A stretch of DNA of 64,000 bases, taken from contig OX457026.1 in the NCBI GenBank assembly GCA_949752745.1, positions 46,881,256-46,945,255 on the forward strand. Reading direction: 5' to 3'. The position numbers and the translations under genes were made by a program. The notes beneath the pieces are model-generated. The model made no database searches, was not told the origin of the DNA, and saw only the letters and a list, made by a program, of their open reading frames with translations. Below, piece after piece: positions 1 through 64,000 of this stretch (the first letter of the stretch is position 1; every line of letters starts with the position of its first letter). Origin of the DNA: Protula sp. h YS-2021 (Eukaryota; Annelida; Polychaeta; Sabellida; Serpulidae).

Positions 1-194
1 GCGGTTCAACATTAAAAAAACCGGTTTTTTGGCAAATATGTTGTGTTTATTTTTATACATTTTACACATCATATTCGTTGAACATCCCAAGGCTGCATAA
101 ACAGCAACATTTTCGACTGCCATAGCATTGTGTTTTAGTTTCAGAAATGCAAAACGTGGATAATTATGAAATGAATGGGTAGTTATTACAAGTG
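1..194. repeat. Probable internal/terminal part of hAT-like element
   Basis: The window opens with a GC palindrome-like stretch (cggttcaac then accggtttttt). It resembles the CCGCGGTT-rich end seen at 1,233-1,313 and 63,765-63,850. It may be the far side of the same hAT-like element. The rest has no coding signal. Confidence 0.35.
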
Positions 195-505
195 CTTTTA
201 GAAACTGGATATACTGAACAACAATACCTAGAGCAGTGTGCATAGCCCACATATTTCCCACAGGCCCCCATCAGTTAAAAACGGCCATCAACAGTCAATC
301 AAGAGCTGAAATTTTCCAGGTCCAGTTGGTGCATTTATCTTGAACAAACCTCACCCATTTACATAAAAGATCTGTGATTGTTACCATAGAAGCTACATAC
401 CAAGATTCATGAAAATCCTTGCAGGAGTTTTTAAGTTATCGTGTTAACAAGCTGTTGATGACAGACCGACACGCGGTCGATCGCATATATTCCCCTTGTA
501 AGGCG
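195..505 (-). repeat. Hairpin/GTCTGTCCGTCC-type repeat, copy 1
   Basis: Read on the minus strand it begins with a cap leading into tatatgcgatcgaccgcg, then tgtcggtctgtcatc. It continues with the unit cttgttaacacgataacttaaaaactcctgcaagg and gaatcttggtatgtagcttc. The same order is seen at 17.7 kb and 22.65 kb. It appears to be inserted in the hAT-like remnant. Confidence 0.6.
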
Positions 506-510
506 GGAAC

Positions 511-899
511 ATGGAACCTTCATTTATAGACAACAAACAAGTTAAGTCGCCAATTTCGAAATATTTTGGTGTTAAAGTCGTTGATGGAAAACAAACAAAA
601 GCTACAGTTGTATGCAAAACGCGTCTAGCAGAAATAAAGATCGGTGGTGACACAAGTAATTTACACCACGCCCATGTTACATTCAGAATGCTCGAGCGCG
701 ACCAGAGAGAAACTGAAAGAAACAAAAGGCAAAGCCGAAAAGAAACCGGTACAGCAAACGTTAGAAAACATGCTACAGAGCAAGCTTCCGCCACTCAAAG
801 TACAGAGAAAAGTGCAACATTCATTTTTTCATTTTTCCATCGTAGTGCCATTGCCTCCCAGTGTTTAGAAGAAAAAGCTGTCACGACTATCCGCAGATA
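511..899 (+). pseudogene. hAT-type transposase N-terminal BED zinc-finger fragment (copy A)
   Basis: The start of this reading frame matches the BED finger of ZBED/hAT transposases. There is a short aromatic lead (ISKYFGVK), then VVCKTRLAEIKIGG and TSNL. The second Cys of the finger reads as Arg, and the His pair is disturbed by a 17-base deletion relative to the copy at 63.1 kb. After about residue 50 the reading is low-complexity and probably not native. No catalytic hAT core follows. It is a decayed transposon piece, nearly identical to 63,136-63,450. Confidence 0.6.
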
Positions 900-1313
900 A
901 CGTCGACATGCTCATTTTCCTTAACAAGAACATAGTTTAGAAAACTGACTAACATGAACTTCTGGACAGATTAATTTTATTCAAGTTCTGTTTTTTTCTA
1001 GAAATGTGATTATAGTGAAACAAGTTCCTTTGTAATTTTCATCGTGGTTTTGTTTGACCTAATTCAACTGATTTATGATTTAAATTTACTTTGATCTCTT
1101 TTTGTTATTAAACAATAAAAATAAATTCCGTATGGTTAATTAAGAATAGTCAACTTAAACAGGTCAACTTAGAGTTATTATTAATTGGCATTAATTAAAC
1201 AGTCAACTTAGAGTTATTATTAATTGGCATAAAACGGCGGTTCAAAACCGCGGTTTTTAAAAAAAAAACACGGTTCGAACCTGTTCAGAAATGCTCGCGG
1301 TTCCCATCCCTAG
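900..1313 (+). mobile_element. 3' part and terminus of hAT-like element (copy A)
   Basis: Non-coding. It contains a direct duplication of a motif ending aacttagagttattattaat at about 1,160-1,190 and 1,198-1,230. It ends in a palindrome-rich segment (gcggttcaaaaccgcgg, then ggttcgaacc) and a terminus reading, on the minus strand, ctagggatgggaaccgcg, a hAT-like end. It abuts SET exon sequence at about 1,314. The same junction occurs at 63,856. Confidence 0.55.
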
Positions 1314-1317
1314 TAAT

Positions 1318-1469
1318 AAATTCAAATTATAGAATCCAGACTTTCCGTCCATTGTGTATTGGCGTTCTCTGTCGCGATATTGGCGACTATTGAGGTATTC
1401 GCCACGGTATTGCAAAGGAAAATCCCCATTAAGGAATTTCTTCGTTGCAAAAACACCTTTTCCTGACAT
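1318..1469 (-). pseudogene. SET-domain N-terminal exon, copy A (interrupted)
   Basis: The minus strand encodes the start of a KMT5/SETD8-like SET domain: GKGVFATKKF, then GDF.LQYRGEYL, a typical SET N-terminal motif. It agrees almost base for base with 45,896-46,050 and with 63,860-64,000. The frame shifts by one base just after SG (F-Y-N instead of S-Y-I-F-E-F), and the exon is cut at its 3' side by the hAT-like element. A tttatgtcag splice acceptor precedes GKG, so the apparent ATG may be intronic. Confidence 0.7.
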
Positions 1470-1950
1470 AAATACATCGCAATTTATAATGTCTTACATT
1501 TTGTTAATGATGTAAGACTACTAATGGGCAAATCAATAGCTGTATTTATAATGTGTTTATAGGTTATCTGTCTGTCATACACTGTAAATGTACCAACAGT
1601 GCAATGACCACATAGGGTTAGGTTATGTATATTCTATAATATGTTGTGTAGTGTTAAAATGCCCAGTAGCAATTACATGTATGGTTTGTCTAATAATAAT
1701 GATTGGTTTAATACGTAGTATATTTGGACATTGTAAACTCTAGGCTAATGCATTATGTGAAGCGCTTTGGAATAAAGCGCTATATAAAAACCAGCTATTA
1801 TTATTATTATTATTATTATTATTTTGTTATCGTACAAAGCAACACGTTTACTGTAACTAGTTTCTCAATTTACTCTCATTGACAATTCCCATGCCCTTTA
1901 AAAACGTTTACTTTACTTAACAAAATCCAACTTTTCTTTCTATTTTCGGG
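1470..1950 (-). repeat. 5' flank of SET exon copy A, with a SINE-like insertion
   Basis: 1,822-1,947 and 1,470-1,496 match, inverted, the flank of the SET exon at 45,745-45,895 (shared gggaattgtcaatgagagta and acgtgttgctttgtacgata). Between them, 1,497-1,821, lies about 325 bases absent from the 45.8 kb copy. The insertion ends in gcgctttggaataaagcgct, tatataaaa and (ATT)n, a tail typical of CR1/L2-mobilised SINEs. Confidence 0.6.
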
Positions 1951-2221
1951 AGTTTGGAAGTCTGTATTTTATTCTTAGTATTTGATAGATTAACTCTGAC
2001 GTGTGACGTTCGTGGTCCGTGTAACTTAGGGTTTAATTTGCAATGCTAATTGTAAAATATTGTTCGTTCTTAATGAGAAATAAATAAATTAGATAACGGT
2101 TATCTTCTTCGTTTATGCCGTAAGGCGACTAGTTGGATTCGTAGCCCACATTTACTGCACTCTCACAATTTCCAATAACCTTCGGTTGGCGATAAAGTAA
2201 TGATCAACCGCAATGTTACAA

Positions 2222-2745
2222 CCTTATGTAATTAACGGATACTTAAGAGGCGAAAAAAGTACAGATATAGCCCAACATTTTTCCTATGTATTTTAGATCA
2301 TACTGTTATAAAATATTTTAGGGTTCGAATCGAGGATTTGTCACAATGAAGGTTTATAAACAGAGTACCGATTCACACCTTGCTCGTTCAAGTGGAGCTG
2401 AACAATGATAGCTCTCAGATTCATTGACGCTGTAACAGGTGAGCTCTTATAAAGTGATTAACATTATCCAATAAAACTGCGATCCGGACAATCCGGGTAC
2501 TTAGTTAGGCAGCCATATTGAATCTTATGGATACGATGTAGGAAAAACCGGATATGTTATGTAATTAACGAATACTTAAGAGGCGAAAAAGGTACAGATA
2601 TAGCTCAACATTTTCCCTCTGTTATAAAATATTTTAGGGTTCGAATCGAGGATTTGTCACAATGAAGGTTTATAAATAGAGTACCGATTCACACCTTGCT
2701 CGTTCAAGTGGAGCTGAACAACGATAGATCACAGATTCATAGACG
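2222..2745 (+). repeat. Tandem duplication, period about 330 bp
   Basis: 2,222-2,430 and 2,556-2,745 share long identical blocks (ttaagaggcgaaaaa, tagggttcgaatcgaggatt, ccttgctcgttcaagtggag). The differences are small indels and substitutions. The content has no recognised coding function. Confidence 0.75.
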
Positions 2746-2965
2746 CCACCAAGAAGAATCTTGACCCCAAAGCCTTATCTGTTATTTACAGAAAGTGGAA
2801 AGAGACATGTGTGCGACGACGCCAGAGCAAGTTGCAAGGACATGGACGTTGAGCTACTCTACAGATGGAACTGAAAAACAACTGAGACATACCGACGCCA
2901 TCACAAAGCCGCCCTTCAAGCTCAGCGGCTACACCCAACCCTGCAGCGGTATTAAAAACTGTACT

Positions 2966-3268
2966 CACCTTAAGGAGCTGTGTGCTGCCGCGCTGCTACG
3001 GCTGTCACTGCCTACTTCAGGGAAACGCTGTACCAGCCAGCACACCCACTCACATCTCTATCTGAAATGTGACGTGAAACGTATGATATATAATATCCTA
3101 AAAACATTTATTCAACACTATCTTGAATCTTCATTAGCTCTGTGTTTTTATCCTTATTCCGTAAAATATATATACCACTCTTGCTTGTGTAAATACGGAC
3201 ATAAATGATGACCAACTTTAAAGATTTAGTCACCCGGCACAAAAGTTAGTCGCCCGGCGCAATTTTTG
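2966..3268 (+). mobile_element. MITE-2 partial copy
   Basis: About 300 bases nearly identical to 4,208-4,512 (shared tgctgccgcgctgctacggc through cacccggcacaaaagttagt). The 3' third and the terminal inverted repeat are missing here. Confidence 0.8.
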
Positions 3269-3405
3269 CAACATTTGTCTTCGACATTGCGACCGATACC
3301 AACGTCTGTTTCGGCAACCTCTCTATAATCAGTAACATAAGGATGGTGGTATATTTAGGTGGTAGAAATATGGTATATATATAGTGGAAAAGCCAATTTG
3401 GACTT
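3269..3405. other. Unassigned spacer
   Basis: No gene or repeat recognised between the truncated MITE-2 and MITE-1. Confidence 0.4.
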
Positions 3406-3771
3406 CAGGGTTCGAAATTAACGGTGGCGAGGTGGCGATTTTCGACCCAGTTTTGACATTTTGCCACCAGAAAAAAATCATGGTGGTGAAATTTTGCCGC
3501 CAGAAAACCTGAGGAAAACATAGTTCACAAATTTAAACAATTTTCTTTTCATAAATAACATTATTAACTGGTAAACAGGCGATCTTCAAGTTGTTAGAAT
3601 AACACTGTACCAGTTTATTGATAATAAACAATGGAGCGCTTATTTGACTTGTTGTTTTCATGTTGTTGCCAGTTGGCCACTTTCTCCATGAGTCACCTCA
3701 ATTTCGCCACCAGAACAAAACGTTGGCGGCAACTATCGCCACCATGTCAAAAGACCGAAGTTCGAACCCTG
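3406..3771. mobile_element. MITE-1 with CAGGGTTCGAA terminal inverted repeats
   Basis: It begins CAGGGTTCGAA and ends TTCGAACCCTG, and is flanked on both sides by GACTT, which looks like a target duplication. The interior contains inverted gccacc/ggtggc motifs and no transposase. A CAGGG start is hAT-like, but the duplication seen is shorter than the 8 bp usual for hAT. Confidence 0.75.
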
Positions 3772-4199
3772 GACTTCTGATCCAAATAACCAGCTACACG
3801 TGGAAGATTTTCAATGGTTTGTGCAGGGTAAAAACAAAGATTTTTGGTAACAGTGCTAGTGACGTGTGGGTAAAAACAAACATTCGAAAAAAACAGAGTG
3901 CAATTTAGCTCATTGGTGTTTCCAGCTTTACCTGATTGCCAAAAAGCGGCGAAATGGGTGTGTCAAAATCCTGCATTTTCATCGACAAACTTCGAGAAAA
4001 TATACAAAAATCCCCAAATTTAAGGAGACCGCCGCCTTGAGTCGCACGAATTGCTGGAACAAATCGGGACCTCCGATTTTGTTATATTTTATACGTTATT
4101 TTTGAATATTAAACGCAAAATCAATTGAAATATCTTTTCCTTAAATATAAATTTACGATTGTACCATAAATTGTGGGAAAATGTTAACGTTGGCAATTG
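3772..4199. other. No gene recognised
   Basis: Short open frames exist, but none shows a domain or splice context I can support. Confidence 0.4.
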
Positions 4200-4639
4200 C
4201 AGGGTTGAGCTGCGTGCTGCCGCGCTGCTACGGCTGTCACTGCCTACTTCAGGGAAACGCTGCACCAACCAGCACACCCACTCACATCTCTATCTGAAAT
4301 GTGACGTGAAACGTATGATATATAATATCCTAAAAACATTTATTCAACACTATCTTGAATCTTCATTAGCTCTGTGTTTTTATCCTTATTCCATAAAGTA
4401 TATATACCACTCTTGCTTGTGTAAATACTGACATAAATGATGACCAACTTTAAAGATTTACTCACCCGGCACAAAAGTTAGTCGCCCGACGCAATTTTTG
4501 CAACATTTGTCAAGCCCGTCTCACATGAAAAAAAACAACAACAAAGTGAAAATTTATTTATCTGAAAATACTCAGAAATAAAGTTGGTCGCCCGAGCCAA
4601 AAGTTGGTCGCCAGGGGCGACCGCGAAATCTCAACCCTG
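4200..4639. mobile_element. MITE-2 full copy with CAGGGTTGAG inverted ends
   Basis: It begins CAGGGTTGAG and ends CTCAACCCTG, with CAATTG directly repeated on both sides (4,194-4,199 and 4,640-4,645). The 3' part carries three variants of agttggtcgccc. Non-autonomous, 440 bp. Confidence 0.85.
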
Positions 4640-4948
4640 CAATTGGGTGTAGGTGCTGTGTCGTACAAAGTCACAGAGAGACATACGATGTTATAGAAGT
4701 CAGAGCTGACTCGGAGTATCATGCCGTCACTGATCATAATCCCAAAGCTCATACACAGTCTTAATTCCCTTATCCCAAAAGTAATTGACAATTGCGGCTC
4801 GAGATAAAACATAAGCACTGATATCGAAACATAAACAAATGAAAAAAGTTATCGAAAAGAGCTAAGCAATTAAACTTATGAAATATTAGACCTTTAAAAA
4901 AATCAATGGCAAAATGGTACGGGGGTGGCGGCAAAATAGCTAGTGGCA
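4640..4948. other. No gene recognised
   Basis: AT-rich sequence. I see no domain, splice-framed exon or repeat boundary. Confidence 0.4.
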
Positions 4949-5350
4949 AATAAGCCATTTCGCACTTTCGGATCTTCCTCATGGATGTGTTGTTTCGACT
5001 GCAAGTGGTAAAGTGACCGGTTGCCCTTTGATGCAAGAGAAATTTGATAATTAGGCGAAATCTCTCTTATTTTTAACCGGGTCTTGGTTATATTTAACCG
5101 AATCCGCTTGGTCTCCCTAAATGGGTCTTTATAGCATATTAGAACAAGAATGCTTAAGCCAGCTATCTTTTTTGAAGAAAAACATACCTGTTTTCTGTGA
5201 TTTTTCAATAACATTCATATTGCTGCTAGAACAAACCGTATGGCGCGAATTCTGTGACCTAGATTTTAATGCATGTGACCCAGAATTGAGGGCAGTTGCC
5301 AATCGAAACAGACAGAAATTTGAACTTCAATTTTTTTCCGCATCATATCT
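4949..5350. mobile_element. Divergent relative of the ATAAGCCAATTCGCACTTT MITE
   Basis: The left end aataagccatttcgcacttt, followed by tgttgtttcgactg, matches the MITE-M terminus. The interior and right end (ctgtttcgactgtttgcg) differ from the standard copies, so this is a chimeric or diverged member. Confidence 0.45.
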
Positions 5351-5530
5351 GTTTCGACTGTTTGCGACTTACACGAGCAGAATAAAGTTTTAATGTATTG
5401 CTGCAGGTAACAGGACTTTTCCCCCAGTCAATTCCCATAGACAATTACTCCCTGAGCAATTTTCTCGTAGGGCGATTCCCCGAGGCCTACCCCCCTAATT
5501 TATTTTTCTTATTTTTTCTTTTCTTTGTAT

Positions 5531-5535
<5 letters not shown>

Positions 5536-5593
<58 letters not shown>
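5536..5593. repeat. (CT)n microsatellite
   Basis: An uninterrupted CT run of about 55 bases. The Ser-Leu frames across it are not genes. Confidence 0.95.
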
Positions 5594-5596
<3 letters not shown>

Positions 5597-5599
5597 TTT

Positions 5600-6169
5600 T
5601 TAAACAAATTATTGCTCTTTTATCTTCTAATTGGAGGTCGTGTAATTGTCCTTTCCACATTGTCGCAATTGCAATTAATATGCCTTATCCAGACCAATGA
5701 ACTTTGAGTTAGCCAAATCAGGGACAACAAAAACGAAATAAAGCTGGAAATTCCGGAGTCGTTGGTTTTTACGTGCACATTGGTTGGATCTGCAGTAATG
5801 CTCGCGGTGCACCTGGTCGTATTATGGGTGGCCACTTGCCCGAGCCACTACTTCGCCAGACGCCGACTCTGCGCAGTGCATTCGTCAAATAGTCCGCGAC
5901 TTCGAAAACCGACGGAGTATTGACTTTTTGCGTGGAGTTGCCCACAACATCAGGTTTTAAGTGGCAGAGAAGACTTTAGTTCCAGACAGAAGAAATTTGC
6001 ATTGTTGATTTTAAGGTATTTTACAAATAAAAAAATGACAGATACCTGGTTGTTTTATTTTTGTTTTGGCATTCAAACTAAAATGTAAATCAAAAGACCC
6101 ATTGCTATTTACATGATTTTAGTCAACATAACTCTTTAGGCTACTTTCATTATCATAGTTTTAATGTCA
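5600..6169. other. No gene recognised
   Basis: No domain or repeat boundary could be supported here. Confidence 0.4.
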
Positions 6170-6425
6170 TAATTTTTCATAGGGAGACCATTGTATTTAA
6201 AAACCCACATACGGAGACCAAGTTGATATAGCACAATATTTTTTTCTTAAATGAAATGCAATAGTATGGTACTGCAGTTTAAAATAAATGTATAAAAAAT
6301 AAAAGAAAAATCTCGGGGATTTTAGGTATGCTTGTATTTCACTCTTTGGATGAACTGCGGCGGCGTCGCAGGTCAACATTCAATATGCAATACACAAGTG
6401 TACCTAAAATCCGAGAATTTCATTT
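6170..6425. repeat. Repeat R3, partial copy
   Basis: It shares acggagacca, tctcggggattttaggtatg and a cggcggcgtcgc block with 7,205-7,750 and 27,951-28,505. Confidence 0.7.
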
Positions 6426-6450
6426 TTAGCACTTTGTTATTCCATAATTA

Positions 6451-6660
6451 AGGGAGACATATATAGCATTTGGTGTGTCCGTCCGTCCGTCTATCCGCAG
6501 TGAGTTCTTATGAAATTAATGAGTAGATTTTTCTCAAAACATACATACATATTGCGCTACATGTACAGATGTACATGTACAGATAATGTTATTTTTTTTC
6601 GTTCCTTCAAAAAATCTATTTTTGGCAAATTTGTTTGTTTGTTTGTTTGTTTTTTATTAC
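6451..6660 (+). repeat. Hairpin/GTCTGTCCGTCC-type repeat, copy 2
   Basis: Starts agggagacatatatagcatt, tggtgtgtccgtccgtccgt, then one degenerate unit, as at 26,553. It ends in a (TTTG)n run. Confidence 0.7.
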
Positions 6661-6714
6661 TATGTTGCATTTAAACACAATTCAGTGAATTGTCAAATTT
6701 TGGAGGCCAAAAAC

Positions 6715-6823
6715 CAGTGACTTTATAAAGTTACTGAAAATTCCAGGGACTTTACAAAGTCACTGAGTAAACCAGTGACTTTACAAAGTCATTGAAATTT
6801 TCAGTGATTTTATAAACTAACTG
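6715..6823. repeat. Four 22-bp imperfect palindromes at exact 29-bp period
   Basis: Palindromes start at 6,715, 6,744, 6,773 and 6,802 (type cagtgacttTATAaagttactg). They are separated by 7-bp AT-rich spacers that differ from one another. The symmetry suggests paired protein-binding sites or a satellite seed. No function can be read directly. Confidence 0.8.
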
Positions 6824-7204
6824 ATTTGACAAATAACATATATAAGTATCAGTGTACTATTTTGTTTGACCAAGCTTCTGGTGTCCAAAGGTAAAACTAG
6901 TAAAGGTAAGGCTAGTAACTGCAATATTGTCAAAATTATGTTTATATTTTCAAAGTCGTTACTAGCTAATGTACAAAATAATTTACTATACCCCATTGCA
7001 AATAAGCCTTCATATACCGTCGTTTTATAATTGTAAAACCAAGTAGCTGCAACTCATTTATAACCTTACCTTATGCATTGATATTAATTTACTCAAAACA
7101 GTAAAATGTTGGTTACTAGGTTTTATCTATAGACACCAGGCTTGTCATGCATTGTAAAAATGTGTTCGATCGTTCTTTTGCATATCATGGCTTATGCTTC
7201 CTGT

Positions 7205-7750
<546 letters not shown>

Positions 7751-7891
7751 TCATACATATGTATCGAGCAAGTTACGAGATAATTATATATCTCAGAATA
7801 TCGTTTTGTAGTGTAATGCCCCGCTGTGTCGGGACCAAGAGTTTGCTACATACCAGATAAATGTAAAAATGTTTATGATTTCATGTAATAC

Positions 7892-8048
7892 CAGGGTTCG
7901 CGTTGTCCACTTTGTCCCTTGTTGTTCTTTGTCCTTTTTTTTTAACGAAATGACTAACTTTTTCGGAACCCACGGAGTTTTTCTGGAACCAACTGAGTCA
8001 CACTTTCCTTTTTTGACTCACTTTCCTGAGAACCCAGCGCAAACCCTG
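7892..8048. mobile_element. MITE-3, short element with CAGGGTT ends
   Basis: It starts CAGGGTTCGCG and ends CGCAAACCCTG, imperfect inverted ends on a 157-bp non-coding element. No clear target duplication. Confidence 0.55.
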
Positions 8049-8192
8049 AATAATCTATGTATCTCCAGAGAAATCTGAAATCCATAAAAAAACTTGTGCT
8101 GAAACGGTACAAGGCCCAAACCGTAGAATGGGACGGAGGGTGGAATAAGACATTTGACGCAGATAGGCTGAAACCTGCTTTACTCATTAGGC

Positions 8193-8330
8193 CACAACCC
8201 TTCGGATTGGGGCCTATAGGTTTGGGGTGTCCGTCCGTCTGTCCGTCATCGCTTTATACCCCTATGAATTTGGGGGCGGTTGGGGCCTGCGTGTGTTTCA
8301 CAAATACTTACTTGTTTTACTATTGGTTTT
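8193..8330 (+). repeat. Hairpin/GTCTGTCCGTCC-type repeat, copy 3
   Basis: It opens with a ggcc-acaacccttcgga-ttggggcc hairpin, then ggtttggggtgtccgtccgt and gcggttggggcctgcgtgtg. Sister copies lie at 12,326 and 28,817. Confidence 0.8.
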
Positions 8331-9486
8331 CCTTAGATCCATATACTTGGGGAAAGTGTATCTCCTAATATTGTAACATAAAATTGAAAGTATCATTTGT
8401 TGTTCAAGAGAAAAGTTAATAAAACCAGCCAGATTGATCAGCTGTTTATTTGTTGACGTCGCCATCTTGGTCCTGGGACATCGGTTGTAATGCTGTTTGT
8501 GATTGGTTCATGTTCAGGCCGACATTTTATGTCCCAAATTTGTCTGTTGTTTACCTTAGAAACACAATTTATACTTTTGTGTATTTTAATGTCCGTATAC
8601 TGGGAAGTTACTGTGTTTTGTATTAGCAATGTTTGGTTGGACCTCTTCTGTCGATGGTACGTATTTGTTCACGTGTAAGTTGAGGGATATTTCCCTAAAA
8701 TCATTAAAAACCCATAATTGTGTCCCAATTACTGTCTCGTCCTTGTAGATAAACATTTAAACATCAATATATTTCGTTTTTTTTGCCCGAAACGCCTGGA
8801 AATATCCTGTGTTGCTAACCCGAGCTTTGTCATCGACTGAAAGTGTGACAGTTTCTACTCCATATCGTTTTATGCTCTTAGGTACAAAGCCAGATTTGCC
8901 GTGATTTAAAAAAGTTGAAGCCATGTGCCAATTGCATAGATCCACATTCGGATGCAGAATGCTCCTTTATCAACTTTAGAAGGTAAAAGGAAATGCATTT
9001 CGGCTGTTTTTATTCATGGAAATACTGATCCCCTGGCCCGGTTTAGATGCCGTAGAGGCTGGTGACTGACTAGTGCTACTACTTGTTCTGAAGTAGTTTT
9101 GAATAAACCAATTCGTACTTTCATACTTTCAAGGATGGTCAATTTAAAATCCACGAGGTGGAGTGAATACATGAGAGGAAGAAAAGAAGTGAATTTGATC
9201 TAGATAGGCCAAAAGCCAACTTCAGTTGCTGCATGCAAACTTACGTTCACGGTTTACTATCAGCAACTTGTTTTTCATAATATTCCACTAGCTAGCTAGG
9301 TTAAAACTACAGAGCACATGTATTTGCTGTTGTTGATGTTGATTGAGGTCCCTACATGTCACAGATATGACGTTGTTGCCCGCACAAATGAAGGAGCAAT
9401 AGTACTTGTACTAATTAAAAGTTTGTCACTCACTTCATTTTATATATTAAAAATAATTGAACGTTTATTGGACATATTTTGTGCAG
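8331..9486 (+). other. Upstream region of KDM3-like gene, duplicated at 31.3 kb
   Basis: 8,757-9,486 is collinear with 31,379-32,097 (for example atatatttcgtt, ggtacaaagccag, gaggaagaaaagaagtgaat). The first part of the duplication (8,076-8,100) matches 31,330-31,360. Possible 5' exons may lie here, but I could not frame them. Short antisense frames do not agree between the two copies, so they are probably not genes. Confidence 0.5.
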
Positions 9487-9660
9487 GATAGCTTCAGTCG
9501 GACCTGGCATATACATGGCCGGAGGTTTTACCAGAATAAAAAACCAGACTCCGCAGCATACAGGTTCTGAGAAAGCTTCAACAGATGTTGTCATGTCCTC
9601 AGGAGAAGCTTCAGATGTACTTTCCCATTTGCTTGTGCCAGTATCGAATCTTGTGAACAG
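9487..9660 (+). CDS. KDM3-like gene, N-terminal exon
   Basis: It lies between acceptor ttttgtgcag and donor gtatgg. 58 codons read through without a stop and include SGEASDVLSHLLVPVSNLVN. It ends in phase 2, which fits the next exon (…NR|DRFFLK). A decayed duplicate sits at 32,098-32,268. I recognise no domain here. Confidence 0.6.
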
Positions 9661-10129
9661 GTATGGAATAGTATATCTTTGCCAAGATTAATGTGGCTTG
9701 TCATGTAATATTTTATTTTCGAAGCATATAGAGATGTTTGGTATTGTACTTTCATTTGTTTTAGAATTACTTTAAAAGCGGTATGATAATGAAGTACATG
9801 GATTGATATATAAGAGATTTAAATGAGCATATTCAGGGCTTTACGTTTACTTTTTTCGGCACCTTCCCGATGGGACAAGTAGATTTTAAATCTACCTACC
9901 CGAACAGTACCCTTACCTGCCCCACCTTTTGTCTCTTCTGTTGGTCACCCTTCTCCCCGCCCTTTCCCCCACTCCCCCCATCCGCGACACTCTTAAACAT
10001 TCCACTTATATAGCATGCATCAATGTATAGACGTTGTGTATCAAATATAGCAGTTCCTGAGTAAATGTCAAAACGCAGATGCCCTAAAAAAGTCTTACAT
10101 CTTAAGCATGTTCTTCGGCCAGGCGGCAG
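9661..10129. other. Intron of KDM3-like gene
   Basis: No coding signal on either strand. 9,690-9,835 is collinear with 32,395-32,540, supporting a shared ancestral intron. Confidence 0.5.
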
Positions 10130-10960
10130 CTGGTAAAGGTTTTGTTTTTTTTCTTGCGCTGGCCTCCCATGCACAGCGCTATAGTGTTGTGTGTGCTTGA
10201 TAACCTTCAAACGGCGGTCCTTCATTTGATATCAGAAATAAATCCGACAGCAGTTCAGTTTCTAAGCTGGCGCATCAGTCGCTTTTAACAAGTTTCACTG
10301 CAGAGAAATCTCGCTCACGTATTGCGGTTGATATGGGTTGATACATTCTGAATGTTTTTTTAATGTTCTGCAATTCGTTCGCGTGTTGTTGAAAAATGAT
10401 AGCATGAAAGTCGGCGCATTTAAATTCCGGGACTTACTTAGCCCGACTGCCTACACTTTGAACGTAGTATACCGATGAAAACGATCCTCTTTGTCAAACT
10501 TTCTAAGCAGTGGTTCAAAATGATTTGTCAAATTGAGAGCAATTCTAAATTTGCTGTGCCGTGTTGGGTCAGGTTTTCTCTATCATCAGGTTTTTGTCTA
10601 TCATCAAGCCACTCAAGTGGGTCAAAAATACAGCATGACAACCTGTGTTCGTTTGAGACAAAGTGACTCTTAATATTTGAATGTCTAAAAGATTCAGTTC
10701 CAAGAACAAAGCTAGATTTTACTGTGGCTCCAGGTCCATGTTTGATACATGTATCACGATAAAGTTTTCCATCTTTCTCAAACAGTCCAGGAAAATCAAC
10801 TTTCCATCGTGAAAGTGTCGTGACCGCTTGACATCGTGTTTAACGTATTTGCTAGCTTTGGTATCCGATGTTTCTTCTTCAGCACCTTGTTGGGAATATG
10901 TTTTCTCCTTTCAGTCTTTGAAATAACTTTAAATCCTTATTTGTCTAAAGACATTTTTAA
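10130..10960 (-). pseudogene. hAT-type transposase remnant with internal deletion
   Basis: On the minus strand, 10,660-10,830 encodes a TTF/BED-like zinc-finger lead (WKVDFPGLFEKDGKLYRDTC, then F-R-H…K-S-H-F-V-S-N-E-H). 10,140-10,340 encodes the hAT C-terminal dimerisation motif (SERDFSAVKLVKS, then LISNEGPPFEGYQ). The catalytic middle is largely missing or shifted, and stops interrupt it. It resembles the ZNF862/KIAA1586-like hAT family. It sits in a KDM3-like intron, absent from the 32 kb duplicate, so it arrived after the duplication or was lost there. Confidence 0.6.
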
Positions 10961-11335
10961 GTTCTTAACTTTGATAATTTTTCATATTATGCTGCAATTA
11001 TTGTATCACAAGTGACGCGACGCTATATCTGGTGCATGTCTAGGCACAGTCCATCATCAACATAGAAACTGGCAACATGCGAGTGGCTAGTATGTAGGTC
11101 AGGTGCAGCTAGCGGACACTAATCAATTACTACAGTCGCGTTCTTGACAAGTATGTTGTTAAGGTATTATGTCACGCAACGCCCCCCTTCCCGCCAACGG
11201 ATCTATCTGCCAGGTGGAGCAGCTAACCTGGCGAGTCTGCCTGCGCCACCAGGCCTTTCACCTGCCCTGACAAGTGGGGCAGTCGTTAATATAAAGCCCT
11301 GATATTAAGGCATCTTTTCCATTTCTTAACTTCAG
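10961..11335. other. Intron sequence, nothing recognised
   Basis: No domain, RNA gene or clear repeat. The KDM3-like zinc-finger exon begins at its right end. Confidence 0.4.
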
Positions 11336-11510
11336 GGATCGCTTCTTCCTTAAGCGCATGAAAACAAATGGTGATGGCGTCATTGCCAGACTGGAAACGC
11401 CAGGAAAGACAGATGTGTGCGACAAGTGCGACCTGGGGATCTTCAATGCACACTGTGTACACAATGTGGAAGAAGCCTGTGCATAAGTTGCAGCTTTGAG
11501 GACACCTGCA
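11336..11510 (+). pseudogene. KDM3-like zinc-finger exon, frameshifted
   Basis: Starts after acceptor ttaacttcag in the right phase. It encodes DRFFLKRMKTNGDGVIARLE, then DVCDKCDLGIFNAH, the KDM3-type zinc finger. Compared with the duplicate at 32,547-32,717, four bases are lost right after FNAH (about 11,449). The second half (LCTQCGRSLCISC) is therefore in another frame. The donor position reads GA where the duplicate has GT. Both changes would stop a normal product. Confidence 0.75.
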
Positions 11511-11560
11511 AGTCTGCGACCGGTCATCGTACCGAACATGTCGTTGAACCTGCAGTGGTA

Positions 11561-11595
11561 CACAGCTCACTAACAGGTGCTGTTAGTGAGCTGTG
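11561..11595. repeat. Perfect 16-bp inverted repeat with 3-base loop
   Basis: CACAGCTCACTAACAG - gtg - CTGTTAGTGAGCTGTG. It lies in the intron just after the zinc-finger exon. It would form a strong hairpin in DNA or RNA. Confidence 0.9.
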
Positions 11596-11839
11596 CAGCG
11601 CGGTATAACCGGTACATCGGAATATCACACCTTAAAACTTTCAGCATTTTATAATCTGGGAATTTGCTCCCATCAGAAACCAAAAAAACACGGCTAACTC
11701 GAAAATACGATTTACTCGATAAAATTGGAAATACCTGGCGATTTCGAGTAAACGGTGTTTCAATGTTTTCAGTAAGCATCCCGTTTCCAGCAAATTATGT
11801 ATAATGGGATAATGATTTCACAAATGCAATTATTTACAG

Positions 11840-12055
11840 CTTGTGAAGACTTCATTGACAATGCGATAGATATTGCACAAAAGTGGGGTGTTTTGGAGAA
11901 GCAGATAAGTGGCTCGGGCAAGTTGAAGCCAATACTGCTTGAGGAAATGCGTGCTCGGTATCCCGGCTGTGAGATTGGCGTCAGTGGTGAAACACTAGTC
12001 ACCATCACCAATTCTGCCAACAGCGCTCCGTTGTTTGAATATCTATCTGCAGAAG
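11840..12055 (+). CDS. KDM3-like gene, linker exon
   Basis: Acceptor attatttacag, donor gtgatt, open throughout, 72 codons, phase 1 at both ends. It reads ACEDFIDNAIDIAQKWG, then LLEEMRARYPG. No domain recognised. Its place between zinc finger and JmjC, and its phase agreement with the next exon, support it as part of the same gene. Confidence 0.65.
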
Positions 12056-12325
12056 GTGATTACACGAACTTTGCATTGACTGCATATGATTTATAAGAGT
12101 TTCATCTATGTTACATAAATACAAGTAATGGTGTTATCGTTAAATGTATATATGCATATTGTAAAATTGTAGTCTTTTTATACGACGTTTCCTGTTTGCA
12201 TTTTTTACATTTGTGTAGTATGCATTGATCTGGTTATTGAAATTAGAAACGAAATTTGTATAATATTTAGCATGGTTTCATTTGTATATGAGTGGTGGAT
12301 CAGATAATGAAGAAAAACTATTATT

Positions 12326-12463
12326 AGGCCCCAACCCTTCGGACTGAGGCCTGTAGGTTTGGGGGTGTCCGTCCGTCTGTCCGTCATCGCTTTATACCCC
12401 TATGAATTTGGGGGGGCGGTTGGGGCCTGCTTGTGTTTCACAAATACTTACTTGTTTATGTTG
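12326..12463 (+). repeat. Hairpin/GTCTGTCCGTCC-type repeat, copy 4
   Basis: ggccccaacccttcggactg, then gggggtgtccgtccgtctgt, and the same ending as copy 3 (tttcacaaatacttacttgt). It ends about 15 bases before the splice acceptor of the next KDM3-like exon, so it supplies most of that acceptor's upstream context. Confidence 0.8.
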
Positions 12464-12479
12464 TTAAAGGATATTCTTT

Positions 12480-12620
12480 CATCGTCGAATGCCACAAGGA
12501 GGTAAACGATGACTTTTGGCGACCTGAGTCAGTTGCAGAGAAATGGGGCGACGTTGAAGCCACTGTCAGAGTTATGGGGAATAAGAAGTCGAAGCGTATG
12601 CCGTTATCGAACTTCTTTAG
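12480..12620 (+). CDS. KDM3-like JmjC exon 1
   Basis: Starts after ttgttaaag in phase 1, ends at donor gtaaat in phase 2. It encodes SFIVECHKEVNDDFWRPESV, then EKWGDVEA. This matches the opening of the KDM3 JmjC domain, where W/F-x-P-E-S and F/W-G-D are conserved. No lesion. Confidence 0.8.
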
Positions 12621-12771
12621 GTAAATATTATAATTGCATATAGCAGTTAATAAGTTTTGATATGGCGGTAATACGTATAGTAGCAATAGCAAATGAATTG
12701 TTGTCAATTATATCGACACGAAACGCAATAAATTATTTTGTTATACATAAAAGACATGTGTTGTGTTACAG

Positions 12772-12925
12772 AGGATTAGATGAAGTTGGAGCCGAAAAGG
12801 TCAAGATATGTGACTATCCAGAAACAGACCCATGCCTCCAACTTTCTCTTCAGAGCGTTGTGGAAGAGTTCACAAAAATCCTGCCATTCAAGCGATTCTT
12901 GGCTCCAGAAGGCCCAATGAATATG
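12772..12925 (+). CDS. KDM3-like JmjC exon 2
   Basis: Acceptor tgtgttacag, donor gtacgt, phase 2 in and phase 0 out. It encodes GLDEVGAEKVKICDYPETDP, then FTKILPFKRFLAPEGPMNM. This corresponds to the KDM3 segment containing L-K-D-W-P and the LPLPEY-like helix. Confidence 0.8.
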
Positions 12926-13085
12926 GTACGTACGTAATAAAAGCATTATGAAGGAGAAAAGAGTGAAAGTAAATATTATATTTTCATGTAGACATGGTTG
13001 TAATGTTAACATGGCAGTGTTCAGAAGAAAAAAAGTTGGGTCCTCATCATTTTGTCACTGACATTAACATATTTCAACGTTCCAG

Positions 13086-13330
13086 GTATCTGCATGCCAC
13101 TGGGCCACGTACTATCCGGATGTCGGCCCAAAGTTATTCTGCGGGCATGGATCGCTGACCGAAGAGGACCCCACAAACCTCCACTCAGACCTTGCTGATG
13201 CTGCCAACCTTTGTGTCTTTGCACAAGAGTTGCCTCAAAAAGTTGAAAGAGATACCTTTGATGGCAAGACGAAAAGGGCGGCAGCCAAGTGGCATATCTT
13301 TCAAAGGCACGACTACGACCTCGTAGTCAG
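13086..13330 (+). CDS. KDM3-like JmjC exon 3 with Fe(II) ligands
   Basis: Phase 0 in, phase 2 out (donor gtgagt). It encodes DVGPKLFCGHGSLTEEDPTN, then LHSDLADAANLCVFA. The His and Asp of the H-x-D iron-binding motif are present, in the same context as KDM3 (NLHLDVSDAVN-like). AAKWHIFQRHD further on matches the KDM3 alWHIy segment. No stop. Confidence 0.85.
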
Positions 13331-13629
13331 GTGAGTGGATTCTCAAGTTTTCATTTACCTGGTGACTCGATAGGGAGGGAATTAGTTGCCCCACACAATG
13401 AAGCAGGTATATATTTTGAAACTGTCTGCGATGTTTAACTGTTTGTATCTATGCAAGTTTTTGTCTTTATCACAGCAATAGACCTGAAAAAAGCCAATTG
13501 TTTTCTTCAGATAAACAGTATATTCGTTAATTCGAATTCATTTGTATAAATGTGTGCTAAGAACTGTCGGGACGCAGCATGTTCATATTAAATTCATTGA
13601 ACTGTGATTTATTAAAATCTTTGAGGCAG

Positions 13630-13785
13630 ATATTTGCAAAGGAAGAAGGGCGTCAGCTACGACCCAATCCAACAGCGTGAATGCTACTTATCTGCAGAAG
13701 ACATGGCACGCTTAAAGGAAGATTATGACGTACAACCCTTGACAATTGTTCAATGTGTTGGGGATTTGGTAGTTGTACCCATCAG
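13630..13785 (+). CDS. KDM3-like JmjC exon 4
   Basis: Acceptor tctttgaggcag, donor gtatga. It encodes YLQRKKGVSYDPIQQRECYL, then PLTIVQCVGDLVVVPIR. This is the strand that leads to the distal iron-binding His in KDM3 (…VFIPAGAPHQV). The exon stops just before that residue, and no following exon with the His is found in the 736 bases before the coiled-coil exon. Confidence 0.8.
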
Positions 13786-13924
13786 GTATGATACGTATAG
13801 TAAGCCATTATTTATAGCTAAAAAGGAGTCAATTTTATTGTCAATGGTGTAAAGTTATAATGAATGAAAAAGTTTAATGAAAAAATAAAGTTTTGTAAGA
13901 GTAAATCGAAATGAATCAGAAGTT

Positions 13925-14095
13925 AATTATGTCTTCATTTTGTGTAAAAATGTATTTTTGGCGATTTTTTTTTTAATTTTTGGGCTTGCCAATGTTGTAC
14001 TTTTAAGCAAGGAATTTTTTTCTTCGTGACTGATTGGGGGCGGGAGAGACATATCCGTTTTTGTTTTAACAAAAACACTGGACAGTCTAGTTAAT
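13925..14095 (+). repeat. 3' end of a GTCCGTCC-type repeat
   Basis: Matches 27,540-27,760: tgtatttttggcga, gactgattgggggcggg, agacatatccgttttt, aacaaaaacactgg. It sits where the missing JmjC exon would be expected. Confidence 0.75.
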
Positions 14096-14122
14096 TTAGA
14101 AAAAAGAGAAAATTTGTGTACA

Positions 14123-14279
14123 CAGAGGTTTGTACATAAAATAATACTATTATTACATATGTAGATAACCTACACAGTTCAAATGTCATGAAATGAAATT
14201 GGTTGGATAGTGACAATAGTTTTGCTATAATTAACTTTCAAAATGATACCGGGAGTCTCCAAAAAGAAACCCAGGGCCA
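14123..14279. repeat. Inverted-repeat arm pairing with 18,378-18,534
   Basis: About 157 bases nearly identical, in reverse complement, to 18,378-18,534 (acagaggtttgtacataaaa through gaaacccagggc). At 18.5 kb the arm directly follows the displaced JmjC exon, so it looks like ancestral intron sequence of this gene. Confidence 0.9.
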
Positions 14280-14521
14280 GAGGTTCTCATATTGAAACCA
14301 AATAGATGCACCTATTCCGTGAGTACTACTCTGGAAGTGCAGGCGTTAGTAGGGGTTGCTTAGTGTGAACTAGGCTTGATAAGGGAACTGCCTTGTGCCT
14401 CGTGGGATTAAGCGTAACAGTGTCGCCGGTAAATATTCGAACGTATTTTAGACTGTGAGGGAGAGGGGCTTTCATTTGGAATGAAAGGAAAGTGTTTATA
14501 AATGTATTTGCATATTTATAG
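14280..14521. other. Intron of KDM3-like gene
   Basis: Non-repeat spacer leading to the acceptor catatttatag. Confidence 0.4.
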
Positions 14522-14679
14522 ATTGCCGAACTCAAAAAGGAAAAGGAGGAAATGACTCGGGAACTTTTGTCTCTCCGAGCTGCGAATGAAAACCTTAAAC
14601 GACTTGAGAAGGTGGAGAATGAGAGAGAGCAATTTCAACGTGAAATGAGGGAAATGACAGGGCAAGTTGCCTCCCTAAG
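14522..14679 (+). CDS. KDM3-like gene, coiled-coil exon
   Basis: Starts in phase 0, ends in phase 2. It reads IAELKKEKEEMTRELLSLRA, then LEKVENEREQFQREMREM. Leu and charged residues are in heptad spacing, so a coiled coil is likely. The inverted exon at 18.5 kb ends in phase 0 (…AENKTE) and would join here. Coiled coils after JmjC are not part of the usual KDM3 plan. Confidence 0.65.
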
Positions 14680-14689
14680 GTAACATTGA

Positions 14690-14692
<3 letters not shown>

Positions 14693-14763
<71 letters not shown>

Positions 14764-14820
14764 CGTAATGCTTAGGGAGACCTCACGTATTGATTTGTAA
14801 GGTTTAGAGAGACCGAAAAA
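14693..14820. repeat. (TA)n microsatellite plus shared flank
   Basis: (TA)n to 14,762, followed by gcgtaatgcttagggagacc and ggtttagagagaccgaaaa. The same pairing of TA tract and flank occurs at 37,800-37,970. Confidence 0.85.
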
Positions 14821-14829
14821 TTATATATA

Positions 14830-15495
14830 CAGACGAAACCGGTTTATCGCATAGCCAATTTGCAAAGCCCTGTTATGCGTTTATCCGATATATGCGTTTA
14901 TTCGGAGTACTCTTGTCTATATTTTTCAGCGGTTGTTATTAGACGTGCACCCGCACCCCTCCTCCCCGCATTTCATTTTTTCTTCTTGGCCGCGTATTTA
15001 AATGATGACTTTGCACTCATGGTTATGTGAGGCAACGTGGGGATTAAGGGTTTCAGGCCATTATTTAGTGAGAGCTGAGGCAACGCGGGGAATAGAGTTG
15101 CAGGCCATTATCTAGCGTCAGCTAAGGCAGTGCAGATATTAACGGTCATTATCTAGTGAGAACTGAGAGAGTGTGGTGATTAAGAGTTCGAGATTCACTG
15201 TTAACAACCGCAAGTGGGTTGGTACATGTACACAATGGGTCAAGTATTAGATAAATAAACGAGGAGCAGCTCACTGCCTAAGTTTGCTTTAAGTGTGGTA
15301 TGCTTGGAGAGTCACCCAGAATTATGCAATTAACCGGTGTGCTTCCCATTTTATCCAGTTTATGCGATTAAGCGGTATTCAATTATCCGGTTAAATTTCC
15401 AACAGAGAGCATTGGAAATGGTTTGGGATTTGCGAATAATATGCAGTTAACCGATTTATGCGTTTAACCGGTATGCGATTAAGTGATTTCATCTG
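14830..15495. mobile_element. pogo/Tigger-like MITE with TA target duplication
   Basis: It begins CAGACGAAACCGGTTTATCG and ends cgattaagtgatttcatCTG, flanked by TA on both sides. Inside (about 15,030-15,190) are 3-4 degenerate copies of a 45-50-bp unit (gaggcaacg.ggg, ccattatctagtgagagctg). No transposase frame. Confidence 0.65.
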
Positions 15496-15636
15496 TATAC
15501 ATATATATACTTAGTAAAGTGGCAGAAAGTGCAACCGTTTTTGTGTTAAGTTCTTAAAGTGCGATTTAAGATTCGCGGTAGTACAATGATTATTAGACTG
15601 TTGAGAGAAATATTTACATGTAAGAAAAAATTGCAG

Positions 15637-16410
15637 GTTAATCCAGGAGAGACAAACAACGGAGTCTTTGAGAGCCAGGGTGACGATTTGTTCAACTGGT
15701 GCAACTGCCGACATTTCATCCACGTGCAGTGTTGCTAGAGAAAGTGCAAGCACAACCTCGACCGTCACAGTGAAATCTGGTGATGTACAAGCACATGAGC
15801 AGTTGCACATCGAACAAAATCTAAACCTTGACAATGTCCCCCAAGAACAGGCAATTAAAAAACCGAAGAGAATTTTGCTTATAAATGCACCAGATGCAGG
15901 ACACAGGCATTTATGACCAGCGCAGAGTTGCAAGAGCATATGCAAGTGCATACTGTTGTCTGTGACATGTGTGGAAAAACTTATTCTAGGGCTTTTGTTA
16001 GTCCCAAACCGGGGGCTTTAAACCCGGGAGGGGAGGAGCCATTAAGAGCCAGGGTTACGATTTGTTCCACTGGTGCATCTGCCGACATTTCATCCACGTG
16101 CAGTGTTGTTAGAGGAAGTGCAAGCACAACCTCGGCTGTCACAGCGATATCTGGTGATGTACACGCAGCCGAGCAGTTGCACATCGAACAAGAGCTAAAC
16201 CTTGACGACGTCCTCCAAGAACAGACAATTAAAAAAACCAAACAGGACTTTGCTTATAAATGCTCCCGATTCAGGATACGGGAATCTATGACCAGCGCAG
16301 AGTTGCAAGAGCATATGCAAGTGCATGCTGTTATCTGTGACATGTGTGGAAAAACTTATTCTAGGGCTTTTGACCTAAAAAGACACCTGCGAGACGTCCA
16401 CAATGCGTGA
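15637..16410 (+). pseudogene. KDM3-like gene, duplicated C-terminal C2H2 exon
   Basis: The exon starts after acceptor aaattgcag in phase with the coiled coil (R-LIQERQTTESL). Its body occurs twice in tandem, at 15,668-15,993 and 16,043-16,410, with a period of about 375. Unit 1 lost one A in an A-run (about 15,861), so its zinc finger is out of frame. It is joined to unit 2 by about 40 bases resembling the start of the repeat at 16,540. Unit 2 ends properly: one degenerate finger (second Cys now Phe) and one complete finger, VICDMCGKTYSRAF, then DLKRHLRDVH, three residues before the stop. A C-terminal C2H2 pair is unusual for KDM3. Confidence 0.7.
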
Positions 16411-16539
16411 ACGTATGTGACATAGCAGTCTCTGGCACACATGGTCTCAAACCACAAACTGTTATACGTATCACTTTGCAACTCTTCAGATGTAGATCAT
16501 CATCGTCTTGTCTGTATTTTTGACTCACGAATACAATTT

Positions 16540-16695
16540 GTTAACCCCCAGCCAGGGGCTTTAGACCCGGGAAGGGAGGTATTAGATTGGGTGTTCTCCG
16601 TCTTGTCTGTCCGTCTATCTGTCACTTTTTTATGCCCTGTTTTGTCGACAGCATATCTCCCCAACTATGATGCGGATTGCTTTGAGGTCATTATG
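16540..16695 (+). repeat. Hairpin/GTCTGTCCGTCC-type repeat, copy 5
   Basis: ccccagccaggggctttaga cap, then gtcttgtctgtccgtctatc. Its opening motif recurs inside the last KDM3-like exon at about 15,997-16,035. Confidence 0.6.
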
Positions 16696-16733
16696 TCTCC
16701 CCGACCAAGGGGAGACATATAGTGTTTCTACGT

Positions 16734-16767
<34 letters not shown>

Positions 16768-17000
16768 GTCGTGTACCCCGCGAACTCGGCAGTGTGTTAG
16801 TTTTTTTCGTCAATTTTAGACCTTCGAAGTGGGTCTTTTTTTGCAAAGTGGGCTTCTCGAGCCGGAAGCCAACTAGCTTTACACTTTTATTTTGGCTCGA
16901 ATGTGCAAAGCAGACATTAATTCCATATCCGCCTTGGGCCCACTTTGCATAAAATCTGGTTTTCACTTAAATTTCAGTGTGTTTGGTGTGTTTCACTGAA
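16696..17000 (+). repeat. Hairpin repeat copy 6 with (GT)n(GA)n
   Basis: Cap gtctccccgaccaaggggag followed by acatatagtg. The usual GTCCGTCC tract is replaced by a (TG)n/(GA)n run. Confidence 0.5.
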
Positions 17001-17640
17001 ACTGTAGGGGGTACTGCAATAGAAAAGTGTGTGAACGGTTTGTACATATTAATGATGTTTTCTGACAATTTCTGGTCAATCAGGTGGCCTCAGCGTGGTT
17101 TTCACATGTTTACTGGATCAATCACATGGCGGTAAATTAAAAGCACGTGTAGGGTATACCTCAAGATGGTGGGGATGTGAACTTGGTATGGCGGGAAGCT
17201 GATATTTTCAGACCTCTAAAAATCGCTGCACAGTTTTCGTAATAACGGAAAGCTATATAAACTATCTTGTTTCTTCTTAAAAGTCACTTTACTATAGGAA
17301 TTAAGTTTATAAACTATGTCAGGGAGAAGAAATGCAGTGCAGTTTTGAAGGCTGACACCCCGCTATCATCGGAAGAAACCATGGCACTCTGCTTCCGTAT
17401 TATCACAATTTTAAGTTCAATAGCAAAGCTATTATGAACAATTCTTGTGTGATTAATTTTATATACTGTTATGAAAAGTTTTGTTTTCCTTTTGGTTGGG
17501 TTGTTCATTTTATTGAAAAATTGCGGCCTGTTTTTAAGTGCGTAATCTTCTGACGTACGTTGTCATTGTGTACTGGCTGAAATGGGCCCATTGGTGTGCA
17601 TGGTTGGCGGTTTCTTCATAATTTTACACGCACCGACCTG
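17001..17640. other. No gene recognised
   Basis: AT-rich, with short frames only. Confidence 0.4.
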
Positions 17641-17654
17641 TCATACTCTTCAGC

Positions 17655-18360
17655 AGCTGTCCCCCTCTCTCCACACTCACAGTTATTCATTTTTCCCCTC
17701 AGGGGGAATATATGCGATCGACCACGTGTCGGTCGGTCTGTCGGTCTGTCAGCAAGAGCTTGTTAACACGCTAACTTAAAAACTCCTGCAAGGAATTTCA
17801 TGAAACTTGGTATGTGGCTTCTATGGGAGCAAATACAGGTCGGTATTGTAAATGGGCCAGGTCCGTCCAAGGAAAGTGGACCAGCTGGACTTGGAAAATT
17901 TCAGCTCTTGATTGACTATTGTGTGACCTTGTTAACACGATAACTTAAAAACTGCTGCAAGGATTTTCATGAAACTTGGCATATAGCTTCTATGGCAACA
18001 AACACAGATCGGCATTGCAAATGGGCCATGTTTGTTTAATCAAAATGGAGCAGCTGGAAAATTTCAGCTCTTGGTTGACTTGTTAACACGATATTTCAAG
18101 AACAACTGCAATGATTTTAATGAAACTTGGTGTGTATATTCTGTGCACACTACCAAGGATCAGTATTGTCAATTGGTTAGGTTGGCCCAAGGAAAATGAG
18201 CCAAATGCACTTCGAAATTTATGAAATTCTGGAAATCATTCAGCATTGGAATGAGTTTGTTAATGCGATATCTCAAGAACAACTGCAAGGATTTTAATGA
18301 AACTTGGTGTGTATTTTCTGTGGGTACTAACAGGGATCGGTATTGTCAATGGGTTAGTGT
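17655..18360 (+). repeat. Hairpin/GTCTGTCCGTCC-type repeat, copy 7, four units
   Basis: Cap cccctcagggggaatatatg, then gtcggtcggtctgtcggtct. Four degenerate units follow, starting near 17,759, 17,931, 18,080 and 18,256 (core cttgttaacacgata, then gaaacttggt). The first 140 bases recur at 22,634. Confidence 0.8.
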
Positions 18361-18377
18361 CGAGTTTCCGTTTATAA

Positions 18378-18534
18378 GCCCTGGGCTTCTTTTTGGAGAT
18401 TCCCGGTATCATTTTGAAAGTTAATTATAGCAAAACTATTGTCACTATCCAACCAATTTCATTTCATGGACATTTGAACTGTGTAGATTATCTACATATG
18501 TAATAATAGTATTATTTTATGTACAAACCTCTGT
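18378..18534. repeat. Inverted-repeat arm pairing with 14,123-14,279
   Basis: Reverse complement of the KDM3-like intron segment at 14.1 kb. It adjoins the inverted exon on its 3' side. Confidence 0.9.
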
Positions 18535-18755
18535 CTTGTTTTCGGCAACTTGTTTGCGGACCTCATCAGCGCTTTGCAAAGTCTTAAGTGCGCTCAACAG
18601 GTCGTAATATAGAACGCGCTCAATGCCAATATAATCTTCTCTGTGAGTCTCTTTCTTGATTCGTCTCAAATTCCTCAGATACTCATTGGTATTGAATGGG
18701 CTCACATAATCAATGGCTAACTTAATTGTAGCACTGAAGTTGTTCACCTGTATCA
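18529..18755 (-). pseudogene. Displaced KDM3-like JmjC last exon, inverted and cut by a LINE
   Basis: The minus strand reads QVNNFSATIKLAIDYVSP, then NEYLRNLRR…LLSALKTLQS. This matches the KDM3 segment just after the distal iron-binding His (…HQV-x-N-L-x-S-x-I-K-V-A-x-D-F-V-S-P…, then a helix ending A-V-x-T-L-K). It ends in phase 0 at AENKTE before gtttgt, which fits the coiled-coil exon at 14,522. The His-bearing start is missing, because the LINE terminus begins immediately upstream at about 18,757. The exon is on the opposite strand to the rest of the gene. Confidence 0.75.
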
Positions 18756-18756
18756 G

Positions 18757-21700
18757 ACTATAGCTTACAGGTTTGTTTCTTGTTTCCTGCATTTCATCTC
18801 TCTTTGTCATCAGTGATGCACCGCCTTTTGTTGGTTGTTGGTTTCGCCCGTTTCATCATCAGACCATTTAGGCTGCCGGGCCACGGTAGTTGATCAATCC
18901 ACCGTCTTAGAGAGATGAGGCACAATCATGATGGTAACCATTGCTTGTCGTGTCGTTTCAGCCAGATCCAATTTGACGTCTTTTCTGCTGTGTTTTGACA
19001 TTCTTTTCTTATACGTTTCCTGATGTTGCCACCTATACCGAGTAATTTACACGTCGCCCATACTGATTTTTCCATGAATCCTCTACACCCTACTTCAATA
19101 GGCATACACCACACTTTCCAGCGGGCTTCTTCACACGCGGCTTTCAATTCATCGTACTTTGTTCTTTTCCTCTCGTTCGCAATGTCTATGTTTTCCTCCC
19201 ATGGCACTGTCAATTCTATCATAATCACTTGGCGTGTTTTTGTTGACCACAGCTATATCTGGTCTCAATGTTGTAGCTGTGATCTCTCCAGGGAACTGCA
19301 GTTTTCTACGCAAATCTACGCGTATTTGCCAGTCTGTTGCTGTTGCTAAGACAGCAACTGTGCTTCTACGTTGCTTCTATTCTTCTCCTGCTTTGACAAA
19401 TTTGATTAATGTTTGTGTTCTTTGTGGTTTTGTGTTGTTTTCTTTGTTAACGACCGGCACTAATATTGACGAGATAGCTTCTAATACTTTGTCATGTCTC
19501 CATCGGTACCTTCCTTGAGTAAGAGCTGTTCTGCACGATGACAGTACATGCTCCAGTGTCCCTCTCTTTCCACACAGTTTGCAACCGTCGTCTTCTGTCT
19601 TGTACCATAGTCTAAGGTTTGTGGGTGTTGGTAGTAGGTCGTATACACTACGTAGCAGGAATCCAAGCTGCATAGGTTGTTTTTGCAGTATTTCGTGCCA
19701 TGTCACTTTTCTTGGTGTTGCACTTTCCCATCTCGTCCAGGCTCCCTGGGCGCCCATACCCACTGCCTTTACTCTTCGTTGATCTTCTTCACTCTCTCGT
19801 ATCTCACGTTGTATTATGGACCTTCTCTCCTTGGTGTTTGCCTCGGTCCATTTCACTCGTGGTGTTACATCTAGGCCTCTTCTCCCTTGTCTCACAGTTC
19901 CGACTAATTCTTTGTGCTCTTCGCATCTTCAATGCTCTTCTGCACTGACCAGCGCCCACGTTGACTCAGTTGAACTTTTGCTCCTCGTATTGTATTGTCT
20001 TTTGATTCGTCGAGCATCACTTGTCCTCTTACGCGGCTAACTTGGTATTCTTCTTTCACTGATGACAGCGGCAGCTGAAGCTTGTTGGAGTCCCACCGCA
20101 GAAAAACTCTGGGGGACACCGAGCCACTTGCGCAATTGCTTGCTTGCCATCCTTTCCATTTCTTCCACACTGCTCATCGGGATGTCGTACATGAGCATGT
20201 TTCCACCGTGCTGGAAACACCATGCCTTGTATCTTCCAGGTAGCGGGGCCTTTTCTATTTTACACATATGTTCTTGTAGCTGCTGGATAGTTTGCCTGGA
20301 ATTTTCCGTGTCGCGTAAGCTTCCATCGTACCATTTTCCAAGGCACTTCACCGGTTCTTCACTCACTGTCGGGATGGTAACGTCTCCTATCTTAAATCTC
20401 ACGTTCTTTCCTATTTTCCCTTTGATGATGACTAAACTCCTACATTTTCGTGCCTTGAATGCCATTCTTGCCCATACTGTTAGCTCATAAAGTTTGTTTA
20501 AGATCCACCTCGCGCCTTGTGGTTGTGCTGTATTTATAGTTAGATCGTCCATAAATGCTTTGATCGGTTTTTGTTGAATTTCATTCACCTTTGGTCCCTT
20601 GCATTCTTTTTCTGCGGTTTTTATCATGATATTCATAGCAGCCAGGAATACTATAACCGATACCGTGCAGCCCGTGATTATACCCTTCTCTAGTCGCTGC
20701 CACTTTGTTGTAAAGTCGGTTGTGGTGAATCTGAATTTGAGCTTTTGGAAGTAGTTCTTGAAAATGTTGATTAGTTTCTCTGGTACGTGGTACTTCTCTA
20801 GTGCCAACATAACAAGCTCGTGTGGTACTGAGCCGTACGCGTTTGCTAGGTCCAACCATATTAACGTGATGTTTCCTCCTCTCGTTTTGGCATCTTGTAA
20901 CAGTTTTGTTATCATACTGTTATGCTCCCAACATCCGGAGAAACCTTCGACGCCTCCTTTCTGAGTTGATGTATCAATGTACCCGTTCTTGACCATGTAG
21001 TTTGTTAGTCATCGTGCTATTATTGAGAAGAAGATTTTCCCTTCAACATCAAGCAAAGATATCGTGCGGAACTGGTCTATGCTTGAGGAGTTTACTTCTT
21101 TTGGAACAAAGCAGCCTTCCGCTCTTGTCCATTCCTCTGGTATGTTTCCTTTCCTCCAAACTACCACGAGCTGGCGCCACAGCATGTGTAATAAACGCGG
21201 GCATTTCTTGTACACTAAGTATGGTATTCCGCTGGGGCCAGGTGCTGACTTTGCTCTTGCTTTCTTGACGACTTCTTTCACCTCCTTCCATGTGATATCT
21301 CCACTCTGAAACTCTGTCGTTGGTCTTTATGGTGTTTCTAAGTAGTCAAAAACTGGGAGTGGATCTTCTCTGTTCTTATCATTATGGACCGTTGCTAGAT
21401 GCTCTTCAACTTTCCTTTGACTACATGTGAGTTTCCCGCTTTTTTCCTTCCCAAGTAAATCTGATGTATACTTAAATGGATGTGAGATGAATTGCTCTTT
21501 TTCTTTACGGCGCCTTTTACATTTCCTACGTTGTTGTTCCGCTTGTCTCAGCTTTTTTAGTTTCTTTCTCAATTGTTGGCGTAGGTCATCCAATGCTCCT
21601 TTTTCCTCCGCTTTTGCTCCTTTCTATCTTTTTGAGAGCGCCTTCAGTTCTCTTCTCACCTCTTCTTTCCTCCTATCTCGTCGGTTCTCGTGTTTGTTAC

Positions 21701-22365
21701 TATTCACAGATGGTGTCCTCTCAATCACTCCAAATCTTTCCTTTGATACTGTATACACTATCTTCGTGAGGGTATTTATTTTCTCGGTCACTTTGCCTTT
21801 CATTGATGTTTCCAAGATTCCTACTAGATCATCTTCCATATGTTTCCAATCTAATTCCTTGCTACTTGCTGGCCATTTAATCCTATCTTTTCGCTGTTCT
21901 ACTTCGCCTGCTCTGTCTTCAACAGCATGGTGGTCCTGAACACTGTGGTTTGCATCCGGGTTCTGGACCTCCTCCGCCTGACCAACCACTGGGGCTGTGC
22001 GTTGCTGCTGCTTTTCGTTTTTATGTACCCTCTCTGGTGTATTCTCAAACCCTTTTCATTTTTCAACACTTTGCCACACTTGCATACTCGTTGTTCTTGG
22101 TTCGTGTTTCTCTACAGAAGCGTGATCGTCTCCATTTGTTCCGTCCGTTCCGACGCCTCATCCTTCCCCCCTCTCGGGTCGCCGTGGGGATATTTTCTCT
22201 TATGTCTCTTTGTAGCGATTAATAACTTCACATGCGGGGGTGCCGACCCTTCATGCTGCTTTGTTTGGTCTCTGCCAATGTCACCCGTCTTACCAGGTCG
22301 TAGCTCGTCTTACCGAGTTGTAGCCGGCCTTTCCCGGCGGTCACTGGGTTGTATCCAGGTGTGGT
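18757..22365 (-). mobile_element. R2/NeSL-type LINE, near full length, broken
   Basis: About 3.6 kb on the minus strand with the domain order of restriction-like-endonuclease LINEs: N-terminal zinc finger, linker, reverse transcriptase, CCHC knuckle, endonuclease. The 3' terminal 260 bases are repeated just upstream of its 5' end at 22,366-22,625. Its 3' end lies in an inverted KDM3-like exon. Confidence 0.85.
18926..22095 (-). pseudogene. LINE polyprotein (reverse transcriptase and endonuclease), frameshifted
   Basis: Going 5' to 3' on the minus strand: a zinc finger at 22,030-22,095 (CKCGKVLKNEKGLRIHQ); a conserved linker at 21,624-21,989 (IKWPASSKELDW); a Lys/Arg-rich part at 21,327-21,593; RT fingers at 21,009-21,281 (SAPGPSGIPYLVYK, FRTISLLDVEGKIFFS); RT palm and thumb at 20,037-20,996 (WLDLANAYGSVPH, GIITGCT, catalytic AFMDDLT near 20,545, CLGKWYD); a CCHC knuckle in 19,377-19,895 (CKLCGKRGTLEHVLSSC); and the endonuclease region at 18,926-19,228 (IELTVPWEE). 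The parts are in different frames, with at least four frameshifts or stops. It is therefore inactive as it stands. Confidence 0.85.
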
Positions 22366-22625
22366 AACTATGGCTTACAGGTTTGTTTCTTGTTTCCTGC
22401 ATTTCATATCTCTTTGTCATCAGTGATGCACCGCCTTTTGTTGGTTGTTGGTTTCGCCCGTTTCATCATCAGACCATTTAGGCGGCCGGGCCACGGTAGT
22501 TGATCAATCCACCGTCTTAGAGAGATGAGGCACAATCATGATGGTAACCATTGCTTGTCGTGTCGTTTCAGCCAGATCCAATTTGACGTCTTTTCTGCTG
22601 TGTTTTGACATTCTTTACTTATACG
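22366..22625 (-). mobile_element. 5'-truncated copy of the same LINE
   Basis: About 260 bases nearly identical to 18,757-19,018, in the same orientation, placed directly before the 5' end of the long copy. Two head-to-tail insertions share a target or one end. Confidence 0.9.
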
Positions 22626-22633
22626 TAACCCAG

Positions 22634-22790
22634 TCAACAGCTGTCCCCCTCTCTCCACACTCACAGTTATTCATTTTTCCCCACAGGGGACATATATGCG
22701 ATCGACCACGTGTCGGTCGGTCTGTCAGCAAGAGCTTGTTAACACTTAAAAACTCCTGCAGAAAATTTCATGAAACTCGGTATGTGGCTT
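22634..22790 (+). repeat. Hairpin/GTCTGTCCGTCC-type repeat, copy 8
   Basis: Shares cagctgtccccctctctcca, then gcgatcgaccacgtgtcggt, with copy 7. Truncated after the first unit. Confidence 0.8.
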
Positions 22791-22884
22791 TTTAATATTG
22801 TCTGACTTCTTTATTAAAATACTAGATTATGCGGATGCATCGGATCAATGGTGGGCAGATCGGGGCTTCCTTATTATTTAGTAA

Positions 22885-22945
22885 CTCCACATAAGAAATC
22901 GTTATGCGTACAACCTGCAGGAGTTGAACCTACAATGACACTAAC
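22885..22945 (-). repeat. tRNA-T-arm-like plus hairpin segment, copy 1
   Basis: The minus strand reads tgtaggttcaactcctgcag (a B-box-like T-arm), then gcataacgatttcttatg, a 6-bp stem with a 7-base loop. Confidence 0.7.
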
Positions 22946-23214
22946 AAAAAGGTGATAATATATGCACAGATTTAATAATATATGCACACATAATATATCA
23001 ACATAGGGAGACCTTTTGAATATGTTAAAAGACACTAAAGGTGTCACTTAGAGAGACCATAGATAAAAATAGTAAATAGGGAGACCAAAGTATGGTCTCC
23101 CAAATTTGCATGTTTGGGTTATATATCAATGATTATTATATATGATGCGCATTTGATCCCCCTATTTACTATATTACCAAAGTTTGATGTGCCACCACCG
23201 GAGAACGCAGTAAC

Positions 23215-23275
23215 TCCACATAAGAAATCGTTATGCGTGCACCCTGCAGGAATTGAACCTACAATGACACTACCA
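23215..23275 (-). repeat. tRNA-T-arm-like plus hairpin segment, copy 2
   Basis: Same structure as copy 1 (aggttcaattcctgcagg, then gcataacgatttcttatg). Confidence 0.7.
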
Positions 23276-23314
23276 AAGAAGTTGATAATATATACACACA
23301 TTTGATAGTACAAT

Positions 23315-23560
23315 AAAACCCCGGATATAGACACCCCTCTATTATGGATACCCCTGAATTATGTACAGCATTTTTCATTCTGTTTTAAAACGCCATAGAG
23401 TTCTGTTATATCTAGACCCCTCCATTGTGGACACCCCTCTATTCAGAATTAGGGACACTATTTTTATCCATTAAGTACGGTTACACATTTAAAAAAATCC
23501 CTTTATTGTGGACAGTCAAATTGCTGTCCATATTTTGTACGTTATATAAACAACCTCTAT
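23315..23560. mobile_element. Probable pogo-like MITE remnant
   Basis: Several variants of ctatt.tggacacccct in both halves (23,330, 23,425, 23,510) resemble degenerate ends of pogo/Tigger elements. Boundaries are unclear. Confidence 0.35.
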
Positions 23561-23584
23561 CAGCTTGTTACTCGGTAGTGTTTG

Positions 23585-24285
23585 TTATCCCCTGTGGAAC
23601 GGAGGGATATAGTTTTGAACTTTTTGGTCTGTCCGTCTGTCTGTCACGCTTCAGTCTCACGCGCCTACAGGCCACATTAGTACATGCATTCGTTTCAAAT
23701 TTTGTACACGTCTTCTCTAAACCCTTCCGCAGTGCACTGACTAAGAATATTTTTTTTCGATCGGAAAAAAATGACAAAATGGCGGACTTTTGAAAATCGG
23801 CACCGGACTTAGCGTATATACGGCAGTCTCACCCGCCTACAGGCCACATTAATAGATGAATTCGTTTCATATTTTGTACACGGCTTCTCTGGAACCTTCC
23901 ACAGTGCAATGGTCAAGAATTTTCCGGATTGGGCAAAATGGCGGACTTTTGAAAATTGGCACTGGCAGTCTCACGCGCCTACAGGCCACAAAAATGGATG
24001 GATTCGTTTCAAATTCTGCACACAAGTTCCCTGAGACCTTCCGCAGTGCACTGATTAAGCATTTTCCGACTGGGACTTGACAAAATGGCAGATTTTTCAA
24101 AATCGGCGCTGTACTTAGCGTACCTTCTCATTCTCACGCGCCTACTGGTTAATGGATTGATTCGTCTAAATGTTAGACACTGCGTCTGCCTATCCTTCCA
24201 CTTTTAAATTTTGCGTAGTCAACACGCAACAGCCTTACACAAACCATATCCCCCACGGGGGATAGACGTACTCCTCGAGACTTAG
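23585..24285 (+). repeat. Hairpin/GTCTGTCCGTCC-type repeat, copy 9, four units
   Basis: Starts cccctgtggaacggagggat, ggtctgtccgtctgtctgtc. Units begin near 23,648, 23,822, 23,964 and 24,130 (cagtctcacgcgcctacagg). It ends with a second hairpin, cccccacggggg, and ctcctcgagac. Sister copy at 49,751. Confidence 0.85.
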
Positions 24286-24325
24286 TCAAGTTTTTTACGC
24301 TATTGTTATCTATGGGTACTGAGTA

Positions 24326-24706
24326 CAGTGCATGTAAAGACAATAGGGCTATTACAAAAGATGTGTGCTTAAGGGAGAAGCTAAATACGACTGAACTCTA
24401 TTGACATGTGCTCTGTCTTTTAAAATGCGTATAAATAAAACAATTAATTCATTGTCTTATACTCAGTTAAGATGCTATACAACGTGTTAAGTCTGAATAT
24501 CGGTGATGTGAAAAGAAAACGGAACGACCTCTCACTATCTGATAAAGTTAAAATAATCAAAGCTAGTGATGGAAAAGTGTAAGAAAAATAGGCGGAGATT
24601 TTAGTTGTAGTTGTCAGATAGAACAGGACCTCGAAATTGGGGAAACCCCGCCATTAGGGGCAAATTTATTCAGTTACTTTTTGTCGCTAATAGCAAGATT
24701 TCACTG
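24326..24706 (+). mobile_element. Internally deleted pogo/Tigger element
   Basis: CAGTGCATGTAAAG at the left and ctaatagcaagatttcaCTG at the right, with TA on both sides. The only coding trace is the CENP-B-type helix-turn-helix at 24,472-24,582. Confidence 0.65.
24472..24582 (+). pseudogene. pogo transposase N-terminal helix-turn-helix fragment
   Basis: 36 codons ending in a stop, including KRKRNDLSLSDKVKIIKASD. This is the CENP-B N-terminal pattern (K-R-K-x-x-L-[ST]-[LI]-x-[DE]-K-V-x-I-I). The DDE domain is missing. Confidence 0.75.
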
Positions 24707-24711
24707 TATAT

Positions 24712-24830
24712 GCACACAGAATATGCCAGCATAAGGAGACCTTTTGTATATGTTAAAAGACACTAAAGGTGTCACTTAAGAGAGACCATAGATAAAAAAT
24801 AGCAAATAGGGAGACCAAAGTACACACACA
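24712..24830. repeat. GGGAGACC repeat block
   Basis: Shares aggagaccttttgtatatgt, then taagagagaccatagat, with 23.0 kb and 33.5 kb. Confidence 0.75.
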
Positions 24831-25700
24831 GACGAAGCTGACCCTCCAGCTTCCGATATCGAAAAGTTAACCGTCAACAACTTTTTTATTTTCAGTTTTT
24901 CTAGTAAATTTTGCATTAATAAATTTAGCTTTTGATTTTTTTAATTGTCAAAAAACTAAAAGCAGACAAATAAGTCAAATAATGACCGATTTCTGAACGA
25001 AATCAAAACCACCGTCAACTTGGAGCTAGGATTTTGCTCAAGTTATCTGCCAATACGCGACATGAGCGGAGCCTCTTTTGTTTCGCTTTGCTTCATTTAA
25101 ATATAAGTATAAACGTTGTAAAATGTAAACAAACGCACGTGATTAACACTGTGCTTTTGTTATTATTCCTACGCACCGTCAAGACAAGACGAGAAGATAA
25201 TTGTTACGTGTAAAAAGCAGGTCCGATACATAACCTTATCAACATATATTACTCGATAAAACTTAGTCAAAGTCAAATGGCGAGCGGCGCACTTTGGTTA
25301 TGATAATTAGGGTTGACCTCACCATTATAAAAGTTTTATTTCCTATTGTAAGCAAAAAATAGAAAAAAACGCCCATGTCATGGTTGATGACTTTGTTCAC
25401 GCTTTCAAATGATATATGAAGAAAAAATCTACGTGTCAAATTGTAGAAATTATTGTGGCGAAACTTCGAGTGAAATACGAGATAAACATTAAAATTGGAA
25501 AATTTGAAAAACTGTCTTATAGAAATAAAAATATCGAAGAAATTAAAAAACAGGTCACGTTGTGTCACAGTTTTCTTTCATCTTTCTAGTGAGATATGAA
25601 TAGAATTTCTACGGGGTTAATTATAGAAAATATTGTAGCGAAACTTTGTCAGTGGTACAGTTTAAATATGACTAGTGCGCTTGTATTTATGTTTAACAGA
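24831..25700. other. No gene recognised, weak tandem repeat
   Basis: AT-rich. 25,400-25,470 and 25,580-25,650 resemble each other (gatatgaa, ttctacg, tattgt.gcgaaact), a two-copy degenerate tandem of about 190 bp. Confidence 0.45.
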
Positions 25701-25710
25701 TGTTTAATAG

Positions 25711-26073
25711 ATGAAAATGGCTTTGATAACAATTGAGCCATATCACTACAATGGAGATGATGTCTTAGTTGGGAAATCTCAAGATGATGGTCTCATTATG
25801 TTCACTCAAAATTACTTGGTCAGATATCGCAACTTGATTGGGCCGCTAGCAAAAGCTTTACGTGGTCCTGCAGTGGTAGTGAACCATCATCGCCAGCCTC
25901 AGCGCAAGCATCATGACGAGAAGAGAACTGTTACGTGTAAAAAGCAACTGACAACAAAAATGTGTGAAGTCAGAAGTCATCTGGCGACAGTTTCTCAATC
26001 GGCGACAAAACCTTATGTCGTCAGTTACTTACGCCATCTTTTTTGCATATATGTTATTGTTTATTTTGAATAA
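25711..26073 (+). CDS. Unrecognised open frame, 120 codons
   Basis: Reads MKMALITIEPYHYNGDDVLV and ends in a hydrophobic stretch. I know no matching domain. Its 3' half (ctgacaacaaaaatgtgtga, tcatctggcgaca) is repeated at 26,255-26,365, where the frame is not preserved. It is more likely repeat-derived than a gene. Confidence 0.2.
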   Translation: MKMALITIEPYHYNGDDVLVGKSQDDGLIMFTQNYLVRYRNLIGPLAKALRGPAVVVNHHRQPQRKHHDEKRTVTCKKQLTTKMCEVRSHLATVSQSATKPYVVSYLRHLFCIYVIVYFE

Positions 26074-26552
26074 TAAATTTTAAAAATAAACAAATGTGTG
26101 TAAAGCAACTATGAAACAATAAAATTACTCAAAGCTTACAGTTTGTTTATTTTAGTGTACTTGTACATAGAAGCAAACAACAAGAAAATAGTACAATTAG
26201 ACACTTATTTATTAAACAAGTGTGTAAGTAGTTCAGTGAAGATAAAAAACTGCCAACTGACAACAAAAATGTGTGATAAATTTAAGTCAGAAGTCATCTG
26301 GCGACACCATTTCTCAACTGGCAACAAAACCTTATGTCGTTAGTTACTTACACCATCTTTTTGCATATAAAAATGTGATTGACTCCAGAAAGAAAAACAA
26401 TTACATTAAAGCTCTCGATAGTTTTTAGACAAATAAATTTGGACAATAGCTCTTTGAAAATGGGGAAAAAAGAATTGGACTTTATAAAAACGTCGCCATT
26501 AGCGCAATGTCGTTATACCCTGATGTACTTATAGGCGTGGTCTACTGGAATT

Positions 26553-27760
26553 ATATGTCTCCCCCTAAGGGAGACATATATAGCATTTGGTGTGTCCGTC
26601 CGTCCGTCCGTCTGTCCGCAGTGAGTTCTTATAAAATTAATGAGTCGATTTTTCTCAAAACATACATACATATTGGAGTACATGTCTAGATGATGCCCGT
26701 GGTATTTTTTTTTTGTTTCCTGAAAAATTCTATTTTTGGCAAATTTTTGAACATGGGGGGGGGGGGGGGGTTTGTGCATTTTTTCACTTTGGCAGGCTAT
26801 CTCTCCAAAACGGTTTGTTGGATTACGCTGAAACGTGGCAAGAACAATACACATATAGTGCAAATATTTATTGTGAAGTTTTACTTCATTTCCGCTGAAA
26901 ATGTATTTTTGGCGAATTTTTTAATTTTTGATTTTGAACTTTTTTGGCCATATTGTTGCGATATCTCTCAAACGGTTTGTTGGATTAAACTGAAACTTGA
27001 CAAGAAGAACTCACAAAACGTGTAAATGTTTACTGGAAGTTTTTCTTCATTTCCGTTGAAAATGTATTTTTGGCGAATTTTTAAATTTTTGATTTTGAAC
27101 TTTTTTTTGGCCATATTGTTGCGATATCTCTCAAACAGTTTGTTGGATTAAACTGAAACTTGACAAGAAGAACTCACAAAACGTGTAAATGTTTACTGGA
27201 AGTTTTTCTTCATTTCCGTTGAAAATGTATTTTTGGCGAATTTTTAAATTTTTGATTTTGAACTTTTTTTTGGCCATATTGTTGCGATATCTCCCAAACG
27301 GTTTGTTGGATTAGACTGAAACTTGGCAAGAAGAACTCACAAAACGTGTAAATGTTTACTGCGAAGTTTTTTTTCAGTTCCGTTGAAAATGTATTTTTTT
27401 GCGAATTTTTCAATTTTGGATTTTTAACTTTTTTGACCATATTGTTGCAATATCTCCGAAACAGTTTGTTGGATTAGGCTGAAACTTGGCAAGAAGAACT
27501 CACAAAACGTTTAAATGTTTACTGCGAAGTTTTTTTTATTTCCGTTGAAAATGTATTTTCAGCGAATTTTTCGATTTTTGATTTTAAAATTTTTTGGCCA
27601 TAATTGTTGCGATGTCTCCGAAACAGTTTGTTGGATTAGGCTGAAACATGGCAAGAAGAACCCATATGTAGTGGAAATGTTTACTGCGAAGTTTTTCCAC
27701 GTGACTGATTGGGGGCGGGGGAGACATATCCGTTTTTGTTTTAACAAAAACACTGGCCAA
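26553..27760 (+). repeat. Hairpin/GTCTGTCCGTCC-type repeat, copy 10, six units
   Basis: Cap gtctccccctaagggagaca, then gtgtccgtccgtccgtccgt. Six units of 161-167 bp follow, starting near 26,792, 26,954, 27,116, 27,277, 27,443 and 27,605 (core ctcaaacggtttgttggatt, then ctgaaacttg). It ends gggggcgggggagacatatc, echoing the cap. This is the best-preserved member. A G16 run lies at 26,755. Confidence 0.9.
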
Positions 27761-27950
27761 TCTAGTTAGTTACCAAATGCACTAAATTAATTTACTGCTT
27801 GTATTACTGCCGCTAGCGAATTAAAATACAAAACCGAGTAATGAACCAAATGTGTTTTTCTGTGGTTATTTGTCGGTCTTATGACGCAATATTATATATC
27901 AATGTATGATTCTGTAATTTACCGCTTTTATAAAAACTTATACTCCCATT

Positions 27951-28505
27951 AGCAGCCATCTAAATATTAGCTAAGTTAAATACTAATTTTTCATATTGAA
28001 AGCATGGTATTAAAAATCCCACATACGGAAAACAAATGGATATAGTTGCACAATATTTTTTTCTTAGATGAAATGTAATAGTATGGTATTGCAGTTCAAA
28101 ATAAATATATATAAAATTAAGAAAAGTCTCGGGATTTTAGGTATGCTTTGTATTTACTTATTGAATGGCCTGCGACGGCGTCGCAAACAGTCGAAACACA
28201 TATGTTGCGGAAGAATTTGCGGGAGTACAAATTTCTGACTGTTTCGAATAAAAAAAGAGTTCGGGCGTATAAATTTATGTATGATGCTGGATATAATATG
28301 TAGCAATATATGGATACTTACTTGCCACCACCTCTTTTCTAAAATTTTTGTGTTTTAGCAGAAATGTGATGGAATATAATTCTTTTTATATGCTTTAGTA
28401 ACGTATTGCTTGAAACATTTTGCACTATTTTATTAGTGGATGTGCATACAACGACCGTGAAGAGTCTGCTTGTAAACATGGAGGTACAGAGCTGCTAACA
28501 TTAAT
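27951..28505. repeat. Repeat R3, second long copy
   Basis: Collinear with 7,205-7,750 but without the long TA tract. Confidence 0.8.
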
Positions 28506-28563
28506 TAGGCCCCAACACAAATACCATGGTCTATTCTGATCAGAAAACGTCGTTGGAATTTCT

Positions 28564-28770
28564 TTTGGACACGTCTGCAGATTACCTGAAACGACACCAG
28601 CAAGTAGAGCTCTTAAAGAAGCAATTGAAACAGTAAAAAGACCCCCAGGAAGACAAAAAACAACATACCTGTCAACAATAAAACGCGATCTACAAAATAA
28701 AGGAATCTACTCAATCTCAAAAGCCAAAATATTAGCACAAAACCGTACTAGGTGGAGAGAATCTGTATAG
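28564..28770 (+). pseudogene. LINE reverse-transcriptase C-terminal tail
   Basis: 68 codons to a stop: FGHVCRLPETTPASRALKEA, then RPPGRQKTTYLSTIKRDLQ, ending NRTRWRESV. This is the conserved end of RTE-like LINE proteins (G-R-P-x-x-T-W…D-R-x-x-W-R). A (CGA)n tail follows at 28,802-28,818. A second copy of the tail is at 42,216. Confidence 0.75.
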
Positions 28771-28816
28771 AAACGTATAGAGCTTTGCTCTAAAAGCGTA
28801 AACCGACGACGACGAC

Positions 28817-28953
28817 GACCAACCCTTCGGATTGGGGCCTATAGGTTTGGGGTGTCCGTCCGTCCGTCTGTCCGCCATCGCTTTATACCCCTATGAATTT
28901 GGGGGGGGGGGCGGTTGGGGCCTGCGTGTGTTTCACAAATACTTACTTGTTTC
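28817..28953 (+). repeat. Hairpin/GTCTGTCCGTCC-type repeat, copy 11
   Basis: Same as copies 3 and 4 (aacccttcggattggggcct, ggtgtccgtccgtccgtctg). The first part of its cap is displaced to about 28,506 by the LINE tail inserted within it. Confidence 0.75.
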
Positions 28954-28985
28954 TTATACGTATGTATCGAGCGATTTACGAGATA

Positions 28986-29330
28986 ATAAGCCAATTCGCA
29001 CTTTTGACTTTTGCCGAAAAGTTTTTGCGTTTCGGCTGAATTCAGGTGGGATAAGGATATAAAGAAATAATAGGGAAAAAAACGGCAAAAATCAACAAAA
29101 TTCCATTTTGCCAGAAATATAGTCACGTGTTGGTTATTAAAGGCACTGAATAATATGTAAAATAGTTCTTAAAAGATCATGTGATGGCTTTATAAATTCG
29201 AAAGTGTGTATGTTGAAAGAAAATTAGAATTTTGATATTTTTCCCTTATCATTTCTTTATAATTTATCCCCCAACATTTTCAGTCGAAACAACACCGCCA
29301 CCGGAAAAATCCGAAAGTGCGAATTGGCTT
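28986..29330. mobile_element. MITE-M (ATAAGCCAATTCGCACTTT ends)
   Basis: 345 bp. It begins ataagccaattcgcactttt and ends aaagtgcgaattggcttat. The interior includes tgcgtttcggctgaattcag and cagtcgaaacaacacc. No coding content. Confidence 0.9.
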
Positions 29331-29332
29331 AT

Positions 29333-29460
29333 GGGGATGACGGTTAGCTCAGTCGATAGAGCCTTGATCCTGTAATCCTAAAGTCCCTGGTTCGAAACTG
29401 GGCAGGGGTGGAAAGCAGGTGATTGACTTTCGCTCACGTTGCCTCAGCTAAACAACTGCA
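29333..29460 (+). repeat. tRNA-derived SINE
   Basis: A box ggttagctcagtcgatagag and B box tggttcgaaactgg are spaced as in a tRNA. The T-stem is imperfect (several G-T pairs) and the anticodon arm does not fold well, so it is a SINE head and not a working tRNA. It is cut at 29,461 by the next element. Confidence 0.7.
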
Positions 29461-29962
29461 CTACCAGTAACCTACGTAGGATCGTTCGCCACTTTTGAAT
29501 GGTTTTTGCGCAATAATTTTCGTGTTTTAAACGCGATCCGGATATGCTTTTGTGTGTAGCAAATACAGGATTTTACACACGTTTTCTGTTATGCGCGAAG
29601 TAAAATGTCATGATTTACAAAAATGCCAGGCCGGTGTATATTTTTTTCGGGCAGTATTTTCGAAGTGTAACTCGCCACTTTATTCTATCATCCCGAAATA
29701 TAAATTTTAAGTGCAAACTGTAAGACTATTCAATTTGCTTTTCAAAATGACTGCTAAGAGCTATAAGGATTACACGTGAGCATAAACCTGACTCCAAATG
29801 TGTATACTAACAGTTTTCTTATAGCAGCTCAGTATTTTGCATTCGAGAACCAGTGGCAGTTGTCGGGAGGTTCTGCCAAAAATTTCGTTTACGGGATAAT
29901 TGTTGTTTTCGGGAGGTGACGATGCTACAAGCACAGGCGGATTCAATCTAGGTTACTGGTAG
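29461..29962 (+). mobile_element. MITE-F left copy (CTACCAGTAACCT ends)
   Basis: It begins ctaccagtaacctacg and ends aggttactggtag. It is the reverse complement of 30,660-31,139, so the two together make a fold-back pair about 700 bp apart. A third copy lies at 42,705. Confidence 0.85.
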
Positions 29963-30659
29963 ATTATTTAGTCTCAGCGGACCCTTTCTATCTTCCTAGG
30001 ACAGACAGGGTCATCGTTCCTGCAATAGGAATGGCCATTGATCTCAATTTTCGAGGCTCTGGATCTTTCGGCTCACGTTCAAAGCCACCGAGGCTGGAAC
30101 TGGCAGGCTCTTTCTTTAAAAGCACACTGAGAAGTACCCTGGCGCATTATTTTCGACCTCAGCGAAACTCCCAAACTAGAGTAAAACGTGGTTTTGCAAC
30201 TGTCGATTCACTGTTATTGTGGGCTATAATGAGGGATTCGATGTCCTGATCTCAAGAAAACACATATTTTTCTCAGTAAAAATTGCTATCTGACCATAAA
30301 ACTTGTGCGCTATAATTTATAATTGGGCCATTTATGTGATGCAACCTTTCTAAAATGACAGCGTTGGCCTAAGTCGTGCGCCGAGATTTGAAAATTGACA
30401 TCAATGGCATTTCCTATTATAGGAACTATGACTCTTGCTGTCGTAGGAAGACTGCAAGAGTCATCTAGGACTATAGATTATTCACCACCACGGAATTCAA
30501 AATTAGCACAAATGAGTATTGCGGCCGTCCCTTAAAAAAAGGCCTCACCAACAAAGCAGTCATACGTACAGCGAAACTCGTAGCTTCAACTAGGAACTCA
30601 AGAAAAACACACAAACACGCTTTTCCGCATCTCCAAGTAAGAACTGACATCTATAAACA
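29963..30659. repeat. Spacer of fold-back pair, contains repeat R5
   Basis: 30,235-30,475 is the reverse complement of 35,490-35,745 (gactcttgctgtcgtaggaa, catctaggacta). The open frame at 30,031-30,249 shows no domain. Confidence 0.6.
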
Positions 30660-31139
30660 TACCAGTAACCTAAGTCAAATCCGCCTGTACCCGTACCGTC
30701 GCCACCTCCCGAAAACAACAATTATCCCGGAAATGATTTTTTGCCGAACTTCCCGGCAACTACCACTGGTTCTCGAATGCAAAATACAGAGCTGCTATAA
30801 GTAAACCGTCAGTATACGCATGTCAAGTAAGATTTGTGTTCATGTGTAACAATTATAGCTCTTAGCAGTCATTTTGAAAAGCGAGTTGATAGTCTTACAG
30901 TTTGCACTTAAAATTTATATTTCGGGATGATAGAATAAAGTGGCGAGTTACAGCTGGAAAATCATGCCAAAAAAAATACACCGGCCTGGCATTTTCGTAA
31001 ATCATGACATTTTACTTCACAAAACTTGTGTAAAATTCTGAATTTGCTACATATAACAGCATCTCCGGATCGCGTCCAAAAGATGAGTTATTGCGCTAAA
31101 ACCATTGAAAAGTGGCGAACGGTCCAAGGCTACTGGTAG
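30660..31139 (-). mobile_element. MITE-F right copy
   Basis: Inverted copy of 29,461-29,962, ending ctactggtag. Confidence 0.85.
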
Positions 31140-31332
31140 TTTTATTGCGACCACAACAGCAGATTGGAATAGCGTATTCCAGTAGCGTATTCCAAAAACA
31201 TAGCCCAGCTCCAGAGCACGTTGAGGAATTTAACAATTACATTAGAAGTTCAGTCGTCTAGGATCCTTGGCGCGTGTGCGGTGTAGTAACGCCGTGAGAT
31301 GTCACACCTTCAATATTGCGAAGATTGCAAAT

Positions 31333-32757
31333 CTGAAACCTATAAAAAAAACTTGTGCTGAAACAGTAGGTAAACAGTAAAACAGCAATATATTTCGTTC
31401 TTTTTTGCCGGAAAAGCCTGGAAGAACCTGTGTTGTTAGCCCAAACTTTGCCATTGACTGAAAGTATGTCATTTTCTGCCGCATATTGTTATAATCTCCT
31501 AGGTACAAAGCCAGGATTGCCATGATGTTGAAAGGGTTGCAGCGATGTGCCAATTGCAAGAAGGTAAATAAAATTGCGATTCGGCGATAGATATTAAAGT
31601 TTTTATTCATGGAAATACTGATCCCTGGCAGGGTTTAGATGTCGTAGAACCTGGTGACTGACTAGTACTACTACTTGAGTTATAACATAGAGCACAAAAG
31701 TTTTGAATAAACCAATTCGTACTTTCATACTTTTTAAAATCCTCGAGGTGAGGAAGAATCCATGAGAGGAAGAAAAGAAGTGAATGTGACCCAGATAGGC
31801 CAAAAGCCAACTTCAGTTGCTGCATGCAAATTTACGTTCACGGTGCACTATCAGCAACTTGTTTTTCATAATATTCCAAATTGATATTGCCCATATCCAT
31901 TAACTAGAAGATTGGAACTACAGAGCATATGTTTTTGTTATTGTTGATATTAGTTAATTTCCCTACATGTTACAGATATGACGCTGTGGCCCACTCAAAT
32001 GTAGGAGAAATAGTACTCGTACTGATTAAAAGGTTGTCACTCGCTTCATTTAATATGTTGAAAATTATCGAACGTTTATTGGATATATTTTTTGCAGGAT
32101 AACATGTCGAACCTGGCATATACGCGACCCGAGGATTTACAAGAATAAAAACCAGACTCCGCAGAATACAAGTGACAAGAAAGCTTCAATAGATGGTGTC
32201 ATGTCCTCAGGAGAAGCTACAGATGTACTTTCCCATTTGCTTGTGCTAGTATTGAATGTTGTTAACAGGTGTGGGATATTATATCTTTGTCAAGGTTAAA
32301 GTGTTCAAAATGTTAGAATTAATGATTGACACGAGACCTTATTTCAGTATACCTAATAGGAATTTAAATTGTGACGAAGGATATGGACTTGACGTGGCTT
32401 GTCATGTAATATTTTATTTTTGAAGCATATAGAGATGTATGGTATTGTACTTTCATTTGTTTTAGAATTACTTTAAAAGCGGTACGATAATGAAGTACAT
32501 GAACTGATATATAAGAGATTTAAATGAGCATATTTCGTAATTTCAGTGATGGCTTCTTCCTTAAGCACAAGTAAGCAAATGATGGCGTCATTGCCAGACT
32601 AGAAATGCCAGAAAATACCGATGTCTGCGACAAGTGCGACTTGGGCATCTTCAATGCACACCAACTGTGTACCCAATGTGGAAGAAGTCTCCATTCAAAC
32701 TGTTGCATTTTTCGAAGGTATCTGAAGTGACAAAATACTGAGAAGAGTGCGTGAACA
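31333..32757 (+). pseudogene. Second, more decayed copy of KDM3-like 5' exons
   Basis: Collinear with 8,079-11,500 of the first copy, without its hAT and hairpin-repeat insertions. The N-terminal exon (32,098-32,268, …SSGEATDVLSHLLVLVLN) keeps its splice sites but has indels near its start. The zinc-finger exon (32,547-32,717) has an in-frame TAA after LKHK but retains the intact CDKCDLGIFNAHQLCTQC finger and a GT donor. No JmjC exons follow, because repeats begin at 32,765. It looks like a partial duplication of the gene. Confidence 0.75.
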
Positions 32758-33074
32758 AGGTCTTTTCTGACTTCTTTATTAAAATACTACATTATGCGGA
32801 TGCATCAGATCAATGGTGGGCAGATCGGGCGTGCTTATTAAAGAAGAACTACTTGAGAGCTGAGCAGAGCGCCCCCTCCAGCCAATCGAAATAAACAAAT
32901 GATTGCGACGGAGGTGCAGGAAGTGAAACAATAGCCAGTGCTAGAAGATATGTTGAGAAAGCGATCTAGCGGCTCAAATGTTTTATTGAGGAGTGAGGGG
33001 TGTTGATGGGATAGTCATATATTTTATCACTATATTACTAAAGTTTGATGTGCCACCACCGGAGAGCGCAGTAA

Positions 33075-33135
33075 GTGCGCATAAAAAATCGTTATGCCTG
33101 CACCCCGAAGGAGTTGATCCTACAATGACACTAAC
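33075..33135 (-). repeat. tRNA-T-arm-like plus hairpin segment, copy 3
   Basis: Degenerate: aggatcaactccttcggg, then gcataacgattttttatg. Confidence 0.55.
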
Positions 33136-33407
33136 AAAAAAGTTTATAATATATACACACATTTGATAATATATGCACACAGAATAAGCCAACAATGGAA
33201 GACCTTTTGAACATATTAAAAGACACTAAAGGTGTCACTTAGAGAGACCATAGATAAAAAATAGTATATAGGGAGACCAAGGTATGGTCTCCCAAAGTTG
33301 TATTTTTGGGTTATATGTCATTGATTATTATATATGATGCGCATTTGGTCCCCCTATTTACAATATTACTAAAGTTTGGTGTGCCACCACCGGAAGGCGC
33401 AGTAACT

Positions 33408-33465
33408 CCGCATAAGAAATCGTTATGCGTGCACCCTGTAGGAGTTGAGCCTACAATGACACTAA
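33408..33465 (-). repeat. tRNA-T-arm-like plus hairpin segment, copy 4
   Basis: taggctcaactcctacag T-arm, then gcataacgatttcttatgcg. Confidence 0.65.
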
Positions 33466-33699
33466 AAATATAATATGATAATATATGCACACATTTGATA
33501 ATATATGCACACAGAATATGCCAACATAGGGAGACCTTTTGTATATGCTAAAAGACACTAAAGGTGTCACTTAGAGAGACCATAGATAAAAAATAGTAAA
33601 TAGGGAGACCAAAGCATGGTCTCCCAAAGTTGTATTTTTGGGTTATATATCATTGATTATTATATATGATGCACACTTGGTCCCTCTATTTACTATTTT

Positions 33700-34477
33700 C
33701 ATGCATGCTCTCTGTAAAATAATAATTTAAAATCCTTTACTATTATCTCAGTTACACTAACTTACTGGTAGTAAAAGAAAAAGAAAATAATAGAAATAAA
33801 AAAAAACAACAAAACGCGATTTTAGTTCTAAAAATGTAAAGATTTAAAAAAAATTATTTTGATACAATAAAGTTTGTCATTTTTTAGTAGTTCTTCAAAG
33901 AAATAGTCGTGTAGTAATCTCAAAGTAAATTTACATTGACAAATGAAATGACGCGATGGATCTCCCATTGTTTTCCTGTGTATGTGCTCGTACATTTTGT
34001 TATTTGTTATGTGATGCTTGGGCGGAAAACGATTTAAATAAGCTATATGGCATCAACTTGATGTTTACTCAATAAAGATTGAAAAGCCAAAAAAAATGCT
34101 TGTTTGTATTTATTTTCCCCTTCTCCCCTTCCCCGTTCCTTGGGTGCAGAAAATATATTAAAGCTCCCCCATTTCCCTCCCTCCCAAAAAGGATGGCAAA
34201 TTGTAGTTACTTCGAAATTAAGATTTCCAAGTCTGGCCTTCAATGCGGCCGTAGGTGATATACATTCATAAGTTACTATATCGTTTCATGTGTAAACATC
34301 CGGTGGCCTTGAGGGGTCATCTGGGGTAGTATCTCGGAAGAATATCAGAAACGGAAAAATGAACCATCACTGTTTAATATGGTGTGACAGCCTGTCTCAA
34401 AAACCAGGTTCACATGCTGTTGTGGCATAGTTCGATACTTGTCTTGCTGTGCTTTGCCCGGAGATTGCCAGTTCATT
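33700..34477. other. No gene recognised
   Basis: AT-rich, with A-runs and one C-rich patch near 34,110-34,200. No domains. Confidence 0.4.
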
Positions 34478-34516
34478 GCATAAAAATTGTTAGGCAAGCA
34501 ACCTGTGGCAGTCGAA
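34470..34516 (-). repeat. tRNA-T-arm-like plus hairpin segment, copy 5
   Basis: gggttcgactgccacaggtt, then a degraded hairpin, aacaatttttatgc. Confidence 0.5.
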
Positions 34517-34710
34517 CCCAAAAAAGCATACATGCAAAGAAAAATTCTCATCTCTGCCCTTGTTCTTATTCTGTGTTAATAAGTGTTTGAATAAACACTT
34601 AAGGAAATGTTTTATTTTGTAAAATAGATGTTTTGATACGGGATGAAATTAACTTTTCGGGAGTGGCGGTCGTGAGGTACAGTTGACGACAGTTCCATTC
34701 TCTTGTATCT

Positions 34711-35353
34711 GTGGCCGTATTCACGAACATCTGAGTTTATTTACTTAGATATTAAACTTAGATCTCAAGATTAAACTTACCGAAGTTTACTTACTTACGC
34801 CATATTCATCGCGTAAGTTTATCAACTTACATTCTAAGTCAATATTGCAAAATTTTCATAAAGAGTGCGACTAATCGTAATCGTATAAACTGGTTGTCAA
34901 TGTAAATATTGGAGGCTTTTAGATGTTTCGGAGCGTTAAAGCTTCTTCTTGTTTCCTACTCCAAATTTTCGAGATTTTCCACCAAAAAATGAATATCTTC
35001 TCTTGAAAATCCATATCGAGTTAAAAGTTCACCGTCCTTGTAAACTTCAAACGGATTACTCCTATCTCGAAACACTTTCCCTCATAAAAACCCTTTCATA
35101 TTCTTCATTTAATCTCAATAAATTGATTGTTGCCAAGGTAAACAAAGCACTCCAGGTATTTAAATATCGCGTGGGATTGAACTTATAAATCTAAGTGTAG
35201 TCCGAAGTAAACTTAGAATTTTGAACTGATACTTGAGTGGAAGCTTAAACTTTGTGAATACCGCTAAGTTAAGCCAACGGGAAAGTTAACTCTTACATTT
35301 TTGCACTTAGATTGACTCTAAGTTTAAACTTACACTTTCGCGAATGCCGCCAC
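34711..35353. mobile_element. Element with GTGGC(C/G)G(T/C)ATTC(A/G)CGAA ends, Harbinger-like
   Basis: It begins gtggccgtattcacgaa and ends ttcgcgaatgccgccac. Subterminal acttag/ctaagt motifs are repeated many times in both orientations. It holds no recognisable transposase, so it is probably non-autonomous. The superfamily is a guess from the end sequence. Confidence 0.6.
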
Positions 35354-35489
35354 TGGTTTACGGTTGAATATACCAGGTTGGCTATGGTTACGGCCTGTCC
35401 CGAAACAATAATTATTGCCAATATCTACAGGCAATAACCGAATTGTGTCAGTGTAATTACGGACAATTTGATGCCATGATTATTTGTTT

Positions 35490-35745
35490 TAACTTAGTCC
35501 TAGATGACTCTTGCGGTTTTCCTATGACAGCAAGAGCGATAGTTCCTATAATAGACCGTGTCGTTGATGTCAATTTTGCTAATCTCGGCGCATGACTCAG
35601 GCCACTGGCGTTATTTTGGAAAGAGTGCATCACACAAATGATCCAATTATAAATACAACGCACAATTTCTATGGTTAAACAACAATTTTGTACTGCGTAA
35701 AATGTTTTCTTGGGATCAGGATATAAAATCTCCCATTATCTCCCA
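35490..35745. repeat. Repeat R5, inverted relative to 30.2-30.5 kb
   Basis: Shares cctagatgactcttgc, gacagcaagag and cctataatag with 30,235-30,475 in reverse complement. Confidence 0.65.
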
Positions 35746-35753
35746 CAGCAACA

Positions 35754-36094
35754 ATAAGTCAATTCGCACTTTGTCTTTTGCCGAAACGTTTTTGCGTTTC
35801 GGCTGAATTAATTGGGATAAGGATATAAAGAAATGATAGAAAAAACGGCAAAAATCAACAAAATTCCATTTTGTCAGCAACATGTTCTCATATTGGTTAT
35901 TAAAGGGACTGAATAATATGTAAAATACTTTTTAGAAGATCAAATGATGGCTTTATAAATTTGAAAGTGTGCATGTTGAAAGAAAATTAGAATTTTGATA
36001 TTGTCCCTTATCATTTCTTTATAATTTATTTCCCAACATTTGCAGTCAAAACAACACCTTCACCGGAAAGATCCAAAAGTGCGAATTGGCTTAT
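35754..36094. mobile_element. MITE-M copy
   Basis: ataagtcaattcgcactttg to gtgcgaattggcttat. Nine bases separate it from the next copy. Confidence 0.9.
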
Positions 36095-36103
36095 GGCTCT
36101 ACA

Positions 36104-36452
36104 ATAAGCCAATTCGCACTTTGACTTTTTCAGAAAAGTTTTTACGTTTCGGCTGAATTCAGGTGGGATAAGAATATAAAGAAATGATAGAAAACAAAAC
36201 GAAAAAAAAATCAACAAAATTCCATTTTGCCAGAAACATACTCACATGTTGGTTATTAAAGGGACTGAATAATATGTAAAATAGCTTTTAAAAGATCATG
36301 TGATGGCTTCATAAATTTGAAAGCGTGCATGTTGAAAGAAAATTAGAAACTTGATGTTTTTTACTTATCATTTCTTTATAATTTATCCCAAAAATATTTG
36401 CAGCTGAAACAACACCTCCACCGGAAAGACCCGAAAATGCGAACTGGCTTAT
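36104..36452. mobile_element. MITE-M copy, tandem neighbour
   Basis: Same ends and orientation as the copy at 35,754. Confidence 0.9.
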
Positions 36453-36525
36453 TACAGGAACTGTGACCATTTCTGTCCTAGGAAGATTGATCAAGTCATC
36501 TCGCAGACACCTTCATGCAATGAAC

Positions 36526-36858
36526 CAAGTCACACTTTGGGTGTTTCGAATAATTTGCGAAAGAAATTTGATTTTCGACTGCGATGGAACCAAAAAAATG
36601 AAAGAAACGACAGAGAAATATGGAAGAAATATCGCAAAAACAGTTTATACTCGAAACATAAAAGAAATTGAAACTTATAATACATTTCTGAATAGCACAG
36701 AAGTTGTTAAAAACCTGACTGCTCTTTGGTGCAAGGGAAATTTGACATTTAGGTGAAATCTCTCTATCATTTCTTTCATATTTTACCCGGTTACTTTTAT
36801 TCGAAACGCAGAACTTTGCACATTTTTATTAGGAGCACCCTAAGTGTGATTTGGCTTG
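36526..36858. mobile_element. MITE-M' (related, AAGYCACACTTTGGGTG ends)
   Basis: aagtcacactttgggtgttt at the left, gcaccctaagtgtgatttgg at the right. Its ends resemble MITE-M, its interior differs. A partial relative is at 42,628. The frame at 36,463-36,756 crosses its end and is not a gene. Confidence 0.6.
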
Positions 36859-36862
36859 TGAG

Positions 36863-37990
<1,128 letters not shown>

Positions 37991-38685
37991 ATTTATAAGG
38001 CCTCTAGAAAACTCAGAAGTAGCCAATTCTTCTTACATTTTTGAGACGGACACTAAACTTAAGCATAATGTGTATAAGACATTACCAAAATGAAAAATTA
38101 TGACTGAAAGACAAATTCGAAAAGCCGCCCTAAAGTCTACCCCTTGTATATTTCACAACCATATCAAATACCACTCAGGGAGACCATTTGTAATTGTCAT
38201 TTTTGAACAAAACCGGCTGTATATGGGCAAATTAAAATTTTCCCCATATCTAGAGAAGTCTACTCTATCACATGGCAAAGTTTCATGAAGGATAGACAAA
38301 AAAATCCTTTTTTTAATTCTTGGCCTGTAAATTCAACCTTCCTGAAAAATAGCACGTGCTTCGATTTGATTTTTCGAAAATCAAAACAAAAATTCAAAAT
38401 CAAAACAAAAACATTCTGAAGGCGCATGCGCGAAATATCTGTCGAAATTCGAATTGCAAATCTCACTCATTACAACAGGTCATAAATCATAATTCCTCAT
38501 ATTAAACAAGCATATTGTCACATTTTATTTATTATCTTTAATTAATGGCTATCTTAGTTGTGTAATGTGAAATAAGTGAAAATACCATATTATCGCTCAC
38601 AACACGGTAGGCACTATGAGGCAAAAACTGCTCATTTTTATTTGTTCGGCCTATTTTGGCAACAGTTGGCACTTGACAGTTTGTG
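37991..38685. other. No gene recognised
   Basis: No domain or repeat boundary seen. Confidence 0.4.
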
Positions 38686-38689
38686 CTGT

Positions 38690-38768
38690 TGCAGGTTCGA
38701 CTTCTACAGAGTGCTCGCACAACGATGTCTTGTGCAATAAATGGACGCTGTCCGGTGGTAGCACAACA
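38690..38768 (+). repeat. tRNA-T-arm-like plus hairpin segment, copy 6
   Basis: gcaggttcgacttctacaga, then gcacaacgatgtcttgtgc (perfect 6-bp stem with compensating changes relative to gcataacgatttcttatgc), then ccggtggtagcacaac. Confidence 0.7.
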
Positions 38769-39170
38769 ATAAGCCAATTCGCAGTTTCGGATCTTACCGA
38801 TGGGTGTCGTTTCGACTACAAATTGATAAGCCAATTCGCACTTTCGGATTTTTCCGGTGGAGGTGTTGTTTCGACTGAAAATGCTGGGGGATAAATTATA
38901 AAGAAATGATAAGGGAAAAACATCAAAATTCTAATTTTCTTTCAACGTGCACACTTTCAAATTTATAAAGCCATCATATCATCTTTTAAAAATTATTTTA
39001 CATATTATTCAGTCCCTTTAATAACCAACATGTGAATATGTTCCTGGCAAAATGGAATTTTGTTGATTTTTGCCTTTTTTCCCTATCATTTCTTTATATC
39101 CTTATCCCACCTGAATTCAGCCGAAACGCAAAAACTTTTCGGCAAAAGTCAAAAGTGCGAATTGGCTTAT
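38769..39170. mobile_element. MITE-M end fragment and a full copy
   Basis: 38,769-38,820 is a solitary left end. 38,826-39,170 is a full 345-bp copy in the opposite orientation to the one at 28,986. Confidence 0.85.
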
Positions 39171-39686
39171 TGGGATAGATTATAATGACATCTTAAGGGA
39201 AAAACATCAAAATTCTAATTTTCTTTCAACATGCACACTTTCAAATTTATAAAGATATCATATGATCTTTTAAAACTGTTTTACATATTATTTAGTCCCA
39301 TTAATAACCAACATGTGAATATGTTTCTGGCAAAATACGAGGGAGAGGAGATAGAATTGGCTAGAGTAGATCGTAATTGGTGACAACAACATGCTAAATT
39401 CCAACTCCCCTAAATAAGGCAATTGCAAGTTTTACAACCCTGTCGACTTAAATATATATCATTTTGTGACATTTGTCAAAATAAATTTGTTTTGAACCAC
39501 GGAAGATTTTGTTTTTCATTTCACCAATTTGGATCTGCTGTAGCCATTCGTTCTCCTCCCCCTCGTAGGATTTTGTTGATTTTTGCCATTTTTCTTCTAT
39601 TATTTTTTTATATGATCCTTATCCCAACTAAATCCAGCTGAAACGCAAAAACTTTCCGACAAAAGTCGAAGTGCGATTTGGCTTAT
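39171..39686. mobile_element. MITE-M partial copy split by a nested insertion
   Basis: 39,171-39,335 and 39,568-39,686 together make one MITE-M. The break lies between caaaa and ggattttgttg, a continuous stretch in other copies. Confidence 0.8.
39336..39567. mobile_element. Nested MITE with CGAGGGAGAGGAGA ends
   Basis: TA-CGAGGGAGAGGAGA … TCTCCTCCCCCTCG-TA. Inverted ends plus TA target duplication inside a MITE-M. 232 bp. Confidence 0.8.
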
Positions 39687-39759
39687 ATAAGTACTCTCTT
39701 GCAAAACCACAATAACTGTTAAATTTTTATGTCAATGGTCATTGCTTATTGCTGTTTGC

Positions 39760-39845
39760 TATTGTGGGTTCGACTCCCACAGAGTATCTGCATAACGATT
39801 TATTATGCAATAAACTTGTACTCACCGGTGGTAGCACAACCAGAT
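39760..39845 (+). repeat. tRNA-T-arm-like plus hairpin segment, copy 7 (best)
   Basis: GTGGGTTCGACTCCCAC is a perfect 5-bp T-stem with a 7-base loop, followed by TGCATAACGATTTATTATGCA (7-bp stem, 7-base loop) and ccggtggtagcacaac. No A box or anticodon arm precedes it. Confidence 0.8.
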
Positions 39846-40070
39846 GAGCATGAAACTAGAACAAGTAAGAAATAAAACTGGTTGGGACCCCCACCCGAAC
39901 AAATCCTCACAGGATATATTTTTTCAACAGAAGCTGTATGTTGACACTGTGTTAGATCGATAAGAGGTCTAAAATTGTTACAAAAAGAGTGTTTTGGAAA
40001 ATTTTATACATGAAGTTCCACCTGTAGTTTAGATCATGACAGAGAAAAAAGAACGAAATGATTATAACTA

Positions 40071-40641
40071 CAGTAGCCTCAATTTAAGTCAAAATCGGTT
40101 GTCAAATTTTCGCTTTACTCAAATTAATTTGAAAGTCCCGATATATTTTACTATGTAAGTCTTTTTAATTCACCGCTTAGGTCAAATTTTTAACTCAAAG
40201 TAATTTTTTGGGACCCTCAAATTTTTTTTTTGCAAGAAAATCCTTGTATTTTCACCAAAATAACACGGAAACTCATGGCTCAGTTGTTTGCATATGCCAG
40301 CCCCCTTTGTGTAGAATTAGTGTGACTTTGCCTCTACACATTATGACAGTGTTGCTAGAAGTAAACGGTGGCGTAAAATCATATATATTTCAGAAGGTCG
40401 GTGTAAATGAAATATAAAAAAGATTTGTAACTCTGTTATAAATAGTAAGTATTAATATGATAAATTATTTGTGTCACAGCCGAATATTATTCATCATATA
40501 AAACAATCACCATACCATAAAAACAACAAACACTTTATGCGAAACCATGATAGTCACGTGACCACTCGACAGGGCCAAATTTCGGTTAACTCAAAGTATT
40601 TTGCTTGGTCCCGACCACTTTGACTTATCGAGAGTTTACTG
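40071..40641. mobile_element. Tigger/pogo-like MITE with TA target duplication
   Basis: CAGTAGCCTCAATTTAAGTC at the left, ttatcgagagtttaCTG at the right, TA on both sides. The internal frame at 40,208-40,417 has no domain. Confidence 0.65.
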
Positions 40642-40734
40642 TAATAGATGTACAACTATAAATAACTATAGATAAACTGCTTTAATATCTTAAGCAAACG
40701 GTTTTTACACTTGAACCAAACAGTCACACCTAAA

Positions 40735-40820
40735 TCGCTGTACTACCACCGGAGAGTGCTTGTTCGTTGCATAAGAAATCGTTATGCCAGCACCCTGTGG
40801 GAGTCGAACCCACAATAGCA
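40735..40820 (-). repeat. tRNA-T-arm-like plus hairpin segment, copy 8
   Basis: The minus strand reads gtgggttcgactcccacagg, then gcataacgatttcttatgc, then ccggtggtagtacag. Confidence 0.8.
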
Positions 40821-41414
40821 AAAAGCGATAAGTTTATAATAATATAAAACTTTTTTCTTGTATTCTTTTAACTACATATCTTTAATGGCATGTTTGGCAA
40901 TTTTCCCAAGTATTATGCATATTATGTATTATAATTTTGAGCCCATTATCATGCTTCCACTTTTTACCCATAATATTGAACTTGACAATTTTATTCTTAA
41001 TTAAAGTAACTTGGCAAAAAACAAATAAACAGTCATGAGTAGAGTTAGATATGGTAGTGAAAAATGGATATCCCTAGATAAAATTTTTCAGGATAATCAA
41101 AGTTAAAAGTCGAACACATTAATTTTGCTATTATTATGTATTGTTTCCAATCGTCCTGCTGTTGCTCGAAATGTAAATTTTAAGAATTCTTCCGACCCCC
41201 CAATCCCTCCACTCCCCTCTTCCCGACTCTTTTTTTCTTTATTACTACTCTTTACAACAATGACAAGCAAGAATCTATAATTGATTTCAGTGTCCGGTCA
41301 TCCTGGCCAAACTTTTTAATGGCTTAACAGCACATAGAGAGCCGTAAAAGGGCATAAAATTGTTAATAGTGTTCGCCTGTAACTGGGTTTGGTTTGCTTC
41401 AAGACATGCCACAA
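40821..41414. other. No gene recognised
   Basis: AT-rich, with a C-rich patch at 41,200-41,225. Confidence 0.4.
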
Positions 41415-41760
41415 CAGGCCAATTCGCACTTTAACTTTTGCCGAAAAGTTTCTGCGTTTTGGCTGAATTCATTTGGGATAGGATCATATAAAGAAATGAT
41501 AGAAGAAAAAAACCGGCAAAAATCAACAAAATTCCATTTTGTCAGAAACATATTCACATGGTTGTTAAAGTGACTGAATAATATGTAAAATAGTTTTTAA
41601 AAGATCATGCGATGACTTTATAAATTTGAAAGTGTGCATTTTGAAAGACAATTAGAATTTTGATATTTTTCCCCTATCATTTCTTTATAATCTATCAGAA
41701 AAAAATTGCAGTCGAAACAACACCTCCACCGGAAAGACCCGAAAGTGTGATTTGGCTTAT
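41415..41760. mobile_element. MITE-M copy
   Basis: aggccaattcgcacttta to agtgtgatttggcttat. The ends have drifted towards the MITE-M' form. Confidence 0.85.
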
Positions 41761-42215
41761 GCATTGCGGCTTCGGAACTCTGAAGTGGTTTATACTGACC
41801 TTAAGTTACTGCTATTCACCAAGATACTTGTGAAATATGCATAAACATGCTATATACAACAAAATATATCGTAACATTCATATCCTAAACGATAACACTG
41901 AAATATGTACTGTGAATAACAAATCAAACATACAAATTACACGGAATTATTTGACAGCGATTTGTTTATATGAGTGATAATATGGTAAAATTACAATTTG
42001 AACGACTTTAACAAATGGCTTTAGAATACGAATGCATATTTAAAACCAGGGGCCATTGTTTTTTTTTTCAATATTACAAGGAGGGTGTTCAGTACTTTAT
42101 TTTGTTACCATTTTCTAATTATTTCTCAGATGCCAATTTTCTTCGCTTCCCACGGGAGCTCACTCGAAGATACCGCGAGAAGTCTCGAGAGTGTGATTTG
42201 GCTTATTTTGCCGCG

Positions 42216-42412
42216 TGTTTCGAAAAACTAAAAAAAAAAGACCTCCAGGAATGCAAAAAACAACGTACCTGTCTACGATAAAACACGATCTACAAAATAA
42301 ATGCATCTACTCAATTTCACAAGCCAAAAAATTAGCACATAGCCGAATTAGGTGGAGAGACTTGTATAGAAACACACAGAGCTTTGCTATGTAAAGTATC
42401 GACGACCGCGTG
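42216..42412 (+). pseudogene. RTE-like LINE tail, second copy
   Basis: Shares aagac.tccaggaa, caaaaaacaacgtacctgtc, cgatctacaaaataaa and ggtggagaga with 28,630-28,800. It follows a MITE-M right end at about 42,195-42,210. Confidence 0.7.
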
Positions 42413-42704
42413 TTTCAGTAAGTATAAGTTATACTATTAAAAATTTCCGGGTCGTTTTTTTTCTATTCATGTCTTTATATCCTTATCCCAACTGAATGAA
42501 GTCGAAACGCAAAATGTATGAGCAAAAGTGTAAAGTGCCAATTGGCGTATTGGTTGATTAACATCATTTGCTCATCATAATCAGTAATTATCTATGTTCT
42601 AACCTTACTGTTTTTAGCATAGATACATAAGCCAAATCACACTTTGAGTGTTTCGAGTAAAATGCGCAAGAATTTCGACTGCCAAGAACGGGGTAAAAAT
42701 ACAT

Positions 42705-43126
42705 GTAACTTAGGTTAAATCCGCCTGTGCCTGTAGTGTCGCCACCTCCCGAAAACAACAATTATCCCGGAAACGATATTTTTTGCCGAACCTCCCGACA
42801 ACTGCCACTGGTTCTCTAATGCAAAATACTGAGCTGCTATAAGTAAACCGTCGGTATACAATATGAAATCAGGTTTATGCTCACAAGTAATCCTTATAGC
42901 TCTTAGCGAAGCGATAGTCTTGCAGTTTCCACTTAAAATTTGTAGTTCCGGATGACAGAATAAAGTGGCGGTTACAGCTCAAAAATCCTGCCCGAAAAAA
43001 TACATCGGCCTTGCATTTTCGTAAATCATAACATTTTACTTCGTACATAACAGAAAGCTTGTGTAAAATCCTATATTTGCTACATACAAAAGCATATCAC
43101 GATCGCGTCTAAAATACGAACGTTCT
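42705..43126 (-). mobile_element. MITE-F third copy, truncated
   Basis: taacttaggttaaatccgcc through tacatacaaaagcata matches the 30,660-31,100 arm. The far end is replaced by the next repeat. Confidence 0.75.
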
Positions 43127-43815
43127 TCTTCCCGGAAGAAAAGGAAGAAAGTGGGAAGAAAATTGGAAGAAACCTACTTTGTCAAGAAAACATCAATGCG
43201 ACGTACTATCTATTTATTGATTTTACAGAACCAATATTTACTGTGTTATATTGTACTATCATACAAAATAACGAAAAAAAAAACAAACGAAAAAAAACAT
43301 GGTAACACCAAAACACAATGAAGAATAATGACCTTATACCATGTGCTTTGCAAATGTGATTCCGCAAGACCCTTTTCTTATCACCCCCGTTTAATCTTAA
43401 TACTTAACCCCCGATTTAAGGTAAACACAGCCTTTGTCTTTTGTTTTCACTGGCACATTAAGAGTAAACAAAATGATACACTAATTCTCATACACAAAGT
43501 CAAAGTTTAAACACTTGACCAAAAGTACTCAGACTATATTGCAGCCTCCCCAGCTTTCCAACACACATTGAAACACGACCGTTTATCTAACCCCTATTGA
43601 TCCAATTTATCACACAGAAGTTTGATGTGTGAATTCGCACCTATTTAAGAATTACTCTGAGTGCAGTTTAAGCAAATTATTTGAAACAAATTCCAAATAT
43701 TACACCTTTTAAGGTTTCTTCCATTTCTTCCCTGAAATTGGAGGGAAGAAAGTATTTCTTCCCTATGGGAAAAAACCCGGAAAAAACCATGATTTTTCCC
43801 TCCATGGAAGAAACA
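43127..43815. mobile_element. Element with GGAAGAAA-rich inverted ends
   Basis: 43,130-43,195 (aagaaagtgggaagaaaatt, ggaagaaacct) and 43,705-43,815 (aggtttcttccatttcttcc, ggagggaagaaag) are in inverse orientation. The right end reads catgccaaccctg. Boundaries are approximate. Confidence 0.45.
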
Positions 43816-43904
43816 TGCCAACCCTGCATTTCGTCTCCCCATTTACCCTTTTTTCATGTATGATCTCGCTAAGTGTTAACTTCAGTGTCTTTTAAGATAT
43901 ACGT

Positions 43905-44055
43905 CTATCTATGTTGGCATATTCTGAGTATGGTCTCCCAAAGTCGTATTTTAGGGTTATATACGAGCGAAAATAACCGATGAACATTTGGTCCCCCTGT
44001 TTACTTATTTTTATATAAGGTCTCTCTTAGTGGTATCTTTGTATCTTTTCAACAG
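43905..44055. repeat. GGGAGACC repeat block
   Basis: tatggtctcccaaagtcgta, ttggtccccctgtttact and taaggtctctctta, as at 33.3 kb. Confidence 0.7.
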
Positions 44056-44497
44056 AAATTTTTGTCATATTCACTTTGTTTTATCACAATGGGTTCTTGG
44101 GGTCTGTTGGAAGCTTCATATCGATCTTTACTGGATTGCTCTCGTTCAGCCAAGAAACGGAATACTGAAATTTGCCTTTCAGGGTTACGAGGCGGTGAAC
44201 TTTACCTTGTTTCTACTCTTTCCATGCCATTCCCCTCTCTACACAAACTTAAAGATATGACGTTGTCGCTTTATTGGAAATAAACCATGTCAATGTCGCT
44301 GCGAAGAATCACTTTTTCATTCTTTTGCCTTTGCTTTGGGTGCTGTGACCTCTCAGATTGGGGCTTTCACGATGTTAACATTGTCAATAAACACATCAGC
44401 ACATTTTTACCCAATTTGCATTGGAAATAAACGTTTTGAGTCTTAAATACTTCGACCGGGGTTCAAACGAGAGACTCTTGGCCTTACGAGTCGAGTA
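44056..44497. other. No gene recognised
   Basis: Overlapping frames of 70-90 codons here show no known domain. Confidence 0.35.
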
Positions 44498-44832
44498 TTA
44501 ATTAACACTTGACAAGCCTTTGGCTTGCAAGGGTTATATGAATTTGTGCGAGCAAAATTCGTCCTTTTTTTCTTCTTGACACTTTTTCCGATTTTTTGTG
44601 TCTTCTTCTTCTCTGAGACTATGGGCCCTACAACCATGAAACTTGGAACTTATGAAGAGCTTGATCTGAACATGTGCATGTCACTTTTTATTTTCGTCTT
44701 TGATTTCGTTTTCCTTGTTAAAACGCCATGTGAAAAGAGTGTATTTTTTGCAAGCATATGCGTAGCATTTAACGACAGCACAAATTACACATTTGCTTAG
44801 TGAGCTTTGTGCGAGCTCTCACTGCGTAAATA
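44498..44832. repeat. Inverted repeat partner of 62,498-62,826
   Basis: Shared in opposite orientation: attaattaacacttgacaag, gcctttggcttgcaagggtt, gacactttttccgatttttt, cgagctctcactgcgt. Internal 60-90 bases differ. Possibly copies of one repeat, 18 kb apart. Confidence 0.85.
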
Positions 44833-45744
44833 GATAGCAAGGCGTATGCCTGCCTGATCAGTCAATAAAACTTAAAGGGAAATGCGGGTATCTCTGCGCC
44901 ATCTAGCGACCGAAATGCGCATTACATTGAATATCGCTGAGTTTGGATCCATGTTTACGCAGTATAAATAACTACTAAATCCGTCTAGATAAAAAATTCT
45001 TTTCAAAGACAAATAGGGTCGTGTCCAGAAATGGTCTGTATTGATATTTTGTTCCTAGAAGGGCCTATGTTGATATATTGTCCATTAAAATCATATTACC
45101 CTGTTTTCACCATTTATCCATTGAGTCAATGGGATTTTGTCAAAAAGATTGTATAACTATCTTATTGATACGGTGACATATATTTTTTATTTGCTTTATT
45201 TATTATTATTTAAGAAGTACCTGTTTATCTTCACATAGACAAATTTATACTGGGTTTTGAGGCGTATAAATTAAGCTGGGTGTGAAAACTGCCAATCAGA
45301 GGTCTCCCTATAATGAACCAGTTTATTAATTTAACTGGTTCATTATAGGGATTAACAGTTAGACAAACATCTAGTTCAATATTTCATGAAAGAGGTTACT
45401 CTATAAATTTTGAACAGCTTTCAAGTTTTGAAAGGGCAATTTGCATCTTACTTTTATTGTACTCTACCTATTTCTACCCTTTCAAGAGAACTCCGATGGA
45501 AGAAGCACGATTCTAGTGCCAGCTCGGGATAGATAGAGACGGCTTTCAAATTAAATTCATAAACTCGAAAATAGGTAAGTCTGATACAATTTCAAAATTG
45601 GTAAATGCTAAAATTACCAACATGAAGGTTATGGTTCCACGGTTAGTCGAGCTGTCTTATTTGATTTTGACTTAAATGAAAAGCCCCTGCACATTATCAA
45701 GCGTCATTCAGTGGAATGATACTAAATTTTTAAAAAGGAAGGTA
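44833..45744. other. No gene recognised, one strong hairpin
   Basis: Nothing coding. See the hairpin at 45,306. Confidence 0.4.
45306..45350. repeat. Perfect 18-bp inverted repeat, 9-base loop
   Basis: CCCTATAATGAACCAGTT - tattaattt - AACTGGTTCATTATAGGG. Confidence 0.9.
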
Positions 45745-45895
45745 ATAGAAAGAAAATTTGGATTTTGTGAAGTAAAATAAACGTTTTTAACGGCCATGGG
45801 AATTGTCAATGAGAGTAAATTGAGAAACTAGTTATAGTAAACGTGTTGCTTTGTACGATAAAAAAATGTAAGACATTCTAAATTGCGATGTATTT

Positions 45896-46072
45896 ATGTC
45901 AGGAAAAGGTGTTTTTGCAACGAAGAAATTCCTTAAGGGGGATTTTCTTTTGCAATACCGTGGCGAATACCTCAATAGTCGCCAATATCGCGACAGAGAA
46001 CGCCAATACACAATAGACGGACAGTCTGGGTCCTATATATTTGAATTTCATCATGGCGGAGAGAAACGATAG
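45896..46072 (+). CDS. SET domain N-terminal exon (copy B)
   Basis: MSGKGVFATKKFLKGDF, then LLQYRGEYLNSRQYRDRERQ, then SGSYIFEFHHGGEKR, stop. This is the KMT5-like opening of a SET domain (G-x-G-V-F-A-T…Y-x-G-E). A tttatgtcag acceptor just before GKG makes an upstream exon likely, with the true exon starting at 45,903. The next exon needs two bases carried over. The sequence here ends in TAG, with no in-phase GT that keeps the SYIFEF segment. Copies A and C diverge right after GSYIFEF, where the hAT-like element sits. Confidence 0.7.
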   Translation: MSGKGVFATKKFLKGDFLLQYRGEYLNSRQYRDRERQYTIDGQSGSYIFEFHHGGEKR

Positions 46073-46243
46073 TTCGTATTCATATGCCTCTAATTAAGTT
46101 GTTTAGTTAGGTTAGCTCTGACGACGACCAGTACCAATGTCGTTTTTTGTCCACTACCGACATATATTAGCATAAGTAGCATAATTGCAATGATATGCTT
46201 TGAACCAAAGACGCTTTTCATCTAGCAAGTAAGCAGAATTCTC

Positions 46244-46318
<75 letters not shown>

Positions 46319-47182
46319 GCATCATCACATGTGAAATGCCAATGATTACGTGCCTTTAATTGAAGTTTTATGCAGTGTGTGCGCGAGAGGGACTGTTGAA
46401 ATAAACTTGAAATAAATCAGTTATATGATTTGCACGAAATACTGCAATGTTAGATGAAAAACAAAAACAGGTGCGGGGGGGGGGGGGTCAGAATTTCACA
46501 GGGGGTCCAAATTTCATAATGCAATTCGCACCGGGATGTCCGCGGGATGGGTATGCCTCGGAAGCCATGACAGCTCTAGTAAATAGAATGGATTACTAAG
46601 ATGTACTCACCCGACAGAGTAACAAAACGTCCTGACGGAGTACACAATGTGACTGACTGATGCGTGTATGTGTTGCTTTTATGTACTGTTGCTTCAAGTT
46701 GCAACCTTGAATGGTTTTATGTCCCTCAATTTTGTCCATTTTCTTGTTTGCTAACTAAGAAGTACTTGTTGAGTTTTACTGACATGTTTGTGTTCTTTTT
46801 GTATGGATCTTATTGGACAAATTTGACGCCTACTTTGAAAAAAATTGTTACTTCGGCGAGCTATTTATGAGTAGAAAAAACCTAGCTTCGTCGTCATCCT
46901 CGCCGTGGATGCTGAAAGCTTCATATTCTCGCTGTTAAGTTTTAATGAATGCACCAACCGCTTATGTAGCTTGTTATTTATTTTAAGATTATTTTAAAAT
47001 TTATACCGAAAGTTATACGATTGCATGCAAAAATCCTTGCTGTAATGAAACTGGAGAAGACACACTTTTTTCAAGTAATAAGGTCAAATATTAAAGATAT
47101 GGCCGATACAATTCGGCAACTTTTTCAGCACCACAATATGTGCAAACGTGTTTTTAAACGATGACTTTTGCTTTTATTTCAG
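46073..47182. other. Intron between SET halves, with (ATC)n
   Basis: Contains the (ATC)n run at 46,236-46,319 and a G-run at 46,478-46,489. No exon recognised. It ends in a good acceptor, tgcttttatttcag. Confidence 0.55.
46236..46319. repeat. (ATC)n microsatellite
   Basis: About 28 near-perfect trinucleotide units. Confidence 0.95.
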
Positions 47183-48958
47183 CATTGATGGGACGTACAA
47201 CCAGTGTCCAGCACAATACTTGAATGATAGATGCGCCTCTAAGGCAAATGCAGCGGTCAAAAAGGTAGTCGTAAGAGACAAGCCCTATGTAGCGTTTTTT
47301 GCGTCGAAAGACATAAATGTGGGAGATGAAATTCGGTATGACTATGGCGTCCAAGGTCTTGAATGGCGCAAAAAGGCCAAGGCTCCCGGTGTTGAGGAAA
47401 CGAATAATGACGAGGACTGGCACTCTGACAATAACACGAGCAGTGGCGATGACTGGCACTCTGACAATGACGCGAGCAGTGGCGATGACTGGCACTCTGA
47501 CAATGACGCGAGCAGTGGCGATGACTGGCACTCTGACAATAACGCGAGCAGTGACGAAAAATCGGGCTTTGACACTGCCACGACTAACAACGAGGAGGCG
47601 CACGTGGACACATCCATGTCTACTATGGAGGGGGCGCACGTTCAAACGGCCACATCTCCTGCCGACGACATTCACCTTGACCCGGCTCCATCTCCAGTCG
47701 AGGACGTGCACAGTGACACGGCCACGCCCAATGTAGGGGTCAATGAGGTCAATCACGTCCACACGGCCATACGTCCTGCCAAGGAGGCGCACGTCGACAT
47801 GGCCTCACCCTCTGTCGAGGACGCGCACGTGGACATGACCTCACCCCCTGTAGAGAACATGCAGGTTCACACAGCCACACCCTCGGTCGAGGAGTCGATC
47901 GCCGACAAGGCCGCACCATCTGTCGAGGACGTGCACGTGGACTTGACCTCACCCCCTGTAGAGAACATGCAGGTTCACACAGCCACACCCACTGTCGAGG
48001 AGTCGATCGCCGACATGGCCGTAGCATCTGTCGAGGACGCGCACGTGGACATGACCTCACCTCCTGTAGAGAACATGCAGGTTCACACAGCCACACCCCC
48101 TGTCGAGGAGTCGATCACCGACATGGCCGTACCATCTGTCGAGGACGCGCACGTGGACATGACCTCACCTCCTGTAGAGAACATGCAGGTTCACACAGCC
48201 ACACCCCCTGTCGAGGAGTCGATGGCCGACATGGCTGTAGCATCTGTCGAGGACGCGCACGTGGACATGTCTTCACCCCCTGTAGAGAACATGCAGGTTC
48301 ACACAGCCACACCCCCTGTCGAGGAGTCGATGGCCGACATGGCTGTAGCATCTGTCGAGGACGCGCACGTGGACATGTCTTCACCCCCTGTAGAGAACAT
48401 GCAGGTTCACACAGCCACACCCCCTGTCGAGGAGTCGATGGCCGACATGGCTGTAGCATCTGTCGAGGACGTGCACGTGGGCATGTCTTCACCCCCTGTA
48501 GAGAACATGCAGGTTCACACAGCCACACCCCCTGTCGAGGAGGCGCACGTGGACACGGCCACACCCTTTGTCGAGGAGTCGATCGTCGACATGGCTTCAC
48601 CCTCTGTCGAGGACGCGCACGTGGACATGACCTCACCCCCTGTAGAGGACATGCAGGTTCACACGGCCACACCCCCTATCGAGGAGGCGCACGTGGACAC
48701 GGCCACACCCTTTGTCGAGGACGCGCACGTTGACATGACCTCACTCCTTGTAGAGGACATGCAGGCTCACACGGCCACACCCCCTATCGAGGAGGCGCAC
48801 GTGGACAAGGGTACTTCAACTGTCCGGAAGGCGTACTTTGATAATATCGTGCTCAAGACCTTTCACGGACTCAGTTCAATCACTCGTATTGGCACTGATG
48901 ATAGATTTGTCACTAGGGTTCCATCAAAGTTGATTCCAAAGCAGAGGACGCTGAAACT
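47183..48958 (+). CDS. SET domain C-terminal half plus acidic repeat region
   Basis: Starts after gcttttatttcag and ends at a consensus donor, gtgagt. Residues 1-75 complete the SET domain: IDGTYNQCPAQYLNDRC (the N-H-S motif position reads N-D-R-C), YVAFFASKDINVGDEIRYDYG with the Tyr of Y-D-Y-G. Then come four copies of a 12-residue unit (GDDWHSDNDASS), then about nine copies of a 36-residue unit (VEDAHVDMTSPP, VENMQVHTATPP, VEESMADMAVAS). Each 36-residue unit is three 12-residue variants. Strongly acidic and free of stops over 592 codons. The last 40 residues are non-repetitive and basic. Confidence 0.85.
47398..47560 (+). repeat. 36-bp coding minisatellite, four units
   Basis: Units of ggcgatgactggcactctga followed by caatgacgcgagcagt, nearly identical. 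Confidence 0.9.
47805..48815 (+). repeat. 108-bp coding minisatellite, about nine units
   Basis: Higher-order repeat built from 36-bp subunits (gtcgaggacgcgcacgtgga; gtagagaacatgcaggttca; gtcgaggagtcgatggccga). The middle units at 48,130-48,470 are almost identical, which suggests recent unequal exchange. Confidence 0.9.
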
Positions 48959-49256
48959 GTGAGTCTCCTTAAGTTGTAAAAAATTTTATGTATACAGTCC
49001 ACGTAATCTTTTCAAAGGTGCAACAAAAGGGAGCGCACATTCGGATAATGCTTTGATTGAATTTATTACTGTCTGTAGTCGTTTAGCGCTAAGGTATTAC
49101 TATAGACTCCCTGATATTTGAACTGGTATCCTTTAAGTTAGTTAACAAGGTTAAGTAACACTTGGTTAACAATTCTTACTTTACAGGAGTTTTTCAGGCT
49201 CATGAAAATCCTTTTGGAATCTTAATTAACTAGACATTCTTTTTAATTTGCTTCAG
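48959..49256. other. Intron of SET/recombinase gene
   Basis: Donor gtgagt, acceptor ttgcttcag. No repeat recognised. Confidence 0.55.
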
Positions 49257-49361
49257 GAGAGCAATGCAACAGACCATGAACGACTTATGCGGTGGAGCAC
49301 ACCTGAGCGCGACAACACATTACCGCCACCATTAAATGTTATTCCATTGCAGCCAATGAGT
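49257..49361 (+). CDS. Linker exon 3
   Basis: Acceptor aatttgcttcag, donor gtaagt. One frame reads RLMRWSTPERDNTLPPPLNV and ends in phase 1, joining exon 4 cleanly. This frame is one base off the end of the previous exon, so a small indel probably separates them. Confidence 0.55.
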
Positions 49362-49623
49362 AAGTTATGATATCAATAAACAATAAAACTTTATGCAATG
49401 GACACCTCTGGTACCTGGTAAATCTGTTTATTACATAAAGGTGTTCATAATGAGAAGTGAATTTCATCATAACAGTTAAAAATTCCGAGGAAATAGTGTT
49501 GCCTAAGTGCAGTTGTTTGCTAACGGAGATTTTACTGTAATGTAATTTATTTTTATTGTTCGTTTCTTTCATTATTTTTGTTGAAATGCTGAAACAAAGA
49601 GATTTCCCGAATGTATTTTTCAG

Positions 49624-49738
49624 GTCCAGTACTCCCTGAAGAGCCTGAAGAAAATTTGTTTATATCTGATCTGAACGCTGGGATTAAACAGCTAGGGGCC
49701 AGCTCGCATACGTTGATTGACGAGAATGACGTTCAGTG
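49624..49738 (+). CDS. Linker exon 4
   Basis: Acceptor gtatttttcag. Reads SPVLPEEPEENLFISDLNAG, then HTLIDENDVQ. A one-base excess just before the donor (cagtg|gtatct) breaks phase with exon 5. A GTCCGTCC-type repeat starts within 15 bases of the donor. Confidence 0.55.
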
Positions 49739-49750
49739 GTATCTCCCCGT

Positions 49751-50130
49751 GGCTTTTTATCCCCAGTAGAACGGAGGGATATAGTTTTGAACTTTTCGGT
49801 CTGTCCGTCCATCCGTCCGTCTTTCACGCTTCAGTCTCACGCGCCTACAGGCCACATTAATAGATGGATTCCTTTCAAATTTTGTACACGGCTTCTCTGC
49901 ACCCTTCCGCAGTGCACTAACCAAGAATTTTGGGACTTAAATTGACAAATTGGCTAATGTTTCAAAATCGGCGCTGTACTTAGAGTACTTATGGCAGTCT
50001 CAGGTCCCTACTGGTTATTGGATTGACTCATTTAAATGTTAGACACTATGTCTACCCTTCCCCCACTTTTAAATTTTGTGTAGTCAACATACAACAGCCT
50101 TACACATACCACGGGGCATACTCCTCGAGA
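49751..50130 (+). repeat. Hairpin/GTCTGTCCGTCC-type repeat, copy 12
   Basis: Sister of copy 9: agaacggagggatatagttt, ggtctgtccgtccatccgtc, tctcacgcgcctacaggcca, ending ctcctcgagacgtagtcagg. Inserted in an intron. Confidence 0.85.
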
Positions 50131-50526
50131 CGTAGTCAGGTTAATATAAATTTTAAAAATGTATGACTAAATAGTTGGACGTTTTTCAAGGCTCAGTGTA
50201 ATGTTGTCACCCATTGAGGTAAAAAGAAAAGAGGATTTTTAATTCATTTACATCTTTACAGGTAATGGTTGTATAATTTTTGTATAGATTGAATTTCCAA
50301 TTAGATAGACAAAATCTCTAGCTCATGCATATTTACACTGGTGTCATCATATACACTTTTCAGGCTTATTGACGACGCTTTTATTGTATGCAGTAATAAA
50401 GCATTTTTTATCTGCTTATAATTTTATCTGTAATTACAGCATCAATTGAAATGTGAAATATTTAAATTTACCATAGATATACTAAGCTCAATGTGTTAAA
50501 AATATGATTCGATTCTTGTGTTACAG
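50131..50526. other. Intron, nothing recognised
   Basis: AT-rich, ends in acceptor ttcttgtgttacag. Confidence 0.5.
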
Positions 50527-50610
50527 ATTCCTCACTGCAAATTGCAGTGGTAGCGGCTGATCTTCGGAGCTTGGTTAGGGGCGACACACAAGCAGAACCA
50601 CAACGTGAAG
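50527..50610 (+). CDS. Linker exon 5
   Basis: Acceptor cttgtgttacag, donor gtaagtc. Phase 1 in and out. Reads SSLQIAVVAADLRSLVRG, then DTQAEPQRE. No domain. Confidence 0.6.
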
Positions 50611-50814
50611 GTAAGTCTACTTGCATGATCTTGTACTACATTCACATACTCCGTATGGTGTTTGCATCAATGCGAGAAAAACTTAAACTATATATACACC
50701 AAATTGACGACTTTGAGAGACCAAACATGGAGATAGGGAAATAGGTGGACCAAATACGCATCCATTGTTTTTTCTTAATTTCAAAACTCAAATGTCACTT
50801 GTCAAAACTCAAAT

Positions 50815-51521
50815 GTCAAATGATACAGGCGGTGACAGGTGAACGCCCCCTCTCTTTCTGTATCTTGAAAACATTGTCTCCTTAAGGGAGCTGTCTGCCC
50901 GTTTTTCCACGTCTCCCGCGTCTTCCCGCGTCTGCTGTGGTGTTATGTGTATGTGTAAAGAGACAGAGCAAACGTGAAAGTGAGGGGAAAAAAGACAACC
51001 CGTTTGAAAGAGAGAGAGAAAGAGAAACTGGGCGAAAAAAATAGTGGCTCCTTGGTTGCGTTTGCCGTCGTGTGTTTCGATAGAGAGTAAAATTGAAAGC
51101 AAAAAAAAAAGACTGCTCGTTTGGTCATTTAGTTTGTTGCGTGTGAAGAGAGAGCTCTCAGTCAGTATGTATGACGTCATTGCTGGGTCAAAATACCTAA
51201 TAGGCGAGCTCTAACCATGTCTCTATGAGTCCTCTGCTTAAAAAACAGTTGGAGAGCTTACAGGGAGCTGTCTGCCCGTTTTTTCCACGTCTCCCGTGTC
51301 TCTCCGCGTCTGCTATGGTGTTATGTGTGTGTGTAAAGAGACAGAGCAAAAGAGAAAGTGAGGGAAAAAAAGACGACCCATTTGAAAGAGAGAGAAAGAG
51401 AAACTGGGCGAAAAAAGAGTGGCTCCTTGGTTGCGTTTGCCGTTGTGTTATGTGTAGAGAGCGAAAGAGAAAGCAAAAAAAAAAAGACTGCCCGTTCGGT
51501 CAATTAGTTAGTTGCTTGCGT

Positions 51522-51599
<78 letters not shown>

Positions 51600-51600
51600 C
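50815..51600. repeat. GA-rich composite repeat
   Basis: The segment gggagctgtctgcccgtttt, agagacagagcaaa, agtggctccttggttgcgtt is present twice (50,885-51,160 and 51,259-51,530). It ends in a (GA)n run at 51,527-51,594. Arg/Glu-rich frames through it are not genes. Confidence 0.75.
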
Positions 51601-51635
51601 TCCCTGGGGTTAAAAATAGCTTGGCTTAAGGAAAC

Positions 51636-51954
51636 ATAAGCCAATTCGCACTTTTGGCTTGTGCCGAAAAGTTTTTGCGTTTCGGCTGAATTCAGATGGG
51701 ATAAGGATATAAAGAAATGATAGGAAAAAACGGCAGAAATCAACAAAATTCCATTTTGTCAGAAATATAGTCACATGTTGGTTATTAAAAGGACTGAATA
51801 ATATGTAAAATAGTTTTTGAAAGATCATATGATGGCTTTATAAATTCAAAAGTGTGCATGTTGAAAGAAAATTAGAATTTGGATGTTATCCCCCAACATT
51901 TTCAGTCGAAACAACATCTCCACTGGAAAAATCTGAAAGTGCGAATTGGCTCAT
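51636..51954. mobile_element. MITE-M copy
   Basis: ataagccaattcgcactttt to gtgcgaattggctcat, with a short internal deletion near the right end. Confidence 0.9.
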
Positions 51955-53834
51955 TGGTTGCTCATTTTAATTGCTTTTACGGAGACCCATTAGTGATGGT
52001 GTGTGTGAAGAGAGAGAAAGCAAAACGGGATTACCCGTTTCTCCGGCTGTCCATTTGTCCGGCTGTCCATTTGCCCGGCTGCTCGTTTGTCCGGCTGTCC
52101 GTTTGTTCGGTTGCCGTAGGTGTTATGTGTGTTTGGAGAGCGAGAAACCCAAAAATTACATTGTTGTCTGCCGTAATGCATGGAGAGAGCTCTCTGTGGT
52201 TAAAATAGCCATTTTTAATTGCTTTTACTGAGATCCATTAGTGATGGCATATGCGTGTGGAGAAAGAGAGAGTTAAAAAAAATGATTGCCCGTTTGCCCC
52301 GTCTACCGTAGGTGTTATATGTACATAGAGAGAGAGTGATAGAGCAAACGTGAAAGTGAGGAAAAAAAGACAACCCGTTTGCTCGTTTGAAAGAGTGAAA
52401 GAGAAACTGGGCGAAAAAAAGAGTGGCTGCTTGCTTGGTTTACCGTTATGTGTGTTTGGAGAGCGAGAAAGCTGGCTTGAGAAAGGAAACGCTAAATGAG
52501 CCGTACGTGGTTGGTATATGTAGGTAGAGAGAGCGAAAAAATCGAACGAAAAAAGACTGCCCGTTCGGTCATTTAGGTGTGTGTGTGCCGTGGTGTGATG
52601 TGTGTGGAGAGAGAGTAACAGAGAGTGAATTCAGGTGGGATAAGGATATAAAGAAATGATAGGAAAAAAACGGCAAAAATCAACAAAATTCCATTTTGTC
52701 AGAAATATAGTCACGTGTTGGTTATTAAATCGACTGAATAATATGTAAAATAGTTTTTGAAAGATCATATGATGGCTTTATAAATTCAAAAGTGTGCATG
52801 TTGAAAGAAAATTGGAATTTTGATGTTTTCCCCTTATCATTTCTTTATAATTTATCCCCCAACATTTTCAGTCGAAACAACATCTCCACCGGAATAAGCC
52901 GAAAGTGCGAATTTGCTTATTGGTTGCTCATTTTAATTGCTTTTACGGAGACCCATTAATGATGGTGTGTGTGAAGAGAGAGAAAGCAAAAAAAGATTGC
53001 CCGTTTCTCCGGCTGTCCATTTGTCCGGCTGACCATTTGCTCGGCTGCTCGTTTGTCCGGTTGCCGTAGGTGTTATGTGTGTTTGGAGAGCGAGAAAGCA
53101 AAAAATTAGATTTGTTGTCTGCCGTAATGCATGGAGAGAGCTCTCTGTGGTTTAAAAATGGCCATTTTTAATTGCTTTTACTGAGATCCATTAGTGATGG
53201 CATATGCGTGTGGAGAAAGAGAGAGTTAAAAAAATGATTGCCCGTTTGCCCCGTCTGCCGTACGTGTTATATGTACATAGAGAGAGTGATAGAGCAAACG
53301 TGAAAGTGAGGAAAAAAAGACAACCCGTTTGCTCGTTTGAAAGAGTGAAAGAGAGACTGGGCGAAAAAAGAGTGGCTGCTTGCTTGGTTTACCGTTATGT
53401 GTGTTTGGAGAGCGAGAAAGCTGGCTTGAGAAAGGAAACGCTAAATGAGCCGTACGTGGTTGGTATATGTAGGTAGAGAGAGCGAAAAAATCGAACGAAA
53501 AAAGACTGCCCGTTCGGTCATTTAGGTGTGTGTGTGCCGTGGTGTGATGTGTGTGGAGAGAGAGAGTGACAGAGAGTGAATTCAGGTGGGATAAGGATAT
53601 AAAGAAATGATAGGAAAAAAACGGCAAAAATCAACAAAATTCCATTTTGTCAGAAATATAGTCACGTGTTGGTTATTAAATCGACTGAATAATATGTAAA
53701 ATAGTTTTTGAAAGATCATATGATGGCTTTATAAATTAAAAAGTGTGCATGTTGAAAGAAAATTAGAATTTTGATGTTTTCCCCTTATCATTTCTTTATA
53801 ATTTATCCCCCAACATTTTCAGTCGAAACAACAT
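51955..53834. repeat. Tandem duplication of about 960 bp
   Basis: 51,955-52,920 and 52,921-53,834 are near-identical. Each holds ttggttgctcattttaattg, the (c/g)ccgtttgtccggctg series, GA-rich blocks and a left-truncated MITE-M (52,627-52,920 and 53,577-53,834). The second ends abruptly at gtcgaaacaacat. Confidence 0.85.
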
Positions 53835-54920
53835 GTGTGTGTGTGCCGTGGTGTGATGTGTGTGGAGAGAGAGTGACAGAGCAAACGAGAAAGTGAGGGA
53901 AAAAAAGAGTGGCTGCTTGGTTCGCCGTGGTGTTTGTGTGTGTGTGTGTGTGTGTGTGAAGAGAGAGAAATAGTTGTTGCTTCCTCGCCTGCTTCTCAAT
54001 GTGTGCAGTGATGCGTGAAGAGAGAGCTGTCTGGGCTAAAAATAGCTTGGCTTAAGGAAACTCTGTCATTGGTTGCTTAGTTCTAATTGATTTTCCGATG
54101 GCCCAGTTGTCCGTGTTACGGTGGCATATATAGTCCGGCTGGCCATTTGTCCCGCTGCTCGTTTGAATAGCTGCCCACTATCCCTATCACGTCATTATGA
54201 CGTTCATATGACGTCCATATCACATCCATGTGACGTCACTGTTTTACTAGCCCCATGGGGCTTCTAAAACAATGACGTCACTGTTTTAGAAACCCCAATA
54301 TATATGTTTTAGAAACCCCACTTTTATCCTACTTTGCATACTGTGTATATTTTCTGCGTACTGTGTGTAACTAGGGGATTGGTGCCAGGAACTCTGGCAA
54401 CCTTTCACAAACAGAACCTCAGTGAGACGCTCTCACAACAAAGACTGATTTGTGTCAGCTGCGCAAACAGACAGGCTTAGCTCCTCCTACTCAGGATGCA
54501 TCTCTAACGTCACAGCGACTGCGCTTACTGACTGGAAGTATCACTCGCATTTTAGCCAGCAGCGAGCGCACATCGAAACAAAATAGCAGTATTCCCTTTT
54601 TAATACCGACCACCCCTCCCCCTTTTTCCACCCCTCCTTATTTGGTTAACATTACTAATAAATGTTTCACTATCATGCTAAATGTTTTATGCTAGTTGTG
54701 TGTAGACAAAAAATTATTGCTGTGTATTGTTATTCATTGATAGTGTACTGTCACTTCAGCAGCAATTATGTTTTTTACAATATATAAGAATATTACTCCC
54801 AACCGAGTTGTTTTATTCTTACTGTCTTGTCAGAGAGCTAGATGTCAATACAGTCAATTGTATCGTATGGAACTTAATATCAAATCGACGGCTTAAATAT
54901 ATATATATATACCAAACTTA
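53835..54920. other. GA/GT-rich then unassigned sequence
   Basis: 53,835-54,060 continues the GA-rich pattern. 54,187-54,290 has repeated TGACGTCA-like motifs. 54,640-54,920 is AT-rich. No exon recognised. Confidence 0.45.
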
Positions 54921-54924
54921 CTAC

Positions 54925-55435
54925 TTAGAGAGATCATAGTTTTCGGTATGGCGTTTGTGAGGTACAGGCGGTGACAGGTGGACAGTCTCTTTCTTTCTAT
55001 ATCTTGGAAACATGGTCTCCTTAAGTGTTTCTATGTAGATATATATCAAACTGACTACTTCGAAAGACCATAAATAAATAGGGGACAAAATGTGCATTGA
55101 TTATATTTACTCGTATATAACATTGAAATACGACTTTGGGAGACCATGCTCGGGATACTTTTTGGTATGGCGTTTGTGAGGTTTGTGACAGGTGGACAGT
55201 CTCCTTTTTTCTATGTCTTGGAAACATGGTCTCCTTAAGTGTTTCTATGTAGATATATATCAAAGTTACTACTTAGAAAGACATACATGAAAATTGGTAA
55301 ATAGGGAACAAAATGTGCATTGCTTATATTTACTCGTATATAACCTTGACCATACTCGGGATACTTTTCGGTATGGCGTTTGTGGGGTACAGGCGGTGGC
55401 AGGTTAACAGTCTCCCTATTTTTAGACCATACTCA
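54925..55435. repeat. Tandem repeat, about 210-218 bp, 2.4 units
   Basis: Units share tcggtatggcgtttgtgagg, tcttggaaacatggtctcct, taagtgtttctatgtagata and tttactcgtatataac. Related to the GGGAGACC family. It fills the intron before exon 6. Confidence 0.8.
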
Positions 55436-55456
55436 AAATATCCTATTCTTTTTCAG

Positions 55457-55500
55457 GAGCAAAAACGGCCAACAGTGCCAACCAAAGTGGTTCAACCACA
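55457..55500 (+). CDS. Linker exon 6
   Basis: Acceptor tattctttttcag. Joined in phase 1 it reads GAKTANSANQSG. Several phase-1 GT donors are possible, so the end is approximate. Confidence 0.45.
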
Positions 55501-55774
55501 AGAAAAGACAAAAAGAACGACTAGATTGGTTGCTATTGTACATATGCTTAATGTAGATCAGTCCAAAACTTTCCATTTCACACGAAAAGTTTTCTAGTTA
55601 TTCAACAATAATTGTGGAATATTGTAGGCATTATTAATTTTCGGAAAAAATCATACCTTGTTCATACTGAGTAAAACTTAATTGTGCAAAACTGCTTTTG
55701 ATTAGTACACACTCATGCGGAGATTCCTGCATCGTTAATCAACAACTTGTATTACGCTTTTTTACTTGCCTTAG

Positions 55775-57263
55775 AAGATTTGTTATTAATGTTTCAGAAG
55801 CCCCCAAGAGAATGCCGTTTTTGTAGCAAAGTCATAACGGGTGGTAAATTGAAACGCCACATCACGAATTTGCACAAGCGTTTGCAAGAAGTGAAATCCA
55901 ACATGCATGAGAATAAACTTGATAGCCAATTCGCAAACGAAAAGCGAATAGAAGGCATCAAGAAGAACACAATCTAAGAGTACTCAGTGAATTGTCTTTT
56001 GATCAAGCTGACCTGATGCGCGAGCGAAGAACAAATGCGATAAGACCATCCGCGCTTGTGACTAATTTACATCACGACCAGGAGTTCAAGGAAAGAATCC
56101 TCGACAAATTTCAAGAGGATGAAACGGGAATGTTGTGCAGAAGTAATAGCTTTCTGAAGGAAATGGGTTATCGCATTTTCAACAAAAAGCGCTATTCAAA
56201 ATCCAAAGCAGCCGAATGCAGGAAAAATTCGATGACCGAAATGCGGAAGCTTGCGAATCTCTTCCTGGAATACAAGAAAGTACCTGGAGCTCCTCAAAAT
56301 GCTTCCATTGAAGACATGTTCCACAAAGGTAGAGAAAACATGAACATTCTGTATGAAGCCATAAAAAGAAGGGGACAAAGTTCTTCCTCAGCTAAAACGA
56401 AGCAAGGGCTTTTGAAGAACATTAAGGCAGTGCTCAGGAGATCGGCGAAACATCTCGAAGCCATTTATGACGAAAGATCCGAAAATGACAAAGTATTAGA
56501 TGTGCAAGGGTTCAGAAGGCAATTCCATTTTCGAGATCCCGAAGTATTCGCTGAAGCGGAATACCTCGCAACCGAGCGCACTTTTGAAAGGCGAAGGTCT
56601 TATGAGCTACCATGTGACAAAATGGTCCAGCGCTTGCATACGTTTGTGAATGATCGAGTGAGTGCCATTGTGAACGACTTTGTTGTCGAAAAATATGCCT
56701 TGCTCAGGAATCTCGTCGTTTGTCGACTCACTCTGTACAACGCGCGTCGCGGTGAGGAAGGTGCGAGGATGCTGATTACGGAATAGGAGGATGCCAAAAA
56801 TAAAGTCTGGGTTAGTGATGAGGCCATAGATTCGGTTGTAGACCCAGCAGAAAAAGTCCTGGCAAATCAGTATCTATTGGCCTACTTGCATGGTAAAGGA
56901 AAAAAATTCGTTCCTATACTGATACCCAAAAATGTCGTTGGCGCATTGGACATCTTGGTCAAGTATCGCAAAGCGTACGGAATCAAAGAAAATAACAATT
57001 CCGTGTTCGCTTCAAGAGGCTCATACAATCACTGTTCTGGGTGGCATGCAATGAATCAAGTTACAAAGATGATTCCAATCACGCTAAGCGCGACTATGAA
57101 TCGTCATAGGATTTCGACGATTTATTCATCTTTGGATATGTCTCCCGCTGATGCCAAAATATACTTTAATCACTTGAGCCACTCCGATATGAGAAATACA
57201 GATGTCCGCCAGGTTTAAAAGAGACATTGGTGATGGGCCGATTTTTGCAGAGTGTTGACGAAG
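55775..57263 (+). CDS. C2H2 finger plus tyrosine-recombinase core exon, broken
   Basis: Acceptor tttttacttgccttag, donor gtaaac, phase 1 both sides. First a C2H2 finger, CRFCSKVITGGKLKRHITNLH. Then, after a one-base shift near 55,965, an N-terminal helical region (LRVLSELSFDQADLMRERR, FLKEMGYRIFN). Then the recombinase core: LYNARRGEE with the catalytic Arg codons at about 56,745-56,750, KFVPILIP, GWHAM, MNRHRISTIYSSLD with Arg-His at 57,102-57,107, and YFNHLSHS. The expected Tyr is at 57,197-57,199 but in a different frame, after an apparent small deletion (YRCPPGLKE). An in-frame TAG lies at 56,784. Arg and Tyr positions fit eukaryotic Crypton/DIRS-type enzymes. Confidence 0.75.
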
Positions 57264-57329
57264 GTAAACACTTTCGTTTTATCTTTATTGTCAAAATTTA
57301 TTTTCAAAATAGTAATGTTGTTAAAAGGT

Positions 57330-57435
57330 AAAAGTAGGCCCGGTATGGACGGCAGCGTTGCCACTTGTAGCGCGTCAGCTGCTGCTACTGCTTCAACCGG
57401 TGCTAAACCAAAGAAACCTAGGTGCAGTCTCTTAG
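57330..57435 (+). CDS. Ala/Thr linker exon
   Basis: Phase 1 in, phase 1 out (donor gtgtgt). Reads GKSRPGMDGSVATCSASAAA, then KPKKPRCSLL. Preceded by a short 66-base intron. Confidence 0.6.
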
Positions 57436-57726
57436 GTGTGTGTTTTTCCACTTATTGTATTGATTTTTTAAATTGCCTCTCAATATGCTTTACCTATTGA
57501 TTTCATAAATTAATTTATGTTTTCTTATAAGTTAAAGTGTGAATGTTGTCACTGGCATATTTGCGCAGTGATGAAACCTAACTATTCACCGGTGCTATAG
57601 GGGCACTAGGCAGTAAACACCTTGGTACTTGAGCAAATTGAAAAGCTTATTGCACAAACTAAATTACAATTAGGCTTAAATAATTCCCATGAACAGATGC
57701 AAGAACCCTGGAAAAGCCGTGTGCAG

Positions 57727-57960
57727 CAACAGCCCGAAAACACTCTCGGAGCACTTGTGAGGTGTTAAGAACCAGGAATTCATCTGATAGTGATGATGAT
57801 CAGGCTCCTTTAATTAGATATGTGAAAGGGTGTGAGAGAGCCCATAGCGACTCCGATTCAGACTCAGATTGGAGTGAATCGCGAGTTTCAGACGCGCCTA
57901 AGGAAGATTTCTCAGGAAAGTCACACCGAAAACGGACACGAGGCTGCCTGGATACTGACA
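57727..57960 (+). CDS. Acidic Ser/Asp-rich exon
   Basis: Read after gccgtgtgcag in phase 1 to donor gtatga. Reads STCEVLRTRNSSDSDDDQAP, then SDSDSDSDWSESRVSDAPKE. A likely disordered segment. The acceptor is weak, so the start could be later. Confidence 0.55.
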
Positions 57961-58569
57961 GTATGAAAAATCGGCAATATCCTGGAATGCTCCCGTTTTT
58001 CTCTTTAAACGCATTAAAACGTCGTATTACCCTTTATTTTGTAGATTGTATTTCACAAAAATAGGAGGAACGTTCCAGGACATATCCGTTTAAGCTTATA
58101 GACTTTTGATTTACATAAGCAATAAAGCTTGCAGTTTTATCAAATGACAACTATGCATATGTTCACCATACAGCCGAGCAGCTGTAAAAACCATGTGCTC
58201 TTGGGTAAAATCAAATAAAAGCATATAATTCTGCAAAAATAATAGCAAATGCACCTCTTCTCGTAAGCAGTCCTTCTGCTTGATGATCATGAAATTGGGA
58301 TAGGGGCCATTCATGTAGTGCGTACGCAGGGAGGGGGTCGCAGCCAAAACATACGCACTGCGCACAGGTGGGAAGGGGGTTCAAGCCACCAGCATGCCTA
58401 CACAATTTTTAATATACATATGAATATTGCATTTTACTAAGCGTATGTGGGTACAGGGGAAGGGGGTATGGTCCAAAGTGTACGCACTGCGTACAAGGGG
58501 TATGATTGGCTAGATTGGCTAAAAAATGACATTGTCACTATGATATATCATAAATCTGAATTAATTTAG
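57961..58569. other. Intron with a degenerate repeat
   Basis: 58,300-58,500 contains two related blocks (gtacgcagggagggggt and gtacaggggaagggggta; acatacgcactgcg and gtgtacgcactgcg), a common invertebrate MITE pattern. Confidence 0.5.
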
Positions 58570-58641
58570 GCGAATATGAGCCAATGCTTGAAGAGGAAGA
58601 AGAGAGTTCTATCGCTAGAAAGCGTGTTGAGAAAGCAAAAG
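58570..58641 (+). CDS. Glu-rich linker exon
   Basis: Acceptor aattaatttag, donor gtatcg, phase 1 in and out. Reads EYEPMLEEEEESSIARKRVE. Confidence 0.65.
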
Positions 58642-59058
58642 GTATCGAAACATTGATTTATTCATTTGAAGCTCCAGTTGCAAAGCATTTGTAAGGATTT
58701 TCGCCAGCTAAAAGAGAAATTGGTGCCACAATATGATCCCCAGTGTCTGGGCAAACCTTACAATAAACAACCCCGACATGTTAGATAAGCAGTTTCTTCA
58801 TTTGTTTATGTCTTTTAACATACAGAAAACTGTTAGAATATCTTCTTGAAGCAGTAAATTGTGCAAATATTTTCAGATGTCGAGTTTTGGTGGGCCAATT
58901 GGTACAATTTTGGCTTCGACGTTATAATTAAGTCACTGTTTGAAGTCGTTCAAGAATACTTTTACAGCAGTTTAGGGTTTTGAAAATCAACAACTTTTTC
59001 TGGTATGTTTTTTTTATTTTTATGCAGTGAGGCATTTTGTTTGATGTTTCCCTTTTAG
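58642..59058. other. Intron, nothing recognised
   Basis: AT-rich, ends in acceptor tttcccttttag. Confidence 0.5.
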
Positions 59059-59154
59059 GTACTGGATGTGCTGTCAAGTGGTCTGCAGAAGATACTCTTG
59101 CAGTGAAAACACACTTTTCTGCATTTTTGCAGAAACCAAAAGGGCCTTATCCTA
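59059..59154 (+). CDS. C-terminal W-box domain, exon 1
   Basis: Phase 1 in and out. Reads GCAVKWSAEDTLAVKTHFSA, then FLQKPKGPYP. The pattern K-W-[ST]-x-E-[DE]…V…H-F is a helical domain that follows the recombinase core in related eukaryotic proteins. Confidence 0.7.
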
Positions 59155-59387
59155 GTATGTATCTCACTCCTGTCATTGAACCAAATACAATTATAGATAT
59201 TAAAAATTTTAAATAGTTTCAATGAGTTTTCAGGACGATCTGTTCTTAGGAATCATTATAGCTTGTAATTTATGAGGTAAAGGAAAGTTGACCTGGGCGG
59301 TTTAGTTATTCTAAAACATTGAGATATACATCTCTCCATTACGGTGTCAATTCGTTGAATTTTAAGTGTCTATTTCTTTCCTTTAAG

Positions 59388-59587
59388 GCAAGGCAGAGAT
59401 TCTACAATTCCTCGGCATGAAATCCATAAAGAGTATCGAACACTTACCCCGAGAAGAACAGTACAAAAAGATACGAGCGAAAGTGATCAACGAAAGAAAG
59501 ACGGTGCACATCAACATAAATAAAAATCTTAAGGTACTGTTACCAAAGAAACAGCAGGTTAACAAAGCTGATAAAGTTGAAGGATGA
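59388..59587 (+). CDS. C-terminal W-box domain, last exon
   Basis: Acceptor cctttaag. Reads SKAEILQFLGMKSIKSIEHL, then YKKIRAKVINERK, and ends with a Lys-rich tail (LPKKQQVNKADK) at TGA. It completes the helical domain begun in the previous exon. No lesion. Confidence 0.7.
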
Positions 59588-60760
59588 TGGAACACTTGTC
59601 TTGAAAGTACCCAGTCTTTCAAGTTTGTGAAGTTGATCTGTGATATTCTTAGCGTTCTTGCCAGTGAACTCTTGTTGGCTCTTGCTATTGATCGCTGAGT
59701 GACGTGTGTGTATGAGACACAGAAAGTTTGCATCAGAGCCGTTGTTTGCTGATGCGGCTCTCATGTATGAATAGTCAAGGGGAGGCTGTTCTTGGGGTGT
59801 GTCGCTTTGAGTTGAGCTCGGTAAGGTTCGGTTGGCAAAACGTTGTGTTCGGTTTTTTATTTTGCACCGACCGGACTAAGGTCAAAAGGTGCATAATGTT
59901 TTTAACTTGTCTGTCTACCAGGGTGTGCGTCACGAATGACATAGGTTCCAATTGGCGGATTCAATCAAAGCTGGTATTTGGCTTCTATACAATATGTTCT
60001 ACAGCTGAGTCCAAGGTCACACTGATACTTTGAAATTTAATAATTTTACTTACATCTTATTAAAAAAGCGTGACACTGGAAACGTTGGTCGGAGTATCTA
60101 TGTTCCAACGGGCACATTTCTAGTATATATAATATATGAACGCCCATGCGGGTCCATAAGTTTATGACTGGTACATATATCGTCGCTACGCAAATGCGTA
60201 GGCAGCAGCATGTCATTTTATGGCAGTGTAACCCCTTTTTGGCAACCTGCCAACGACCACATAATTCCTTCGTCACTTTTTAAATGCCTGTCTTTGAGTA
60301 AGGTATTGAATCTAAAAAACAACCAAACCGAACTGAAATTTTGGAATTCGGTTTTTGTTCTCACCCAACAGAGAAAGTTTGCTCGGATTTCGCTGAAACC
60401 GGCACACCCCTACTGTTCTCATATATGAATTTTGAGCATATTATCGACTGTGATAGCGTACTTTAACGTTTCATTTATTTGTGAACCCCTAATGCCAGAC
60501 TTAAGTAGACCATGCTCGAGAAAAGAAAATAGCATATTCAACGGTTTGCTTGTGAACGAGTGTGACATTGTTCCTTCCTAATGTAGAGCGCCATAAGTAA
60601 TTATGAAAACAGTAAAATAAAAGATAATATGTAAGTTCTCCTGATGTACCATAAATGAGTATGGCATATCTCAGTCACATCAACAGTGTATAGATTTCAT
60701 AGTATTCATGCATTTCTGTTTTATCTGTGTTTACTTTTGTGTGTTATTTCAGTAAGGGGC
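59588..60760. other. No gene recognised
   Basis: 59,820-60,420 has aggttcggttggcaaaac and aaccaaaccgaactgaaat in opposite orientation, which may be ends of an unrecognised element. Confidence 0.4.
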
Positions 60761-60845
60761 TATCCATATATTACGTACGTGAAGAGAGGGGGTCTAGCCC
60801 TGTGCGCACGCTAATGTTGATCTCCATATTGACGTCACATTTTCA

Positions 60846-61093
60846 GCCCTCAGCCAATATGGCTGAAGGCTATTGTTATCGGTCTGTCCGTCCACTTTTT
60901 TGTCGGACGATATCTCGAAAACTTCATCAGATCTTCACCAAACCCTATAGGAAGAAAGTATATAGGGTCTATATGTGCAACGAGTGGTTCGATTTGTCAC
61001 GTGACCGTTGCACTTTAAACTTTTTCTTGTCCGGGCGATATCTCAAAAAGGTAACCCGCCCACAGTGATGTAACTGCTATTGGCTGAGGGCTC
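60846..61093 (+). repeat. Hairpin/GTCTGTCCGTCC-type repeat, copy 13, with inverted ends
   Basis: It begins gccctcagccaatatggctg and ends ctattggctgagggc. Inside are ggtctgtccgtccac and two gatatctc(g/a)aaaa units at 60,908 and 61,037. A reversed end fragment is at 62,843-62,884. Confidence 0.75.
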
Positions 61094-61330
61094 TGCATCT
61101 GAGATGCCTATGTTTTTACGTACGGGGGTAGGGGTGTCAAAAGTTGGCAGATAGAAGAGGCCTTCCATTTAGTACGTACGCAAAAATTTACCCGTTTTCA
61201 TCCCCCTTCCCTCCACGCATCAATTGTGACGTCATTTTGAAGTTTAATATTAGTGTACGCACACTATAAGACTTTCTTCCCCCTCTTTGCTTACTAAATG
61301 GATTTCTCCTGAATAGAGCGCTTCCAAACA
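61094..61330. repeat. tacgtacg-type MITE remnant
   Basis: tttagtacgtacgcaaaaat pairs loosely with atatattacgtacgtgaaga at 60,765 in reverse, so copy 13 seems to lie inside this older element. Confidence 0.45.
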
Positions 61331-62497
61331 TTTTAATTGTTAAAGAGTGTTAGGTGAACGAGGCATTTTGCTTGTCTCACTACCTGACACCAGTTGCTTT
61401 TTACATTATTTTGACCTGTTGTCTGGTGACTGAGTAAACATCCCAAAACATTCTGTTGACACAGCCAGGTCATGAGAATTGCTTTATTAGCCCTCTGCCA
61501 CGTAGTACAGGGCAAGTTACTACAGCTGTATTGGATTTGGGTTCGTCCGTCTGTCAACATTTGGAATGGGGAGTCGTTTCTGCTACTAATCACGAGAACT
61601 ACAAGGGGATTCCATTCCAGCCTTGCATAAGGATAGAACATATGTTGTGGTTGTGCACCTGGCTATCTTCCGCTAAAAGAATGCGTTTTTGGGAATGCGT
61701 CAAAAAATCATACTTTTTGCATAATAAGTGTATTACAATCTTAGGATTGCATGCATGCATAAGGAGTTTTTGTCCATCAACAGTACCATCCAGGGCTTTT
61801 GTTACGAGATACCGGAAGAGCTGGGAAAACATAGCTCCGACTTTTCATTTATTTAGCCAAAATTAAGGTCGAAACTTAGCCATTTTATTTGAAAGTAATG
61901 CATGCATACAAACTTGACTTATTAACTATGTCACACTGTGTTTATGAGATAAAACGTGCGAAGAGCGAGAGGATTTGCAGAGTTCGTGTGCTTTTGTTGT
62001 TTTTAATATTTATTGCTTATATGCCTGTATTAAGGTTAGGGTTAAAGGTAAATAACAACCAATGTGTCATTGCTTCATTGTTGAAAACTATCTGTGTAAA
62101 ACACAAATAAAAACAGTACATCATATTTCACTTCTTGTGTAACTAGAGTCGCATTTCGCTAGCGAAATGTTAAACACTTGACAAAAATTAAAACACAAAA
62201 ATATTTCTTCAATGGGCTTGTTCTTGAATAATTTAAGTATTTTACAACATGTATACAGTGTTTTATACAAGTATGTACAGAGCTTATGACACAGCATGTA
62301 TGCGGCTTATAATATTCTAAAAAATCGGACCACTGTCCAAAAAAAAAAGCAACTCCATAGGTTCATAACTTAATACCAGCTAAATATATTAGCAAACAAC
62401 GCAGCTTGAATACGTCTTATAAGCCGAGTAGTGTTTGCTTTCTGTTGACTTAAGGTTTGAATGACTAATCGGGCATACGCTGTGTTATCTGTTAACG
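61331..62497. other. No gene recognised
   Basis: A 136-codon frame at 61,456-61,866 is open but has no domain, no splice context and high Cys/His content at random spacing. I do not call it. Confidence 0.35.
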
Positions 62498-62826
62498 CAG
62501 TGAGAGCTCGCACAAAGCTGACCAACTGTGTGGTGTTCTGTGCTATACGTTACATGCTGCGCATTTACTTGCAGAAAATACACTCTTTCAACATGGCATT
62601 TTAACAAAGAAAACGAAATCAAAGACGAAAATAAAAAGTGACATGCACATGTTCACATCAAGCTCTTCATAAGTCCCAAGTTTCATGCTCGTAGGGCCCA
62701 TAGTGTCAGAGAAGAAGACACAAAAAATCGGAAAAAGTGTCAAGAAGAAAAAAAAGGACGAATTTTGCTCGCACAAATTCATATAACCCTTGCAAGCCAA
62801 AGGCTTGTCAAGTGTTAATTAACACT
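62498..62826. repeat. Inverted repeat partner of 44,498-44,832
   Basis: See 44,498. Opposite orientation. Confidence 0.85.
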
Positions 62827-62884
62827 CCCAAACACAGGCATCGGAGATGCAGAGCTATCAGCCAATAGCCTTTACATCACTGTG

Positions 62885-63135
62885 ACTGGGGCGCTGATCG
62901 GGATACAAAACTTATGCTTTACCGAGCCTTGATACGGTCTAGATTAGACTATGGCAGCATTGTCTATGGATCAGCAAGACCTTCATACCTAAAAATGCTA
63001 GACCCGATACAAAATCAAGGTTTACGACTGTGTCTAAACGCTTTTAGAACATCACCAGCAGAAAGCCTCCATGTGGAGGCAAATGAGCAGCCGCTTAACA
63101 TTCGTCGAGTTAAACTCGCTATGCAGCACACAACA
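62885..63135 (+). pseudogene. LINE reverse-transcriptase C-terminal fragment (Jockey/I-like)
   Basis: Reads DWGADRDTKLMLYRALIRSR, LDYGSIVYGSARPSYLKMLD, then NQGLRLCLNAFRTSP. This is the conserved segment after the RT palm in Jockey/I-group LINEs. 5'-truncated and joined directly to hAT sequence at 63,136. Confidence 0.8.
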
Positions 63136-63450
63136 AAGCGTCTAGCAGAAATAAAGATCGGTGGTGACACAAGTAATTTACTTATTCACCTAAACGACAC
63201 CACGCCCATGTTACATTCAGAATGTTCGAGCGCGACCAGAGAGAAACTGAAAGAAACAAAAGGCAAAGCCGAAAAGAAAAAGGTACAGCAAACGTTAGAA
63301 AACATGCTACAGAGCAAGCTTCCGCCACTCAAATTGCAGAGAAAAGTGCAACATTCATGTGCTGTATTCGGCGTATTGTTTCATTTTTCCATCGTAGTGC
63401 CATTGCCTCCCAGTGTTTAGAAGAAAAAGCTGTCACGACTATCCGCAGAT
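63136..63450 (+). pseudogene. hAT BED-finger fragment (copy C)
   Basis: From aaagcgtctagcagaaataa onward it matches 616-899, with 17 extra bases that keep TSNLLIHLNDTTP, closer to a real BED finger. The upstream half of the finger is replaced by LINE sequence. Confidence 0.65.
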
Positions 63451-63858
63451 AACGTCGACATGCTCATTTTCCTTAACAAAAACATAGTTTAGAAAACTGA
63501 CTAACTGGACAGATTAATTTTATTCAAGTTCTGTTTTTTTCTAGAAATGTGATTATAGTGAAACAAGTTCCTTTGTAATTTTCATCGTGGTTTTGTTTGA
63601 CCTAATTCAACTGATTTATGATTTAAATTTACTTTGATCTCTTTTTGTTATTAAACAATAAAAATAAATTCCGTATGGTTAATTAAGAATAGTCAACTTA
63701 AACAGGTCAACTTAGAGTTATTATTAATTGGCATTAATTAAACAGTCAACTTAGAGTTATTATTAATTGGCAAAAAACCGCGGTTCAAAACCGCGGTTTT
63801 TAAAAAAAACCGCGGTTCGAACCAGTTCCGAAATGCTCGCGGTTCCCATCCCTAGTAA
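63451..63858 (+). mobile_element. 3' part and terminus of hAT-like element (copy C)
   Basis: Near-identical to 900-1,313, including the duplicated taattggca motif and the CCGCGGTT palindromes, ending at ttcccatccctag. Confidence 0.7.
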
Positions 63859-63859
63859 T

Positions 63860-64000
63860 AAATTCAAATATATAGGATCCAGACTTTCCGTCCATTGTGT
63901 ATTGGCGTTCTCTGTCGCGATATTGGCGACTATTGAGGTATTCGCCACGGTATTGCAAAGGAAAATCCCCATTAAGGAATTTCTTCGTTGCAAAAACACC
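63860..64000 (-). pseudogene. SET-domain N-terminal exon, copy C (interrupted, runs off the window)
   Basis: The minus strand reads GVFATKKFLNGDFPLQYRGE, then SGSYIFEF, cut by the hAT-like element at the same base as copy A. Unlike copy A it keeps the SYIFEF frame. It continues beyond the right edge. Confidence 0.75.

Follow-up and report, generated by a model that had tools for sequence, protein, structure and literature searches.

The window, a stretch of 64,000 nucleotides from the annelid Protula sp., carries a broken copy of a fusion gene at ~45.4-59.6 kb. In order, the locus contains a pre-SET exon, SET exon 1, SET exon 2 with repeats, a zinc finger/recombinase block and a C-terminal domain, all on the + strand:

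~45442..45574 (5′ end uncertain), +, pre-SET exon encoding the lead peptide that precedes SET (tblastn with relative P0006, E 3e-4)
45903..46071, +, N-terminal half of the SET domain (Pfam SET and KMT5A 5teg matches of the spliced pair)
47183..~47370, +, C-terminal half of the SET domain, with the Asn of the Asn-His/Asp motif and DYG (same spliced-pair matches)
47411..48807, exon to ~48958, +, acidic tandem repeats between SET and zinc finger (TRF; ORF 47082-48962; donor ACT/GTGAGT)
49262..49359, +, candidate linker exon (open phase chain only, no homologue support)
49624..49738, +, candidate linker exon (open phase chain only, no homologue support)
55798..55965, +, C2H2-type finger (~55801-55880) and following stretch (tblastn with P0002, E 2.8e-13)
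55965..56783, +, tyrosine recombinase, core-binding part and start of the catalytic part, R of NARRGEE at 56748-56750 (tblastn with P0001; conserved residues)
56787..57188, +, tyrosine recombinase, catalytic part with the lysine region, R-H at 57102-57107 and H at 57180-57182 (tblastn; conserved residues)
57176..57274, +, end of the catalytic domain in another frame, Tyr codon at 57197-57199 (tblastn with P0002, E 8.4e-7)
59061..59154, +, C-terminal helical (W-containing) domain, exon 1 (tblastn with P0014, E 0.02, weak; acceptor TTTTAG)
59390..59587, +, C-terminal helical domain, exon 2, to the stop codon (tblastn with P0016, E 3.7e-6)

Domains encoded at the locus

The original prediction had described two halves of a KMT5-like SET domain in successive exons, an acidic repeat region downstream, a C2H2 finger and a C-terminal W-box-like domain, all on one strand, and each of these was recovered. 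The spliced SET halves match Pfam SET at E 2.9e-16, and their best solved relative in the PDB is KMT5A (5teg, E 2.8e-14). The halves join in phase at TA/C with a weak donor. Alignment of the window and eight relatives to 5teg shows that GxG and the Asn are kept in 9/9 sequences and the Tyr of DYG in 8/9, P0058 being the one that differs. The His of the 5teg Asn-His motif is replaced by Asp in 8/9, and S. purpuratus retains His. The pre-SET exon had been overlooked; it ends in a consensus donor (ATAG/GTAAGT) and joins in phase to 45903.

Tandem repeat detection (TRF) resolved the acidic region into a 36-nt array at 47411-47557 followed by 108-nt (36-residue) units at 47760-48807. The repeat exon lies ~6.8 kb from the finger exon across sequence that is largely repeats, and a large share of the stretch between linker and finger (49.75-55.4 kb) recurs elsewhere in the window. 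The splice sites tried yield 100 chains that keep an open frame between the repeat and finger exons, so phase compatibility is little proof of a join and the case for the fusion rests on homologues. The splice phases had been described as compatible throughout; this holds for the SET join and open chains do exist, but the frame is not intact.

The zinc finger is aligned by homologue P0002, with a weak Pfam match (zf-C2H2_4, E 0.094). A recombinase core with the signature N-A-R-R-G, R-H, H, Y had also been predicted, and all of these residues are present; the core is interrupted, however, and its Tyr is out of frame. The window recombinase is 61% identical to P0001 (tblastn, E 7.5e-165) and 52% identical to P0002 (E 1.2e-134). 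By itself it gave no Pfam match passing the cut-off, and the fold of the core-binding and catalytic domains of tyrosine recombinases is present in P0002. Of six proteins compared with NCBIfam and PHROGs, two gave matches to XerD or integrase, all of them weak, and a PDB profile search with A1 gave 0 matches at E 0.1. Across the family, the residues to which we assign catalytic roles by motif are kept almost without exception: R in 166/167, K in 163/166, R in 163/164, H in 163/164 and Y in 161/164. At the first His of the published R-H-R-Y tetrad, which we put three positions ahead of the second R, 147/164 sequences have Thr. The C-terminal helical domain is found in the P0006 model and in P0010, P0014, P0016 and the window; Pfam gave it no name.

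The window copy is decayed. An in-frame TAG at 45514-45516 lies inside the pre-SET exon and another, at 56784-56786, inside the recombinase; the frame also breaks near 55965, where the finger gives way to the recombinase. A short out-of-frame deletion near 57185-57196, within the recombinase as well, puts the catalytic Tyr codon in a different frame. The second zinc finger of the relatives is absent from the window copy. Any single one of these breaks may be a sequencing error.

The fusion in other animals

A search with the recombinase retrieved 48 proteins, 4 with a precomputed SET domain. The SET region of Mercenaria retrieved 9 proteins, Haliotis P0049 among them, and a query of rearranged segments from four relatives found 413 matches, of which the best 120 were taken. 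The gene models of the relatives are computational. Profiles for both SET and the tyrosine recombinase (YR) matched 16 of the 169 retrieved proteins (third search: best 120 of 413). Seven of the 16 are Magallana models among the matches listed, P0053 with a cut SET; Diadema P0077 and the unnamed P0140 are partial. The matches listed represent at least nine distinct named fusion genes in at least eight species of three phyla: Magallana, Mercenaria, Haliotis, Sinanodonta, Strongylocentrotus (P0055 is an S. purpuratus protein with SET and YR), Apostichopus (twice), Diadema (partial) and Styela. In 9/9 of the named genes SET is N-terminal, and the proteins are 772-1188 residues long. A conserved N-terminal peptide is found in the Magallana, Mercenaria, Haliotis, Ruditapes and Sinanodonta models.

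The original prediction had proposed a protein search with its exons as a check, and named relatives with only one of the two parts as evidence against the fusion. The search returned single annotated proteins with both domains, which support the fused architecture at the level of gene models. One-part relatives also exist: in 153/169 retrieved proteins (third search: best 120 of 413) the profile detects no SET. Of these, 103 have fewer than 700 residues, and their models may lack a distant exon; the other 50 have at least 700. Pfam SET is absent in the long models P0014, P0016, P0124 (Hydractinia) and P0163 (Hydra). Among the matches listed, the recombinase occurs in molluscs, echinoderms, chordates and cnidarians, and SET with YR in the first three phyla only; no cnidarian protein with both was present. 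No relatives were confirmed in viral contigs or prokaryote genomes.

History of the SET part

The YR tree has 33 rows, the window and 32 relatives; P0048, P0140, P0005 and P0012, present in an earlier tree, were left out. It splits into two clades, each with 100/100 support. One is a bivalve clade in which the window and three unnamed relatives also fall, and the other holds molluscs, echinoderms, tunicates and cnidarians. The window's nearest named relatives are bivalves. Several species carry two or three YR paralogues per genome.

The 10 rows with SET, including the window and the partial Diadema, are spread over both clades, and grouping them as one clade is rejected (p-AU 2e-52). On 30 YR rows, with the three unnamed ones left out, 10 changes are required to explain the 10 rows with SET, the maximum; 38/200 label shuffles also reach 10 changes (mean 8.5). 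In the models, then, SET tracks no lineage, a pattern that repeated gain, exons missed by the models or frequent loss could each produce. None of the branches of the 10-row SET tree is starred; there the window groups with Styela, not bivalves (86/84), in conflict with the YR tree.

Discussion

The locus belongs to a little-studied animal family of SET-recombinase genes whose protein is one long chain of a KMT5A-type SET domain, a repeat linker, zinc fingers, a tyrosine recombinase and a C-terminal helical domain. We read it as a decayed gene copy and the family as, most likely, a lineage of Crypton-like DNA transposons with a captured chromatin writer, and give this reading a probability of about 0.64. 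The original prediction had offered this, with a writer that might steer insertion or silence hosts, or a host gene that domesticated the recombinase. The almost invariant active site favors the mobile element, and the domesticated gene fits less well. The paralogues per genome and the large KMT5A-like gene sets of Hydractinia and S. purpuratus are also suggestive of mobility.

If the family is mobile, the fingers and C-terminal domain would hold the ends of the element and the recombinase would cut through its tyrosine, with the element moving through an excised circle. The known target of KMT5A is H4K20. The SET domain of the element might methylate a lysine either in the protein of the element itself or in the chromatin of the donor or target site, a modification that could tune expression or insertion.

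The family may work like a Crypton. As in the CryptonA elements of animals, to go by the available text of PMC3212892, a tyrosine recombinase is the only mobility enzyme recognized in the proteins, and the recombinase of the family shares hosts with Cryptons among molluscs, echinoderms, chordates and cnidarians. Animal Cryptons are described there as having no C-terminal domain after the recombinase, whereas this family has a helical domain behind it, and SET, repeats and fingers in front. Domesticated DUF3504 genes have, according to the same text, lost most of the R-H-R-Y tetrad; the present family differs in keeping both R and the Y, although not the first H position. DUF3504 does not appear among the 25 of 52 families listed from a 45-member Pfam scan, which also gave one member a weak match to DDE_Tnp_4 (E 0.005). 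In 20 relatives, Pfam detected no transposase or reverse transcriptase, and no RNase H of the DIRS/Ngaro kind, in the protein itself; separate ORFs are possible, and in DIRS these enzymes may occupy another ORF. The reverse transcriptase found in the window is 24 kb from the locus.

HarbingerS and MuDR are DDE-type transposon superfamilies. In Phytophthora, families of both are DNA transposons with a SET histone methyltransferase, as the available text of PMC12730594 describes, so SET capture by DNA transposons is already known. Those cases involve other superfamilies and an oomycete host; here a tyrosine recombinase shares one protein with SET, in animals. SETMAR/Metnase likewise fuses SET to a transposon-derived enzyme, but in the accounts available its mariner transposase is inactive and confined to anthropoid primates, whereas the YR active site is conserved here across phyla. 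The nearest YR precedent found is the capture of DNA methyltransferases, also epigenetic enzymes, by DIRS elements. These are retrotransposons, however, and in the available text of PMC5890265 one ORF holds the methyltransferase together with the reverse transcriptase, and a separate one holds the recombinase. Among the titles and abstract openings listed from the open-licence literature, none describes a SET-tyrosine recombinase fusion; a Repbase Reports record is possible.

KMT5A/SETD8 is a short protein with a C-terminal SET, according to the available text of PMC10368294, unlike the long proteins with an N-terminal SET and Asn-Asp described above. The same text reports sets of genes that resemble KMT5A, 65 of them from Hydractinia and 61 from S. 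purpuratus, described as predicted H4K20 methyltransferases, and the longer members have an N-terminal SET and C-terminal ends common to both animals. Its available main text mentions neither recombinase nor integrase nor Crypton. An N-terminal KMT5A-type SET, a common C-terminal part and many copies liken these genes to the present family, and we infer that the C-terminal part is its recombinase. A broader proposal, for which we would give slightly less than even odds, is that an animal class of YR transposons with its own KMT5A-type methyltransferase predates the split of molluscs, echinoderms and tunicates, perhaps also cnidarians, and that the Hydractinia and sea urchin families are largely its genes. 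If so, much of the supposed expansion of H4K20 methyltransferases at genome activation would be transposon expression, which would alter the annotation of invertebrate KMT5A-like gene families and the reading of their embryonic expression. A histone-mark writer and a recombinase in the same chain would also make the handling of host chromatin by mobile DNA directly testable.

The family could instead be an old host gene, a KMT5A paralogue fused to a recombinase, retained as a chromatin regulator and expanded by duplication, with the recombinase acting as a sequence-specific DNA-binding or remodeling enzyme. The N-terminal peptide shared by the molluscan models, the multi-exon structure of the window locus and the embryonic expression of the KMT5A-like families reported in the available text of PMC10368294 are what such a gene would lead one to expect. 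A mere DNA-binding role would not need an active site kept almost without exception, and with the patchy presence of SET and the broken window copy we regard a host gene as unlikely. That the SET and recombinase exons are two unrelated neighbor genes read as one by chance is compatible with the repeat-rich ~6.8 kb between repeat exon and finger exon; single annotated proteins from at least eight other species have the parts in this order, which rejects it for the family and leaves it extremely improbable.

A YR transposon family might also have gained SET exons several times independently from host KMT5A genes. The scatter of SET rows on the YR tree and the lack of starred branches in the SET tree, with the window's SET joining Styela, accord with this, and SET presence as scattered as the labels allow slightly lowers our confidence in the captured-writer transposon, the host gene and the broader proposal above, in favor of repeated gain. 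Exons missed in gene models could give the same scatter, however, and Asn-Asp in 8/9 SETs suggests one source. The fixed place and order of SET in the protein and the similar pre-SET lead peptide incline us to one old capture followed by losses or missed exons, and we hold repeated gain to be unlikely. The captured-writer transposon stays our preferred reading.

Other features of the window

No tRNA was found in the window, and Rfam gave no match at the gathering score. An inverted repeat at 45305-45351 was considered as an element end and rejected; the window has no second occurrence of it when up to 3 mismatches are allowed. Self-BLAST located two fragment copies, 94-96% identical to the main copy:

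1318..1944, -, copy A, SET exon 1 and its 5′ intron, without recombinase
63860..64000, -, copy C, SET exon 1, truncated at the edge of the window

The idea that these SET-exon fragments show recent movement was dropped; they say little about the element because they lack the recombinase and have other sequence in common. Copy A is 94-95% identical to the main copy and interrupted by ~315 bp. The two copies have 866 bp in common at 93%, made up of the SET piece and ~0.7 kb of other sequence (63135-63860 beside copy C).

Linker repeats and possible loss of the catalytic half

Six of the retrieved relatives (P0009, P0013, P0014, P0016, P0054 and P0055) each carry their own distinct tandem repeat as the linker that precedes the recombinase, as judged by eye. 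The window copy likewise has a tandem-repeat linker before its recombinase. Inspection by eye of the six protein sequences indicates that the linker repeat turns over rapidly while its position in the protein is fixed. The profile of the recombinase catalytic part was unmatched in only 2 of the 169 relatives, a set that includes the best 120 of 413 from one search. These two Saccostrea proteins, P0045 and P0047, are built of repeated units of a finger plus the recombinase core-binding part, and they are possibly a domesticated offshoot that has lost the catalytic half.

Other features of the window

SET exon 1 sequence also occurs in two fragments.

618-1944, minus strand: SET exon 1 fragment and adjoining other sequence
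63135-64000, minus strand: SET exon 1 fragment and adjoining other sequence

The same non-SET sequence adjoins both fragments, which have 866 bp in common overall (93%). This attached sequence overlaps an ORF at 62869-63420 that looked retroelement-like, without a Pfam match.

The remaining features are as follows.

45305-45351: perfect inverted repeat (19 nt, loop 9 nt), ~90 bp 5' of the pre-SET exon
26802-27697: tandem array (163-bp unit, 5.5 copies, 91% matches)
19377-21008, minus strand: non-LTR-like retroelement
15859-16410, plus strand: 183-residue ORF encoding a C2H2 finger

The inverted repeat has no other occurrence in the 64-kb window. In the retroelement, a reverse transcriptase matches PF00078 with E = 4e-15. 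An RT-type zinc-binding segment comes after it, with a score below its cut-off (E = 2e-4). The C2H2-finger ORF lies in a tandem duplication (15661-15997 versus 16035-16372, 89% identity).
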